DNA from: Rhodospirillaceae bacterium
Lineage (GTDB): Bacteria > Pseudomonadota > Alphaproteobacteria > UBA828
DNA: 39,399 nt
NCBI GenBank assembly: GCA_018666805.1
Contig: JABIXB010000208.1
Span: 1-39,399 of the forward strand
Direction of reading: 5' to 3'
A program made the translations under genes and the position numbers. The notes below the pieces were generated by a model. That model searched no databases. It saw only the letters and a list, made by a program, of their open reading frames with translations, and was not told the origin of the DNA. Shown here piece by piece: positions 1 to 39,399 of the stretch (the stretch's first letter is position 1; the number at the start of each line of letters is the position of its first letter).

Positions 1-1
1 G

Positions 2-2293
2 CGGCGTGGCACCATGCAGGATATTACCGCACGCAAGGAAGCCGAGATCGCCCTTGAACTGGCCCAGCGTTCGCTTGATGCATCGCATGAATTGATTCTC
101 CGTTGTGCCCCAGACGGGCGCATTCTTTATGCCAATCCAGCCGCCTGCCGCTCACTCGGCTATAGCGCGGCGGAATTGCTCAAGCTCAGCGTGCCGGACA
201 TGAATGCGGATATTAAGCCCGACGTTTTGCAGGAACAGTGGCGCGAGCTGCGCGAGGTCGGCGTGCTCAATTTGGAGTCCCGCCATCGCCGCAAGGATGG
301 CAGCATCTACCCGGTGAACGCCACCGTCAGTTATGTGAAACATGGCGGCAAGGAATATTCATACGTTTCGGCACGCGACATTACGGCTGAGAAAGAAGCG
401 GAGGATAAATTACGGGAACTGGATGAGCGCTTTTCACGCGCCCGGCAGTATGCCGGTTTCGGTACCTGGGAGTGGCGCCCCGCGAACGGCAAGATCACCT
501 GGTCTGAGGAGACACATGCCATCTTCGGCCTCAGCGTGGACATGCCGGAGCCAAATTTCGCGGGATTCATGGCTCTGGTTCATCCTGAAGACCGTGAGTA
601 TGTCGAGAATTTCTTGGCGGAACGAAACGAAAGAAGCGGCGAATATGAGTTCGAGTACCGCGTAGTTTGGCCGGACGGCGAGTTGCGCTTTTTGAATGAG
701 CGCGGCACCGTAACAAAAGACGATGACGGGGAAATTCTTTACGTCACCGGCACCGTGCAAGACATCACCAACGAAAAACGGGCAGAGCAACATCTCAAAC
801 AGGTGGAGCAGCGCTTCTCACTTGCCCGCCGGCAAGCCCGGATTGGCACCTGGGAATGGAATATCGAAACCAATAGCGTGGACTGGTCTGACGATACCGC
901 CCTGATCTACGGCCATGAGCCGGGGTCGCTCGAACCGACCTACGAATATTTCGAGAATTTGGTGCACCCGGAGGACCGTGCAGCCCTGCACGCAGCCGAG
1001 CGCAAGGCTTTCGAGAGCGCCGGCGAAAATTACGAGGCGGAGTACCGGATGCGGCTGCCGGATGGCGAGATCAGGCATATCTACGATATCGGCGTCGTTA
1101 CCCGCGACGAGAGCGGTAAGGCGATTTACATGACCGGTATCATCCAGGATATCAGTGAGCGTAAACGTGCCGAGCAGGCGATTAGAGAAAGCGAACGCCA
1201 CTATCGCAGCCTGTTCGAATCCAGCCTGGACGGCATCATGATTGCCGATACGGAGGGCCGCATTGAGGACGCGAATCCAGCAGTTTTGGAGATGCTGGGA
1301 TATGACATAGAGACGTTGCGCGGCATGACGGTGGATGAGATTACGCCGCCGAAATGGCGCGCTCTGACACGCGACATACGCGCCCAGATACAACATATTC
1401 CGCAAGGCGAATATGAAAAGGAATATTTTCGCCGCGACGGTTCGACGGTTCCCGTTACGCTGCATGTGTGGCCAATCGGCGGGCAGGGTGATCGTGTCAT
1501 GGGAATCATCCGCGATGTTACGGAAAGCAAACGGATTGAAGAACAATTGCGTCAGGCGCAAAAAATGGAAGCGGTCGGCCAGCTCACCGGCGGCATTGCA
1601 CATGATTTCAACAATCTTCTCACCGTCGTCATGGGCAATTTGGAAATGGTATCGGATAATTTGGCCCCTGAAAGCGATGCCTTCGAAATGATCTTACGCG
1701 CCTACCGGGCCGCCGGGCGTGGCGCCAACCTGACCCACCAACTCCTGGCCTTTTCGCGCAAGCAAACCTTGTTGCCGACAGCCATTGAGCCGGGTCAACT
1801 GATCACGGATATGTCGGATATGTTGCGCGTCTCGCTCGACGAGGCGGTTGAATTATCGATCCTCTCTAACCGCGGTATGTGGCTCTGCAAAGCCGACAAA
1901 GCGCAGCTGGAGAACACGATACTGAATTTAACGATCAATGCCCGCGATGCCATGCCGGATGGCGGAACATTGACGATCAAGACCGAAAATGCGGTTCTGG
2001 ACGATGACTATGTGGCGTCGCATGAGGATGCCGAAGCCGGTGAATATGTCATGTTCGCGATTTCCGACACCGGTAGCGGCATTTCGCCGGATGTGCTCGA
2101 CCATGTTTTTGAGCCGTTCTTTACCACCAAGGAAGTGGGCGCCGGCTCGGGCCTTGGCCTCAGCATGATCTATGGCTTCGCCAGGCAATCGGGCGGGCAT
2201 GTGACGATCGAGAGTGAGGTCGGCAAGGGCACGGTGGTCAAACATTATTTGCCGCGCTGGGTGCCGAATTCAGGCGAAGCGTCGCCGGTTTAA
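2..2293 (+). CDS. Multi-PAS sensor histidine kinase (5' end outside window)
   Basis: Sensor kinase expected to sense a ligand or redox cue and pass phosphate from a histidine to a partner response regulator. The frame is open from base 2, and its first residues (GTMQDITARKEAE) look like the end of a PAC segment. The ATG at 14 is therefore probably internal and the gene starts upstream of the window. Numbered from that ATG there are four further PAS/PAC units at about 15-125, 135-262, 265-392 and 395-512, each closing with a DIT/DIS/DVT-type motif. A HisKA domain follows, with the H-box GGIAHDFNNLL (His about 530), then a HATPase domain with N-box NARDAMPDGG (about 640), G1 DTGSGIS and G2 GSGLGLSM. 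The protein ends soon after the ATPase, with no receiver domain, although many kinases with this H-box are hybrids. No transmembrane segment is visible, so the visible part is cytoplasmic. Its stop shares TTAA with the convergent cyclase gene. Confidence 0.9.
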   Translation, partial: RRGTMQDITARKEAEIALELAQRSLDASHELILRCAPDGRILYANPAACRSLGYSAAELLKLSVPDMNADIKPDVLQEQWRELREVGVLNLESRHRRKDGSIYPVNATVSYVKHGGKEYSYVSARDITAEKEAEDKLRELDERFSRARQYAGFGTWEWRPANGKITWSEETHAIFGLSVDMPEPNFAGFMALVHPEDREYVENFLAERNERSGEYEFEYRVVWPDGELRFLNERGTVTKDDDGEILYVTGTVQDITNEKRAEQHLKQVEQRFSLARRQARIGTWEWNIETNSVDWSDDTALIYGHEPGSLEPTYEYFENLVHPEDRAALHAAERKAFESAGENYEAEYRMRLPDGEIRHIYDIGVVTRDESGKAIYMTGIIQDISERKRAEQAIRESERHYRSLFESSLDGIMIADTEGRIEDANPAVLEMLGYDIETLRGMTVDEITPPKWRALTRDIRAQIQHIPQGEYEKEYFRRDGSTVPVTLHVWPIGGQGDRVMGIIRDVTESKRIEEQLRQAQKMEAVGQLTGGIAHDFNNLLTVVMGNLEMVSDNLAPESDAFEMILRAYRAAGRGANLTHQLLAFSRKQTLLPTAIEPGQLITDMSDMLRVSLDEAVELSILSNRGMWLCKADKAQLENTILNLTINARDAMPDGGTLTIKTENAVLDDDYVASHEDAEAGEYVMFAISDTGSGISPDVLDHVFEPFFTTKEVGAGSGLGLSMIYGFARQSGGHVTIESEVGKGTVVKHYLPRWVPNSGEASPV

Positions 2294-4116
2294 CTGCCCT
2301 CTTCGCGGCGCAATTCAAACACTTCGATCTCACCGACGCGGCCCTTGACCTTGTGCCGCCCGACCGATGCCGGCGCAAAGCCTGGGCCCAGTTTGCCGGC
2401 GGTATCGCCGCTGATCAGGATCGAGATCTCGGTGCCATCCGGGTGAATTTCCTTGCCGAGTTGCTCTAGACGCTGGCCGATATTCACTGTGTCGCCGATG
2501 ATGGTGTAATTGAGCCGCCCAGGCGCGCCGATATTGCCGACCGTGGCGCTACCTGAATGAATGCCGATGCGGATATGTGTCGGCGCTTCGCCGAGCGCCT
2601 GTTTGCGTTTATTGTCGTGGTGAATTTTTTCGGCGATGGCCAGCGCCGCGCGGCAGGCGCGCTCTGGCGCGTCCGCCTGTTCCTCCGGCGCGCCCCAAAA
2701 AGCCATCACCGAATCGCCGATAAACTTATCGACCGTGCCGCCCTCCGCCTCAATGCAATCGACGACGATGGAGAGATGCGCATTGACGAAGGCCGCGACC
2801 TCAGCCGCCCGCAGATTCTCCGAGGCCGAGGAAAAGCCGACAATGTCGGTAAAGAGCACGGTGATCTCGCGTCCGTCCGAGAGAGATTCATCGGCCGAGC
2901 CGCGCTTGATCAAGCTCTCGACGACTTTGCGCGGCACATAAAGCTCGAACCAGCGCAGCGCACCCAACATGGCGTTGAAGGAATTGGATTGCTCATTCAG
3001 TTCGCGGAACACGCTGCCCGGTAATTCCTCGACCTGGGAGATGTCGAGATCGCGGATGCGTCCGGCGGCGGCCGAAAAGCGCACGATCGGGCGGGCAATG
3101 CGGCGGCCGACAAATATGGCTGCCACGAGGGAGAGCAGGAGCGCAGCGACGCCAGCGATCAGCGCGATCATCATGCGGCGCACTTCCTCGCCGACATCGG
3201 AAGCTTTGAAATAGGCCCCGACCGTGAGCGGCAGCGGGCCGAAGCCGGCCACCTCGCGGTAGACGAAGACATATTCCGCATCGTCGATCTGAATCACATG
3301 CCCGTCGGTACTTTCGGGCATTTCCATTTGTTCCAGCTCGTAGCGGCCCTCGTCTGACCATATGGCGGCGAGCACGGCATCGCTGAAATCCGATACCGAT
3401 GGCAAGGGTGCTTCGCTTGAGCCCTGTGGGTAGCCGTCGATCAGGCGGGAATGTGCGATCACATGGTCGCGCCCATAGAGAATAAAACGCTGCCCGGCAT
3501 GATCCGAGCCGACCGTATCAACGAAGCTCGACAATTGCTCGACCGACACCACGGCGACAACGGCGCCCATCAGCTCGCCGTCGCGCATGACGGGGGCGGC
3601 CAAATTGAGATAAGTTTTCTTGTACTGGTCGTTCCATATGGGCGCTCCCCAACCGGCGCCGTGGGAAATATTCGACATGCTGGCGCGCACCTTCGGATCA
3701 TTCGAAAAGTCGATCTCATTGGTTGAAACCAGGTCCTTTTCCCGGTCCCGTCCGGCGGCAAAGGATTGCAGATCCTGGTCAATCAACATAATAGCTTCGA
3801 CCTGGGGCGCCGCGGCCAGGGCACCGATAAGGAGAGGTCCAAATTTTTCCCTATCGCCCGGATCCATATATCCCCGTTCGATCCGCCGCGCGATAAATCT
3901 GGCTTGATGTTCGGCCGGCTCGAGATGCTGTTCGATCTGCCGGACGGCAGCGCCGATCGCTTGATCCGCATTGGCGCTGAGCAGCGAGAAGGTATTTTTC
4001 TGCGCCAGCCAGACACCGACGCCGAGGACGCTGCCGGCGGTGATAAAGACCAACAGGCCGATGGCGGTGGCGAGCGTGATGGTAATCGAGACACGCCCCT
4101 GAAAGCGCGAGGTCAT
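2290..4116 (-). CDS. Membrane-bound class III adenylate cyclase with dCache and HAMP domains
   Basis: Predicted to make cAMP in response to an extracytoplasmic signal. Order: short N-terminus, TM helix at about 10-32, dCache-like periplasmic region to about 290, second TM helix at about 300-325, HAMP linker, class III cyclase domain at about 415-600. Metal-binding aspartates lie in FTDIVGFS and GDSVMAFWG. The lysine of DKFIGDS and the threonine of NYTIIGDT fit adenine specificity. The Asn and Arg of NIGQRLE fit the transition-state residues, so the enzyme looks active. I chose ATG 4116 because it gives a normal membrane-protein N-terminus and overlaps the PaiB gene's stop in an ATGA; the frame is open further upstream but codes arginine-rich nonsense there. 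608 aa. The stop overlaps the stop of the convergent kinase gene by 4 bp. Adenylate rather than guanylate specificity is inferred from motif residues. Confidence 0.88.
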   Translation of the reverse strand: MTSRFQGRVSITITLATAIGLLVFITAGSVLGVGVWLAQKNTFSLLSANADQAIGAAVRQIEQHLEPAEHQARFIARRIERGYMDPGDREKFGPLLIGALAAAPQVEAIMLIDQDLQSFAAGRDREKDLVSTNEIDFSNDPKVRASMSNISHGAGWGAPIWNDQYKKTYLNLAAPVMRDGELMGAVVAVVSVEQLSSFVDTVGSDHAGQRFILYGRDHVIAHSRLIDGYPQGSSEAPLPSVSDFSDAVLAAIWSDEGRYELEQMEMPESTDGHVIQIDDAEYVFVYREVAGFGPLPLTVGAYFKASDVGEEVRRMMIALIAGVAALLLSLVAAIFVGRRIARPIVRFSAAAGRIRDLDISQVEELPGSVFRELNEQSNSFNAMLGALRWFELYVPRKVVESLIKRGSADESLSDGREITVLFTDIVGFSSASENLRAAEVAAFVNAHLSIVVDCIEAEGGTVDKFIGDSVMAFWGAPEEQADAPERACRAALAIAEKIHHDNKRKQALGEAPTHIRIGIHSGSATVGNIGAPGRLNYTIIGDTVNIGQRLEQLGKEIHPDGTEISILISGDTAGKLGPGFAPASVGRHKVKGRVGEIEVFELRREEGS

Positions 4117-4757
4117 GGCTCTTCCGGCGGCATGATGGCGGCAAGTTCGGCCGCGCCCGCGCGCGCTTCGCCGGCCAGGCCGTTGCGGATGCCGGCGCGG
4201 TCCGCGGCATCGCGGTTCTGGCCAAGTTTCCATTTGCCTTCGAGGCGCTCGATGGTGATGTCAAAGCCGGTGATGCCTTTCATCATCCGGCTGAGAAACT
4301 CGGCCGGCGCGTCGGCGGTTGCCCAGGGCTCGGCCCGCCCCGCCTCATGCGTATCCGAGAGCGCATCAAGGTGGGCGCGCAAGCGCTCCGCATCGGCCAG
4401 CGGGCGGAGCACGCCATGGGCGTGCACGGCGGCATAATTCCAGGTCGGCACCGCCTTGCCGTCAACCTGTTTGGACGGATACCAGGCGGGAGAAATATAA
4501 TGTTGCGGGCCGTGAAAAATTGCGACCACTTGGAGCCCGTCTTCGGCCTTCTCGAGCGCCTGCAAAAGCGGGTTCGCTTTGGCGAAATGGCCGCTGAGAA
4601 GGCCAAATTTACCCTCTTGAGCGGCAAGCAGGAGCGGCAGGTGATTGGCCTCGAATCCGTCCGGTCCAGGCGAGACAAGCACCGCCAGGGGGTGGTTGCG
4701 CATGAAATCATGCAAGATTTCGACGCGTTCCTCGCGAAAGGCCGGCGGCTGATACAT
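4113..4757 (-). CDS. paiB: PaiB-type FMN-binding negative transcriptional regulator
   Basis: 214 aa, matching the PaiB family, whose members adopt an FMN-binding split-barrel fold and were first described as negative regulators of sporulation and protease genes in Bacillus. Characteristic stretches are the N-terminal MYQPPAFRE, the central NHLPLLL, AIFHGPQHYISPAWY and VPTWNYAAVHAHG, and a C-terminal KGITGFDITIERLEGKWKLGQNR. Whether it binds DNA is unclear: this family is often better seen as flavin enzymes. The gene runs directly into the adenylate cyclase gene with a 4-bp ATGA overlap, so the two are probably co-translated. A candidate sigma70 promoter lies about 100 bp upstream. The partner acetyltransferase PaiA is not adjacent. 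Confidence 0.87.
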   Translation of the reverse strand: MYQPPAFREERVEILHDFMRNHPLAVLVSPGPDGFEANHLPLLLAAQEGKFGLLSGHFAKANPLLQALEKAEDGLQVVAIFHGPQHYISPAWYPSKQVDGKAVPTWNYAAVHAHGVLRPLADAERLRAHLDALSDTHEAGRAEPWATADAPAEFLSRMMKGITGFDITIERLEGKWKLGQNRDAADRAGIRNGLAGEARAGAAELAAIMPPEEP

Positions 4758-5076
4758 GGTGGGAGGCTCCCGCAGCTGGAAAATGTCTATTCATGTAACT
4801 TAAGCGCGATGGGCTGTGCCGCAAGAGCGCCGGACACCCTGTGTAACCAGTCTGTGCGACAATCAGCCACATAAAGAGGGGTGTCAATGAGCCGAGATGG
4901 CTATAAAATAGGACCAGGGAATGTGGAGCAGCGATCTTCTTGCACCACCGAGGCGTACGCTTTCGAGCGGCGCAAAAAAAAATGGATTTATTTGGATCGG
5001 ACCGCATGGCCGAGCACCATAATATGAAACTGCGTGAGCGTATCTGTGTGGCGCAATTTCCAGGCGTTCCATCGCC
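4758..5076. other. Intergenic region between divergent paiB and the ureH-like gene
   Basis: About 320 bases without a convincing gene; the short frames here have no recognisable composition or family motifs. It must hold the promoters of two divergent units. A consensus -35 hexamer for the leftward unit is visible (see the separate entry). A run of nine A lies at about 4974-4982. No FNR box (TTGAT-N4-ATCAA) was found by eye, although one would be common ahead of a cbb3 oxidase cluster. No RNA gene or repeat was recognised. Confidence 0.6.
4859..4887 (-). promoter_or_regulatory. Candidate sigma70 promoter of the paiB-cyclase operon
   Basis: On the minus strand a perfect -35 hexamer TTGACA (4887-4882) is followed, after a 17-base spacer, by GATTGT (4864-4859), a weak 3/6 match to the -10. 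It implies a leader of about 95 bases before the ATG of paiB at 4757. The assignment rests on the -35 and the spacing only. Confidence 0.35.
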
Positions 5077-5862
5077 ATGATGCATGAAAACATGACGCTT
5101 GCCGGCGGCGGAGTGCTGTCCCTTTTCGGTATTCCGCTCGAAAGTGCTGGAATTGCACTAGCCCTGTTCGTTGCCGGTTTGGTCGGTAGCTTCAGCCATT
5201 GCGCCGGCATGTGCGGCCCTTTTGTGCTCGCCCAATCGACAACAAATTCAGCCCGGAAAGAGACGGCGGATTCGTCCACTCGGCCAGGAGCCCTATTTTC
5301 CCGCCTCGGCGGTGCAGCGTTGCTGCCCTATCATTTGGGCCGTGCGACGACCTATGCCGCGCTCGGCGCGGCGGCGGCGTCACTCACCGGCGCGCTGATG
5401 ATGGTGCCCGAGTTGCGCTGGCTCGCCATTGCCTTTCTTGGCATCGCCGGTGTGGCATTTCTCAGCCATGCCCTGGGCGGGCTTCCCACAGCGCTCAAGC
5501 GCCATCTGCCGGGGCGCCATTTGGGCGCGCGCTGGGCCGCCCTGGTCAGTCGTCTGGCGCGGCCTCTGTTTGCCTCGCCGCGCGGCTGGCGTGGATATTT
5601 TCTAGGGCTATCTCTGGGCTTCATTCCCTGCGGCCTGCTTTATGCGGCCTTGGCCGCTGCGGCGGCGAGCAGCTCGCCGCTAAACGGGGCGGTCGCCATG
5701 GCGGCTTTCGCCCTCGGCACGGCGCCCGGGCTTTTTCTCGTCGCATTTGCCGGCCATGTGGCGGCGCGCCGTTGGCCGCGCACGATACGCGGCCTCTCCA
5801 GCCTATTGATGGTCGTGAACACCGGCATGATTGGCTTTTTGGCCGTCCGCTGGGCCGCATAG
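5077..5862 (+). CDS. UreH/TauE-SafE-like cysteine-containing membrane protein, probably for cbb3 oxidase biogenesis
   Basis: 261-aa polytopic membrane protein. Its hallmark is the first-helix motif SHCAGMCGPF (Cys42, Cys46) and a second helix with GFIPCGLLY. Paired cysteines of this kind are typical of the UreH-type branch of the sulfite-exporter TauE/SafE and DsbD-like superfamily. Members next to cco or cytochrome biogenesis genes are thought to move copper, another metal or reducing equivalents across the membrane; the actual cargo is not established. It lies 35 bases before ccoN, on the same strand, which supports a role with the oxidase. Two ATGs occur in tandem (5077 and 5080) and the ribosome-binding site is weak, so the exact start is uncertain by a few codons. 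Confidence 0.8.
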   Translation: MMHENMTLAGGGVLSLFGIPLESAGIALALFVAGLVGSFSHCAGMCGPFVLAQSTTNSARKETADSSTRPGALFSRLGGAALLPYHLGRATTYAALGAAAASLTGALMMVPELRWLAIAFLGIAGVAFLSHALGGLPTALKRHLPGRHLGARWAALVSRLARPLFASPRGWRGYFLGLSLGFIPCGLLYAALAAAAASSSPLNGAVAMAAFALGTAPGLFLVAFAGHVAARRWPRTIRGLSSLLMVVNTGMIGFLAVRWAA

Positions 5863-5897
5863 AGATTAACATTTATGACAGATGAACGGATCAAGTG

Positions 5898-7364
5898 ATG
5901 GCCTCAACAAGTAGCGATTATAATTATGGTGTCGTCCGCCTGTTCACCATTGCCACGGTTTTATGGGGCGTGGTGGGCTTTCTCGTCGGCGTTGTCATCG
6001 CCTTGCAGTTGGCCTTTCCGGTGCTTAATCTCGATCTGTCCTACACCAGTTTCGGACGCCTTCGCCCGCTGCATACCTCGGCGGTGATCTTCGCCTTTGG
6101 CGGCAACGCCCTGTTCGCGACCTCCTATTTTATCGTTCAGCGCACCTGCCGGGCGCGTCTCTGGGGTGGGCCGCTGCCGATGTTCACCTTTATCGGCTAT
6201 CAGATATTTATTGTCGCGGCGGCGGTCAGCTATGTCACCGGCGTGACCCAGAGCAAGGAATATGCCGAGCCGGAATGGTTCGTCGATGCCTGGCTGACGA
6301 TTGTCTGGGTGGCTTATCTGCTGGTATTCCTCGGCACCTTATGGCGCCGCAAGGAGCCGCATATCTACGTCGCCAACTGGTTTTTCCTGGCTTTTATCGT
6401 CACCGTGGCGATCCTCCATATTCTCAACAATCTGGCCTGGCCGGTGTCCTTCCTCGGCGCCAAGAGTTACGTCATGTTCTCCGGCGTACAGGACGCCATG
6501 CTGCAATGGTGGTACGGCCACAATGCGGTCGGCTTCTTCCTCACCGCCGGTTTCCTCGGCATCATGTATTATTTCGTGCCCAAACGGGCCGGGCGGCCGG
6601 TCTATTCCTACCGTCTCAGCATCGTCCATTTCTGGTCGCTGATTTTCCTCTATATCTGGGCCGGGCCGCATCATCTGCATTACACCGCACTGCCGGATTG
6701 GGCGCAGACGCTGGGCATGACCTTCTCGATCATGCTGTGGATGCCGTCCTGGGGCGGCATGATCAACGGCTTGATGACGCTGCGCGGCTCCTGGGACAAG
6801 CTCCGCACCGATCCGGTGCTGCGCATGCTGGTGGTTTCGGTCGGCTTCTACGGTATGAGCACCTTCGAAGGCCCGGTGATGGCGATCAAGGCGGTCAACG
6901 CGCTCAGCCATTACACCGACTGGACCATCGGCCATGTCCATTCCGGCGCGCTCGGCTGGGTCGCCTTTGTCAGCTTTGGCGCGATGTATCATCTGGTGCC
7001 GGTATTGTGGCAGCGCGAGCGGCTCTATTCGCTCCGCCTGGTGAGTCTCCATTTCTGGATCGCGACCGTCGGCATCGTGCTTTACATCACCGCCATGTGG
7101 GTCTCGGGCATCATGCAGGGGCTGATGTGGCGCGCCTATGATGAGCTCGGTTTCCTGCAATATTCCTTCGTCGAATCCGTCGAGGCGATGCATCCCTACT
7201 ACATCATCCGCGCGCTCGGCGGCATTCTGTTCCTGCTCGGCGCGCTGATCATGGTCTACAATCTGTGGCGAACCATGCGCGGCGACATCCGCGCCGGTGA
7301 ACCGGTCGTTGCATCCGATCCCACAACTGAAGTGACGCCGGCGACAGCCGCGGCGCCGAACTGA
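5898..7364 (+). CDS. ccoN: cbb3-type cytochrome c oxidase subunit I (CcoN)
   Basis: Catalytic subunit of the high-affinity cbb3 oxidase: it reduces O2 to water at the heme b3-CuB site and pumps protons across the inner membrane. 488 aa with about twelve TM helices. Ligand histidines are all present: His59 (RPLHTSAV, low-spin heme), His208 (YGHNAVGFF, CuB), His258/His259 (GPHHLHY, CuB), and His346 and His348 (WTIGHVH, heme b3 and heme b). A GTG lies directly before the ATG (5895); I prefer ATG 5898. The 35-base gap from the preceding gene has no terminator. ccoO follows after 11 bases with a good GAGGGAG ribosome-binding site. Nothing is missing compared with functional CcoN proteins. Confidence 0.98.
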
Positions 7365-7375
7365 GGGAGCGGATC

Positions 7376-8104
7376 ATGTCTTTTCATAAAAAACTCGAAC
7401 GCAACTCCCTGCTCATGCTGGTTTGCATCATCCTGGTGGTGGCGATTGGCGGCATCGTCGAGATCGTGCCGCTCTTTACCATCGAAAGCACGATCAAACA
7501 GGTCAAAGGGGTGCGGCCTTATTCACCGCTTGAGCTCGCCGGGCGCAACATCTACATCCGCGAAGGCTGTTATGTCTGCCACAGCCAGATGATCCGCGCC
7601 TTCCGCGATGAGGTTGAGCGTTACGGCCCCTATTCGCTGGCGGCGGAGAGCATGTACGACCATCCCTTCCAGTGGGGCTCGAAACGCACCGGCCCCGATC
7701 TGGCCCGGGTCGGCGGCAAATATTCCAATGAATGGCATGTCGAGCATTTCCTCGATCCGCGCGAGCTGGTGCCCGAATCGGTGATGCCGCCCTATAGCTT
7801 CATGGCCGATGCCGATCTCGATTATGAGGATATGGCGGCGCATCTCAAAACCAACCGCCATGTCGGCGTGCCTTATACGGATGAGATGGTTGCCTATGCG
7901 GTGGCCGATGTGGAAGCGCAGGTCGATCCGGACGGCGATATCGAGGGCCTGATGGCGCGCTATCCCAAGGCCGTGGTGGCGAATTTCGATGGTGACAGCA
8001 GCCGCATTACCGAGATGGATGCTTTGATCGCTTACTTGCAAATGCTCGGCACGCTGGTTGACTTCACCGGCACGTCCGCAGCCCAGCCGGACGGGGAGGA
8101 CTGA
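7376..8104 (+). CDS. ccoO: cbb3-type cytochrome c oxidase subunit II (CcoO)
   Basis: Membrane-anchored mono-heme cytochrome c of the cbb3 oxidase that relays electrons from CcoP to CcoN. 242 aa: an N-terminal TM anchor at about 12-34, then a periplasmic c-type domain with heme motif CYVCH (Cys65, Cys68, His69) and a probable axial methionine in [23 protein letters not shown] and [17 protein letters not shown] are typical of CcoO. It ends 2 bases before the ccoQ ATG. Its periplasmic domain requires cytochrome c maturation genes encoded elsewhere. Confidence 0.98.
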
Positions 8105-8106
8105 TC

Positions 8107-8256
8107 ATGGATGCCGGATTTATCTCAGATGCGGTGCGGCCCTACGTGATGGTCGCCTTCGTTGTCGTCTTCGTTGCCATCTTGGGCTGGGTGCTGGCGC
8201 CGAGGCGCAAAGCTAAGCTCGAAGATCATAAAAACATTCCATTCAGGGAGGATTGA
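8107..8256 (+). CDS. ccoQ: cbb3-type cytochrome c oxidase small subunit CcoQ
   Basis: 49-codon gene between ccoO and ccoP. It starts MDAGFISDAVRPYVM, continues as a single TM helix (about residues 14-31), a basic APRRKAK junction, and a short tail ending NIPFRED. That is the CcoQ/FixQ layout, including the commonly seen F-x-D/ED ending. CcoQ is a non-heme subunit that stabilises the interaction of CcoP with the CcoNO core. The first codon is 2 bases after the ccoO stop, and its last codons carry the AGGGAGG that serves as ribosome-binding site for ccoP. Confidence 0.9.
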   Translation: MDAGFISDAVRPYVMVAFVVVFVAILGWVLAPRRKAKLEDHKNIPFRED

Positions 8257-8259
8257 CCG

Positions 8260-9123
8260 GTGCCAAACGAGAGAGACGAACTTACCGGCACCGAAACAAC
8301 CGGCCATGAATGGGATGGCATCCAGGAGCTCAACACGCCGTTGCCGCGTTGGTGGCTTTACATTCTCTATGCCTGCATTCTCTTTTCCGTGGTCTATTGG
8401 GTGCTCTATCCGGCTTGGCCGTGGATCAATGATTATTCCAGGGGCGTGCTCGGCTGGTCGCGCCATGTCGAGCTCAATGAGGAAATCGAGGAGGCCAAAG
8501 CCTACCGCGCCCAGTTCGTCTCGCGCATCGAGGCGGCGAGCGTAAGCGAAATCGCGGCTGACCGCGAATTGCTGCAATTCACCCTGGCCGGCGGGCGCTC
8601 GGCTTTTGCGCTCAATTGCTCGCAGTGCCATGGCGCCGGCGCCCAGGGCGGTGTCGGCTATCCCAATCTCGGCGACGATGCGTGGATTTGGGGCGGCAGC
8701 CTGGAGGCGCTTGAGAGTACCATCCGCTACGGCATCCGCAGCGAGCATGACGAAACGCGCGATATGGCGATGCCGGCATTCAAAAGCGATGAGGTGCTTG
8801 ATGATGCAGAGATCAACGATGTAGCCGAGTTCATTCTTTCTCTAAGCGACTCTGCCGGGGACGCCTCGGCGGCCGAGCGCGGTGCGGCGGTCTATGTTGA
8901 GAATTGCAGCGTCTGCCACGGTGAGAGCGGCGAGGGCATGCATGAAAACGGCGCGCCGCGCCTGAGCGATTTCATCTGGCTCTATGGTGGCAATAAGGCG
9001 GATGTGGTCGAGACGATTTCCTTCTCGCGCGGTGGCGTCATGCCGGCTTGGGAGGGCCGCCTCGACGAAGCCACAATCAAGCAATTGGCGGTTTACGTGC
9101 ATTCTCTCGGTGGCGGCGAATAG
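8260..9123 (+). CDS. ccoP: cbb3-type cytochrome c oxidase subunit III (CcoP), di-heme
   Basis: Di-heme cytochrome c that accepts electrons from soluble or membrane cytochromes and feeds CcoO. 287 aa. The cytoplasmic N-terminus has HEWDGIQELNTPLPRWW, a CcoP hallmark. One TM helix at about 32-50 follows, then two cytochrome c domains with CSQCH (Cys120, Cys123, His124) and CSVCH (Cys216, Cys219, His220). Axial methionines lie in DMAMPAF and GGVMPAW. The start is GTG at 8260, fixed by an AGGGAGG ribosome-binding site 9 bases upstream. The protein has the single-anchor form of CcoP. Confidence 0.97.
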   Translation: MPNERDELTGTETTGHEWDGIQELNTPLPRWWLYILYACILFSVVYWVLYPAWPWINDYSRGVLGWSRHVELNEEIEEAKAYRAQFVSRIEAASVSEIAADRELLQFTLAGGRSAFALNCSQCHGAGAQGGVGYPNLGDDAWIWGGSLEALESTIRYGIRSEHDETRDMAMPAFKSDEVLDDAEINDVAEFILSLSDSAGDASAAERGAAVYVENCSVCHGESGEGMHENGAPRLSDFIWLYGGNKADVVETISFSRGGVMPAWEGRLDEATIKQLAVYVHSLGGGE

Positions 9124-9129
9124 GGTGAT

Positions 9130-10587
9130 ATGGCCAATCCGGCAGAGGACAGCCCAGGAGGGGCGTTAAGCGAGGCGAATAAACAGCCGCGCTATGTGCG
9201 GCGCAAGAAAATTCACCCCAAGCTCGCCTTCGGGCGATACAGAATTATCAAGTGGAGTGCGTTGATCGCGCTTCTGGCGTTCTACTATCTCATTCCGTGG
9301 CTGCGCTGGGACCGCGGGCTGAACACGCCGGACCAGGCCATCTTGGTCGATATCCCGGCGCGCAAATTCTATTTCTTCTTCATCGAGCTATGGCCGCAGG
9401 AAATCTATTACTGGACCGGCCTCCTCATCCTGGCCGCCGTCGGCCTGTTTTTCGTCACCAGCATCGCCGGGCGGGTGTGGTGCGGCTATGCCTGCCCGCA
9501 GACCGTCTGGACCGATCTTTTCATTTATGTCGAACGTCTGTTCGAGGGCGACCGCAATGCCCGTATCCGGCTCGACAAGGCGCGCTGGGGGATCGGTAAA
9601 ATCCTGCGCAAGCTGGGCAAGCATCTGGTGTGGATCTTGATCGGTATCGTCACCGGCGGCGCCTGGGTATTTTATTTTGTCGATGCGCCGACACTGGCGC
9701 GCGAACTGCTCGCCTTCGAGGCGCCGTCTTCGGCCTATCTCACGATCGCTTTCCTCACCGCGACAACATATGTCATGGCCGGGTGGGCGCGCGAGCAGGT
9801 GTGCACCTATATGTGCCCCTATGCACGTTTCCAATCGGCGATGTTCGATGAGGATACGCTGCTCGTCACCTACCGCGACGAACTTGGCGAGCCACGCGGC
9901 TCGCACAAAAAGGACGCCAGTTGGGATGCGCGCGGGCGCTGTGTCGATTGCAATCAGTGTGTCGCGGTTTGCCCGACCGGCATCGATATCCGCGACGGGC
10001 AGCAGCTCGAATGCATCAATTGCGCGCTTTGCGTCGATGCCTGCAACAGCATCATGGACCGCGTCGGCCAGCCACGCGGCCTGATCCGCTACGATACCCA
10101 ACGCAATTTGGAGGCGCGCGAAACCGGCGCTGATACGCGGGCGCGGATTATTCGCCCGCGCACCGTCACCTATGCCGCTATTCTGGTTGTGCTGATGGCG
10201 ATTATGGTGGTTTCGCTCTGGACCCGCTCCACCCTCGAGGTCAATGTGCTGCGCGACCGCAATCCGCTCTTCACATTGCTGTCGGACGGCAGCGTGCGCA
10301 ACGGCTATACTTATAAAGTGCTCAATAAATCGCACGATTCCCTCAGCCTGACATTGCGCGCCGAGGGTATTCCCGGCGCCACCCTTCGGGTGCTCGGGAC
10401 GGAAGCGGAGGAAACCGAGGTGATGATCAGCGCGCGGCCGGATCAGGTGGAGAGTTTCCGCATCTTTGTGCATGCGCCACTGCGTGCGCTTGAGGGCGGC
10501 TCCAACGATCTCAGATTTCTGCTGATGAATTCGGCCGGCGAGTCTATCGATATAGCCGGCACGGCCTTTGTGGGGCCGGACAAATGA
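9130..10587 (+). CDS. ccoG: Cytochrome oxidase assembly ferredoxin CcoG (FixG/RdxA family)
   Basis: 485-aa polytopic protein with two [4Fe-4S] ferredoxin-like motifs, proposed to be a cupric reductase supplying Cu(I) for CuB assembly in CcoN. TM helices surround the cysteine motifs CGYACPQTVW and CTYMCPYARF. The cytoplasmic ferredoxin domain has CVDCNQCVAVCPTGIDI followed by CINCALCVDACN. The C-terminal third is an Ig-like periplasmic domain after a TM helix. FQSAMFDEDTL and GQPRGLIRYD are typical of CcoG. It begins 6 bases after ccoP and overlaps ccoH by 4 bases (ATGA). Confidence 0.96.
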   Translation: MANPAEDSPGGALSEANKQPRYVRRKKIHPKLAFGRYRIIKWSALIALLAFYYLIPWLRWDRGLNTPDQAILVDIPARKFYFFFIELWPQEIYYWTGLLILAAVGLFFVTSIAGRVWCGYACPQTVWTDLFIYVERLFEGDRNARIRLDKARWGIGKILRKLGKHLVWILIGIVTGGAWVFYFVDAPTLARELLAFEAPSSAYLTIAFLTATTYVMAGWAREQVCTYMCPYARFQSAMFDEDTLLVTYRDELGEPRGSHKKDASWDARGRCVDCNQCVAVCPTGIDIRDGQQLECINCALCVDACNSIMDRVGQPRGLIRYDTQRNLEARETGADTRARIIRPRTVTYAAILVVLMAIMVVSLWTRSTLEVNVLRDRNPLFTLLSDGSVRNGYTYKVLNKSHDSLSLTLRAEGIPGATLRVLGTEAEETEVMISARPDQVESFRIFVHAPLRALEGGSNDLRFLLMNSAGESIDIAGTAFVGPDK

Positions 10588-11078
10588 GCGCCGCGCGCAC
10601 AGAGGGCCGTCGGCGCAGCAATTGGATTCCATGGACCTTCGTTGCCGGCTTTGGCGTGATCATAATCGCCAACACCATATTGGCGGTGTTTGCCCTCGGC
10701 TCCTTCTCCGGCATCGAGACCGAACATGCCTACAAAACCGGGCTCGCCTATAACGACGTGCTGGCGGCGCGCGAGGCACAGGCGGCGCGCGGGTGGCGGC
10801 ATGAAATGATCTATGTGCCGGAGGCGGGTGAAACCGGGCGCATTGAGATAACCTTGACGGGCGCCGGCGGTGAGGCATTGCAGGGATTGACGGTGGTGGC
10901 GCAAATAGGCCGCCCGGCGCATGAAGGCGAGGACCGCGAAATCGTGCTGGCGACGGCCGGCGGCGGTACCTATTCCGCCGCGCTTGCCTTGCCGTTGAAA
11001 GGGCAATGGCAGGCCGACATCAGCGCCAGCGGCATTGGCGCGCCGTACCATATCCGCGAGCGTTTCTGGGTGCGTTGA
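10584..11078 (+). CDS. ccoH: Cytochrome oxidase assembly protein CcoH (FixH family)
   Basis: 164 aa, one N-terminal TM helix (about 13-36) followed by a periplasmic beta-rich domain. This is the FixH/CcoH layout; members associate with CcoN and early assembly intermediates. ETEHAYKTGLAYND is the most characteristic stretch. The start overlaps the ccoG stop (ATGA) and the end overlaps the ccoI start (TGATG), so expression is probably coupled in both directions. Sequence conservation in this family is low, so the call rests on position and layout as well as motifs. Confidence 0.93.
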   Translation: MSAARTEGRRRSNWIPWTFVAGFGVIIIANTILAVFALGSFSGIETEHAYKTGLAYNDVLAAREAQAARGWRHEMIYVPEAGETGRIEITLTGAGGEALQGLTVVAQIGRPAHEGEDREIVLATAGGGTYSAALALPLKGQWQADISASGIGAPYHIRERFWVR

Positions 11079-13429
11079 TGGATATGAGCCGCACCGCCTG
11101 CGCCCATTGCGGGTTACCGGTTGCCGGTGCGGATTATTGCTGCGCCGGGTGCGAGGGTGCGGCCAGCCTGTTACGCGGCCTCGGGTTGGAGCGCTATTAC
11201 GAGCTGCGCGAAATCGACCCGGCGGTGCGCCCCTTAAAACCGGAGGACGCGCCGGCGGCACAAGACCTTGCCGCCTTTGTCCGCGAGGTGGGCGACGGCA
11301 AACAGCGCCTCGATTTGATGGTCGACGGCCTGCATTGCGCCGCCTGCGTGTGGTTGATCGAGAGCGTGCTCACACGGGAGGCCGATATTGTCTCGGCCCG
11401 GGTCAATCTTTCGACCCGCCGCTTGGCGCTGGTGTGGCGCGGCGACGCCGGCGACGCCGGGCGCTATCTCGCCGCGCTTGAGCGTCTCGGTTATCAATTC
11501 ATGCCGTTCGATGCGGCCAAGCTCGAGACGCGCGAGCGCCAGGAAGAACGCATGCTGCTGCGCGCCCTCGCCGTTGCCGGTTTCGCCGCCGGCAATGTGA
11601 TGCTGCTCTCGGTCGCCGTGTGGGCCGGCGCGTTCGAGGATATGGGCGATGCGACGCGCGGCCTGTTGCATTGGATCTCGGCCCTGATCGCGGTGCCGGC
11701 AATCGCCTATGCCGGGCGGCCGTTCTTCGCCGCGCTGCCGGCTTTCTTTGCCCGCCGGCGGGTGACGATGGATTTACCGATCTCGCTTGCCATCATCCTC
11801 ACCCTCGCCATGAGCCTGTTCGAGGCGGCGCGCGGCGGTGCGCATGTCTATTTTGATTCCGCCTGTGCCTTGTTGTTTTTTCTTCTCGTTGGGCGCTATC
11901 TCGACCGCCGCGCGCGCGGCCAGGCGCGCTCCGCCGTCGCCCATCTGCTGGCACTTGGCGCCAGCGCGGTGACGATATTGGAAAACGGCCTGCGCCGCCT
12001 GGCGCCGCTCGACAGCGTGCGTCCGGGCATGACGGTTTTGGTCGCGGCGGGCGAGCGCATCGCCGTCGATGGTCATGTGTCGGAGGGCAGATCCGAGCTT
12101 GATTCGAGCCTCATTACCGGCGAGGCCCTGCCGCGCGCGGTCGCGCCAGCGAGCCCGGTCTTCGCCGGCATGGTGAATTTGACTGCGCCGCTCCGTCTCA
12201 AGGCCGATGCGGTTGGTGAGCACACGCTGCTCGCCGAGATCGTCCGCCTGATGGAAGCGGCGGAGCAGGGGCGGGCGCGCTTTGTCGCCCTGGCCGACCG
12301 CGTTGCCCGGCTCTATGCCCCGGCGGTACATGGTCTGGCGCTCGCGACCTTCCTCGGCTGGCTGATTATCGCCGCGGCGGAATGGCAGACGGCGCTCTTG
12401 AACGCCGTGGCGGTATTGATCGTCACCTGCCCGTGCGCGCTCGGCCTCGCCGTGCCGATGGTTCAGGTGATTGCCGCCGGGCGTTTGCTTAGGCGCGGCA
12501 TCTTCCTCAAATCGGCAACCGCGCTCGAGCGCTTGGCCGATGTCAATATGGTGGTGTTCGACAAAACCGGAACCCTCACCCTGGGCAAACTTCGCCTGTT
12601 GCCGGGCGCGGCGTCGGAGCATGATGTGCGGCGCGCGGCCTCGCTCGCCGCGGCAAGCCGACACCCCTTGGCCCGGGCGCTCTCAGCCGCGGCGCCGGAT
12701 GCGGTGGTGGCGGATGGGGTCGAGGAAATCGCCGGGCAGGGATTGCGCGCGACCATTGATGGCGAGGAATGGCGGCTTGGTAACCGCACATGGTGTGGTG
12801 TTGCGGACGCGGAGGCGGACAGCGCGCCTGATCCCGAATTGTGGCTTCAGGGTGGCGGCGCGGCATTGTGCTTTCGCTTCGCCGACGAATTGCGGCCCGA
12901 CGCGATTGAAATTTTGGCCGCGCTTAAAGAACGCGGCATAGCGCTGGCGCTGCTCTCGGGAGATCATAAGGCAGCGGTTGGCGATGTTGCCCGGCGCCTC
13001 GGCATCGATCAGTGGCAAGCAGAGTGCAGTCCGGCCGATAAGGCGGCGCGTCTGGCTGAGCTCGCTGGCGCGGGGCGCAAGGTGTTGATGGTCGGCGATG
13101 GCCTCAACGACGCGCCGGCCCTGGCGGCGGCGCATGTCTCGGCTTCCCCGGCGAGCGCCGCCGAGGTTAGCCAGATGGCGGCCGATGCGGTGTTTCAAGG
13201 TGCCCGCCTGCAGCCGGTGATAGAGCTTCTCGATGTGGCTGAGCGCGCCGACCGGCTGGTCAAGCAGAATTTCGCCTTCGCCTTTTCCTATAATGCGGTG
13301 ACGGTGCCGCTCGCCATGCTCGGTTTTGTGACGCCCTTGATCGCGGCGGCGGCGATGTCGTGCTCCTCCCTGCTGGTGATCGCCAATGCGCTGCGCCTCT
13401 CGCGCGCCGCCGGGCGGGCAAGCGCATGA
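11078..13429 (+). CDS. ccoI: Copper-exporting P1B-type ATPase CcoI (FixI)
   Basis: Pumps copper out of the cytoplasm for cbb3 oxidase assembly. 783 aa. The N-terminus has a cysteine-rich segment CAHCG and CCAGCEG, then a heavy-metal-associated domain with GLHCAACVW. Membrane helices frame the CPC metal site in TCPCALGLAVP (Cys451-Pro-Cys453). The P-domain has DKTGTLT (Asp495 phosphorylated), and the hinge has VGDGLNDAPAL at about 671-681. The second histidine of the N-domain is represented by ASRHPLARAL. ATG 11078 overlaps the ccoH stop; a second in-frame ATG two codons later is possible. The extra N-terminal cysteine cluster is normal for CcoI/FixI and distinguishes it from CopA. Confidence 0.96.
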   Translation: MDMSRTACAHCGLPVAGADYCCAGCEGAASLLRGLGLERYYELREIDPAVRPLKPEDAPAAQDLAAFVREVGDGKQRLDLMVDGLHCAACVWLIESVLTREADIVSARVNLSTRRLALVWRGDAGDAGRYLAALERLGYQFMPFDAAKLETRERQEERMLLRALAVAGFAAGNVMLLSVAVWAGAFEDMGDATRGLLHWISALIAVPAIAYAGRPFFAALPAFFARRRVTMDLPISLAIILTLAMSLFEAARGGAHVYFDSACALLFFLLVGRYLDRRARGQARSAVAHLLALGASAVTILENGLRRLAPLDSVRPGMTVLVAAGERIAVDGHVSEGRSELDSSLITGEALPRAVAPASPVFAGMVNLTAPLRLKADAVGEHTLLAEIVRLMEAAEQGRARFVALADRVARLYAPAVHGLALATFLGWLIIAAAEWQTALLNAVAVLIVTCPCALGLAVPMVQVIAAGRLLRRGIFLKSATALERLADVNMVVFDKTGTLTLGKLRLLPGAASEHDVRRAASLAAASRHPLARALSAAAPDAVVADGVEEIAGQGLRATIDGEEWRLGNRTWCGVADAEADSAPDPELWLQGGGAALCFRFADELRPDAIEILAALKERGIALALLSGDHKAAVGDVARRLGIDQWQAECSPADKAARLAELAGAGRKVLMVGDGLNDAPALAAAHVSASPASAAEVSQMAADAVFQGARLQPVIELLDVAERADRLVKQNFAFAFSYNAVTVPLAMLGFVTPLIAAAAMSCSSLLVIANALRLSRAAGRASA

Positions 13430-13626
13430 CGATCCTGCTCTATCTCATTCCCGCCGCTCTGCTGCTCGGCCTCTTGGGGCTGGGCGCTTTTCTGTGGGCG
13501 CAGCGCTCTGGCCAGTTCGATGATTTGGAAGGTGCGGCGCACAGAATCCTATTCGACGATGCCGATAATCCGGATGAACAAAAAACCGGAGCCGGCAAAA
13601 ACAGCGAGGCTTCCGATGACGGATAA
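13426..13626 (+). CDS. ccoS: cbb3 oxidase maturation protein CcoS (FixS)
   Basis: 66 aa, one TM helix (about 4-24), then the family signature FLWAQRSGQFDDLEG and RILFDD. CcoS is needed for incorporation of the heme and copper cofactors into CcoN in Rhodobacter. It starts within the ccoI stop (ATGA) and its last 11 bases overlap the next gene. The acidic, lysine-containing C-terminal tail is variable in the family. Confidence 0.93.
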   Translation: MTILLYLIPAALLLGLLGLGAFLWAQRSGQFDDLEGAAHRILFDDADNPDEQKTGAGKNSEASDDG

Positions 13627-14410
13627 TTCATATGGCGCGCCTGGCGCGCCTCCCTTACCGACGATCAGTTTCGACAGTCCGTGGATGTGGCTCGCCAGCG
13701 GCTGGCAGGATTTGTGGCGCGCACCGGGTGTCAGCCTCGCTTATGGCGCGTTTTTTGCCGCAGTCGGCTGCCTCCTTACGGTCGGCCTTTATATGCTCGG
13801 CGCGTGGTATGCGGTGCTGCCGCTGGCGGCGGGATTTATGCTGCTCGGACCATTGATGGCGGTCGGCCTCTATGAAATCAGCCGCCGCCACGCGGCTGGC
13901 GAGACGGTCAACGTGGTGGGCGCACTCGCCGCCTGGCGCCGCAATCCCTCGGCGATCTTCTTTTCCGGTCTTGGCCTGGCGCTGGTTTTTCTCCTTTGGA
14001 TCCGCATTGCGACCCTGCTTTTCGCCGTGTTCTACGGCACGAGGGATTTCCAAATCGGCAGTTTTATTGCCGAGCGTTTTTTTGCTGCCGACACGATCAT
14101 TTTCCTCGCACTCGGCTTCGGCATTGGCGGCGTGCTGGCGACGATTGTCTTTTCAGTCACGGCGATCACCTTTCCGATGATCGTCGACAAGCGCTGCGCC
14201 GCGATCGAGGCGGGTGTGATGAGCGTCCGCGTGGTGGCGCATAATTGGCGCGTGCTTAGTCTCTGGGCAGCCTTGATCACGGTGTTTTCCGTTGCCGGGC
14301 TGGCCTGTTTTTTTGTCGGGTTGATCGTTGTCCTGCCGCTGGTCGGCCATGCCAGCTGGCACGCCTACCGCGAACTGACCGGAGCCGACCGAGGAGCGGA
14401 GAATGAGTGA
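13616..14410 (+). CDS. DUF2189 polytopic membrane protein
   Basis: 264 aa with about six TM helices. The segment ISFDSPWMWLASGWQDLWRAPG and later LLGPLMAVGLYEISRR match the DUF2189 family, often found near respiratory oxidase genes in alphaproteobacteria; its biochemical role is not known. ATG 13616 lies inside ccoS (11-base overlap), and the end overlaps the methyltransferase gene by 8 bases, so it belongs to the cco transcription unit. I reject longer upstream starts because they would read through the ccoS coding region without hydrophobic or conserved content. Confidence 0.85.
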   Translation: MTDNSYGAPGAPPLPTISFDSPWMWLASGWQDLWRAPGVSLAYGAFFAAVGCLLTVGLYMLGAWYAVLPLAAGFMLLGPLMAVGLYEISRRHAAGETVNVVGALAAWRRNPSAIFFSGLGLALVFLLWIRIATLLFAVFYGTRDFQIGSFIAERFFAADTIIFLALGFGIGGVLATIVFSVTAITFPMIVDKRCAAIEAGVMSVRVVAHNWRVLSLWAALITVFSVAGLACFFVGLIVVLPLVGHASWHAYRELTGADRGAENE

Positions 14411-15239
14411 ATATGAGGATGCGGTCGCCGCGCATTACGGCGCGCAAGACCTGCTGCAACAAATCGATGCCGGATTGACGGCGGCCGGCGCAGACCTGAA
14501 TCACCTCACGCTCAAGGATCTGGCGCCGGTCGATGAGTTTCATATCGGTGGGCGCGAGGCGACGGAATATGCGGTTTCCAAAATGTCGCTCAGCGCTGGC
14601 GACCAGGTGCTTGATGTCGGCTGCGGCCTCGGTGGTGCGGCGCGTTATGTTGCGGCGGAAATTGGCTGTTCTGTCGCCGGCATCGATTTAACGCCCGAAT
14701 ATATCGAGGTGGCGGAGGTGTTGACGGCGCGCCTTGATCTCAGCGCAGCGCTGCGCCTGGAAACGGCAAGCGCACTCGACATGCCGTTTGCGGACAATGC
14801 GTTCGACGCGGCCTATAGCTTTCATGTCGCCATGAATATTCGTGACCGCGCCGGGCTCTACCGCGAAATCGCGCGCGTGATGCGCCCGGGCGGCACGCTC
14901 CTCATCTATGATGTGATGAAGACCGGGGCGGAGGATATCGTCTTTCCCGTGCCGTGGTCGGAGACGGCGGAAACCAGCTTTCTCACCAGCCCGGAGGAGA
15001 CGAAATCCTTGCTCGAAGAGGCGGGTTTCTCCGTCGATGAAGTCGAGCAACGGCGCGAATTCGCAATACAGTTTTTTCGCCGGCGGCTCGGCGGCAATAC
15101 AAGCGACGGCCCGCCGCCGCCGCCGCCTCTAAGCCTCCATCTGGTGATGGGCGAGACCTGGCGTGAGAAATTCAAGAATACCCTGGAAAACACCGAGGCC
15201 GGGCGCATTGCGCCGGTGCAAATGATCGCCCGCCGCTGA
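14403..15239 (+). CDS. Class I SAM-dependent methyltransferase (UbiE/sarcosine-DMG methyltransferase-like)
   Basis: 278 aa. Motif I is VLDVGCGLGGAARYVA, followed by VAGIDLTPEYI, the post-I region ASALDMPFADNAFDAAYSFH, and IARVMRPGGTLLIYDV. This is the methyltransferase-11 fold seen in UbiE and in glycine/sarcosine N-methyltransferases; the substrate cannot be read from sequence. An unusual run of six prolines (coding bases 15111-15128) sits near the C-terminus in a low-complexity loop. It overlaps the DUF2189 gene by 8 bases and is the last gene of the cco run. Its membership in the oxidase operon is inferred from overlap and strand. Confidence 0.85.
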   Translation: MSEYEDAVAAHYGAQDLLQQIDAGLTAAGADLNHLTLKDLAPVDEFHIGGREATEYAVSKMSLSAGDQVLDVGCGLGGAARYVAAEIGCSVAGIDLTPEYIEVAEVLTARLDLSAALRLETASALDMPFADNAFDAAYSFHVAMNIRDRAGLYREIARVMRPGGTLLIYDVMKTGAEDIVFPVPWSETAETSFLTSPEETKSLLEEAGFSVDEVEQRREFAIQFFRRRLGGNTSDGPPPPPPLSLHLVMGETWREKFKNTLENTEAGRIAPVQMIARR

Positions 15240-15250
15240 TTTTTCGGCCC

Positions 15251-15280
15251 CTTTCGCGTCGCGGTATTTTTGCGCGAAAG
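15251..15280 (+). terminator. Possible hairpin at the end of the cco operon
   Basis: CTTTCGCG (15251-15258) pairs perfectly with CGCGAAAG (15273-15280) across a 14-base loop, 12 bases after the methyltransferase stop. There is no U-tract directly after the stem, so this is at best a weak or Rho-assisted terminator. It separates the respiratory block from the catabolic block. Confidence 0.35.
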
Positions 15281-15314
15281 AGATTCGATTTCCGCGCTTT
15301 TTCGTGGCACCGTA

Positions 15315-15328
15315 CTTGTCCGGACAAG
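15315..15328. promoter_or_regulatory. Perfect palindrome, candidate operator of the catabolic gene set
   Basis: CTTGTCCGGACAAG is a 14-base perfect palindrome centred 33 bases before the ATG of the deaminase gene (15355). The TTGT...ACAA arms resemble sites of GntR-family repressors, which often control small-molecule catabolic operons. The regulator is not encoded in this window. No second copy was noticed. Confidence 0.45.
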
Positions 15329-15354
15329 AAAAAAACTCGGCGACGGAGACAGGG

Positions 15355-15825
15355 ATGGAAAAAACCGATTTTATGCAGCACGCGATCGACCTCTGCCAGC
15401 GCAAAATGGACGAGGGCGCCGGCGGCTATTGCGCCTCCCTGGTGGTCAAGGACGGCGAGGTGATCGGCGAAGGCTGGAATGACGTGATCAACAACAGCGA
15501 TCCGACCGGCCACTGCGAAATTCATGCACTCCGTGCGGCAGGTAAGAAATTAGGCACCTGGGACCTCTCGGGCTGCGATCTCTACACCACCTGGGAGCCC
15601 TGTCAAATGTGCGCCGGCGCGATCTGGTGGGCACGGATCGACCGGGTTTATTACGCCAATCTGCTGAGCGATGCGGAGCGCCTCGGCATGGATATCGGCG
15701 ATCTGCACCGCGAGGTCAGCGCGCCAACCCATGAACGCTCGCGGCCTTACGAAAGACTGATGGGCGAAGAAGCTTTCGCCGTCGTGAAGCGCTGGTTCGA
15801 TGCCACCAACCCGGAGGTGCACTGA
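15355..15825 (+). CDS. Guanine-deaminase-like nucleobase/nucleoside deaminase
   Basis: Zinc deaminase of the CMP/dCMP-deaminase fold, predicted to hydrolyse an exocyclic amino group of a nucleobase-like ring to release ammonia. 156 aa. The zinc and proton-shuttle site is HCE (His53, Glu55) with EPCQMC (Cys83, Cys86). The stretch EPCQMCAGAIWWAR is close to bacterial guanine deaminase (GuaD) and unlike cytidine deaminase. The residue between His and Glu is Cys rather than the usual Ala. ATG 15355 is chosen for its GGAGACAGGG ribosome-binding site; the upstream open frame crosses the palindrome. It is the first gene of the catabolic array. Substrate specificity is inferred only at family level. 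Confidence 0.85.
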   Translation: MEKTDFMQHAIDLCQRKMDEGAGGYCASLVVKDGEVIGEGWNDVINNSDPTGHCEIHALRAAGKKLGTWDLSGCDLYTTWEPCQMCAGAIWWARIDRVYYANLLSDAERLGMDIGDLHREVSAPTHERSRPYERLMGEEAFAVVKRWFDATNPEVH

Positions 15826-15965
15826 CCGGTTTAAAACCATTCAAAGTTGGCGTAGGCTTGGAACAGCCACAGATATCGCGGGTAACTGAAATATCACCAA
15901 GCGAAAAAAGAGGGTATGCGAACAAACCCCGGCTTATAAAAACGTTTAAACAGAGGAGATGGGAT

Positions 15966-17111
15966 ATGACTGCACGTAAAGCCGATAAGAAGCCTACATG
16001 GCGTCTCACGCGACGCAAATTCCTCAAGGGCTCGGCCGCCGCCGCTGCCCTCATTGCCGCCAGCAGCGCAACCAGGCGCGTTGCCTGGTCGGAAGAAAAC
16101 ACGCTGAGCTATCTGTGCTGGCCCGGCCATGGCGCGCCAGAGGTGGTGGAGCCGTTCGAGCAAGCCAATAATGTTAAGATCATCCCTAAGGAATATGTCG
16201 GCGGCGAAGCCATGATGGCGCTGATTAACCAGAGCGACCCCGGCACCTATGACGTGGTGCTGAGCGACCGCGAATATATTGTTATGATGCGCGATGCCGG
16301 TCTCATTGATGAGATGGATCCGAATGATTATGCATTCGATGATTTCTGGCCGGAATTTCAGAAAATGCCGGGCCACTGGCTGAACGGTAAGCTGTACTCA
16401 GTAGTGCTCGATTTCGGCTATCTCGGCGTCGTGCATAACACCGATGTGATCTCCGAGAAGGAAGCCTCATCCTATAAGGTTCTGTGGGATCCGAAGCTGA
16501 CCGGCAAAGTGGGTCAGTTCGATTGGTACCTGCCGAGCATGGGCAATCTCAGCCAATATAACGGCAACAAATCGCCGTTCGATATCGACGATGCCGCCTT
16601 TGCCAAGCTACGCGATACGGTGTTTTCACTGAAGCCGCAGGTGGCCGGCTATCACGGTATTCCCGATATCTTTAACGCGCTGAAAAATGGCGATGCATTG
16701 GCCTATCAGGGTATCGGCGATTGGATCACGATCCTGCTGTCAGCCGAAGGCTATCCGGTCACGACCACCATTCCGGACGAGGGTGGCATTCAGTGGACGG
16801 AATCGCTTTCACTGTCCACGGACGGTAAGAAGCAGGACCTGGCGAAGAAGTTCATCCAGTATCTCACCGCGCCGGAAGGCCAAGTGCGGGTCGCGTTGAA
16901 GTCTTCCTATTGGGGCTCCATTCCCAATAAGAAGGGCTGGACGCTGATGAACGATATCAAGCCGAACGAGGCCACTATTCTGCGCCATCGTTTCGATCAG
17001 CGGAACGTGATGGATGAATATGCCGACGGCAAAATCACGCTTCGTCAATTGCCTGAGCAACAGTCGATCGATGATTGGTCGGAAGTGTGGAACGAGTATA
17101 AGAATCTCTAG
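15966..17111 (+). CDS. Tat-exported ABC substrate-binding protein, PotD-like
   Basis: Periplasmic receptor of the importer encoded downstream. 381 aa. A twin-arginine signal, LTRRKFLKG at residues 14-22, precedes an alanine-rich hydrophobic stretch, so the protein is probably exported folded. The mature part begins near SEENTLSYLCWPGHG and matches the spermidine/putrescine (PotD/PotF) branch of solute-binding proteins; many members bind other compounds. ATG 15966 follows an AGAGGAG ribosome-binding site by about 8 bases; the open frame upstream lacks signal-peptide character. A strong hairpin after the stop should raise its mRNA level relative to the permeases. The ligand is unknown, but the neighbouring deaminases suggest a nitrogenous ring compound. 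Confidence 0.9.
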   Translation: MTARKADKKPTWRLTRRKFLKGSAAAAALIAASSATRRVAWSEENTLSYLCWPGHGAPEVVEPFEQANNVKIIPKEYVGGEAMMALINQSDPGTYDVVLSDREYIVMMRDAGLIDEMDPNDYAFDDFWPEFQKMPGHWLNGKLYSVVLDFGYLGVVHNTDVISEKEASSYKVLWDPKLTGKVGQFDWYLPSMGNLSQYNGNKSPFDIDDAAFAKLRDTVFSLKPQVAGYHGIPDIFNALKNGDALAYQGIGDWITILLSAEGYPVTTTIPDEGGIQWTESLSLSTDGKKQDLAKKFIQYLTAPEGQVRVALKSSYWGSIPNKKGWTLMNDIKPNEATILRHRFDQRNVMDEYADGKITLRQLPEQQSIDDWSEVWNEYKNL

Positions 17112-17120
17112 GCTGGAATT

Positions 17121-17160
17121 AACGGGCCGCCCCCCCAACGGGCGGCCCGTTTTCCTTTTT
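17121..17160 (+). terminator. Strong intrinsic terminator/attenuator after the binding-protein gene
   Basis: AACGGGCCGCCC (17121-17132) and GGGCGGCCCGTT (17140-17151) form a perfect 12-bp stem with a 7-base loop, followed by TTCCTTTTTTC. It lies 9 bases after the binding-protein stop and 45 bases before the permease ATG. Partial read-through would give more binding protein than membrane components, a common arrangement in ABC import operons. Confidence 0.88.
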
Positions 17161-17195
17161 TCTGCCACCATTCAGCGCTGATCGAATGCGCCTCC

Positions 17196-18086
17196 ATGGC
17201 CGATAAAGCTTTGACACAACCGACTGCCGGAACGGCTGCGCGCAATGTGGACGGTTACGCCCTTTTTTGGGGTTTGCCGCTGGCGCTCTGGCAATTGGTG
17301 TTCTTTGTAGCACCGCTGGTATTTCTCGTCGTGATGACCTTTTGGACGGTCAAGAATTTTCGCCTTACGCCCGATTTCGACACCGTCAATTGGGTCAATA
17401 TGTTTTCCAAAGGCTATGTTATCGACACCTATTTCCGTACTCTTTGGTATGGTGCGCTCGGCGCGGTGGTGTGCAGTGTACTGGCCTTTCCGGCATCCTA
17501 TGCGCTCGCCTTCAAGGCCTCTCCTGTGGTGCAGCGTATTGGTCTCTTTATGCTGATTACGCCGTTTTTTACCAGCTATCTGGTGCGCATCTATTCGTGG
17601 CAGGCGGTGGTATCGGACAATGGTGTACTCAACAATCTGCTCGGAGTTTTTGGCCTCGGCCCGTTCAATATTCTCGGCACGTTGCTTGGCACCATGGTCG
17701 GCTACATAACTCTAACGTTGCCGCTCGTTATCCTGTTGCAGTTTTTCAGCCTCTCCGGTGTTGACCGGAATTATATCGAGGCGGCGCAAAATCTCGGCTG
17801 CGGCCGCCTGCGGACGGTGTTCCTGGTGATTATCCCGTTGGCCAAGACCGGCATTATTCTCGCCGGAACGTTCGCCTTTATCCTTTGTTTCGGCGATCTG
17901 GTGAGCCCGACATCGTTGGGCAGCAGCAAGCCGCCGACCTTGAGCATCCTGATCGTCGATACGGTCAAGCAGGGCAATAATTGGCCGCGCGCCGCGGTGG
18001 TCGCGCTGATGATGGTGTTGACCCTTATCGTCGTTGCTTTCACCGCAATCTTTTTTGCCTATCGCGTCAAGAAAGAGAAAACATGA
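17196..18086 (+). CDS. ABC transporter permease, PotB-like
   Basis: 296 aa with about six TM helices. The cytoplasmic EAA loop is YIEAAQNLGCGRLRTVFLVIIP, which contacts the ATPase. The N-terminal WQLVFFVAPLVFLVVMTF and the region around YLVRIYSWQAVVSDNGVLNN are typical of PotB permeases of the polyamine/opine/phosphonate group. The gene lacks an obvious ribosome-binding site, and it lies just after the attenuator. It overlaps the next permease gene by 4 bases (ATGA). Confidence 0.9.
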   Translation: MADKALTQPTAGTAARNVDGYALFWGLPLALWQLVFFVAPLVFLVVMTFWTVKNFRLTPDFDTVNWVNMFSKGYVIDTYFRTLWYGALGAVVCSVLAFPASYALAFKASPVVQRIGLFMLITPFFTSYLVRIYSWQAVVSDNGVLNNLLGVFGLGPFNILGTLLGTMVGYITLTLPLVILLQFFSLSGVDRNYIEAAQNLGCGRLRTVFLVIIPLAKTGIILAGTFAFILCFGDLVSPTSLGSSKPPTLSILIVDTVKQGNNWPRAAVVALMMVLTLIVVAFTAIFFAYRVKKEKT

Positions 18087-18898
18087 GCGCCGACCGCCTT
18101 ATCGCCTACGCGTTGCGCGGCTGGTTCCTGGTGGCGTTGTTCTTCATCTTTGTGCCGATCATCATCAATTTTATTTATTCCTTCAGTCCCAGCCGTTTTC
18201 CGACCTTGCCGCTTGGCGGCTTCAGCACCGGCTGGTACGAGCTGATATTGAACGAGGCGCCGGTACCGCGCGCCTTCGGCAACAGCCTGAAAGCCGGCGT
18301 GATCGTCGCCGTTATATCCACCTTTATCGGTTTTGCCGCCGCCTATACGGATTACCGCTACCGTTTCCTCGGCAAGAATTTTTACCTCGCTCTGGCGCTC
18401 CTGCCGCCGACTATTCCGGTGCTTATTCTCGGCCTTGTGATGCTGATGTTTCTCAGCCGGGTCAGCCTCGTCGGAGAACTTTATTCGGTCGTTCTCGCAC
18501 ATGTTGTGTATTGCATTCCCTTCGCCATGGCGCTGATTCGCCTGCGTTTGGCGCAGATGAATCCCGACCTTGAAAGCGCGGCATGGAATCTTGGCGCCAA
18601 TTCGTGGCGTGCCATGCGCGAGGTGATCGTACCCTTTACCCTGCCTTCGATATTCGCCGCCCTGGCGCTCACCATGGCGGTCTCGTTCGATGAATATTTG
18701 ATCGCCTTTTTTGTCGGCGGCCTGACCGAGACCTTGCCGGTGCGCGTGCTGGCGCTGTTGCAGGGCCAGGTCAGCCCGCGCATCAACGCCATCGGCAGCG
18801 TTGTTTTCACCATATCCATGAGCCTTGTAATCCTGGCCCAGATCCTTTTATTGACGCGTCGCTCCGGCGGACGCAGCATCGCCGCTGGAGGCAAATAA
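18083..18898 (+). CDS. ABC transporter permease, PotC-like
   Basis: 271 aa, about six TM helices, second half of the permease heterodimer. The EAA loop is ESAAWNLGANSWRAMREVIVP, with FDEYLIAFFVGG after it, as in PotC/PotI. ATG 18083 overlaps the PotB-like stop (ATGA); the upstream extension of the frame codes the out-of-frame end of that gene. The ATPase gene starts 3 bases after its stop. Confidence 0.9.
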   Translation: MSADRLIAYALRGWFLVALFFIFVPIIINFIYSFSPSRFPTLPLGGFSTGWYELILNEAPVPRAFGNSLKAGVIVAVISTFIGFAAAYTDYRYRFLGKNFYLALALLPPTIPVLILGLVMLMFLSRVSLVGELYSVVLAHVVYCIPFAMALIRLRLAQMNPDLESAAWNLGANSWRAMREVIVPFTLPSIFAALALTMAVSFDEYLIAFFVGGLTETLPVRVLALLQGQVSPRINAIGSVVFTISMSLVILAQILLLTRRSGGRSIAAGGK

Positions 18899-18900
18899 CC

Positions 18901-19986
18901 ATGTCGGAAGCCTTGCTCGTCTTGGATAAGGTGGTGAAACGTTTCGGCGAACACACCGCCGTCGATGGCGTGGATTTGCAGATCAGTAAAGGCGAATTTC
19001 TTGCCATTATGGGGCCGTCGGGTTGTGGCAAGACAACGACGCTCCGCATGATCGCCGGCCTCGAGCAACCGAGCGCGGGCGAGATCCGCCTCAATGGCAC
19101 ACGCATGAACGAGCTCAAGCCGTGGCAGCGCGATACGCCGTTGGTGTGGCAGAATTTGGCGCTCTTTCCCCATTTGAGCGTGTTAAAGAATGTCGAATTC
19201 GGCCTCAAGATGCGCAATGTCGCCGCGCGCGAGCGGCGCGAACGCTCGATGAACTGGCTCGAGCGCATGGGCCTCGCCGAATATGCCGGGCGCAATATCG
19301 CCCAGCTTTCGGGCGGTGAGCGCCAGCGCGTGGCGATCGCCCGGGCACTCGTGACCGAGCCCGAAATCCTGCTGCTCGACGAACCCTTAAGCGCGCTCGA
19401 TGCGCATTTGCGCGTGCGCATGCAGTCGGAAATCACGCAACTGCAAAAGCAGCTCGGCATCACTTTTGCCTATGTCACGCACAATCAATCGGAAGCCTTC
19501 GCCATGGCGAGCCGGGTGGCAATCATGAATGGCGGGCTGATCCAGCAGATTGGCAGCCCGCGCGAGGTTTACCGTGCGCCGGCCAATCATTTCGTCGCCG
19601 AATTTGTCGGCAGCAACAATATTTTGAGCGGCACCGTGACGGCCCTTGAAGGCGGGCAGGTGACAGTGCAAACCGCGTGGGGCAGCTTCAACGCGCCGAC
19701 GCCTGAGCCGGCGCCGAAAACAGGCGATGCGCTGGAGCTTGTTGTGAGCGCTGACCTGGTTGCCGTATCGGATAGCGCCGGCGCGGAGGGCAATGTGTTG
19801 AGCGGCGAACTGATTAGTGAGGAATTCATCGGCTCGATTATCACGCTTTACATCGACATCGGCGACGGCATCGTTTTTCGCGCACAAAAGCAGCAGCATG
19901 AATTGGATGCGCTCGACTATAGTTCGGGGCGCAAGCTCTTTGCTTCGTGGCGGCCCGAGCACACTTATGTCCTACCGCAAATCTGA
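18901..19986 (+). CDS. ABC transporter ATP-binding protein, PotA-like
   Basis: 361 aa, energises import through the two permeases. Walker A is GPSGCGKTT (Lys44), the Q-loop is at VWQNLALFPHL, the ABC signature is LSGGERQRVAIARAL (from about 137), Walker B is ILLLDEP (Asp160, Glu161), and the switch histidine is in YVTHNQSEA. The C-terminal 120 residues form a TOBE/OB-type regulatory domain, as in PotA, MalK and UgpC. Tightly linked to the permeases. Substrate class cannot be decided from the ATPase. Confidence 0.93.
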   Translation: MSEALLVLDKVVKRFGEHTAVDGVDLQISKGEFLAIMGPSGCGKTTTLRMIAGLEQPSAGEIRLNGTRMNELKPWQRDTPLVWQNLALFPHLSVLKNVEFGLKMRNVAARERRERSMNWLERMGLAEYAGRNIAQLSGGERQRVAIARALVTEPEILLLDEPLSALDAHLRVRMQSEITQLQKQLGITFAYVTHNQSEAFAMASRVAIMNGGLIQQIGSPREVYRAPANHFVAEFVGSNNILSGTVTALEGGQVTVQTAWGSFNAPTPEPAPKTGDALELVVSADLVAVSDSAGAEGNVLSGELISEEFIGSIITLYIDIGDGIVFRAQKQQHELDALDYSSGRKLFASWRPEHTYVLPQI

Positions 19987-20012
19987 GACGGCAAAAGAAC
20001 AGAGGAAAGAAA

Positions 20013-21533
20013 ATGACCATTCATATCAAGGGCGCCAAAATCATGGCGATGGATGCCAGCCATGGCAGTGACTGTTTCGATGGCGATATTCTCATCGAGG
20101 ATCAGCGCATTGTCGCCATGGGGGCGGCGCTGCCCGAGGCGGAAGCCGATATCGTCATCGATGGGCACGATAAGCTGGTGACGCCGGGCTTCGTTAACGG
20201 CCATATCCATACGCCCGAAGCGCTGTTTCGTGGGCGCTACGAGAATTTACCGCTCGAGATGTGGATGACGCTGGCCTATTTCCTCGTCGGCGACGGGCAG
20301 CTTGCGCCGCGCGCGCTCTATCTCCGTTCCATGCTGGTCGCCATGGACGCGCTCCGGAACGGCGTAACCTTTCTCGCCGATGATATTCTCGAGCCGCCGC
20401 TACAATCGATGGAGACGCTGGGCTGCATTTTTCAGGCCTATGACGATGTCGGCATCCGCGCCAATGTTTCCGGCCATGTCATCGACCGGCCGATCGCCGA
20501 TACCATTCCTTTCTTCCCCGAGATTCTGCCCGACGATTTGTTGGCGCAAATCAATGCCGGCAAGCCGCCGACGGTGGAAGAATATGTGGCTTTTGCCGAA
20601 GAGGCTTTCTCGCTCTATCACGGCCGTGCCGACGGGCGGCTCCGCTTTATGGTGGCGCCGTCGGGGCCGCAGCGCTGCACGGTTGAGCTGATGCAGGCGG
20701 CGGATGAATTGGCGCGGGCCAACAAAACCGCCTTCCATACCCATATCGTCGAATCCAAAATACAAGCCGTGGCCGGCCATGAATTTTACGGCAAGACCCT
20801 GGTGCAATATATGCACGATCTCGGGCTGCTGAACCGCGGCACCACCATTGCGCACGGTGTGTGGACAACGGACGAAGACATCGCGCTGTTGGGCGCGGCC
20901 AAATGTTCGGTGGTGCATAACTCGCTCTCCAACATGAAGCTCCATTCCGGTGTGGCGCCGATCCGCCGCATGATCGATGCCGGCGTCAATGTCGCGATCG
21001 GCACGGACGGGGTATCGACCAGCGACACACCGCGCATGTTCGATGCCATGCGGACGGCTGCGTATATGCACGGCGTGACGACGGGCGATAATGAAGCCTG
21101 GCTCAGTTCGCATGAGGTGATTCACGCGGCGACCATGGGCGGCGCTTACAGTGCCTTGTTGGAAGACGATATCGGCTCGCTCGAAGTGGGCAAGAAGGCC
21201 GACCTCGTCATCATGGACCTGCGCAACGCCAATTTCGTGCCGCTCAACGATCCGCGCAAACACATTGTCTACTGCGAAAATGGCAGCTCGGTTGAAACCG
21301 TGATCGTCGACGGCGAAATCGTCCTGCGCGACGGTCTGCTGACAAAAATAGACGAGGAGGCGATGCTCGATGAATTCCGCGAGCTGATGCCGGAAATAAT
21401 GGCTAAACATGAGCCGCAGGAGGAGCAGAACAAAGCCTTCCTTCCCTACCTGCAAGAGGTTTACGAGCGCTGCGCCGCGGTCGACCTCGGTATCCATCGC
21501 TATGGTGGCAACGATATGCCGTCTTGGCCGTAG
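20013..21533 (+). CDS. TRZ/ATZ-type amidohydrolase A (aminohydrolase on a ring substrate)
   Basis: 506-aa metal-dependent amidohydrolase of the cytosine deaminase/atrazine chlorohydrolase (TRZ/ATZ) group. It has the beta-strand 1 HxH (GHIHT, His64 and His66), further ligands in AFHTHIVESK and TIAHGVWTTDEDI, and the catalytic aspartate in IGTDGVSTSDTPR. The fold is a TIM barrel with a composite beta domain at both ends (KIMAMDASHG and GSLEVGKKADLVIMDL). Expected reaction: hydrolytic deamination or dechlorination of an N-heterocycle. The start at 20013 follows AGAGGAAAGAAA; the ORF extends upstream into the ATPase gene without support. It is a clear paralogue of the protein at 22392-23912, with the creatininase gene between them. 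Substrate unknown. Confidence 0.88.
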   Translation: MTIHIKGAKIMAMDASHGSDCFDGDILIEDQRIVAMGAALPEAEADIVIDGHDKLVTPGFVNGHIHTPEALFRGRYENLPLEMWMTLAYFLVGDGQLAPRALYLRSMLVAMDALRNGVTFLADDILEPPLQSMETLGCIFQAYDDVGIRANVSGHVIDRPIADTIPFFPEILPDDLLAQINAGKPPTVEEYVAFAEEAFSLYHGRADGRLRFMVAPSGPQRCTVELMQAADELARANKTAFHTHIVESKIQAVAGHEFYGKTLVQYMHDLGLLNRGTTIAHGVWTTDEDIALLGAAKCSVVHNSLSNMKLHSGVAPIRRMIDAGVNVAIGTDGVSTSDTPRMFDAMRTAAYMHGVTTGDNEAWLSSHEVIHAATMGGAYSALLEDDIGSLEVGKKADLVIMDLRNANFVPLNDPRKHIVYCENGSSVETVIVDGEIVLRDGLLTKIDEEAMLDEFRELMPEIMAKHEPQEEQNKAFLPYLQEVYERCAAVDLGIHRYGGNDMPSWP

Positions 21534-21569
21534 GACACGCCCCAGAACCGACCATGAAAGGAGTTTGCG

Positions 21570-22379
21570 ATGACAGATAATATCCGAATTTGCGAACTGA
21601 ACTGGATGGAATATGACCGTCGCCTGCGTGAGGAAGCGCCGGTGGTGATGCTGCCGGTCGGCTCGCTCGAGCAGCATGGCCCGCATCTGCCGATGCATTG
21701 CGATTCGCTGATCCCGACGGCGATTTGCGAAGGTGTCGCGGCACAGTCGGGCGGGTTGGTGGCGCCAACGATCAGCTATGGCTACAAATCCCAACCCAAA
21801 TCCGGCGGCGGCAATCATTTCCCCGGCACCACCAGCCTCGACGGCCAGACGTTGATTTTTCTCGTGCGCGACGTGATCAAGGAATTCGCCCGCCACGGCG
21901 TGAAGAAAATAGCGCTGATGGATGGCCATTACGAAAACAATATGTTCCTGGTCGAGGGCATCGATCTGGCGCTCAGGGAATTGCGCCGCGACGGCATCAC
22001 GGATCTCCGCATCGCCAAGCTGCCCTACTGGGAATATGCCTCCGAAGATACGCTCGACAAGGCGTTTCCCGATGGTTTTCCCGGCTGGCCGCTTGAGCAT
22101 GCCGGCGTGATGGAGACCTCGGTGATGCTCCATCTCCACCCCGAATTCGTCAACATGGACAAGGTGCCGATGCATCCGCCAGCGGAATTCCCGCTGCACG
22201 ATATGTATCCCACCGATCCGGCGACGGTGCCGTCTTCGGGCGCGCTGTCCTCGGCCGCGGTGGCGACGGCGGAGAAGGGCAAGATGTTTATGGACGAATA
22301 TGTCGGCGGCGCGGCGCAAGCGCTGAACGAAGCTTTCGGCGAAGAAGAGAACATTATTATTCTGGGCGACAGCAGCTAA
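21570..22379 (+). CDS. Creatininase (creatinine amidohydrolase) family protein
   Basis: 269 aa. Creatininase opens the creatinine lactam to creatine using two metal ions. From memory of the Pseudomonas enzyme, the metal ligands are Glu34, His36, Asp45, His120 and Glu122, and here the same residues sit at the same numbers: LEQHG (Glu34, His36), HCDS (Asp45), GHYEN (His120, Glu122). The flap tryptophan Trp154 (LPYWEY) is present, as are Trp173 and His177 in GWPLEHAG (174 and 178 in the reference). KSGGGNHFPGTTSLDGQTL and VEGIDLALRELR are also close to that enzyme. So this is a close relative of true creatininase rather than the mycofactocin or deformylase branches. Ribosome-binding site AAAGGAG. 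No creatinase gene (creatine to sarcosine and urea) is nearby, so the substrate may be a creatinine analogue. Confidence 0.88.
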   Translation: MTDNIRICELNWMEYDRRLREEAPVVMLPVGSLEQHGPHLPMHCDSLIPTAICEGVAAQSGGLVAPTISYGYKSQPKSGGGNHFPGTTSLDGQTLIFLVRDVIKEFARHGVKKIALMDGHYENNMFLVEGIDLALRELRRDGITDLRIAKLPYWEYASEDTLDKAFPDGFPGWPLEHAGVMETSVMLHLHPEFVNMDKVPMHPPAEFPLHDMYPTDPATVPSSGALSSAAVATAEKGKMFMDEYVGGAAQALNEAFGEEENIIILGDSS

Positions 22380-22391
22380 CGGGAGAGGCAT

Positions 22392-23912
22392 ATGAGCTAT
22401 CTGATCAAGGGCGCGACCATTGTTGCCATGGACGGCGCGCACGGCGCCGAGCCGTTCAGCGGCGATATTCTCATTGGTGATGATCGCATCAAGGAGATCG
22501 GCGAAAATCTCTCCGCGGCCGGCGTTGGCGAGACCATCGACGGACGCGGCAAGCTGGTCATGCCGGGCTTGACCAACGCCCATGTCCATTCCTGGGAGGC
22601 GATGTTTAAAGGGCGCTACGACAATCTGCCGCTCGAACTCTGGATGTTGCTGTGCTACCCGATCCTCGGCGCCGTGCCGCTGCCGCCGCGCCTGGTTTAT
22701 CTGCGTACCATGATCGTTGGCATGGAGTGCCTGAAAACCGGCGTTACCAATGTGCTCGACGATGTGCTTGAAATGCCGACCCAGGATTTGGATCAGCTCG
22801 CAGCGACCTTCCAGGCCTATGACGATCTCGGCATGCGCGCCAACCTCTCCGGCCATATCATCAACCGACCGTTCAGCGAGACCATTCCCTTTTCCGATGA
22901 ATATTTACCGGAGGATTTGAAGGCCAAGGTTTCAGCCGCGGTACCGCCGACGACCGAGGCCTTTGTCGAGCTTGCCGAAGAGGCGGTATCGCGCTTCCAC
23001 AATAAAAAGGGCCGCTTGCGCTACGTCGTTGCGCCGTCCGGCCCGCAGCGCTGCACCGATGACATGTTGGTCGCCGCCTATGAACTGGCCGATAAGCACG
23101 ACATGGCCTATCACATCCATATTCTTGAATCGAAAATCCAGGCCGTTACCGGACATGAGTTTTACGGCAAGACCCTGATTGGCCATATGAACGATATCGG
23201 CGCGCTCGGGCCGCGCACGACGATCGCCCATTCGATCTGGGTGACGGATGAGGATATCGCCATGATGGCGGATGCCGGCTCGACCGTGGTGCACAACGCG
23301 ATCTCCAATCAAAAGCTCGGCGCCGGCATCATGCCGTACCGCAAATTGATGGATGCCGGCATCACCATCGGTCTCGGCTCGGACGGCATTTCGACCAATG
23401 ACACGCCGCGTATTTTCGATGTGATGAAGGCGGCGGCGCTGTTGCATAAGGTCTCGACGCCCGATTATCCGCAAGGGCCGACGGCGAGCGAGATATTGCG
23501 CGCCGGCACGATCAACGGTGCGCGTACCGCGATGATCGATGGCGATACCGGCTCGCTCGAAGCGGGCAAGAAGGCCGATCTTCTGATTCTCAACATGAAG
23601 ACGCTGAATTTCACGCCGCTTAATGATGTGCGCAATCACCTGGTCTATTGCGAAAACGGCACCTCGATTGAGAAGGTCATGGTGAATGGCGAAATCGTGG
23701 TTGAGGACAATCGCCTGAAACGGGTGGATGAGGCGGCACTGTTGGAAGAGTTGCGCGGCCATTTGCCGGAATTCCAAAAACAACACGCGCAGTTGGAAGC
23801 GCTCAACAGCGCCTTCCGCCCGGCATTCGAACAAATTCACAAGCGCTGCTGCGGGCATGATCTGGGAATCAACCGGTTCTCGCGCCCGCCGGGCGACTGG
23901 TATCAGGCATAG
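22392..23912 (+). CDS. TRZ/ATZ-type amidohydrolase B, paralogue of amidohydrolase A
   Basis: 506 aa, the same length as the protein at 20013-21533 and strongly similar along its whole length, including VAPSGPQRCT, SKIQAVTGHEFYGKTL and VYCENGTSIEKV. Metal site: AHVHS (His64, His66), AYHIHILESK, TIAHSIWVTDEDI and the catalytic aspartate in LGSDGISTNDTPR. Differences from copy A in the substrate loops (HIHTPEA to HVHSWEA; AHGVWTT to AHSIWVT) suggest separate or sequential substrates. The gene starts 13 bases after the creatininase gene with a GGGAGAG ribosome-binding site. Reaction class deamination of a ring amine is inferred; it may instead act as a heteromer with copy A. Confidence 0.88.
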   Translation: MSYLIKGATIVAMDGAHGAEPFSGDILIGDDRIKEIGENLSAAGVGETIDGRGKLVMPGLTNAHVHSWEAMFKGRYDNLPLELWMLLCYPILGAVPLPPRLVYLRTMIVGMECLKTGVTNVLDDVLEMPTQDLDQLAATFQAYDDLGMRANLSGHIINRPFSETIPFSDEYLPEDLKAKVSAAVPPTTEAFVELAEEAVSRFHNKKGRLRYVVAPSGPQRCTDDMLVAAYELADKHDMAYHIHILESKIQAVTGHEFYGKTLIGHMNDIGALGPRTTIAHSIWVTDEDIAMMADAGSTVVHNAISNQKLGAGIMPYRKLMDAGITIGLGSDGISTNDTPRIFDVMKAAALLHKVSTPDYPQGPTASEILRAGTINGARTAMIDGDTGSLEAGKKADLLILNMKTLNFTPLNDVRNHLVYCENGTSIEKVMVNGEIVVEDNRLKRVDEAALLEELRGHLPEFQKQHAQLEALNSAFRPAFEQIHKRCCGHDLGINRFSRPPGDWYQA

Positions 23913-23923
23913 GGAGACGGCAA

Positions 23924-25195
23924 ATGGATATCATCCTCAAGAACGCCAATGTGGCGCACCGCGACGAGCCGGTGCGCAACGCCGACATCGCCATCAAGGG
24001 CGAAACGATCGCCGCTGTGGAGGCCAACATTACCGCCGAGGCCGGCCAGACAATCGATTGCGGCGGGCGGCTGGTAAGCGGCTCGCTGATTGACGCGCAT
24101 GTCCATCTCGATGCCGTTCTGGCGGCGGGTCTCGAGCGCGACAATCAATCCGGCACCCTGCATGAGGGCATTGAGATCTGGACCGATTTCAAACCCAAGC
24201 GCACGGTCGAGGCGATCAAGGAGCGGGCGCGCCGCGCCATCGATTGGGAGGTGGCGCAAGGCGCGGGCTTTATCCGCACCCATGCCGATGTTTGCGACGA
24301 TGCCCAGCTTTCGACCCAGGCGCTGGTCGAGCTGCGCGATGAACTGCGCGACCGGGTCGATATTCAGATCGTCGCCTTTCCGCAAGTCGGCATCAAATCC
24401 TTTCCCGGCGGCGAGAAGCAGATGCGAGATTCGCTCGATATGGGTGCCGATGTCGTTGGCGGCATCCCGCATAACGAAGTCACGCGCGAGGCCGGTCATG
24501 CGAGCGTTATGTTTATCTTTGACGAAGCCGAGAAGCGCGGCCTCAAGATCGATGTGCATTGCGACGAGGTCGATGACAGCCATGCACGTTTTCTCGAGGT
24601 CATGGTCGAGCAGACGTTCCAGCGCGGCATGGGCGCAAGCGTGACAGCGAGCCATTGCGTCGCCATGCATTCCTACAACAACGCCTATGCCTACCGCCTG
24701 ATGGGCTGGGTCGCGCGTTCCGAATTGAACGTCACCGCCAACCCGTTCGACAACATCATTCTGCAGGCGCGCGAGGACAGCTATCCCAAGCGGCGTGGCA
24801 TGACGCGGGTGAAGGAGCTGTTGCAAGCCGGGGTGAATGTCGGCATCGGCCATGATTCGATCATGGACCCGTGGTATCCGCTCGGGCGCGGCGACATGGT
24901 GGATGCGGCGTCGCTGGCGCTGCATGTTTGCCAGATGTCGGGCGTCGAGGAAATCGATACCTGTTTCGACATGATCACGTGGCGCAACGCGCAGAATTTG
25001 GGGCTGGAAAATTATGGCGTGGCGTCCGGTGCCCAGGCCGATTTGGTGATTTTCGATGCCGCCAGCAAGGCCGATGTGCTGCGCATCAACCCGGCCTGCA
25101 CCCATGTTTTCAAGCGCGGCCAACTGGTTTCCGAAACCAAACCGGCGGAAAGCACGGTGATGGGCGGCAGGGTGGATTTCACGCGCGGCAATTGA
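23924..25195 (+). CDS. CodA-like amidohydrolase 1 (cytosine/creatinine deaminase type)
   Basis: 423-aa TIM-barrel amidohydrolase of the CodA group, which deaminates cytosine, isocytosine and, in some species, creatinine. Motifs: HxH in DAHVHLDAV (His59, His61), IDVHCDEVDD, ASHCVAMH, and the catalytic aspartate in GIGHDSIMDPWYPLG, the closest match to CodA. In the first motif the CodA lysine of HLDKAL is replaced by alanine (HLDAVL). Ribosome-binding site GGGAGAC. It lies 11 bases after amidohydrolase B and 10 bases before the next CodA-like gene. The substrate is unknown, but the full active site suggests a working deaminase. Confidence 0.88.
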   Translation: MDIILKNANVAHRDEPVRNADIAIKGETIAAVEANITAEAGQTIDCGGRLVSGSLIDAHVHLDAVLAAGLERDNQSGTLHEGIEIWTDFKPKRTVEAIKERARRAIDWEVAQGAGFIRTHADVCDDAQLSTQALVELRDELRDRVDIQIVAFPQVGIKSFPGGEKQMRDSLDMGADVVGGIPHNEVTREAGHASVMFIFDEAEKRGLKIDVHCDEVDDSHARFLEVMVEQTFQRGMGASVTASHCVAMHSYNNAYAYRLMGWVARSELNVTANPFDNIILQAREDSYPKRRGMTRVKELLQAGVNVGIGHDSIMDPWYPLGRGDMVDAASLALHVCQMSGVEEIDTCFDMITWRNAQNLGLENYGVASGAQADLVIFDAASKADVLRINPACTHVFKRGQLVSETKPAESTVMGGRVDFTRGN

Positions 25196-25205
25196 GGCAG
25201 AATCC

Positions 25206-26459
25206 GTGGATTTGATCGTTAAAAACGCCAATCTGTGGCGTGGCGATGGCGCGTGCGACCTTTACATCGCCGACGGGCGTTTTACCGCAGCGCCGGAGGA
25301 TGGCAACACCAGCGGCGCCGAAATTATCGATGCGGCGGGCTGTCTTTGTGTCGCCGGGTTTGTCGAGCCGCATATTCATCTCGACAAGGCGCTGATTAAT
25401 GAGGATGTGCGGCCCAATGTTTCCGGCACTCTTGATGAAGCGATTGAAATCATCTGGGAGCGCAAGCGCGCCTACGATGTCGACGAAATCGCCGCGCGCG
25501 CCGGGCGGGTGATCCGCTCTGCCCTGGCCAATGGCGTGACGCACATCCGCAGCCATGTCGATGTCGATAATATCGGCGGCTTGCGCCCGCTCGAAGGCGT
25601 TGCCGAGGCGCGCCGACGCCATAGCGATGTGATGGATATTCAGATCGTCGCCTTCCCGCAGGAAGGTATTTTAAAGAACGCCGGCACCGAAAAACTGATG
25701 TGGCAGGCGATGGAGGCCGGCGCCGATGTGGTCGGTGGCATGCCGTTTAATGAGAAGCACCCGCAAGACAGCGCGCGCCATATCAGCATCGCTTTTGAGA
25801 TCGCCAAGGCGTTCGATGCCGATATCGATATGCATGTCGACGAGACCGACGATGTCGGTGCACGGACATTGGAGATGCTGGCCGAGCAAACCATCGAACA
25901 TGGCTGGCAGGGCCGCGTCACGGCGGGGCATACATGTGCGCTCGCCGGTTATGACGAAGATTACGCCAATGCCGTCATTGCGCTGGTGCGTGAGGCGGAG
26001 ATGCACATGATCACCAATCCGGCGACCAACCTGATGCTGCAGGGGCGGCTCGATGCGCAGCCCAAGCGGCGCGGTATTACGCGGGTGAAGGAATTGCTCG
26101 CCGAAGGCATTAACGTCTCGTTCGGTCAGGATTGCGTCAAGGATACCTTCTATCCCTTTGGCCGCGTCGACCCGTTGGAAGTGGGCTTGATTGCCGCCCA
26201 CGCCGCGCATATGAGCCTGCCGCAGGAGATCGAGCAGGTGTTTGACATGCAAACCAACCGGGCGGCAAAGGTGATGCGTCTTGCCGATTACGGCTTCGCG
26301 CCGGGTTGTGCGGCGGATCTGGTCATTCTCGATGCTGGCAGCGCCACCGAGGCGTTGTGCAAACAGGCGGCGCGCAATACCGTCATCAAGAACGGGCAAG
26401 TCATCGTCGAAAGCGAAACACGGCAGGACTGGCGCTGGGCGCCGGCGGAATTAGCGTAG
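25206..26459 (+). CDS. CodA-like amidohydrolase 2
   Basis: 417 aa, similar in length and order of motifs to its upstream neighbour but clearly diverged: [10 protein letters not shown] (His56, His58), [20 protein letters not shown], and [14 protein letters not shown] with the catalytic aspartate. It keeps the lysine after HLD that copy 1 lacks. The start is GTG 25206 with GAGG overlapping the stop of copy 1. Expected reaction: hydrolytic deamination of a six- or five-membered N-heterocycle. The two genes look like an old tandem duplication that has specialised. Confidence 0.88.
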
Positions 26460-26473
26460 GGAGAAGAACAAGA

Positions 26474-27568
26474 ATGGCAATCGATGTCGCCAAAATCGAA
26501 ATCAAGAGTGTGTCCGATGCGAGCGGGCTGGAAGAATTAATCACCTCGGGCCGTATGGCAGCCGACGATATTGTCGCCGCCATCGGCAAGACGGAAGGCA
26601 ATGGCGGCGTTAATGATTTCACCCGCATTCTGTCCGATCAGGCCTATCGTGCGGTGCTGCTCAAGCACGGCACACGCAGCGAGGCCGAGATCAAGGAAAT
26701 CCCAATGGTCTGGTCGGGTGGCTGCGACGGCGTCATTACCCCGCATGCCACCGTGTTTGCGCGGAATGGCGAAGCTGGCACGGGCGGGCAATCGCGCCTC
26801 GCCATGGGCACGGCGATGAGCGACATCATCCTGCCCGAGGATATCGGCCGCCCGGCGATGGTCGAGACGGTCGCCGCCGGTGTGCGCGCGGCAATGCAGA
26901 ACGCCGGCATCAGCGATGTTAAAGACGTGCATTATGTCCAGACCAAAACCCCGCTTCTCACCATTGACGGTATCCAGGAAGCGCATGGCCGGGGCCAAAG
27001 CGTCGCCTGCGAGGTGCATGATTCGATGGGCGTTTCGAACGGCACCACCGGGCTTGGCATCGCGCTCGCCCTGGGTGAGGCCGAGATGCCGGCGGCGGAA
27101 GATATTTGCCGCAATCTCGATCTTTATTCTTCCGTCGCTTCTTGCTCTTCGGGCGTCGAACTCGATCGGGCACAGATCGTCTTGTTCGGCAACCGCGACG
27201 GAGCCGGTGGGCGCTACCGTATCGGCCACAGCGTGATGCGCGACGCCCTCGATATGGACGGCATTTATGAATCGATCCGCTCGGCCGGGTTGGATTTGCC
27301 GGAGCGGGCGCGGCCTGGGGATCTCGGCGGCAAGCTGGTCAATTGCTTTATCAAATGCGAGGCAGACCCCGGCGCCAAACTGCGCAACCGGCGGCAAATT
27401 ATGCTCGATGATTCCGATGTTCATCATCATCGCCATTCAAAAGGTGCGGTTGGCGGCGTGGCGGCGGCGGCGATTGGCGATCCGGCGGTGTTCGTTTCGG
27501 TCGACGCCATGCACCAAGGCCCGCCCGGCGGTGGCCCCTCGATTGCCATTGTCGATATGGGCGATTAA
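26474..27568 (+). CDS. Ring-opening amidohydrolase (cyanuric acid hydrolase/barbiturase family)
   Basis: 364 aa. This small family has a threefold repeated fold in which three Ser-Lys pairs surround one active site that hydrolytically opens cyanuric acid (AtzD/TrzD) or barbituric acid. Repeat landmarks: [15 protein letters not shown] in the first unit, [19 protein letters not shown] in the second, and [18 protein letters not shown] with [17 protein letters not shown] in the third. The terminal signature differs from the EHMGP/EHQGP form I recall for the characterised enzymes (here AMHQGP), so the substrate may also differ. ATG 26474; the open frame further upstream lies in the CodA-like gene. 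The stop TAA overlaps the amidase ATG (TAATG), so the two steps are probably co-produced. Confidence 0.88.
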
Positions 27569-28989
27569 TGCCGGCTGATTTAACGCGCCGCAGCGCGTTT
27601 AAAATAGCGGCGGCGCTGCGTGCGCGCGACGTCAGCGCCGTTGAGGTTCTGGAAGCCCATCTCGGCGTAATCGATCACCTCAATCCGCGTCTCAACGCCA
27701 TCGTGACGCTCGCCGCCGATGCCGCGCGCGAGACTGCCCGGGCAGCGGACGCGCTCATTGCCGCAGGCAGTGAGAATCTGCCGCCGCTGTTGGGCCTGCC
27801 GGTGGTGATTAAGGACATCGTCGAGACGGCGGGCATACGCACCACTTGGGCCTCACCGGTTTACGCCGATCATGTGCCCGAGGAGGACGCCGAGGTTGTG
27901 GCCCGCCTGCGCAGCGCCGGCGCGATTATTCTCGGCAAGAGCAATACGCCGGAATTCGCCGCCGGCGCCAATACCGACAATGAACTCTTCGGCCCGACGG
28001 GAAATCCGTGGGATCCGGTGCTGAGCCCGTCCGGCTCGTCCGGTGGCTCGGCGGCGGCGGTGGCGAGCGGCATGGTGCCGATTGCGCAAGGCACCGATTT
28101 CGGCTGCTCGCTACGCATGCCGGCGGCTTTTTGCGGCATTGTCGGCCTCCGCACCACGCCCGGCCTGATCTCCAACTATCCGCTGCCGTTGCCGTGGGAT
28201 CCCGGCCAGGTGTTGGGGCCGATGGCGCGCAGCGCTGAAGATGCTGCGATGATGCTCGACGCCATGGCCGGCTACAGCGAGAAAATGCCGAATTCCGTTC
28301 TGGCGCCGTGGTCGAGCGCGCTTGAGATCGTGCGCGGGCGGGAGGATGCCAAGGGCCTCCGCCTCGCCTATGCGCCCGACATTGCCGCCATCGGCGTCGA
28401 TGCGGAGCTTGAGGGTATTTGCCGCAAGGCGGCGCTCGGCCTGGCCGGGGATGGCGCGATTGTCGAAGAGATTGATTTTGACCTCTCGGATGCGCGCGAT
28501 GCCTATCTCACGCTGCGCGGCGAATGGATGGTCGGCATGCAATATGAGCGCCTCGACAATCTCGACGCTTTCGGGCCGAATTTAGCCGGCAATGTGCGCT
28601 CCGGGCTCGGCACTACAATGCAGGAATTGGCCGCCGCCGAGGATATGCGCACCCGCGTTTGGCATCGCTACAGAAAATTATTCGAGACATACGATGCGCT
28701 CTTGATGCCGATGTCGCCGGTGCAGCAATTCCCGGTCAAACAAAATTTCCCCGACAGCATCGGCGGCCGCAAGCTGGAGAATTATGTCGATTGGATCGCC
28801 GGTGCCTTCCTGGTGACCATGGCCGGTATCCCGGCGGGCTCGATCCCGGCCGGCCTCACACAGGCCGGCCTGCCGGTTGGCCTGCAAATCGCGGCGCCGC
28901 GTTTTGCCGAGCCGCTAATATTATCGCTCGGAAAATTGCTGCAGCGCGCTAATCCTATTGGCTGGCCGGCTTGGGCCGACAGTCACTGA
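27568..28989 (+). CDS. Amidase signature family hydrolase, coupled to the ring-opening enzyme
   Basis: 473 aa. The Ser-cisSer-Lys triad is readable: Lys82 in VVIKD, Ser157 in GSSGGS, Ser181 in GTDFGCSLRMP, with the expected 24-residue spacing between the serines. The nucleophile loop has Cys where most members have Gly (GGS to GCS). Substrates of the family include linear amides, allophanate and carbamoyl compounds such as ureidomalonate. Because its ATG overlaps the stop of the ring-opening amidohydrolase, it most likely cleaves the ring-opened product. A full allophanate hydrolase C-terminal domain is absent. Confidence 0.87.
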   Translation: MPADLTRRSAFKIAAALRARDVSAVEVLEAHLGVIDHLNPRLNAIVTLAADAARETARAADALIAAGSENLPPLLGLPVVIKDIVETAGIRTTWASPVYADHVPEEDAEVVARLRSAGAIILGKSNTPEFAAGANTDNELFGPTGNPWDPVLSPSGSSGGSAAAVASGMVPIAQGTDFGCSLRMPAAFCGIVGLRTTPGLISNYPLPLPWDPGQVLGPMARSAEDAAMMLDAMAGYSEKMPNSVLAPWSSALEIVRGREDAKGLRLAYAPDIAAIGVDAELEGICRKAALGLAGDGAIVEEIDFDLSDARDAYLTLRGEWMVGMQYERLDNLDAFGPNLAGNVRSGLGTTMQELAAAEDMRTRVWHRYRKLFETYDALLMPMSPVQQFPVKQNFPDSIGGRKLENYVDWIAGAFLVTMAGIPAGSIPAGLTQAGLPVGLQIAAPRFAEPLILSLGKLLQRANPIGWPAWADSH

Positions 28990-29005
28990 CTGTTGAGGTG
29001 ACGGA

Positions 29006-29887
29006 ATGGGGATGTTCGATTGTATCGGATTTATCGGCGTCGGTGTGATGGGCGAGCCCATGTGCCGAAATCTGGCTTTGAAAGGCGGCGACAAGGTATT
29101 GGCCTATGACATTGATTCCGCGCCGCTCGAACGCCTCGCCGCCGACGGCGTGGTAGCGGCGGATTCGCTTGCTGAATTGTGCGCCAAGACACACACCATC
29201 CTGATGTCGCTGCCTGACGGTGAGCTGGTGCGTCTTGCCTGTTATGGCGAACATGGCCTACTGGAAAAATTGACCTCGGGCCAAAGCGTCATCGATTGCG
29301 GCACCTCGCCGCCGCAATTGGCGCGTGAACTGCATCAGGCATTTGCCGCAAAAAATATCGCGTTTGCCGATGCGCCGGTGGCGCGCACCCGCCAGGCAGC
29401 AATCGACGGCACGCTCAGCATTATGGTTGGCGGCGACAAAAGTGTGTTTGACCGCATTCAGCCGATACTCGCCTGCATGGCGAGCGATATTACCCATTGC
29501 GGCGAGCCCGGCGCCGGCCAGACGGTAAAAATTCTCAACAATATGATGTTGTTCCAAAATTGCGCCGCCATTGCCGAGGCGCTCGCCATTGCGCGCCGCG
29601 CAGGACTTGATGAGGAGTTGTTTCTGCAAACGGTTGGTAAAAGTTCCGGTGATAGTTTCGCGCTGCGCAATCACGCCACCAAGGCTATGCTGCCGCGTGA
29701 TTATCCCGAGGGCGCGTTTTCGGTGCGCTATGCGCTCAAGGATCTGGTCTACGCGCTCGACCTCGCGGCGGCGGAGAAGGTTGAGATAAAAGGCGCCGAG
29801 CTGGTGCGCGAACGCTTCGAGAAAGCCATCGAGGAGGGCCTTGGCGAGCGCTACCACCCGGTCGTCCGCGAGGTGATCGATTCCTAG
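29006..29887 (+). CDS. Beta-hydroxyacid dehydrogenase (3-hydroxyisobutyrate/tartronate semialdehyde reductase family)
   Basis: 293-aa NAD(P)-dependent dehydrogenase. Rossmann motif IGFIGVGVMGEPM at the N-terminus, catalytic lysine Lys175 in GAGQTVKILNN. The substrate-binding motif that usually reads DAPVSGG is DAPVARTRQAA here, so the acid recognised may not be hydroxyisobutyrate or tartronate semialdehyde. As last gene of the array it may reduce or oxidise the carbon skeleton left after nitrogen removal. A GAGGTGACGG ribosome-binding site precedes ATG 29006. The stop shares CTAG with the convergent gene. Confidence 0.87.
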   Translation: MGMFDCIGFIGVGVMGEPMCRNLALKGGDKVLAYDIDSAPLERLAADGVVAADSLAELCAKTHTILMSLPDGELVRLACYGEHGLLEKLTSGQSVIDCGTSPPQLARELHQAFAAKNIAFADAPVARTRQAAIDGTLSIMVGGDKSVFDRIQPILACMASDITHCGEPGAGQTVKILNNMMLFQNCAAIAEALAIARRAGLDEELFLQTVGKSSGDSFALRNHATKAMLPRDYPEGAFSVRYALKDLVYALDLAAAEKVEIKGAELVRERFEKAIEEGLGERYHPVVREVIDS

Positions 29888-30885
29888 GCGCTGGGCAGAA
29901 CGCGCAGCACTTCGTCGCGCTCGAAGCGTTGCAGCGGCGGGCCGTCCTTGAAGCGGACGCCGGCGCCCGGCGCGGCATGGGCGATGATTGCCGCCAAATA
30001 GCCGTCTTTGCCGAGTGCCTGGCAGGCGGCCTCGGCGCGCTGGGCCGGAAAGGCGGCGAGTAACGCACCCGAGGCGAGGGCACCCCACGGATCGGCGCCC
30101 AATGTGGCGCAGAGCGCCGTGCCGGGCTCGAACCACAGCACTGCGTCGCGCTCGATTTGCAACTCTAAGCCGGCGGCTTCGGCCATTTCATAGAGTCCGG
30201 CGGAGAGGCCGCCTTCGGTCGGATCGTGCAGAGCACGTGCGCCCAATGCCTGGGCCCCGAGCGCCGCTTCAACGACTGAAATGCCGGGCTCGTCGAGAGC
30301 GGTCCGGGCGGCGTGCCAGAGACCGGGCGCGACGGAGCCCTCCGCCGCGCCGGCCTCGTTGGCCAGCACCGCCGCACCCTCCACCGGCGCCGCGCCGATT
30401 TGCACGATCACATCGCCGGGGTCGATATCGGCGGTGCAGAGGAAAGCGCCATCGGGAGAAAAACCCAGCATGTGACCGCTCACCACGGTCTGGCGCACGC
30501 TTGCGGTGATTTCGCTATGGCCGCCGACGAGCAAAATATTGTGCTTTTTCAGAGCCCGCCGCATGCCAGCGTAAAGCGCGCGTATCTCATCCTCGGCGAT
30601 ACCCTCGGGCAACAGAATGGTGGCGAGAAACCAGCGCGGGCGCACGCCGGTGACGGCTATATCGTTGGCGTTGACCAAAACTGCATGGGCGCCGACATCG
30701 GCGCCGGTCATGGTGACAGGATCGCCAGCGACGACCAGCGCACCATCGGCCAGCGCGATCACCCCGGCATCTTCGCCGAGGCGCGGCGGCAGCAGCAGCT
30801 CGGGCGGACTCGGCGTATCCATGCCGAGTATTTCGCTGAGCAAAGCGGTAGGCAGTTTACCGCTCGGTAGTGGCGCGCCGCTCAT
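29884..30885 (-). CDS. AIR-synthase/HypE-like ATP-binding protein without HypE C-terminal cysteine
   Basis: 333 aa of the PurM/SelD/ThiL/HypE superfamily. LGEDAGVIAL near the N-terminus binds ATP-Mg, DVGAHAVLVNANDIAVTG and LLVGGHSEI follow, and the second domain has LHDPTEGGLSAGLYEMAEAAG as in HypE. Real HypE ends with a conserved cysteine that is thiocarboxamidated; this protein ends RVLPSA and lacks it, and no other hyp genes are present. It is therefore probably an unassigned kinase/ligase-like member. ATG 30885 overlaps the stop of the upstream methyltransferase (ATGA). It ends tail to tail with the dehydrogenase gene. Confidence 0.8.
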   Translation of the reverse strand: MSGAPLPSGKLPTALLSEILGMDTPSPPELLLPPRLGEDAGVIALADGALVVAGDPVTMTGADVGAHAVLVNANDIAVTGVRPRWFLATILLPEGIAEDEIRALYAGMRRALKKHNILLVGGHSEITASVRQTVVSGHMLGFSPDGAFLCTADIDPGDVIVQIGAAPVEGAAVLANEAGAAEGSVAPGLWHAARTALDEPGISVVEAALGAQALGARALHDPTEGGLSAGLYEMAEAAGLELQIERDAVLWFEPGTALCATLGADPWGALASGALLAAFPAQRAEAACQALGKDGYLAAIIAHAAPGAGVRFKDGPPLQRFERDEVLRVLPSA

Positions 30886-32342
30886 GGCTGTGTCCGGATA
30901 TCGCGCCGGCAAATATACATCTGAGAATTTTCCACCGATTCCACGGATTCCACCTGCCACCCCGCCGCGTTCAATATGCCGGTAAGTGTGTCTTCATCGA
31001 AGTCATTGAACCAGCCTTCTCTCCGTCGTGCCTCTGTATCGCCATCGGCGCTGGCAAGCGGGTAGCTCAGGATCAGGTTTGGCGCGGCGGCGGCTGCGCG
31101 CTTGAGCAGGGCCGGGGCGTCGTGGATATATTGCAACAGCTCAAGAGCGGCGACGAAATCCACCGCGCGCTCTGGAAATTGTCCCTGATTGAGATCGAGA
31201 ACCTCGCCGGCTTGGGAAAAGCGGACAAGGTCGACCGGCAAATATTTGCAACTGGTCGCCAGCGCCGCCCTGAGGCGCATGGCGCCGGCGCCGAGATCCA
31301 TCACGGTCGAGCCCGCCGGAATATGTTTGGCGGCGTGTTCTGCGCGGCTGTCGGCGCCCGGTGTGAGCTCCGCCGGATCGGCCCAGCGCACGCCTTCGCT
31401 GCCGCCCACTTTGGCCAGGGCCTCTGTGTGGCGGGCGCGGTCCTCGGCGCTGCCGCCGGCGCGGCTCGAGGTGCCGGGCCGGACAATCGGGCCGGGCGGG
31501 CGGTTGTAGGCGCGGTAGGGTCGGAATTGGCCGCTCAGGCAAATCACATTGCAAACCGTTTGCGCCGGCACGAACGGCATCAGCGCACCGCCCAGCTCGT
31601 GGCTCGGTAATTGATGCAGCGTGAAGCCATAGCCCTCCAGTTCGGCGATCAGGTTTTGTGCCGCGCTTTTACCCGGTTCTTCGAAAAAGGCACGGCCATG
31701 TTCCCACACCAGCGCCGCGACGTGGCCGCTTTGCAGCAGCTTGCCGGCGCCGGCAATGGTCTCGGGCTCAAACCCCTCGACATCGATTTTGATCAGCACG
31801 CGGCGCCCGTGCAGCGCGTCGCGCTCGGCCAACAGACCATCAAGGGTGACAATCGGCACGGAGAGCCCGCGCGCCACCTGCTGCATTCCTTCGAGGCCTT
31901 TGCCAAAGAGGCTGTTGCCCATGGTGGTGTTGCCGATCAAGGGTGCGGTGCCGGGTGTATCGCCGGCCGCCGCCGCCACGGTTTCAATATCGTTGGTGAG
32001 CCCGTTATGCGCCACGCCGCGCAGCAATTGGGTGACATTGGCCGGGTCGGCCTCAATTGCCAGGACGGAAATTTCGCCGGCATGACGAGTGGCGGCGCTG
32101 AGGCTGAGCATGCCCCAATGGGCGCCGACACCGATGAACACATCGCCCGGTTCGAGATGGGCGTCGAAGAAGGCACGGGTGGGGTATTCGAAGCCGCCAT
32201 GGCGCGCCTCGCGCTCGATCAAATGTTTTATCGCCAAATCGTCGAGAAAGTTTTTGGGAACCGGCAGGGTAAAGCGCGCATCGCCGTTGGCGTCGCGAAA
32301 TACCGAGGGCAGGAGGAGGGCGCCATCGGGTGCGGATTTCAA
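30882..32342 (-). CDS. Double methyltransferase: FkbM domain plus second class I domain
   Basis: 486 aa with two Rossmann methyltransferase domains. N-terminal half (about 45-290): FkbM type, with GDVFIGVGAHWGMLSLSAA, EADPANVTQLLRG and the FkbM signature VLIKIDVEGFEPETIAGA. C-terminal half (about 320-480): STVMDLGAGAMRLRAAL, PVDLVRF and a distal WFNDFDEDTL region. FkbM enzymes methylate hydroxyl groups on natural products or sugars; the target here is unknown. The frame has no ATG or GTG at the N-terminus: the first usable start is TTG at 32342, preceded by a 7-bp hairpin. It is open back to the stop of the small upstream gene. Coupled to the AIR-synthase-like gene by an ATGA overlap. Confidence 0.8.
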   Translation of the reverse strand: MKSAPDGALLLPSVFRDANGDARFTLPVPKNFLDDLAIKHLIEREARHGGFEYPTRAFFDAHLEPGDVFIGVGAHWGMLSLSAATRHAGEISVLAIEADPANVTQLLRGVAHNGLTNDIETVAAAAGDTPGTAPLIGNTTMGNSLFGKGLEGMQQVARGLSVPIVTLDGLLAERDALHGRRVLIKIDVEGFEPETIAGAGKLLQSGHVAALVWEHGRAFFEEPGKSAAQNLIAELEGYGFTLHQLPSHELGGALMPFVPAQTVCNVICLSGQFRPYRAYNRPPGPIVRPGTSSRAGGSAEDRARHTEALAKVGGSEGVRWADPAELTPGADSRAEHAAKHIPAGSTVMDLGAGAMRLRAALATSCKYLPVDLVRFSQAGEVLDLNQGQFPERAVDFVAALELLQYIHDAPALLKRAAAAAPNLILSYPLASADGDTEARRREGWFNDFDEDTLTGILNAAGWQVESVESVENSQMYICRRDIRTQP

Positions 32343-32355
32343 GCGCAGGGGAGCA

Positions 32356-32376
32356 GCCCGGCTATTATCGCCGGGC
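32356..32376 (-). other. Hairpin just upstream of the TTG-initiated methyltransferase gene
   Basis: GCCCGGC (32356-32362) and GCCGGGC (32370-32376) form a perfect 7-bp stem with a 7-base loop, ending 13 bases before the TTG codon. In the minus-strand mRNA it would sit over the ribosome-binding region, so it could limit translation. It has no U-tract and is not a terminator. Confidence 0.45.
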
Positions 32377-32441
32377 GGGAGTGAAGCGGGGGTGTTGCTG
32401 TCGGCGGGCGTCGTTGCGATTCCTCTGGCGCGCCGCGCTGG

Positions 32442-32705
32442 TTACGAGCCGCGCTTGGTGAATTTTACGTAAAAACCCGCGCCCATGCGGAGCATTCCGG
32501 CGATGATCATCATCGTGACAAAATAGATAAAGAGGACACCGAAGGCGCTCATCGTATCTTCGACCGGCAGAAGCCCGGCCATGAAGATCGAGGAAATGAC
32601 GCAGATGGCGAACGCCGCGATCATTGTCCAGCCATCGCGGGAGTAGGCGAATTTCTTAACTCTGCCGCCAAAAGTGGGTGGGGTGTCTAAATCCGTATGC
32701 GCCAT
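32442..32705 (-). CDS. Small two-helix membrane protein
   Basis: 87 aa, no family recognised. A polar N-terminus (MAHTDLDTPPTFGGRVKKFAYSR) precedes two TM helices, about 31-50 (MIAAFAICVISSIFMAGLL) and 55-75 (SAFGVLFIYFVTMMIIAGML), and a basic tail. ATG 32705 is chosen over the upstream start because an AGGA sits 6 bases before it. It lies about 100 bases ahead of the methyltransferase and may be the first gene of that minus-strand unit. It may be an inner-membrane accessory protein. Confidence 0.7.
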   Translation of the reverse strand: MAHTDLDTPPTFGGRVKKFAYSRDGWTMIAAFAICVISSIFMAGLLPVEDTMSAFGVLFIYFVTMMIIAGMLRMGAGFYVKFTKRGS

Positions 32706-32779
32706 TTTATCCTGCTTGTCTGTCACTATCGCGAAACCGCCCAATTATTACGCCACAAGAGCCTAAATATCAAAGGCGA

Positions 32780-32807
32780 TTGTTTGCCTTCGGCCAGGCG
32801 CTAGAAT
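32780..32807 (+). promoter_or_regulatory. Candidate promoter of the molybdoenzyme operon
   Basis: TTGTTT (32780-32785), a 16-base spacer, and TAGAAT (32802-32807, 5/6 match to the -10) lie 25 bases ahead of ATG 32833. The spacer holds GCCT-TCGGCC-AGGC, a small dyad that could be an operator. Because the -10 lies inside the longer open frame, it supports the start at 32833. Confidence 0.4.
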
Positions 32808-32832
32808 GGCGGCCCTTGGGAGAGCGATAAGA

Positions 32833-34761
32833 ATGACCGCCAAAACCGTTAAATCCGTCTGCCCGAAAGACTGCCCGGACACCTGTGGCATGCTCAGCCA
32901 GGTCGAAAATGGCCGTGTGGTGGCGGTGCGCGGCGATCCGGACCACCCCATTACGCAAGGTTTTCTGTGCGGGCGCTTTCAGCATTATGAAGAGCTGATT
33001 CACCATCCCGAGAGGCTGCAACAGCCGCTCTACCGGGAGGATAAAAGCGCGGATTTCAGGCAAATTTCATGGCCGGAAGCGCTGCAAATCATTGCCCGGC
33101 GCTTTCACGCGATCATCGCCGAGCGTGGCGGCGCGGCGATCCTGCCCTATCACTATCTTGCCAATATGGGCTTCGTTTCCTCGCGCTCGGGAGATCGTCT
33201 TTGGAACAAGCTTAATAGCAGCCGGGTTGGGCTGGAAATATGCGCCATGGCCGGGGCGGAGGCGGTGATTCGCACCTTTGGCGCCATTCGCGGCACCGAG
33301 CCGCAACATATGAGCAAAACCCGCTGTTATGTCGCCTGGGGCAAGAATCCGAAGGCGACCAATATCCACAGCCATGTGCTGAGCAAGGATATCCACCCGA
33401 CCATCGTCGTCGATCCGTACCGCTCCGAATCGGCCAAGGTGGCGGATCTTTACATTCAACCGCGCCCGGCCAGCGATCCGGTGCTGGCGATGGCGTTGAT
33501 GCGGCTTTTGATCGAGCGTGGCTGGGCGGATGAGGAATTCCTCAGCAACCACACCAGCGGCTATGACGCGGTGCGGGCAAAGGTGATGGAAACGGGCTTG
33601 GCGGCGGCAGCCGATATATGCGGCGTTCCGGCGGCGGATATCGAACAATTCGCCGAGCTCTACGCGCTCAACACGCCCGCGCTGATTCATATCGGCGTCG
33701 GCCTGCAGCGCAACAGCAATGGCGGCGAGATGGTGGCGGCGCTGGCGACATTGGCGGCGATGGCCGGCCAGGTCGGCGTACCGGGCGGCGGCGCGCTCTA
33801 CGCCAATTTCGATTGGCCGATGGGTGATATCAGCGAGCCGGAATTACGCAGCGACGGCCCCAATTTCCATAACATGATCAAACTCGGCGAGACCCTGACC
33901 GCCGATGACGCCATTCAGGCGCTTTATGTTTTCAATTCCAACCCGGCGGCGACGGCGCCCAACCAAAACAAGGTGCTTGCCGGCCTGGCGCGTGATGATC
34001 TCTTTGTCGTTGTGCATGAGCTTTTCATGAGCGACACGGCGAAGAGTGCCAATTTGGTGCTGCCGGCCTGCGCCCAGGCCGAGCAATGGGATCTGCACCG
34101 TTCCTATTGGCATGATTATGCGCAGATCAACAATCCGGCGATTGAACCGCAAGGCGAGGCGCGTTCCAACCATTGGGTGTTCGGCCAGATTGCCCAGGCG
34201 ATGGGTTTCGACGAGCCGTGTTTCCGTGAAAGCGAGGAAGACACTTTGCGCGGCCTGTTGGCCGGAACGGGTCTCGATTTTGATGCCCTGGCCGCCGGGC
34301 CGGTGTCTTGCATGCCGGTGGATGAAACCAGCTTTGCCGACCGTAAGTTCCCCACGCCAAGCGGCAAACTGGAATTGATGACGCCGAATTACACCCCGGC
34401 CGCACCTGACGATGAAAACCGCTACCGTTTGATCACGCCGAAGAGCCGGCATCTACAGTCGAGCCAGCTTTTCAATGTGGCGCGCAAGCATGCCGGGGTG
34501 CGCGAGGCGTCGCTCTATCTCCATCCCGAGGACGGCGCGCGCGAAAATATTGAAGATGGCGCCGGGGTGCGCGTCTGGAACGGGCGCGGTGAGGTCGAGT
34601 TGGTAGCGCGCTTGAGCGAAGACGTGCAGCCCGGTCTCATCGTTAGCCACATGGTGCGCTGGGGCGCCAACGCCAATGCCACCACGCCGGACACGCCAGC
34701 GGATATGGGCGGCAATTCGACCTTCCACACCAATTTCGTCAGCCTCGCGTGCGTCGCCTAG
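32833..34761 (+). CDS. Molybdopterin-dependent [4Fe-4S] oxidoreductase
   Basis: 642-aa enzyme of the DMSO-reductase (bis-MGD) superfamily. The N-terminal [4Fe-4S] motif is SVCPKDCPDTCGM with the fourth cysteine in GFLCGRF (Cys10, 14, 18, 46). Molybdopterin domains follow, with GDRLWNKLNSSRVG and YVAWGKNPKATNIHSH, and a C-terminal cofactor-binding domain (TPKSRHLQSSQLFN, VRVWNGRGEVELVAR). There is no Tat signal, so it should be cytoplasmic. Start 32833 has GGGAGAG upstream. The substrate is unknown; the group includes formate dehydrogenases, thiosulfate reductases and ring hydroxytransferases. It forms an operon with the amidotransferase (8 bases apart) and amidase. Confidence 0.88.
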   Translation: MTAKTVKSVCPKDCPDTCGMLSQVENGRVVAVRGDPDHPITQGFLCGRFQHYEELIHHPERLQQPLYREDKSADFRQISWPEALQIIARRFHAIIAERGGAAILPYHYLANMGFVSSRSGDRLWNKLNSSRVGLEICAMAGAEAVIRTFGAIRGTEPQHMSKTRCYVAWGKNPKATNIHSHVLSKDIHPTIVVDPYRSESAKVADLYIQPRPASDPVLAMALMRLLIERGWADEEFLSNHTSGYDAVRAKVMETGLAAAADICGVPAADIEQFAELYALNTPALIHIGVGLQRNSNGGEMVAALATLAAMAGQVGVPGGGALYANFDWPMGDISEPELRSDGPNFHNMIKLGETLTADDAIQALYVFNSNPAATAPNQNKVLAGLARDDLFVVVHELFMSDTAKSANLVLPACAQAEQWDLHRSYWHDYAQINNPAIEPQGEARSNHWVFGQIAQAMGFDEPCFRESEEDTLRGLLAGTGLDFDALAAGPVSCMPVDETSFADRKFPTPSGKLELMTPNYTPAAPDDENRYRLITPKSRHLQSSQLFNVARKHAGVREASLYLHPEDGARENIEDGAGVRVWNGRGEVELVARLSEDVQPGLIVSHMVRWGANANATTPDTPADMGGNSTFHTNFVSLACVA

Positions 34762-34768
34762 GAGTTTT

Positions 34769-35485
34769 ATGCGCATTCTCGTTTTGCAACACTCGCCGCT
34801 CGACCATCCCGGCGTGATGCGCGATTACCTCGATCAAGACGGAATCGCCTGGGATGCGATCGATACATTCGACGGCCAGCCGATTCCGCCGCTTGATGAT
34901 TATGCGGCGTTGATCGTCATGGGCGGGCCGCAACAGATCGATCAGGAAGCAGAGCATCCGTGGCTGGTGGCTGAAAAAAATTTCATCCGCCGCACCATCG
35001 ATGAAAACGTCAAGCCGGTGCTCGGCATCTGTCTCGGCTCCCAGCTCATTGCCGAGGTGATGGGCGGGCGCGTCGGGCCGATGGCGCAGCCGGAGATCGG
35101 CGTGCTCGATGTGGAGGCGCTGCCGGGTGCTGCGGAAGAAGCGCTTTTTGCCGGATTTCCGGCACGCGCCAAAGCCGTGCAATGGCATTTATACGCGATC
35201 CAGGAATTACCGCCCGGCGCGCGCCGTCTGATGTATTCGCCGGCATGCGAGAATCAGGCGTTTCGCATCGGCCGCGCGGCCTATGGCTTGCAGTTTCATA
35301 TGGAACTATCTGTCGATACGGTCCAGGCCGTCGAGGCCTATCCGGAATATGTTGCGGCGCTTGAGGCGCAGCGGGGTGTCGGTGCGCTCACGCATCTGGT
35401 TAATGAGACGGCGTATCATGCCGATGAGATGGGCAGTTCCATCCGCCTGATTTACGATAATTTCGTCAAGCTGGCGCACGGCTGA
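34769..35485 (+). CDS. Class I glutamine amidotransferase-like protein (GMP synthase type)
   Basis: 238 aa. The triad of class I glutaminases is visible: Cys88 in GICLGSQLIAE, His177 and Glu179 in LQFHMEL. The N-terminal MRILVLQHSPLDHPG is typical of stand-alone GATase1 proteins related to the GMP synthase amidotransferase domain. It may hydrolyse glutamine or a gamma-glutamyl compound, or deliver ammonia to an unknown partner. ATG 34769 follows AGGAG, which overlaps the stop of the molybdoenzyme gene. No synthetase partner is adjacent, so a hydrolytic role is as likely. Confidence 0.85.
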   Translation: MRILVLQHSPLDHPGVMRDYLDQDGIAWDAIDTFDGQPIPPLDDYAALIVMGGPQQIDQEAEHPWLVAEKNFIRRTIDENVKPVLGICLGSQLIAEVMGGRVGPMAQPEIGVLDVEALPGAAEEALFAGFPARAKAVQWHLYAIQELPPGARRLMYSPACENQAFRIGRAAYGLQFHMELSVDTVQAVEAYPEYVAALEAQRGVGALTHLVNETAYHADEMGSSIRLIYDNFVKLAHG

Positions 35486-35509
35486 CGATTTAACAAAAGG
35501 AAAAGACAC

Positions 35510-36856
35510 ATGGCGCCTTCAGCCGTGACCGCAACAGAGGCCTCTATTGAGAATATTCACCGCCACAACGAGACCCTGAACGCGGTCGTCACTTGGGACG
35601 AAGAGGCGGCCCTGGCGCGTGCCCGGGAAGCGGATAAGGCCGCTGGCGAAGGGCGCTGGCTCGGCATTCTGCACGGCATGACCATGACCCTGAAGGACAA
35701 TATCGCCACCGCCGGCATGCGCACCACCAGCGGCGCCATGTTCTTCGCCGATCATGTGCCGAATGAGGATGCCGATGTGGTGCGCCGCCTGCGCGGCGCT
35801 GGCGCGGTGCTGATCGGCAAGGCCAATATGCAGGAGCTGGCATTTGGCGTGGTGACGACCAATCCGGTGTTTGGGCAATGCCGCAATCCGTGGAACCCGG
35901 ATCATATTCCGGGCGGCACCAGTGGCGGTTCGGGCGCCAGCGTGGCGGCAGGCATGTGCCAGGGTTCGCTCGGCACCGATACCGGCGGCTCGGTACGCAT
36001 TCCGGCGTCGATGACCGGTGTTGCGGGTCTCCGTCCGACGCATGGCCGCATTTCGATCCGCGGCGTCACCCCGGCCAGCATGTCGAACGACACCATCGGG
36101 CCGATGGCGCGCGAGGTCTCGAATGTGGCGCGCATGTTCGCCGCCCTCGCCGGTTACGATCCGGCCGATCCGGTGAGCGCCGATCAGCCATTGGAGAATT
36201 TCCTCCCCACCCTCGGGGACGGCATAAGAGGCAAACGCATCGGTATTGTGCGCAAGTTCCATTATCAGAATCTCCATCCCGAGGTCGAACAGGCTGTGCT
36301 GGATAGCGTTAAGGTGTTTGAGCGCCTCGGCGGCGAAATCCGCGAAATTGATTTGCCCGGCGCGGAACTGGCCCAGGATTGGAATATCGCCCAGATCTAT
36401 GGTGACATTTGCGCCTATTTCGGCGAGCGCCTGAAGAACGAGCCGGAAACCATCAGCCCGCGCGTGCTTGCCCGCATGAAGCTCGGCCTGGATTTCAGCG
36501 CGGTGGATTATGCCGAGGCGATGCGCGGCAAGGAGGTCTGGCAACGTACCTTGAAACGCACCTTCGCCGGCGAGGTCGATATGATTCTTGCGCCGACCTG
36601 CCCGATGCCGCCGCCGGCGATCACGGGTGAGGAAAATCTACACGAGGCAACGCGCGATGCGGCGCGCTTTACCTATGGCAGCGCGCTCTCGTCTCATCCC
36701 GGGCTCTCGGTGCCGTGCGGCTTCACCTCGGACGGCCTGCCGATCGGCCTGATGCTGGAAGCGGCGTGGTGGAACGAGCCGCTGCTGTTTCGCGCCGGTG
36801 TGGCCTATCAAAGCGAAACCGACTGGCATTTGCGCCGCCCACCGCTTCTTAAATAA
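35510..36856 (+). CDS. Second amidase signature family hydrolase
   Basis: 448 aa. Lys62 in TLKD, GGTSGGS with Thr137 at the usual cis-Ser position, and the nucleophile Ser161 in GTDTGGSVRIP. The spacing is right; GGTSGGS is a known variant of the more common GGSSGGS. The overall protein, with GLRPTHGRISIRG and SVPCGFTSDGLPIGLMLEA, is a typical amidase, slightly short at the N-terminus. Start ATG 35510 has AAGG about 9 bases before. It is the third gene of the molybdoenzyme unit. Its relation to the first amidase (27568-28989) is only at family level, so it probably has another substrate. Confidence 0.88.
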   Translation: MAPSAVTATEASIENIHRHNETLNAVVTWDEEAALARAREADKAAGEGRWLGILHGMTMTLKDNIATAGMRTTSGAMFFADHVPNEDADVVRRLRGAGAVLIGKANMQELAFGVVTTNPVFGQCRNPWNPDHIPGGTSGGSGASVAAGMCQGSLGTDTGGSVRIPASMTGVAGLRPTHGRISIRGVTPASMSNDTIGPMAREVSNVARMFAALAGYDPADPVSADQPLENFLPTLGDGIRGKRIGIVRKFHYQNLHPEVEQAVLDSVKVFERLGGEIREIDLPGAELAQDWNIAQIYGDICAYFGERLKNEPETISPRVLARMKLGLDFSAVDYAEAMRGKEVWQRTLKRTFAGEVDMILAPTCPMPPPAITGEENLHEATRDAARFTYGSALSSHPGLSVPCGFTSDGLPIGLMLEAAWWNEPLLFRAGVAYQSETDWHLRRPPLLK

Positions 36857-36904
36857 GCGAATTCGTTAATTGCCTGCAAATGCCAGAGAAATTTTAGGGC
36901 CGAA

Positions 36905-36918
36905 TTCATGCGCATGAA
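36905..36918. promoter_or_regulatory. 14-base perfect palindrome downstream of the amidase gene
   Basis: TTCATGCGCATGAA is perfectly self-complementary. It stands 48 bases after the amidase stop and about 75 bases before the exporter remnant. It may be the operator of the lost gene, or chance. No U-tract follows, so it is not a terminator. Confidence 0.3.
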
Positions 36919-36980
36919 CAATTATCCTGCCAGTTTGAAATCAGAACAACAATTTCGGCGGGTCGCCTTGTTATGACGCG

Positions 36981-37391
36981 CACTGGGTTGTTCGTTGGCG
37001 TTGGCTGGTATTGGCAGCCTCAATTCTGGCTGCTGCGGCCGCAGCTTCGGGTGCGCGATATCTCCAAAGTACGGAAGACTTCCGTGTGTATTCCGGCAGG
37101 AACAATCCGGAACTGATTGCCTACGAATCTCTGGAGGATATTTACACCAAAACCGACAATATTCTTTTTGTGGTTCAGCCGGATGACAAAAACGTCTTCG
37201 GCCGGCGAAAGTTGGCGATCATCAAGCAGCTAACTCAGGAAGCGTGGCGAATTCCTCACGCCATTCGCGTCGATTCGGTTACCAACTTCCAATTCACCGA
37301 AGCCGGAGGTGATGAATACTATGATATCAATCAATATTTCCTGCGGATCAAGCTCAACAAAAATCTCGCGCGGAACGGTGCGCTTCGATAG
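36981..37391 (+). pseudogene. N-terminal remnant of an RND/MMPL-family exporter
   Basis: The frame reads HWVVRWRWLVLAASILAA, then ARYLQSTEDFRVYSGRNNPE, LEDIYTKTDNILFVVQP and IPHAIRVDSVTNFQF. This is the start of the first periplasmic domain of predicted RND-superfamily (MMPL) exporters, which are normally about 750-850 aa. Only about 110 residues are left; after EAGGDE at about 37312 the family similarity stops and the frame ends within 26 codons. No ATG is in frame before the first TM helix; the frame is open only back to a TGA at 36936-36938. So both the start codon and about 85% of the gene are missing. It is a scar rather than a working transporter. Confidence 0.75.
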
Positions 37392-37598
37392 GCCCATTTC
37401 CCGTCCTGTAGCCGACGGCAAGCCAATACTTACTATCGATTCACTGATATGTGCCATATGGATATCTTCCGAGCTTCGGATGAGGACGATCCCAAATGCC
37501 ACAGCCACGACACCGAATGCTAGAAACTGAGTGAGAAAAAACATCCGTTGCGTCAGCTTCAAGCGCATCATTATTTTTTTGGAGTTTGTCTTGTTCAT
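37230..37598 (-). CDS. Truncated single-TM membrane protein gene fragment
   Basis: Not recognised. The frame starts at ATG 37598 with GGGAG about 9 bases upstream and codes 122 aa. Residues about 19-40 (MFFLTQFLAFGVVAVAFGIVLI) form an N-terminal TM helix, as in membrane-anchored sensors or chemoreceptors, then a short extracytoplasmic start (SIVSIGLPSATGREMGLSKR). From about residue 96 the frame runs antisense through the exporter remnant, so the last 27 residues are probably not native. It looks like the 5' part of a sensor gene cut at the same junction (about 37312) as the exporter remnant. Confidence 0.45.
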   Translation of the reverse strand: MNKTNSKKIMMRLKLTQRMFFLTQFLAFGVVAVAFGIVLIRSSEDIHMAHISESIVSIGLPSATGREMGLSKRTVPREIFVELDPQEILIDIIVFITSGFGELEVGNRIDANGVRNSPRFLS

Positions 37599-37679
37599 AG
37601 GTTCAACTCCCTCTTTCCAACGCCATGCTCCACGAGGCCGCGAAACAAAATGATCACTTCCCCCATCGGGGCGGCATCG

Positions 37680-38168
37680 TCAAAATTCCACCTTGTAATG
37701 AAATTTCTTATGCAAGTAGGAAAGAACATTCATGATGTCGTCCATTTCGAGCGAATCGTCGCCACCTTTTGCGGGCATCTCCAGCATCGCGCCGGGGCTC
37801 TGAAACCCGTCCTCGATATGCTTCATTAAAATGTCGTCGGCTTGCACAAGTACGCCGTCCTGTTGAGTAAAGTCCGGCGCGCCCGGTACTTCGCCCGTGC
37901 CGTCCTCGCCGTGGCAGGCGACGCAGGTTTCGTTATAAATTTCATCTCCCGCGACAGGATCCCAATCCTTGGACAGGTGCGATTCTGAATTATCGTCCAA
38001 TTGTGCGAACAGAAACGGGCGCGCCTCAGATTTTCCCATGGGTGCTTCAGCCTTGGTGTTGGTGTGCAGCCTTTCGCCAGTCTGGCTGCTTGAGCCGAAA
38101 GTTGAAAATGCTGCCAATGCGGCGCCAGCGACGAAAACCGCCAAAGAAATTCGAAATATATTGATCAT
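37680..38168 (-). CDS. Membrane-anchored or secreted class I cytochrome c
   Basis: 162 aa. A hydrophobic N-terminus (residues 5-25) acts as signal or anchor. A 45-residue linker follows, then a cytochrome c domain with TCVACHGEDGTGEVPGAPDF (Cys82, Cys85, His86) and a likely axial Met131 in LEMPAKGG. That layout is typical of small class I cytochromes that shuttle electrons in the periplasm. ATG 38168 has AAGGA a few bases before. It is the second cytochrome gene after the porin on this strand, separated from the first by two strong dyads. Its partner enzyme is not visible. Confidence 0.88.
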   Translation of the reverse strand: MINIFRISLAVFVAGAALAAFSTFGSSSQTGERLHTNTKAEAPMGKSEARPFLFAQLDDNSESHLSKDWDPVAGDEIYNETCVACHGEDGTGEVPGAPDFTQQDGVLVQADDILMKHIEDGFQSPGAMLEMPAKGGDDSLEMDDIMNVLSYLHKKFHYKVEF

Positions 38169-38201
38169 TGTCCTTACAACTCATTATTTTGATTGAAAGT
38201 G

Positions 38202-38230
38202 GGCGAAAGGGGGAGTCTCCCCCTTTCGCC
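38202..38230 (-). terminator. Perfect 13-bp hairpin between the two cytochrome genes
   Basis: GGCGAAAGGGGGA (38202-38214) and TCCCCCTTTCGCC (38218-38230) form a perfect 13-bp stem with a 3-base loop. In the minus-strand transcript it stands 47 bases after the small cytochrome stop and is followed by CACTTTCAATC, without a strong U-tract. It may be a leaky terminator or an mRNA 3'-end stabiliser. Confidence 0.55.
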
Positions 38231-38242
38231 GGTTTCATAGTT

Positions 38243-38267
38243 CCGGACCATAATTATTATGATCCGG
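38243..38267. repeat. Inverted repeat with one mismatch between the cytochrome genes
   Basis: CCGGACCATAAT (38243-38254), one central T, then ATTATGATCCGG (38256-38267): 11 of 12 positions pair. The AT-rich centre and short spacing fit a protein-binding dyad rather than a hairpin, since the loop would be one base. It lies 11 bases after the stop of the small cytochrome gene. Confidence 0.5.
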
Positions 38268-38277
38268 TCTTCGCCGC

Positions 38278-38568
38278 CTAATTGGCCTTTTCAAGGAACG
38301 CCTTGATATTTCGCGCGACATCGCCAGGCAAATTGGCGCGTACCCGCATGTGATCAACGATGACATTCCACTCATAGTCATTAAATTCACTAGGGCTGCG
38401 CATGTTGTGACAACGGGCGCAATTGTCGGCCCAGGATTTTGCGCCAGCCGCCACTTGAGCGGGGCTAGTTTCCTCCTTTTCCCCCGCACTCGCGGGTCCG
38501 ATAAAGCCGATAACCAACGCAATGGCGAAGGCCACAATCAGTCGATTTAACATCCTCGATCTGTTCAT
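38278..38568 (-). CDS. Small periplasmic mono-heme c-type cytochrome
   Basis: 96 aa. Signal peptide with cleavage near PASA-GEK (residue 28). Heme motif NCARCHNMRSPSEF (Cys50, Cys53, His54); a methionine in VDHMRVRANLPGDVA (Met74) could be the axial ligand. The short mature protein (about 68 residues) resembles small cytochromes c that lack much of the usual fold, of the type often found next to larger oxidoreductases. Ribosome-binding site AGGAGG with ideal spacing before ATG 38568. It starts 9 bases after the porin stop, so the two are almost surely co-transcribed. Confidence 0.85.
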   Translation of the reverse strand: MNRSRMLNRLIVAFAIALVIGFIGPASAGEKEETSPAQVAAGAKSWADNCARCHNMRSPSEFNDYEWNVIVDHMRVRANLPGDVARNIKAFLEKAN

Positions 38569-38577
38569 TTTAACCTC

Positions 38578-39381
38578 CTAGAATCCGTAGGCTAACTGGG
38601 TACGATATTCGGTTGAGTTTTGCGCTCCGGCATTGCGGAAATCACGCATTGAAATCGCGTTCTTCCACACGAGTGAGGGAGCAAAGAGGTAGTTCAGGCC
38701 AACGGTGAGCTTGTCCTCCGGTTTTCCTTCGGCGACAAACTCTTCGAAACCCTTGACGCTGAACTGGCTATATCGGATCACCGGTTCGAGGTTTTTAAGT
38801 ATCGGCAGATCGGTGATGCCGGAAAGCTGGTAAGCGGCTTGAGCGTACCAAGCTTCCCAATCCGTTTTGTCGACCGCTGCCGTCGCTGTCGCTGCCTCGG
38901 ATTGGCTAAAGAAAGTGTCGAGTTCGGACGAGAAATATTCAAAGCGCAGATCCGCGTAGCCTCGAGTATATGCGGCATCGACGCCCCAGAAGGTGTAATC
39001 GCCGGCCGTCAAGTCACCGGCCACGCCAGCGACTTTCTTGCCCTTGATCTTGCTGGTCATGTAGGAACCGCCCAGTTCGACATAGGGTACGGGGAGGACT
39101 CCGATTCGACCGCCAAAGGATTTCGGTCCATTGTCGTCGCTACCGAACCCTTCGAGCTCTACTTTTTCGAGAACGCCGCCGGTCAATTCGAGTTGCGGCC
39201 CATTCCCGCTATATAGGGAATAGTTGATCATCATCGGATCGAAATAGGCGCCGCCACGCACCATGACGCCAAGATCGCTCAGCGGCAGGGCACCATTGCT
39301 CCCGGCAAATCCCGAAGGACGATCCGGTGCCTTGTTGATCCAGCTTGGGTGCAGGCGTTCTTGAAATTGACCTGCCTGACG
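38578..39381 (-). CDS. Outer-membrane beta-barrel porin, 5' part interrupted or outside window
   Basis: 268 codons open after a TGA at 39382-39384. Alternating aromatic strands (YTFWGVDAAYTRGYADLRFEY, LTVGLNYLFAPSLVWKN) and the terminal RTQLAYGF, ending in Phe, are hallmarks of an outer-membrane barrel. The stretch GQFQERLHPSWINKAPDRP and GALPLSDLGVMVRGGAYFD fits porins of the phosphate-selective/OprO type or related channels. That similarity runs to within a few residues of the TGA, which lies upstream of any plausible signal peptide. So the visible frame lacks its N-terminus: frameshift, nonsense mutation or sequence error. An internal ATG at 39264 would cut off conserved strands. The gene is the first of the porin-cytochrome unit. 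Confidence 0.75.
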   Translation of the reverse strand, partial: RQAGQFQERLHPSWINKAPDRPSGFAGSNGALPLSDLGVMVRGGAYFDPMMINYSLYSGNGPQLELTGGVLEKVELEGFGSDDNGPKSFGGRIGVLPVPYVELGGSYMTSKIKGKKVAGVAGDLTAGDYTFWGVDAAYTRGYADLRFEYFSSELDTFFSQSEAATATAAVDKTDWEAWYAQAAYQLSGITDLPILKNLEPVIRYSQFSVKGFEEFVAEGKPEDKLTVGLNYLFAPSLVWKNAISMRDFRNAGAQNSTEYRTQLAYGF

Positions 39382-39399
39382 TCAGCGCTTATGGGACAA

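Follow-up and report, generated by a model that had tools for sequence, protein, structure and literature searches.

A putative two-module nitrogen-scavenging gene array for creatinine-type and pyrimidine rings in an alphaproteobacterium

The window analysed here, a 39,399-base stretch of DNA from an uncultured Rhodospirillaceae bacterium, contains a 14.5-kb array (15355–29887) of 13 genes, all on the + strand, identified by ORF and profile searches. Our preferred reading, held with moderate confidence, is a composite two-module nitrogen-scavenging operon for creatinine-type cyclic acylguanidines and pyrimidines, with predicted substrates. Because relatives keep the two modules apart, the array is probably a combined scavenging kit rather than a single route devoted to a single unknown compound. 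Its enzymes are of known kinds, newly combined, and two testable gene-function predictions follow. The genes, all on the + strand, are as follows.

15355–15825, +: GuaD-like CDA-superfamily deaminase (module A; Pfam PF00383)
15966–17111, +: ABC importer substrate-binding protein, PotD-like family, twin-arginine signal (module A; PF13416, TAT signal; start refined)
17196–18086, +: ABC importer permease 1 (PF00528)
18083–18898, +: ABC importer permease 2 (PF00528; start refined)
18901–19986, +: ABC importer ATPase (PF00005, TOBE_2)
20013–21533, +: TRZ1, TRZ/ATZ-type amidohydrolase (module A; PF01979)
21570–22379, +: creatininase (module A; TIGR04448)
22392–23912, +: TRZ2, paralogue of TRZ1 (module A; PF01979, alignment, tree)
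23924–25195, +: CodA1, cytosine-deaminase family (module B; PRK07572)
25206–26459, +: CodA2, cytosine-deaminase family (module B; PRK07572, below cut-off)
26474–27568, +: BAR, AtzD/barbiturase-family ring-opening amidohydrolase (module B; PF09663)
27568–28989, +: amidase-signature hydrolase, candidate ureidomalonase (module B; PF01425)
29006–29887, +: 3-hydroxyisobutyrate/tartronate-semialdehyde reductase-type dehydrogenase (end of module B; PF03446, PF14833)

The array begins at the ATG preferred for the deaminase ORF and ends with the stop codon of the dehydrogenase. After start-codon refinement the 12 junctions measure 140, 84, −4, 2, 26, 36, 12, 11, 10, 14, −1 and 16 bases, the largest intergenic gap thus being 140 bases, and these short or overlapping junctions make the row look like one transcription unit, in which a single transcript would serve both modules. 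Upstream of the deaminase lies a sigma-54-like site that misses the −12 GC, and neither G002 nor G004 conserves the site in full. Orthologous pairs with congeners that yielded a value gave dN/dS of 0.037–0.157, indicating purifying selection on 12 of the 13 genes (the binding protein had no sufficiently long pair); the saturated dehydrogenase pair (L021) and three TRZ1–TRZ2 paralogue pairings (0.265–0.296) were left out. Every gene named in the initial annotation was recovered on the strand and over the span it gave, and gene content bears out its description of a hydrolase array carrying its own importer. Its ATP-free ring opening also stands, since the ring-opening families present need no ATP, as does its observation that no complete textbook route lies within the window.

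The array divides at the TRZ2/CodA1 junction into module A (15355–23912) and module B (23924–29887). Synteny with congeners carries little weight by itself, since they conserve genes beyond the array as well; the argument therefore rests on comparisons outside the genus and on breaks within it. In the congener G005 (contig C68, 14,514 bases, the contig that also appears as L021), a CodA1–CodA2–BAR–amidase–dehydrogenase block stands without TRZ2 upstream; deaminase and creatininase were not found in this 86%-complete genome, and its TRZ and importer genes were looked at on retrieved contigs only. A 3.6-kb insertion occupies the same junction in the congener G003. In the sister genus the halves are found on separate contigs: module A largely recurs as importer–TRZ1–creatininase–GpuA–deaminase, apart from CodA2–BAR. 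Conservation of neighbours in relatives, on which the single-pathway idea had been made to depend, thus holds within each module and fails at the join between them. The arrangement in G113, where a CodA1-like gene (45%) lies among module-A-like genes (TRZ2, importer and deaminase) and not beside BAR within the stretch examined, blurs this split.

These breaks argue against the initial annotation's proposal of one compound and one linear pathway, in which a polyamino N-heterocycle would be imported, deaminated by five deaminases, opened by the barbiturase and cleaved by the amidase. Such a pathway would suit the single tight row with 12 of 13 genes under purifying selection and the company of CodA1-like gene, TRZ2, importer and deaminase in G113, and 2,4,6-triaminopyrimidine-type compounds could, on chemical grounds, reach barbiturate by deamination alone. 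However, the halves come apart in both G005 and the sister genus, and creatininase, an enzyme of five-membered rings whose known contact residues are conserved here, has no place in the route, which we consider quite unlikely.

In module A of the two-module reading, the PotABCD-like importer would take up a creatinine-type cyclic acylguanidine. Despite this family resemblance, identity with the polyamine importer PotABCD was rejected, as the scores fall far under the equivalog cut-offs for PotD (binding protein, 75 bits, cut-off 582) and PotA (ATPase, 349 bits, cut-off 482); the binding protein also matches PotD structures weakly, at no more than 76 bits. The importer–TRZ gene order recurs in Bradyrhizobium sp. 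186. The best PDB matches of the deaminase are guanine deaminase entries (1wkq, 118 bits; 1tiy, 117 bits; B. subtilis guanine deaminase-like). TRZ1 and TRZ2 are 52% identical by alignment, and none of the listed NCBIfam models passes its cut-off with TRZ1 (best shown, 25 of 56 bits). TRZ1 orthologs of the sister genus (62–64%) sit between the importer and creatininase or ureohydrolase, while a TRZ homologue (51%) on S. meliloti pSymA has as neighbours a nucleoside hydrolase and an ABC importer of the BMP type, which we count as support for a nucleobase-side enzyme. TRZ2 matched at E ≤ 1e-80 in 28 genomes including G000, and 10 neighbourhoods besides that of G000 were examined; its AlphaFold model, built from five sequences, reached only a poor mean pLDDT of 62. 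Removal of ammonia from related 2-amino-4-oxo rings of the guanine or creatinine type would be the task of the GuaD-like enzyme, TRZ1 and TRZ2.

The creatininase passes the TIGR04448 equivalog cut-off (359 bits, cut-off 235), scores 316 bits against P. putida creatininase 1j2t and conserves E34, H36, D45, H120, E122, W154, W174 and H178, the metal and substrate residues of the P. putida enzyme, as counted by eye in the 1j2t alignment. By opening the five-membered lactam of the imported compound, it would yield a guanidino acid. Cleavage of this acid to urea and an amino acid would fall to an amidinohydrolase from outside the array, for which the GpuA-type ureohydrolase at G000:C24 is the likeliest candidate; the urea would pass to urease, whose alpha subunit is found above cut-off in two copies in G000. 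GpuA-type orthologs (81–84%) occur in all six genomes of the window's genus that were searched, outside the array. In the sister genus, by comparison, a GpuA-like ureohydrolase directly follows creatininase in five of five creatininase-bearing genomes (G013, G015, G017, G018 and G016, the last cut by the contig end). This ureohydrolase scores 476 bits against 3-guanidinopropionase 3nip and thus resembles P. aeruginosa GpuA, but it adjoins creatininase, a setting not known for GpuA. Replacement of creatininase by GpuA in the sister genus was ruled out by tblastn, both being present in the order creatininase–GpuA; creatininase was not found in the sister-genus genome G010, unlike those with this order. 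The pair appears once in another family, in G366 (creatininase 51%, GpuA 62%). Creatininase neighbourhoods were examined in all nine class-sample genomes outside the window's family.

Known creatinine utilisation sets share with module A an orthologous four-gene importer and creatininase, seen in other families, and differ in that creatinase is not found in the window's genus and a GpuA-type gene follows creatininase in the sister genus and G366. The importer lies beside creatininase (54–64%) in G100, G022 and G298, and this is partly seen in G205. In G298 and G205, members of one genus, orthologous importer, creatininase and creatinase stand side by side, the G205 creatinase scoring 580–797 bits against solved creatinases; the trio was seen in this genus only. 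Creatinase was not found in the examined stretch of G022, which has importer and creatininase, and G100 carries only a creatinase relative of 39%. Because G298 and G205 combine the orthologous importer and creatininase with a true creatinase, the earlier dismissal of a creatinine route was too quick. HyuAB was not among the window proteins scanned, and creatinase was not found in six genomes of the window's genus (84–98% complete), three with partial matches of 27–29% and three with none. A simple creatinine pathway was rejected on this failure to find creatinase in the genus. In the sister genus, a true creatinase is encoded elsewhere in all eight genomes searched, so creatine need not be a substrate of the GpuA partner there. 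The human guanidino-acid hydrolase AGMAT, which shares 45% identity with P. aeruginosa GpuA, was inactive on creatine and guanidinoacetate (PMC9772407), and growth of Roseobacter litoralis on creatinine has been reported with an unassigned first step (PMC3141670).

A creatinine operon with passengers would assign CodA1 as a creatinine deaminase yielding N-methylhydantoin, creatininase as the source of creatine, and the remaining genes to side chemistry. C. glutamicum CodA has been reported as tied to creatinine degradation to N-methylhydantoin (PMC8864220), cytosine deaminase is taken as the creatinine-hydrolysing enzyme in a metagenome study of sponges (PMC6742649), and the orthologous importer and creatininase lie beside creatinase in one genus. 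We nonetheless find this account doubtful, given that the HyuA/HyuB hydantoinase needed to open N-methylhydantoin was not among the window proteins scanned and that CodA1 accompanies module B, not creatininase, in G005.

In module B of the two-module reading, CodA1 and CodA2 would deaminate pyrimidine-type rings, and the barbiturase-type BAR would open a barbiturate-type ring. CodA1 scores 492 bits against PRK07572 (cut-off 438) and CodA2 389 bits, under that cut-off. Both conserve H61, H63, Q156, H214, E217, H246 and D313 (E. coli CodA numbering), the metal and catalytic residues of the E. coli enzyme; the D314 position is Ser in CodA1 and Cys in CodA2, and W319 is replaced by Phe in CodA2. 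BAR neighbourhoods were surveyed at the 80 best loci, 77 of them outside the window's genus; since only 44 of the 80 have 4 kb present on both sides, absences around BAR are soft. A CodA2 homologue of at least 50% occurs in 16 of the 77 loci, nine of these 16 being counted as sister genus, and HyuA and HyuB lie near BAR in 24 and 25 of the 77, respectively.

BAR belongs to the AtzD/barbiturase family (PF09663, 439 bits) and by sequence is barbiturase-like, with 62% identity to Rhodococcus barbiturase against 45% to Moorella cyanuric acid hydrolase, and 461 bits to barbiturase 5hwe against at most 282 bits to cyanuric acid hydrolases. This refines the initial assignment to a cyanurate/barbiturate type towards the barbiturase side. 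According to PMC3758960, barbiturases carry Asn, His, Lys, Val and Ser/Ala at five specificity positions where cyanuric acid hydrolases carry Arg, Thr, Arg, Gly and Gly. BAR reads N-H-K-V-D, matching the barbiturase signature at four of five positions, with Asp344 as the fifth; this Asp is present in every one of the 79 complete rows from the 80 best loci (the remaining row is cut), whereas Nonomuraea has Ala and Rhodococcus Ser.

BAR also passes the NCBIfam cyanuric acid amidohydrolase model NF052395 (425, cut-off 360), although its signature is not that of the cyanuric enzymes. This score, together with superfamilies shared in similar order (TRZ, CodA/AtzC-like, AtzD family, amidase) with atzABCDEF, would fit an s-triazine pathway from melamine or ammeline to cyanurate. 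That pathway is very improbable and was set aside on the BAR signature, N-H-K-V-D rather than R-T-R-G-G, and on the amidase, which falls under the cut-offs for both AtzE (214 of 426 bits) and allophanate hydrolase (161 of 511 bits); malonate genes near some BAR homologues also speak against it. The low allophanate hydrolase score agrees with the initial annotation, which had listed biuret and allophanate hydrolases as absent from the array.

An amidase homologue of at least 50% accompanies BAR in 25 of the 77 loci outside the genus, and malonyl-CoA decarboxylase or synthase genes lie near BAR homologues in six of them. In Bradyrhizobium sp. U87765 (L058) the order is BAR–amidase–malonyl-CoA decarboxylase–malonyl-CoA synthase; the decarboxylase is also near BAR in L048 and L056 (Pfam) and in L032 and L033 (tblastn only, 46–47%), and the synthase in L087 (tblastn, 53%). 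Their distance from BAR is roughly 1.5–7 kb, and in two loci they are on the opposite strand. On the strength of these neighbours we regard BAR as barbiturase-like and propose the amidase as a candidate ureidomalonase, which would yield urea and malonate. No sequence is known to be assigned to ureidomalonase, and none was named in the literature titles and abstract openings listed. The terminal dehydrogenase, with 10 NCBIfam matches all below cut-off, may act on a C3 semialdehyde, and the net products of the array would be ammonia, urea and small acids.

The oxidative pyrimidine pathway (uracil, barbiturate, ureidomalonate, malonate and urea) shares with module B the CodA-type deaminases, the barbiturase-type enzyme and the amidase, as well as malonate genes near some BAR homologues; the differences are the Asp in place of Ser/Ala in BAR and the lack, in the array, of an enzyme oxidising uracil to barbiturate. 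The xanthine-dehydrogenase-type family (MoCoBD_2) occurs at 15 places in G000 and is thus too common to assign as the uracil oxidiser. A further reading, unlikely in our view, is a creatinase-free route for cyclic acylguanidines. In it, creatininase would convert five-membered rings to guanidino acids for the GpuA-type ureohydrolase, a different fold taking the step of creatinase, and the Asp344 barbiturase-like clade would open six-membered rings of the malonylguanidine type, in which an exocyclic amine or imine is retained, the products being malonate plus either guanidine or urea; one importer would serve the two branches.

The predictions from the two-module reading concern a ureidomalonase gene, a creatininase–GpuA partnership that could replace creatinase, and an importer for creatinine-like compounds. 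A further prediction is a clade of barbiturases whose active site is altered and which automatic annotation could label as cyanuric acid hydrolase. If true, these would suggest how such alphaproteobacteria exploit dissolved organic nitrogen of creatinine-like and pyrimidine-like kinds. The Nonomuraea region came without annotation. A plasmid search with BAR returned 48 records, mostly enterobacterial, two at 60–80% and 46 below 60% identity.

The gene families named in the initial annotation agree with the family assignments of all 13 genes of the array, which lies on one contig (C114) of a genome that is 98% complete in 317 contigs (G000). The layout is as follows:

15355-29887, + strand (all 13 genes): array of importer, hydrolase and dehydrogenase genes
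15355-23912, + strand: module A, comprising deaminase, four-gene importer, TRZ1, creatininase and TRZ2
23924-29887, + strand: module B, comprising CodA1, CodA2, BAR, amidase and dehydrogenase
26474-27568, + strand: BAR, a ring opener of the AtzD/barbiturase family
27141-27236, - strand: tRNA-Arg called by ARAGORN, antisense within the BAR gene
32806-36856, after the array: molybdopterin oxidoreductase, class I glutamine amidotransferase and second amidase

After start refinement, the junctions within the array measure -4 to 140 bases, with 11 of the 12 at or below 84. The methyltransferase gene upstream retains its position next to the deaminase in two congeners (G002 and G004), and a convergent gene bounds the array downstream. 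For orthologous pairs of window and congeners that yielded values, dN/dS is 0.037-0.157; this covers 12 of the 13 genes, the binding-protein pairs being too short, and leaves out a saturated pair as well as the three pairings of TRZ1 with its paralogue TRZ2 (0.265-0.296). Each part of the array is a known kind of enzyme, and we know of no complete pathway that matches their combination. A literature search found no paper combining creatininase with a ring-opening amidohydrolase, and none among the matches listed brings creatininase and barbiturase together (subscription literature lay mostly outside the search). We file the array as a composite scavenging operon. The tRNA-Arg call is probably spurious, because Rfam at gathering thresholds gives zero matches in the window. 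The trio at 32806-36856 is kept in G002, and its amidotransferase and amidase also occur in a further congener, G005; it is possibly another nitrogen-compound operon.

Gene order, read across fragmented contigs, is kept wherever readable in congeners, with breaks at the TRZ2/CodA1 junction. G002 shows permease 1-permease 2-ATPase-TRZ1 and TRZ1-creatininase-TRZ2-CodA1-CodA2-BAR-amidase-dehydrogenase; G003 runs from the ATPase end and TRZ1 on through the dehydrogenase; G001 has ATPase-TRZ1-creatininase-TRZ2 and BAR-amidase-dehydrogenase, with TRZ2-CodA1-CodA2-BAR on a locus taken as its contig C227 (L022); and G004 retains deaminase-binding protein. Searches of G004 (84% complete) found neither an AtzD-family gene nor a creatininase. 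In G003, 3.6 kb carrying ORFs judged by eye to encode pentapeptide repeats is inserted precisely at TRZ2/CodA1, and in a locus taken as G005:C68 (L021) CodA1-CodA2-BAR-amidase-dehydrogenase is preceded by a tetratricopeptide-like gene (by eye) instead of TRZ2. We therefore place a module boundary between TRZ2 and CodA1. Deaminase and creatininase were not found in G005 (86% complete). An additional partial TRZ1 copy stands in tandem in G002 (L101, L122), where the contigs end.

BAR shares 61.7% identity with Rhodococcus barbiturase; with the cyanuric acid hydrolase of Moorella, identity is 45.0%. Peat et al. 2013 (PMC3758960) list five positions at which barbiturases and cyanuric acid hydrolases differ. 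BAR carries Asn189, His319, Lys323, Val343 and Asp344 at these positions, the first four barbiturase-like and the fifth with Asp in place of Ser/Ala. Asp occupies the fifth position in 79 of 79 complete signatures among the best 80 of 171 loci, one row being cut by a contig end. The window protein, the only one scanned, scores 425 bits against the NCBIfam cyanuric acid amidohydrolase equivalog NF052395 (cut-off 360) despite its barbiturase-like residues, so automatic annotation could mislabel the Asp344 clade, whose misannotation may be systematic. Two congener loci (L103:16318-18202 and L104; G002, G003) hold a second AtzD-family gene, 41% identical to BAR with signature N-T-R-G-G, adjoining a distant member of the creatininase family (30-31%).

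The best 80 of 171 BAR homologues in named genomes are 73-93% identical to BAR, and 77 lie outside the genus; only 44 of the 80 loci span 4 kb on both sides, and partner thresholds are our own. Outside the genus, the amidase (at least 50%) accompanies BAR in 25/77 loci and CodA2 in 16/77, nine of the 16 counted as sister genus. Counting two loci inside the genus with these 25, the amidase always shares the BAR strand (27/27), and in 11 loci, nine of them outside the genus, no more than 300 bases separate it from BAR. At these thresholds, and with flanks often under 4 kb, TRZ1, TRZ2, creatininase, CodA1, deaminase, binding protein and dehydrogenase appear in 0/77. Other neighbours are HyuA (24/77), HyuB (25/77), a xanthine-dehydrogenase-type large subunit (9/77) and an FAD monooxygenase (6/77; the L137 relative belongs to the PRK07236 subfamily). 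BAR homologues, those of L038, L030 and L137 among them, often have as neighbours HyuA/HyuB of the ATP-dependent hydantoinase family together with an NMT1-like binding protein. Malonate genes occur in 6/77 loci, about 1.5 to 7 kb from BAR: five (L032, L033, L048, L056, L058) have malonyl-CoA decarboxylase and two (L058, L087) malonyl-CoA synthase, identified by Pfam or NCBIfam for L048, L056 and L058 and by tblastn alone for the others. They are on the opposite strand in L032 and L033, while L058 (Bradyrhizobium sp. U87765) reads BAR-amidase-decarboxylase-synthase. These genes point to malonate as product, and thus to barbiturase followed by ureidomalonase; together with the signature, they suggest that module B would open the ring by a barbiturase-type reaction and then cleave it in a ureidomalonase-type step. 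That the dehydrogenase would act on a C3 semialdehyde is a guess.

Module A largely recurs in the sister genus, g6, where G013 and G015 carry importer-TRZ1-creatininase-ureohydrolase-deaminase (importer genes 65-74%, TRZ1 63-64% and creatininase 70% identical to their counterparts in the window). The same arrangement is seen in G017 and G018, starting at the ATPase or at permease 2, and in G016 as far as the ureohydrolase start, at a contig end. Creatininase was found in five of eight g6 genomes, with the ureohydrolase coming after it in all five; G010, searched for creatininase with none found, has TRZ1-ureohydrolase-deaminase. The ureohydrolase scores 476 bits against P. aeruginosa 3-guanidinopropionase (GpuA) and 332 against guanidinobutyrase. 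Orthologues (81-84%) occur in 6/6 genomes searched of the window's genus, that of G000 outside the array (C24:11837-12781) beside a LarA-like protein gene. A true creatinase (65-70%) lies elsewhere in all eight g6 genomes searched, so the guanidino acid of the operon there may not be creatine. In the window's genus, the creatinase search gave only partial matches of 27-29%; urease is present.

Across 385 class-sample genomes, creatininase (E <= 1e-45) occurs in 11, nine of them outside the window's family, and we examined the neighbourhoods of all nine (two places in G100). It adjoins an orthologous importer in G100, G022, G298 and G205 (cut by the contig end), which suggests that the importer takes up a creatinine-like compound. 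G298 and G205, which belong to a single genus, have creatinase alongside; the G205 gene is firmly assigned by sequence (797, 655 and 580 bits against three solved creatinases), and G306 has a creatinase 78% identical to it beside creatininase. G100 has a creatinase relative (39%) on the importer's far side. In G366, of a family other than the window's, a gap of 31 bases separates creatininase from a GpuA-type gene (62%) after it (L132:9845-11590). Creatininase in the class thus pairs with amidinohydrolases of two kinds, which differ in fold, and creatininase-GpuA is possibly a general pair; of the papers listed that mention a ureohydrolase or an agmatinase along with creatine or with creatininase, none describes such a combination in title or abstract start. 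By family and contact residues the array enzyme would perform the creatininase step, and adjacency in two families suggests that a GpuA-type step would follow. Against such a step, human AGMAT, 45% identical to P. aeruginosa GpuA, is reported not to cleave creatine (PMC9772407). Near creatininase in G204, G063, G310 (3.8 kb examined) and the second G100 place there is no orthologous importer, creatinase or GpuA; a distant TRZ (34-36%) lies 5-6 kb away in G204 and the second G100 place.

TRZ2 matches at E <= 1e-80 occur in 28 of the 385 genomes, and those of at least 48% identity are confined to the window's family and G113. One region of G113 combines CodA1 (45%), TRZ (35%), a diverged importer, TRZ2 (60%) and a GuaD-like gene (52%), placing a CodA1-like gene with module A and so arguing against a clean split. 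A Bradyrhizobium sp. 186 plasmid has importer-TRZ in the window's order, its TRZ split in two and unannotated, and on S. meliloti pSymA a TRZ (51%) follows a BMP-type importer, VOC protein and nucleoside hydrolase. None of the matches listed for TRZ1 and TRZ2 reached an NCBIfam cut-off. We read the subfamily as probable deaminases of nucleobase-like or creatinine-like rings; deamination would be shared by the GuaD-like enzyme, TRZ1, TRZ2, CodA1 and CodA2. In two further regions (L121 and L124, from G265 and G344), a TRZ/ATZ gene (39-40%) occurs with an AtzD-family gene (43-44%) that has the cyanurate-type signature R-T-R-G-G; an importer and, recognised by eye, allantoinase-like and racemase-like genes lie there too.

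Follow-up and report, generated by a model that had tools for sequence, protein, structure and literature searches.

A creatininase between two long-separated amidohydrolases at the apparent junction of two blocks in an alphaproteobacterial hydrolytic operon

Results

The window, a 39,399-nucleotide contig of a Rhodospirillaceae bacterium, carries a tightly packed operon of 13 genes (positions 15355-29887, all on the + strand) whose probable role is the uptake and hydrolysis of small, nitrogen-rich ring molecules. We give roughly even odds (about 0.5) to its being one hydrolytic operon made of two older blocks that were joined, with the substrates and steps proposed below. In its middle, a creatininase lies between two amidohydrolases, A and B, and this bracket looks like the junction between the blocks, parts of which relatives carry separately. 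A and B are well supported as two old relatives of one subfamily rather than recent duplicates. The operon is a new variation on known hydrolytic nitrogen-scavenging pathways, and searches of the open literature returned no described operon in which a creatininase accompanies a guanine deaminase, an agmatinase or a barbiturase.

Uptake genes and creatininase

The first block looks like a GuaD-like gene, a PotABCD-type transporter, A and the creatininase. The opening gene (15355-15825) encodes a GuaD-like nucleoside deaminase of the cytidine-deaminase fold. Among solved structures the closest is B. subtilis guanine deaminase 1tiy (E 5.5e-33), the alignment running over the full length and taking in the C-terminal part. 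It is followed by a PotD-like substrate-binding protein bearing the Tat-type signal RRKFLKG (15966-17111; start codon taken from the sequence), a PotB/H-like permease (17196-18086) and a PotA-like ATPase (18901-19986), all three assigned by NCBIfam. The ORF between the last two (18083-18898), overlapping the preceding permease gene by 4 bp, is named a PotC/I-like permease by its position and our own reading rather than by a separate family search.

Related transporters adjoin a creatininase in G477/G782/G842, G022 and G100, and a creatininase together with a true creatinase in G205/G298. This recurrence with creatininase, creatinase or GuaD-like genes favours creatinine-type cyclic guanidines, our best guess for the substrates of the first block. 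In the transporter tree, only the proteins of f172 and G100 lie close to that of the window, those of G205, G298 and G022 being distant, and the tree does not single out which modules share a substrate.

The gene that the initial annotation had called a creatininase (21570-22379) scores 359 bits against the equivalog TIGR04448, exceeding the curated cut-off of 235 by 124 bits. The closest solved structure is P. putida creatininase 1j2t (E 2.6e-93), with which it shares E34, H36, D45, H120, E122, W154, W174 and H178 (P. putida numbering), which we take to be the metal ligands and the Trp and His residues that contact the substrate. The two differ at residue 175, where Pro replaces Asp (D175P) in the operon enzyme and also in the sister genus g6, whereas enzymes adjoining a creatinase have Asp. 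Creatinase, whose presence in the same genome we used as the mark of a creatinine-creatine-sarcosine pathway, gives no hit in any of the genus's six genomes and is found in g6. In the genus, creatine arising from creatinine would therefore need a ureohydrolase encoded outside the operon (G000:C24, 84% to the g6 gene) or another route.

Ring opener and pyrimidine-type deaminases

The second block looks like B, C, D, a ring opener, an amidase and a dehydrogenase. C (23924-25195) is a homologue of E. coli cytosine deaminase CodA (1r9z, E 4.9e-107) with the same active-site motifs HxH, AFPQ, HCDE, SH and GHD...DPWYPLG. D (25206-26459), a diverged paralogue (40% to C), differs from CodA by a Phe in place of the active-site Trp of DPWYPLG, and its counterpart pairs with a ring opener in g6. 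CodA-cluster deaminases carry a Gln after β-strand 3 (PMC12828455), and this residue is present in the AFPQ of both C and D when aligned to CodA.

The ring-opening amidohydrolase (26474-27568) passes the NCBIfam equivalog cut-off named for cyanuric acid hydrolase, yet it scores 464 bits against barbiturase 5hwe, its best solved relative, versus 282 against the best cyanuric acid hydrolase. Cyanuric acid hydrolases are distinguished by Arg195, Thr321, Arg325, Gly345 and Gly346, and barbiturases by Asn195, His321, Lys325, Val345 and Ser/Ala346 (PMC3758960). At these positions (AtzD numbering) the ring opener has Asn, His, Lys, Val and Asp, departing from the cyanuric acid set and matching four of the five barbiturase residues; it is 62% identical to 5hwe, a protein of the Toblerone fold, and clusters with it in the tree. 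Asp rather than Ser/Ala occupies position 346 in all alphaproteobacterial members of the closest clade that cover the site. Family searches of the operon's genes recognised no uracil or thymine oxidase yielding barbiturate.

The next gene (27568-28989) encodes an amidase-signature hydrolase (PF01425) with a GSSGGS and a Lys motif, whose AtzE-like NCBIfam matches all fall under their cut-offs (214 bits against 425.75 for AtzE). A dehydrogenase of the 3-hydroxyisobutyrate/tartronate-semialdehyde type, assigned by Pfam and NCBIfam, closes the operon (29006-29887).

Likeness and divergence of A and B

A (20013-21533; PF01979) and B (22392-23912; NCBIfam, Pfam) are ATZ/TRZ-type amidohydrolases separated from the creatininase by 36 and 12 bp, respectively, B being flanked by gaps of 11-12 bp in this genus. 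Both are 506 aa, as first annotated, when A is counted from an ATG within its 528-aa ORF, and the blocks VAPSGPQRCT, GHEFYGKTL and VYCENG that had been reported as common are present in each. BLASTP aligns the two over 497 aa with one gap, at 52% identity and 73% similarity. Both contain the metal and catalytic set of the superfamily (HxH, His, Glu, His, Asp), and H64, H66, H242, H244, E247, H281 and D332 are invariant among the relatives that cover them (n=24), the truncated B of G001 not reaching H64/H66. The differences originally noticed near HxH and AHxxW are borne out by a site-specific comparison of the two clades: 36 positions are fixed differently, six of them (65, 67, 68, 241, 243 and 282) no more than 2 residues from a catalytic one, an enrichment given the 20 such positions (hypergeometric p=0.0016).

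The AlphaFold model of A (pLDDT 84.6; one plasmid-derived row was left out of the input) has the fold of ATZ/TRZ deaminases, at Z ~44-45 and 25-28% identity to AtzA (4v1x), isocytosine deaminase Vcz (7ww2/8is4) and TrzN (3ls9), the closest solved structures. Because these and adenosine-deaminase homologues are tied within ~1 Z unit, the fold picks no substrate. Several features set A and B apart from the solved deaminases: a conserved VAPSGPQRCT block, a longer C-terminus, where the model places helix 448-488, and a separate clade whose members are at least 48% identical to A or B. GuaD-cluster deaminases acting on guanine, 8-oxoguanine and isocytosine, together with AtzB, carry a Gln after β-strand 1 (PMC12828455). 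At the aligned site A, B and all close relatives instead have Glu69, within HxHxxE, against the Q of AtzA, 3hpa and 7ww2. In S. meliloti, A/B-like enzymes accompany a nucleoside hydrolase and a BMP-type transporter without a creatininase, so membership of this family does not in itself point to creatinine. A scan of the whole collection for A together with B turned up a single close relative, L009, whose contig is that of G001; the other matches are distant enzymes, mostly from Firmicutes, at ~30%.

Separate ancestry and separate neighbourhoods

The equal length and 52% identity of A and B invite the reading that one amidohydrolase was recently duplicated in tandem around the creatininase, as the initial annotation proposed, but the tree makes this extremely improbable. 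A joins the enzyme that g6 has as a single copy (support 100/99), while B groups with G007, from another genus (98/96), and G701, from another family (98/99). Each clade includes genomes with one copy only. Forcing A and B of the genus into one clade lowers the log-likelihood by 123 units (AU p=1.8e-46), and local duplication is thereby rejected. A duplication older than the genus, at or before the family level, may have occurred: the evidence against A and B forming one clade with g6 and G007 is only AU p=0.03. The companion suggestion that A, B and creatininase are subunits of one complex is also very hard to credit. The genes are adjacent with short gaps, but G010 and G019 have A and no creatininase (in G019 this absence is limited by 67% completeness, but there A adjoins a ureohydrolase), several genomes have creatininase without A or B, and both enzyme families form self-sufficient oligomers.

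In relatives, parts of the two blocks stand apart. In g6 (L108, L121), the order is substrate-binding protein, two permeases, ATPase, A, creatininase, ureohydrolase and GuaD, without B, and D with the ring opener lies at a separate locus (L144, L203, L206, L207). G005, of the same genus as the window, has C, D, opener, amidase and dehydrogenase without A, creatininase and B. In G007, B and C are adjacent and neither A nor creatininase is detected, on a contig that begins inside B and shows no upstream genes. AtzD-family and A-like genes co-occur in genomes, 8 of 15 set against 13 among all others (Fisher p~9e-7, or ~2e-5 with the window's family left out), the sampling frames being only approximately equal.

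Discussion

In the joined operon that we favour, the transporter would import a creatinine-type cyclic guanidine or amidine, small and probably cationic, the GuaD-like deaminase and A would replace ring amino groups, and creatininase would open the five-membered lactam ring. In the second block, B, followed by C and D, would deaminate amino-pyrimidines, and the barbiturase-type enzyme would open a barbiturate-like ring, the chain then being split into urea or ammonia and a three-carbon acid. Flow would run in this direction, with both blocks feeding a single pathway. A and B would belong to one ATZ/TRZ deaminase subfamily as lineages that parted long ago; they would have flanked the creatininase since the blocks met and would act on different substrates or at different steps. 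The original proposal of consecutive steps or related molecules stays plausible in light of the intact catalytic residues, the fixed near-catalytic differences and the single tight operon. Counting against the joined operon are the missing creatinase, D175P, the S. meliloti context and the unrecognised uracil-to-barbiturate oxidase.

Two unrelated nitrogen-scavenging cassettes could instead share the operon, the first for creatinine-type compounds and the second taking cytosine through uracil and barbiturate to malonate and urea, with uracil oxidation encoded elsewhere. This tentative alternative is less likely than not. In its favour, the blocks are found apart in relatives, C resembles ordinary CodA and the oxidative route of pyrimidine breakdown includes barbiturase (PMC3758960); against it stand the position of B, tightly spaced between creatininase and C and adjacent to C in G007 too, and the lack of a recognised uracil oxidase nearby. 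A joined operon might also be a natural analogue of the s-triazine pathway, with a carbon ring and hydrolytic steps throughout, forming barbiturate without an oxidase, which we regard as unlikely. A, B, the GuaD-like enzyme, C and D would then successively strip amino groups from an amino-pyrimidine, possibly 5-substituted and recognised through the ring opener's Asp346; barbiturase and amidase would open and then split the barbiturate, and creatininase would handle a five-membered cyclic guanidine as by-product or co-substrate. An s-triazine pathway proper (melamine, ammeline, cyanuric acid) is also unlikely. It was prompted by family names, and atzABCDEF does have similar enzyme classes: AtzA and TrzN are the nearest solved structures to A and B, C and D are of the AtzC/CodA class, the ring opener bears the cyanuric acid hydrolase name and the amidase matches AtzE-type models. 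The specificity residues (N/H/K/V, not R/T/R/G) and barbiturase clustering nevertheless rule it out for the ring opener, A and B have Glu for the Gln of AtzA and GuaD enzymes and resemble AtzA no more than isocytosine and adenosine-type deaminases, and the amidase lies well under the AtzE cut-off. The operon also adds a creatininase, a GuaD-like gene and a PotABCD-type transporter to the atz set.

In conclusion, the reading as a local duplication, natural though it was, is wrong and is here corrected. The curated cyanuric acid amidohydrolase model also takes in enzymes with barbiturase residues, and would thus mislead claims of bacterial s-triazine degradation. The transporter-linked neighbourhood is a testable candidate for a creatinine-type uptake system, and a deaminase subfamily marked by HxHxxE and VAPSGPQRCT is defined, for which a short list of candidate substrates is now available.

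Organization of the operon

All genes between 15355 and 29887 lie on the + strand, in the order GuaD-like deaminase (15355-15825), PotDBCA-like transporter, amidohydrolase A (20013-21533, 506 aa), creatininase (21570-22379), amidohydrolase B (22392-23912, 506 aa), the CodA-type cytosine deaminase homologues C and D, ring opener (26474-27568), amidase and dehydrogenase. From the ATPase gene to the operon end, intergenic gaps are at most 36 bp; the permease genes overlap by 4 bp, and the ring opener and amidase genes overlap or touch by 1 bp. The widest gaps, ~140 and ~84 bp, both flank the binding-protein gene (start taken as 15966). C and D are 40% identical, making A/B one of two paralogous pairs. 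In G003, ~3.6 kb with pentapeptide-repeat-like ORFs separates B from C (L104 4038-7638). Downstream, 32806-36856 encodes a molybdopterin oxidoreductase, a glutamine amidotransferase and a second amidase. All three are conserved alongside the operon in G002 (L103), the last two also in G005 (L205).

Origin of the A-creatininase-B arrangement

A and B are 52% identical across 497 residues. The initial annotation placed them and their shared blocks correctly, and proposed a duplication around creatininase; the trees contradict a local duplication. In maximum-likelihood trees with 29-36 relatives, the A genes of the window's genus and the single-copy genes of its sister genus form one clade (support 100/99), while the B genes group with that of G007 (98/96), joined next by G701 from another family (98/99). 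Constraining A and B of the window's genus as one group is rejected by the AU test (p=1.8e-46), which excludes local duplication as the origin of the bracket. Rejection is only weak (p=0.03) when A, B, the sister genus and G007 are constrained together, so these genes may go back to an old duplication close to the base of the family.

The sister genus (G013, G015) has binding protein, permeases, ATPase, A, creatininase, agmatinase-family ureohydrolase and GuaD-like gene in this order, with D and the ring opener in a locus of their own. In G010 and G019, the ureohydrolase directly follows A and creatininase is absent. G005, of the window's genus, carries C-D-opener-amidase-dehydrogenase without A, creatininase and B, and B and C are adjacent in G007, whose contig begins within B. 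From these present-day orders, the window is best read as a junction of blocks, A-creatininase being joined to B-C and to D-opener. An ortholog of the sister-genus ureohydrolase is present elsewhere in the genome (G000:C24), in a different neighbourhood.

Active sites of the deaminases

Seven catalytic residues are invariant, and of the 36 positions fixed differently in A and B, 6 are no more than two residues away from one of these (p=0.0016). Three A-clade-specific changes adjoin catalytic residues: T67, P68 (most members) and G282. According to recent work, substrate class is set by a Gln that follows beta-strand 1 in the GuaD cluster and beta-strand 3 in the CodA cluster (PMC12828455). The CodA-type Gln is present in C and D; A and B carry Glu69 at the position of the Gln in AtzA and 8-oxoguanine/isocytosine-type enzymes. 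AtzA, isocytosine deaminase, adenosine-deaminase homologues and TrzN are roughly equally good matches to the AlphaFold model of A (pLDDT 84.6), so that structure does not single out a substrate. CodA-type enzymes have another known use, the deamination of creatinine to N-methylhydantoin, which has been summarised for sponge microbiomes (PMC6742649); C or D could catalyse it.

Creatininase and transporter neighbourhoods

The creatininase scores above its equivalog cut-off (359 vs 235 bits), and its closest solved structure is the P. putida enzyme. Its metal ligands and both Trp are retained, and D175 is replaced by Pro. Creatininase is rare in the class (8/289 genomes). Related PotABCD-type transporters adjoin it in f172 genomes and in G022, G100, G205 and G298. 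G205 and G298 additionally carry a true creatinase (in G205 matching creatine amidinohydrolase 7yto, E 4.5e-239), and G306 has creatininase and creatinase. These neighbourhoods support a substrate of the creatinine type for at least some members of the transporter group, but in G205, G298 and G022 the binding protein is only distantly related to that of the window. No creatinase was found in the window's genus.

On an S. meliloti plasmid (L102 4588-15518), an A/B-like enzyme lies with a nucleoside hydrolase and a BMP-type nucleoside transporter, making a nucleobase-like substrate also possible for A or B. L191 and L197 cluster a distant A-like gene, creatininase, an Asp/Glu-racemase-like gene and a BMP-type transporter, L197 also with an M20 carbamoylase-like gene. 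On a Bradyrhizobium sp. 186 plasmid (L101 14001-15505), a related transporter precedes an A/B-like gene in two overlapping frames, an apparent frameshift.

Specificity of the ring opener

NCBIfam classes the ring opener as a cyanuric acid amidohydrolase (equivalog NF052395, 425 vs 360). The published specificity positions of the family are occupied by Arg, Thr, Arg, Gly and Gly in cyanuric acid hydrolases and by Asn, His, Lys, Val and Ser/Ala in barbiturase (PMC3758960). The window's enzyme has Asn, His, Lys, Val and Asp, barbiturase-like except at the last. Its best solved relative is barbiturase 5hwe (464 bits vs 282), consistent with its tree. The Asp is constant within the alphaproteobacterial clade and, speculatively, may read a 5-substituent. 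NF052395 here admits a protein with barbiturase specificity residues, as it also does for the sister-genus homologue.

G002 and G003 have a second AtzD-family copy (L199 8309-10277; L200 1779-3761) whose specificity residues, N, T, R, G and G, fit neither type; it directly adjoins a creatininase-family protein (29-30%) without Glu122 and Glu177. In several genomes (L153, L154, L149, L118, L160), HyuA/HyuB-like hydantoinase genes have barbiturase-type, AtzD-family or A/B-like genes nearby. An A/B-like gene occurs in 8/15 class-sample genomes with an AtzD-family gene vs 13 of the remaining genomes (Fisher p ~9e-7; ~2e-5 leaving out the window's family); as the overlap between the two samples is only approximate and many of these AtzD-family genes belong to other subtypes, this co-occurrence is supportive only.

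Proposed pathway

Most likely, substrate would be imported and deaminated by A and the GuaD-like enzyme, and creatininase would open a lactam. Amino-pyrimidines would then be deaminated by B/C/D, the barbiturate-type ring opened and the amide cleaved. The gene order, ancestry, residue sets and neighbourhoods described above are established; substrates and this direction of flow are inferred, as is the working of the two blocks as one unit. The catabolic operon is real and interesting, though not extraordinary. Its interest lies in a ring opener that is misnamed, in the shared neighbourhood of transporter and creatininase, and in the unassigned HxHxxE deaminase subfamily.
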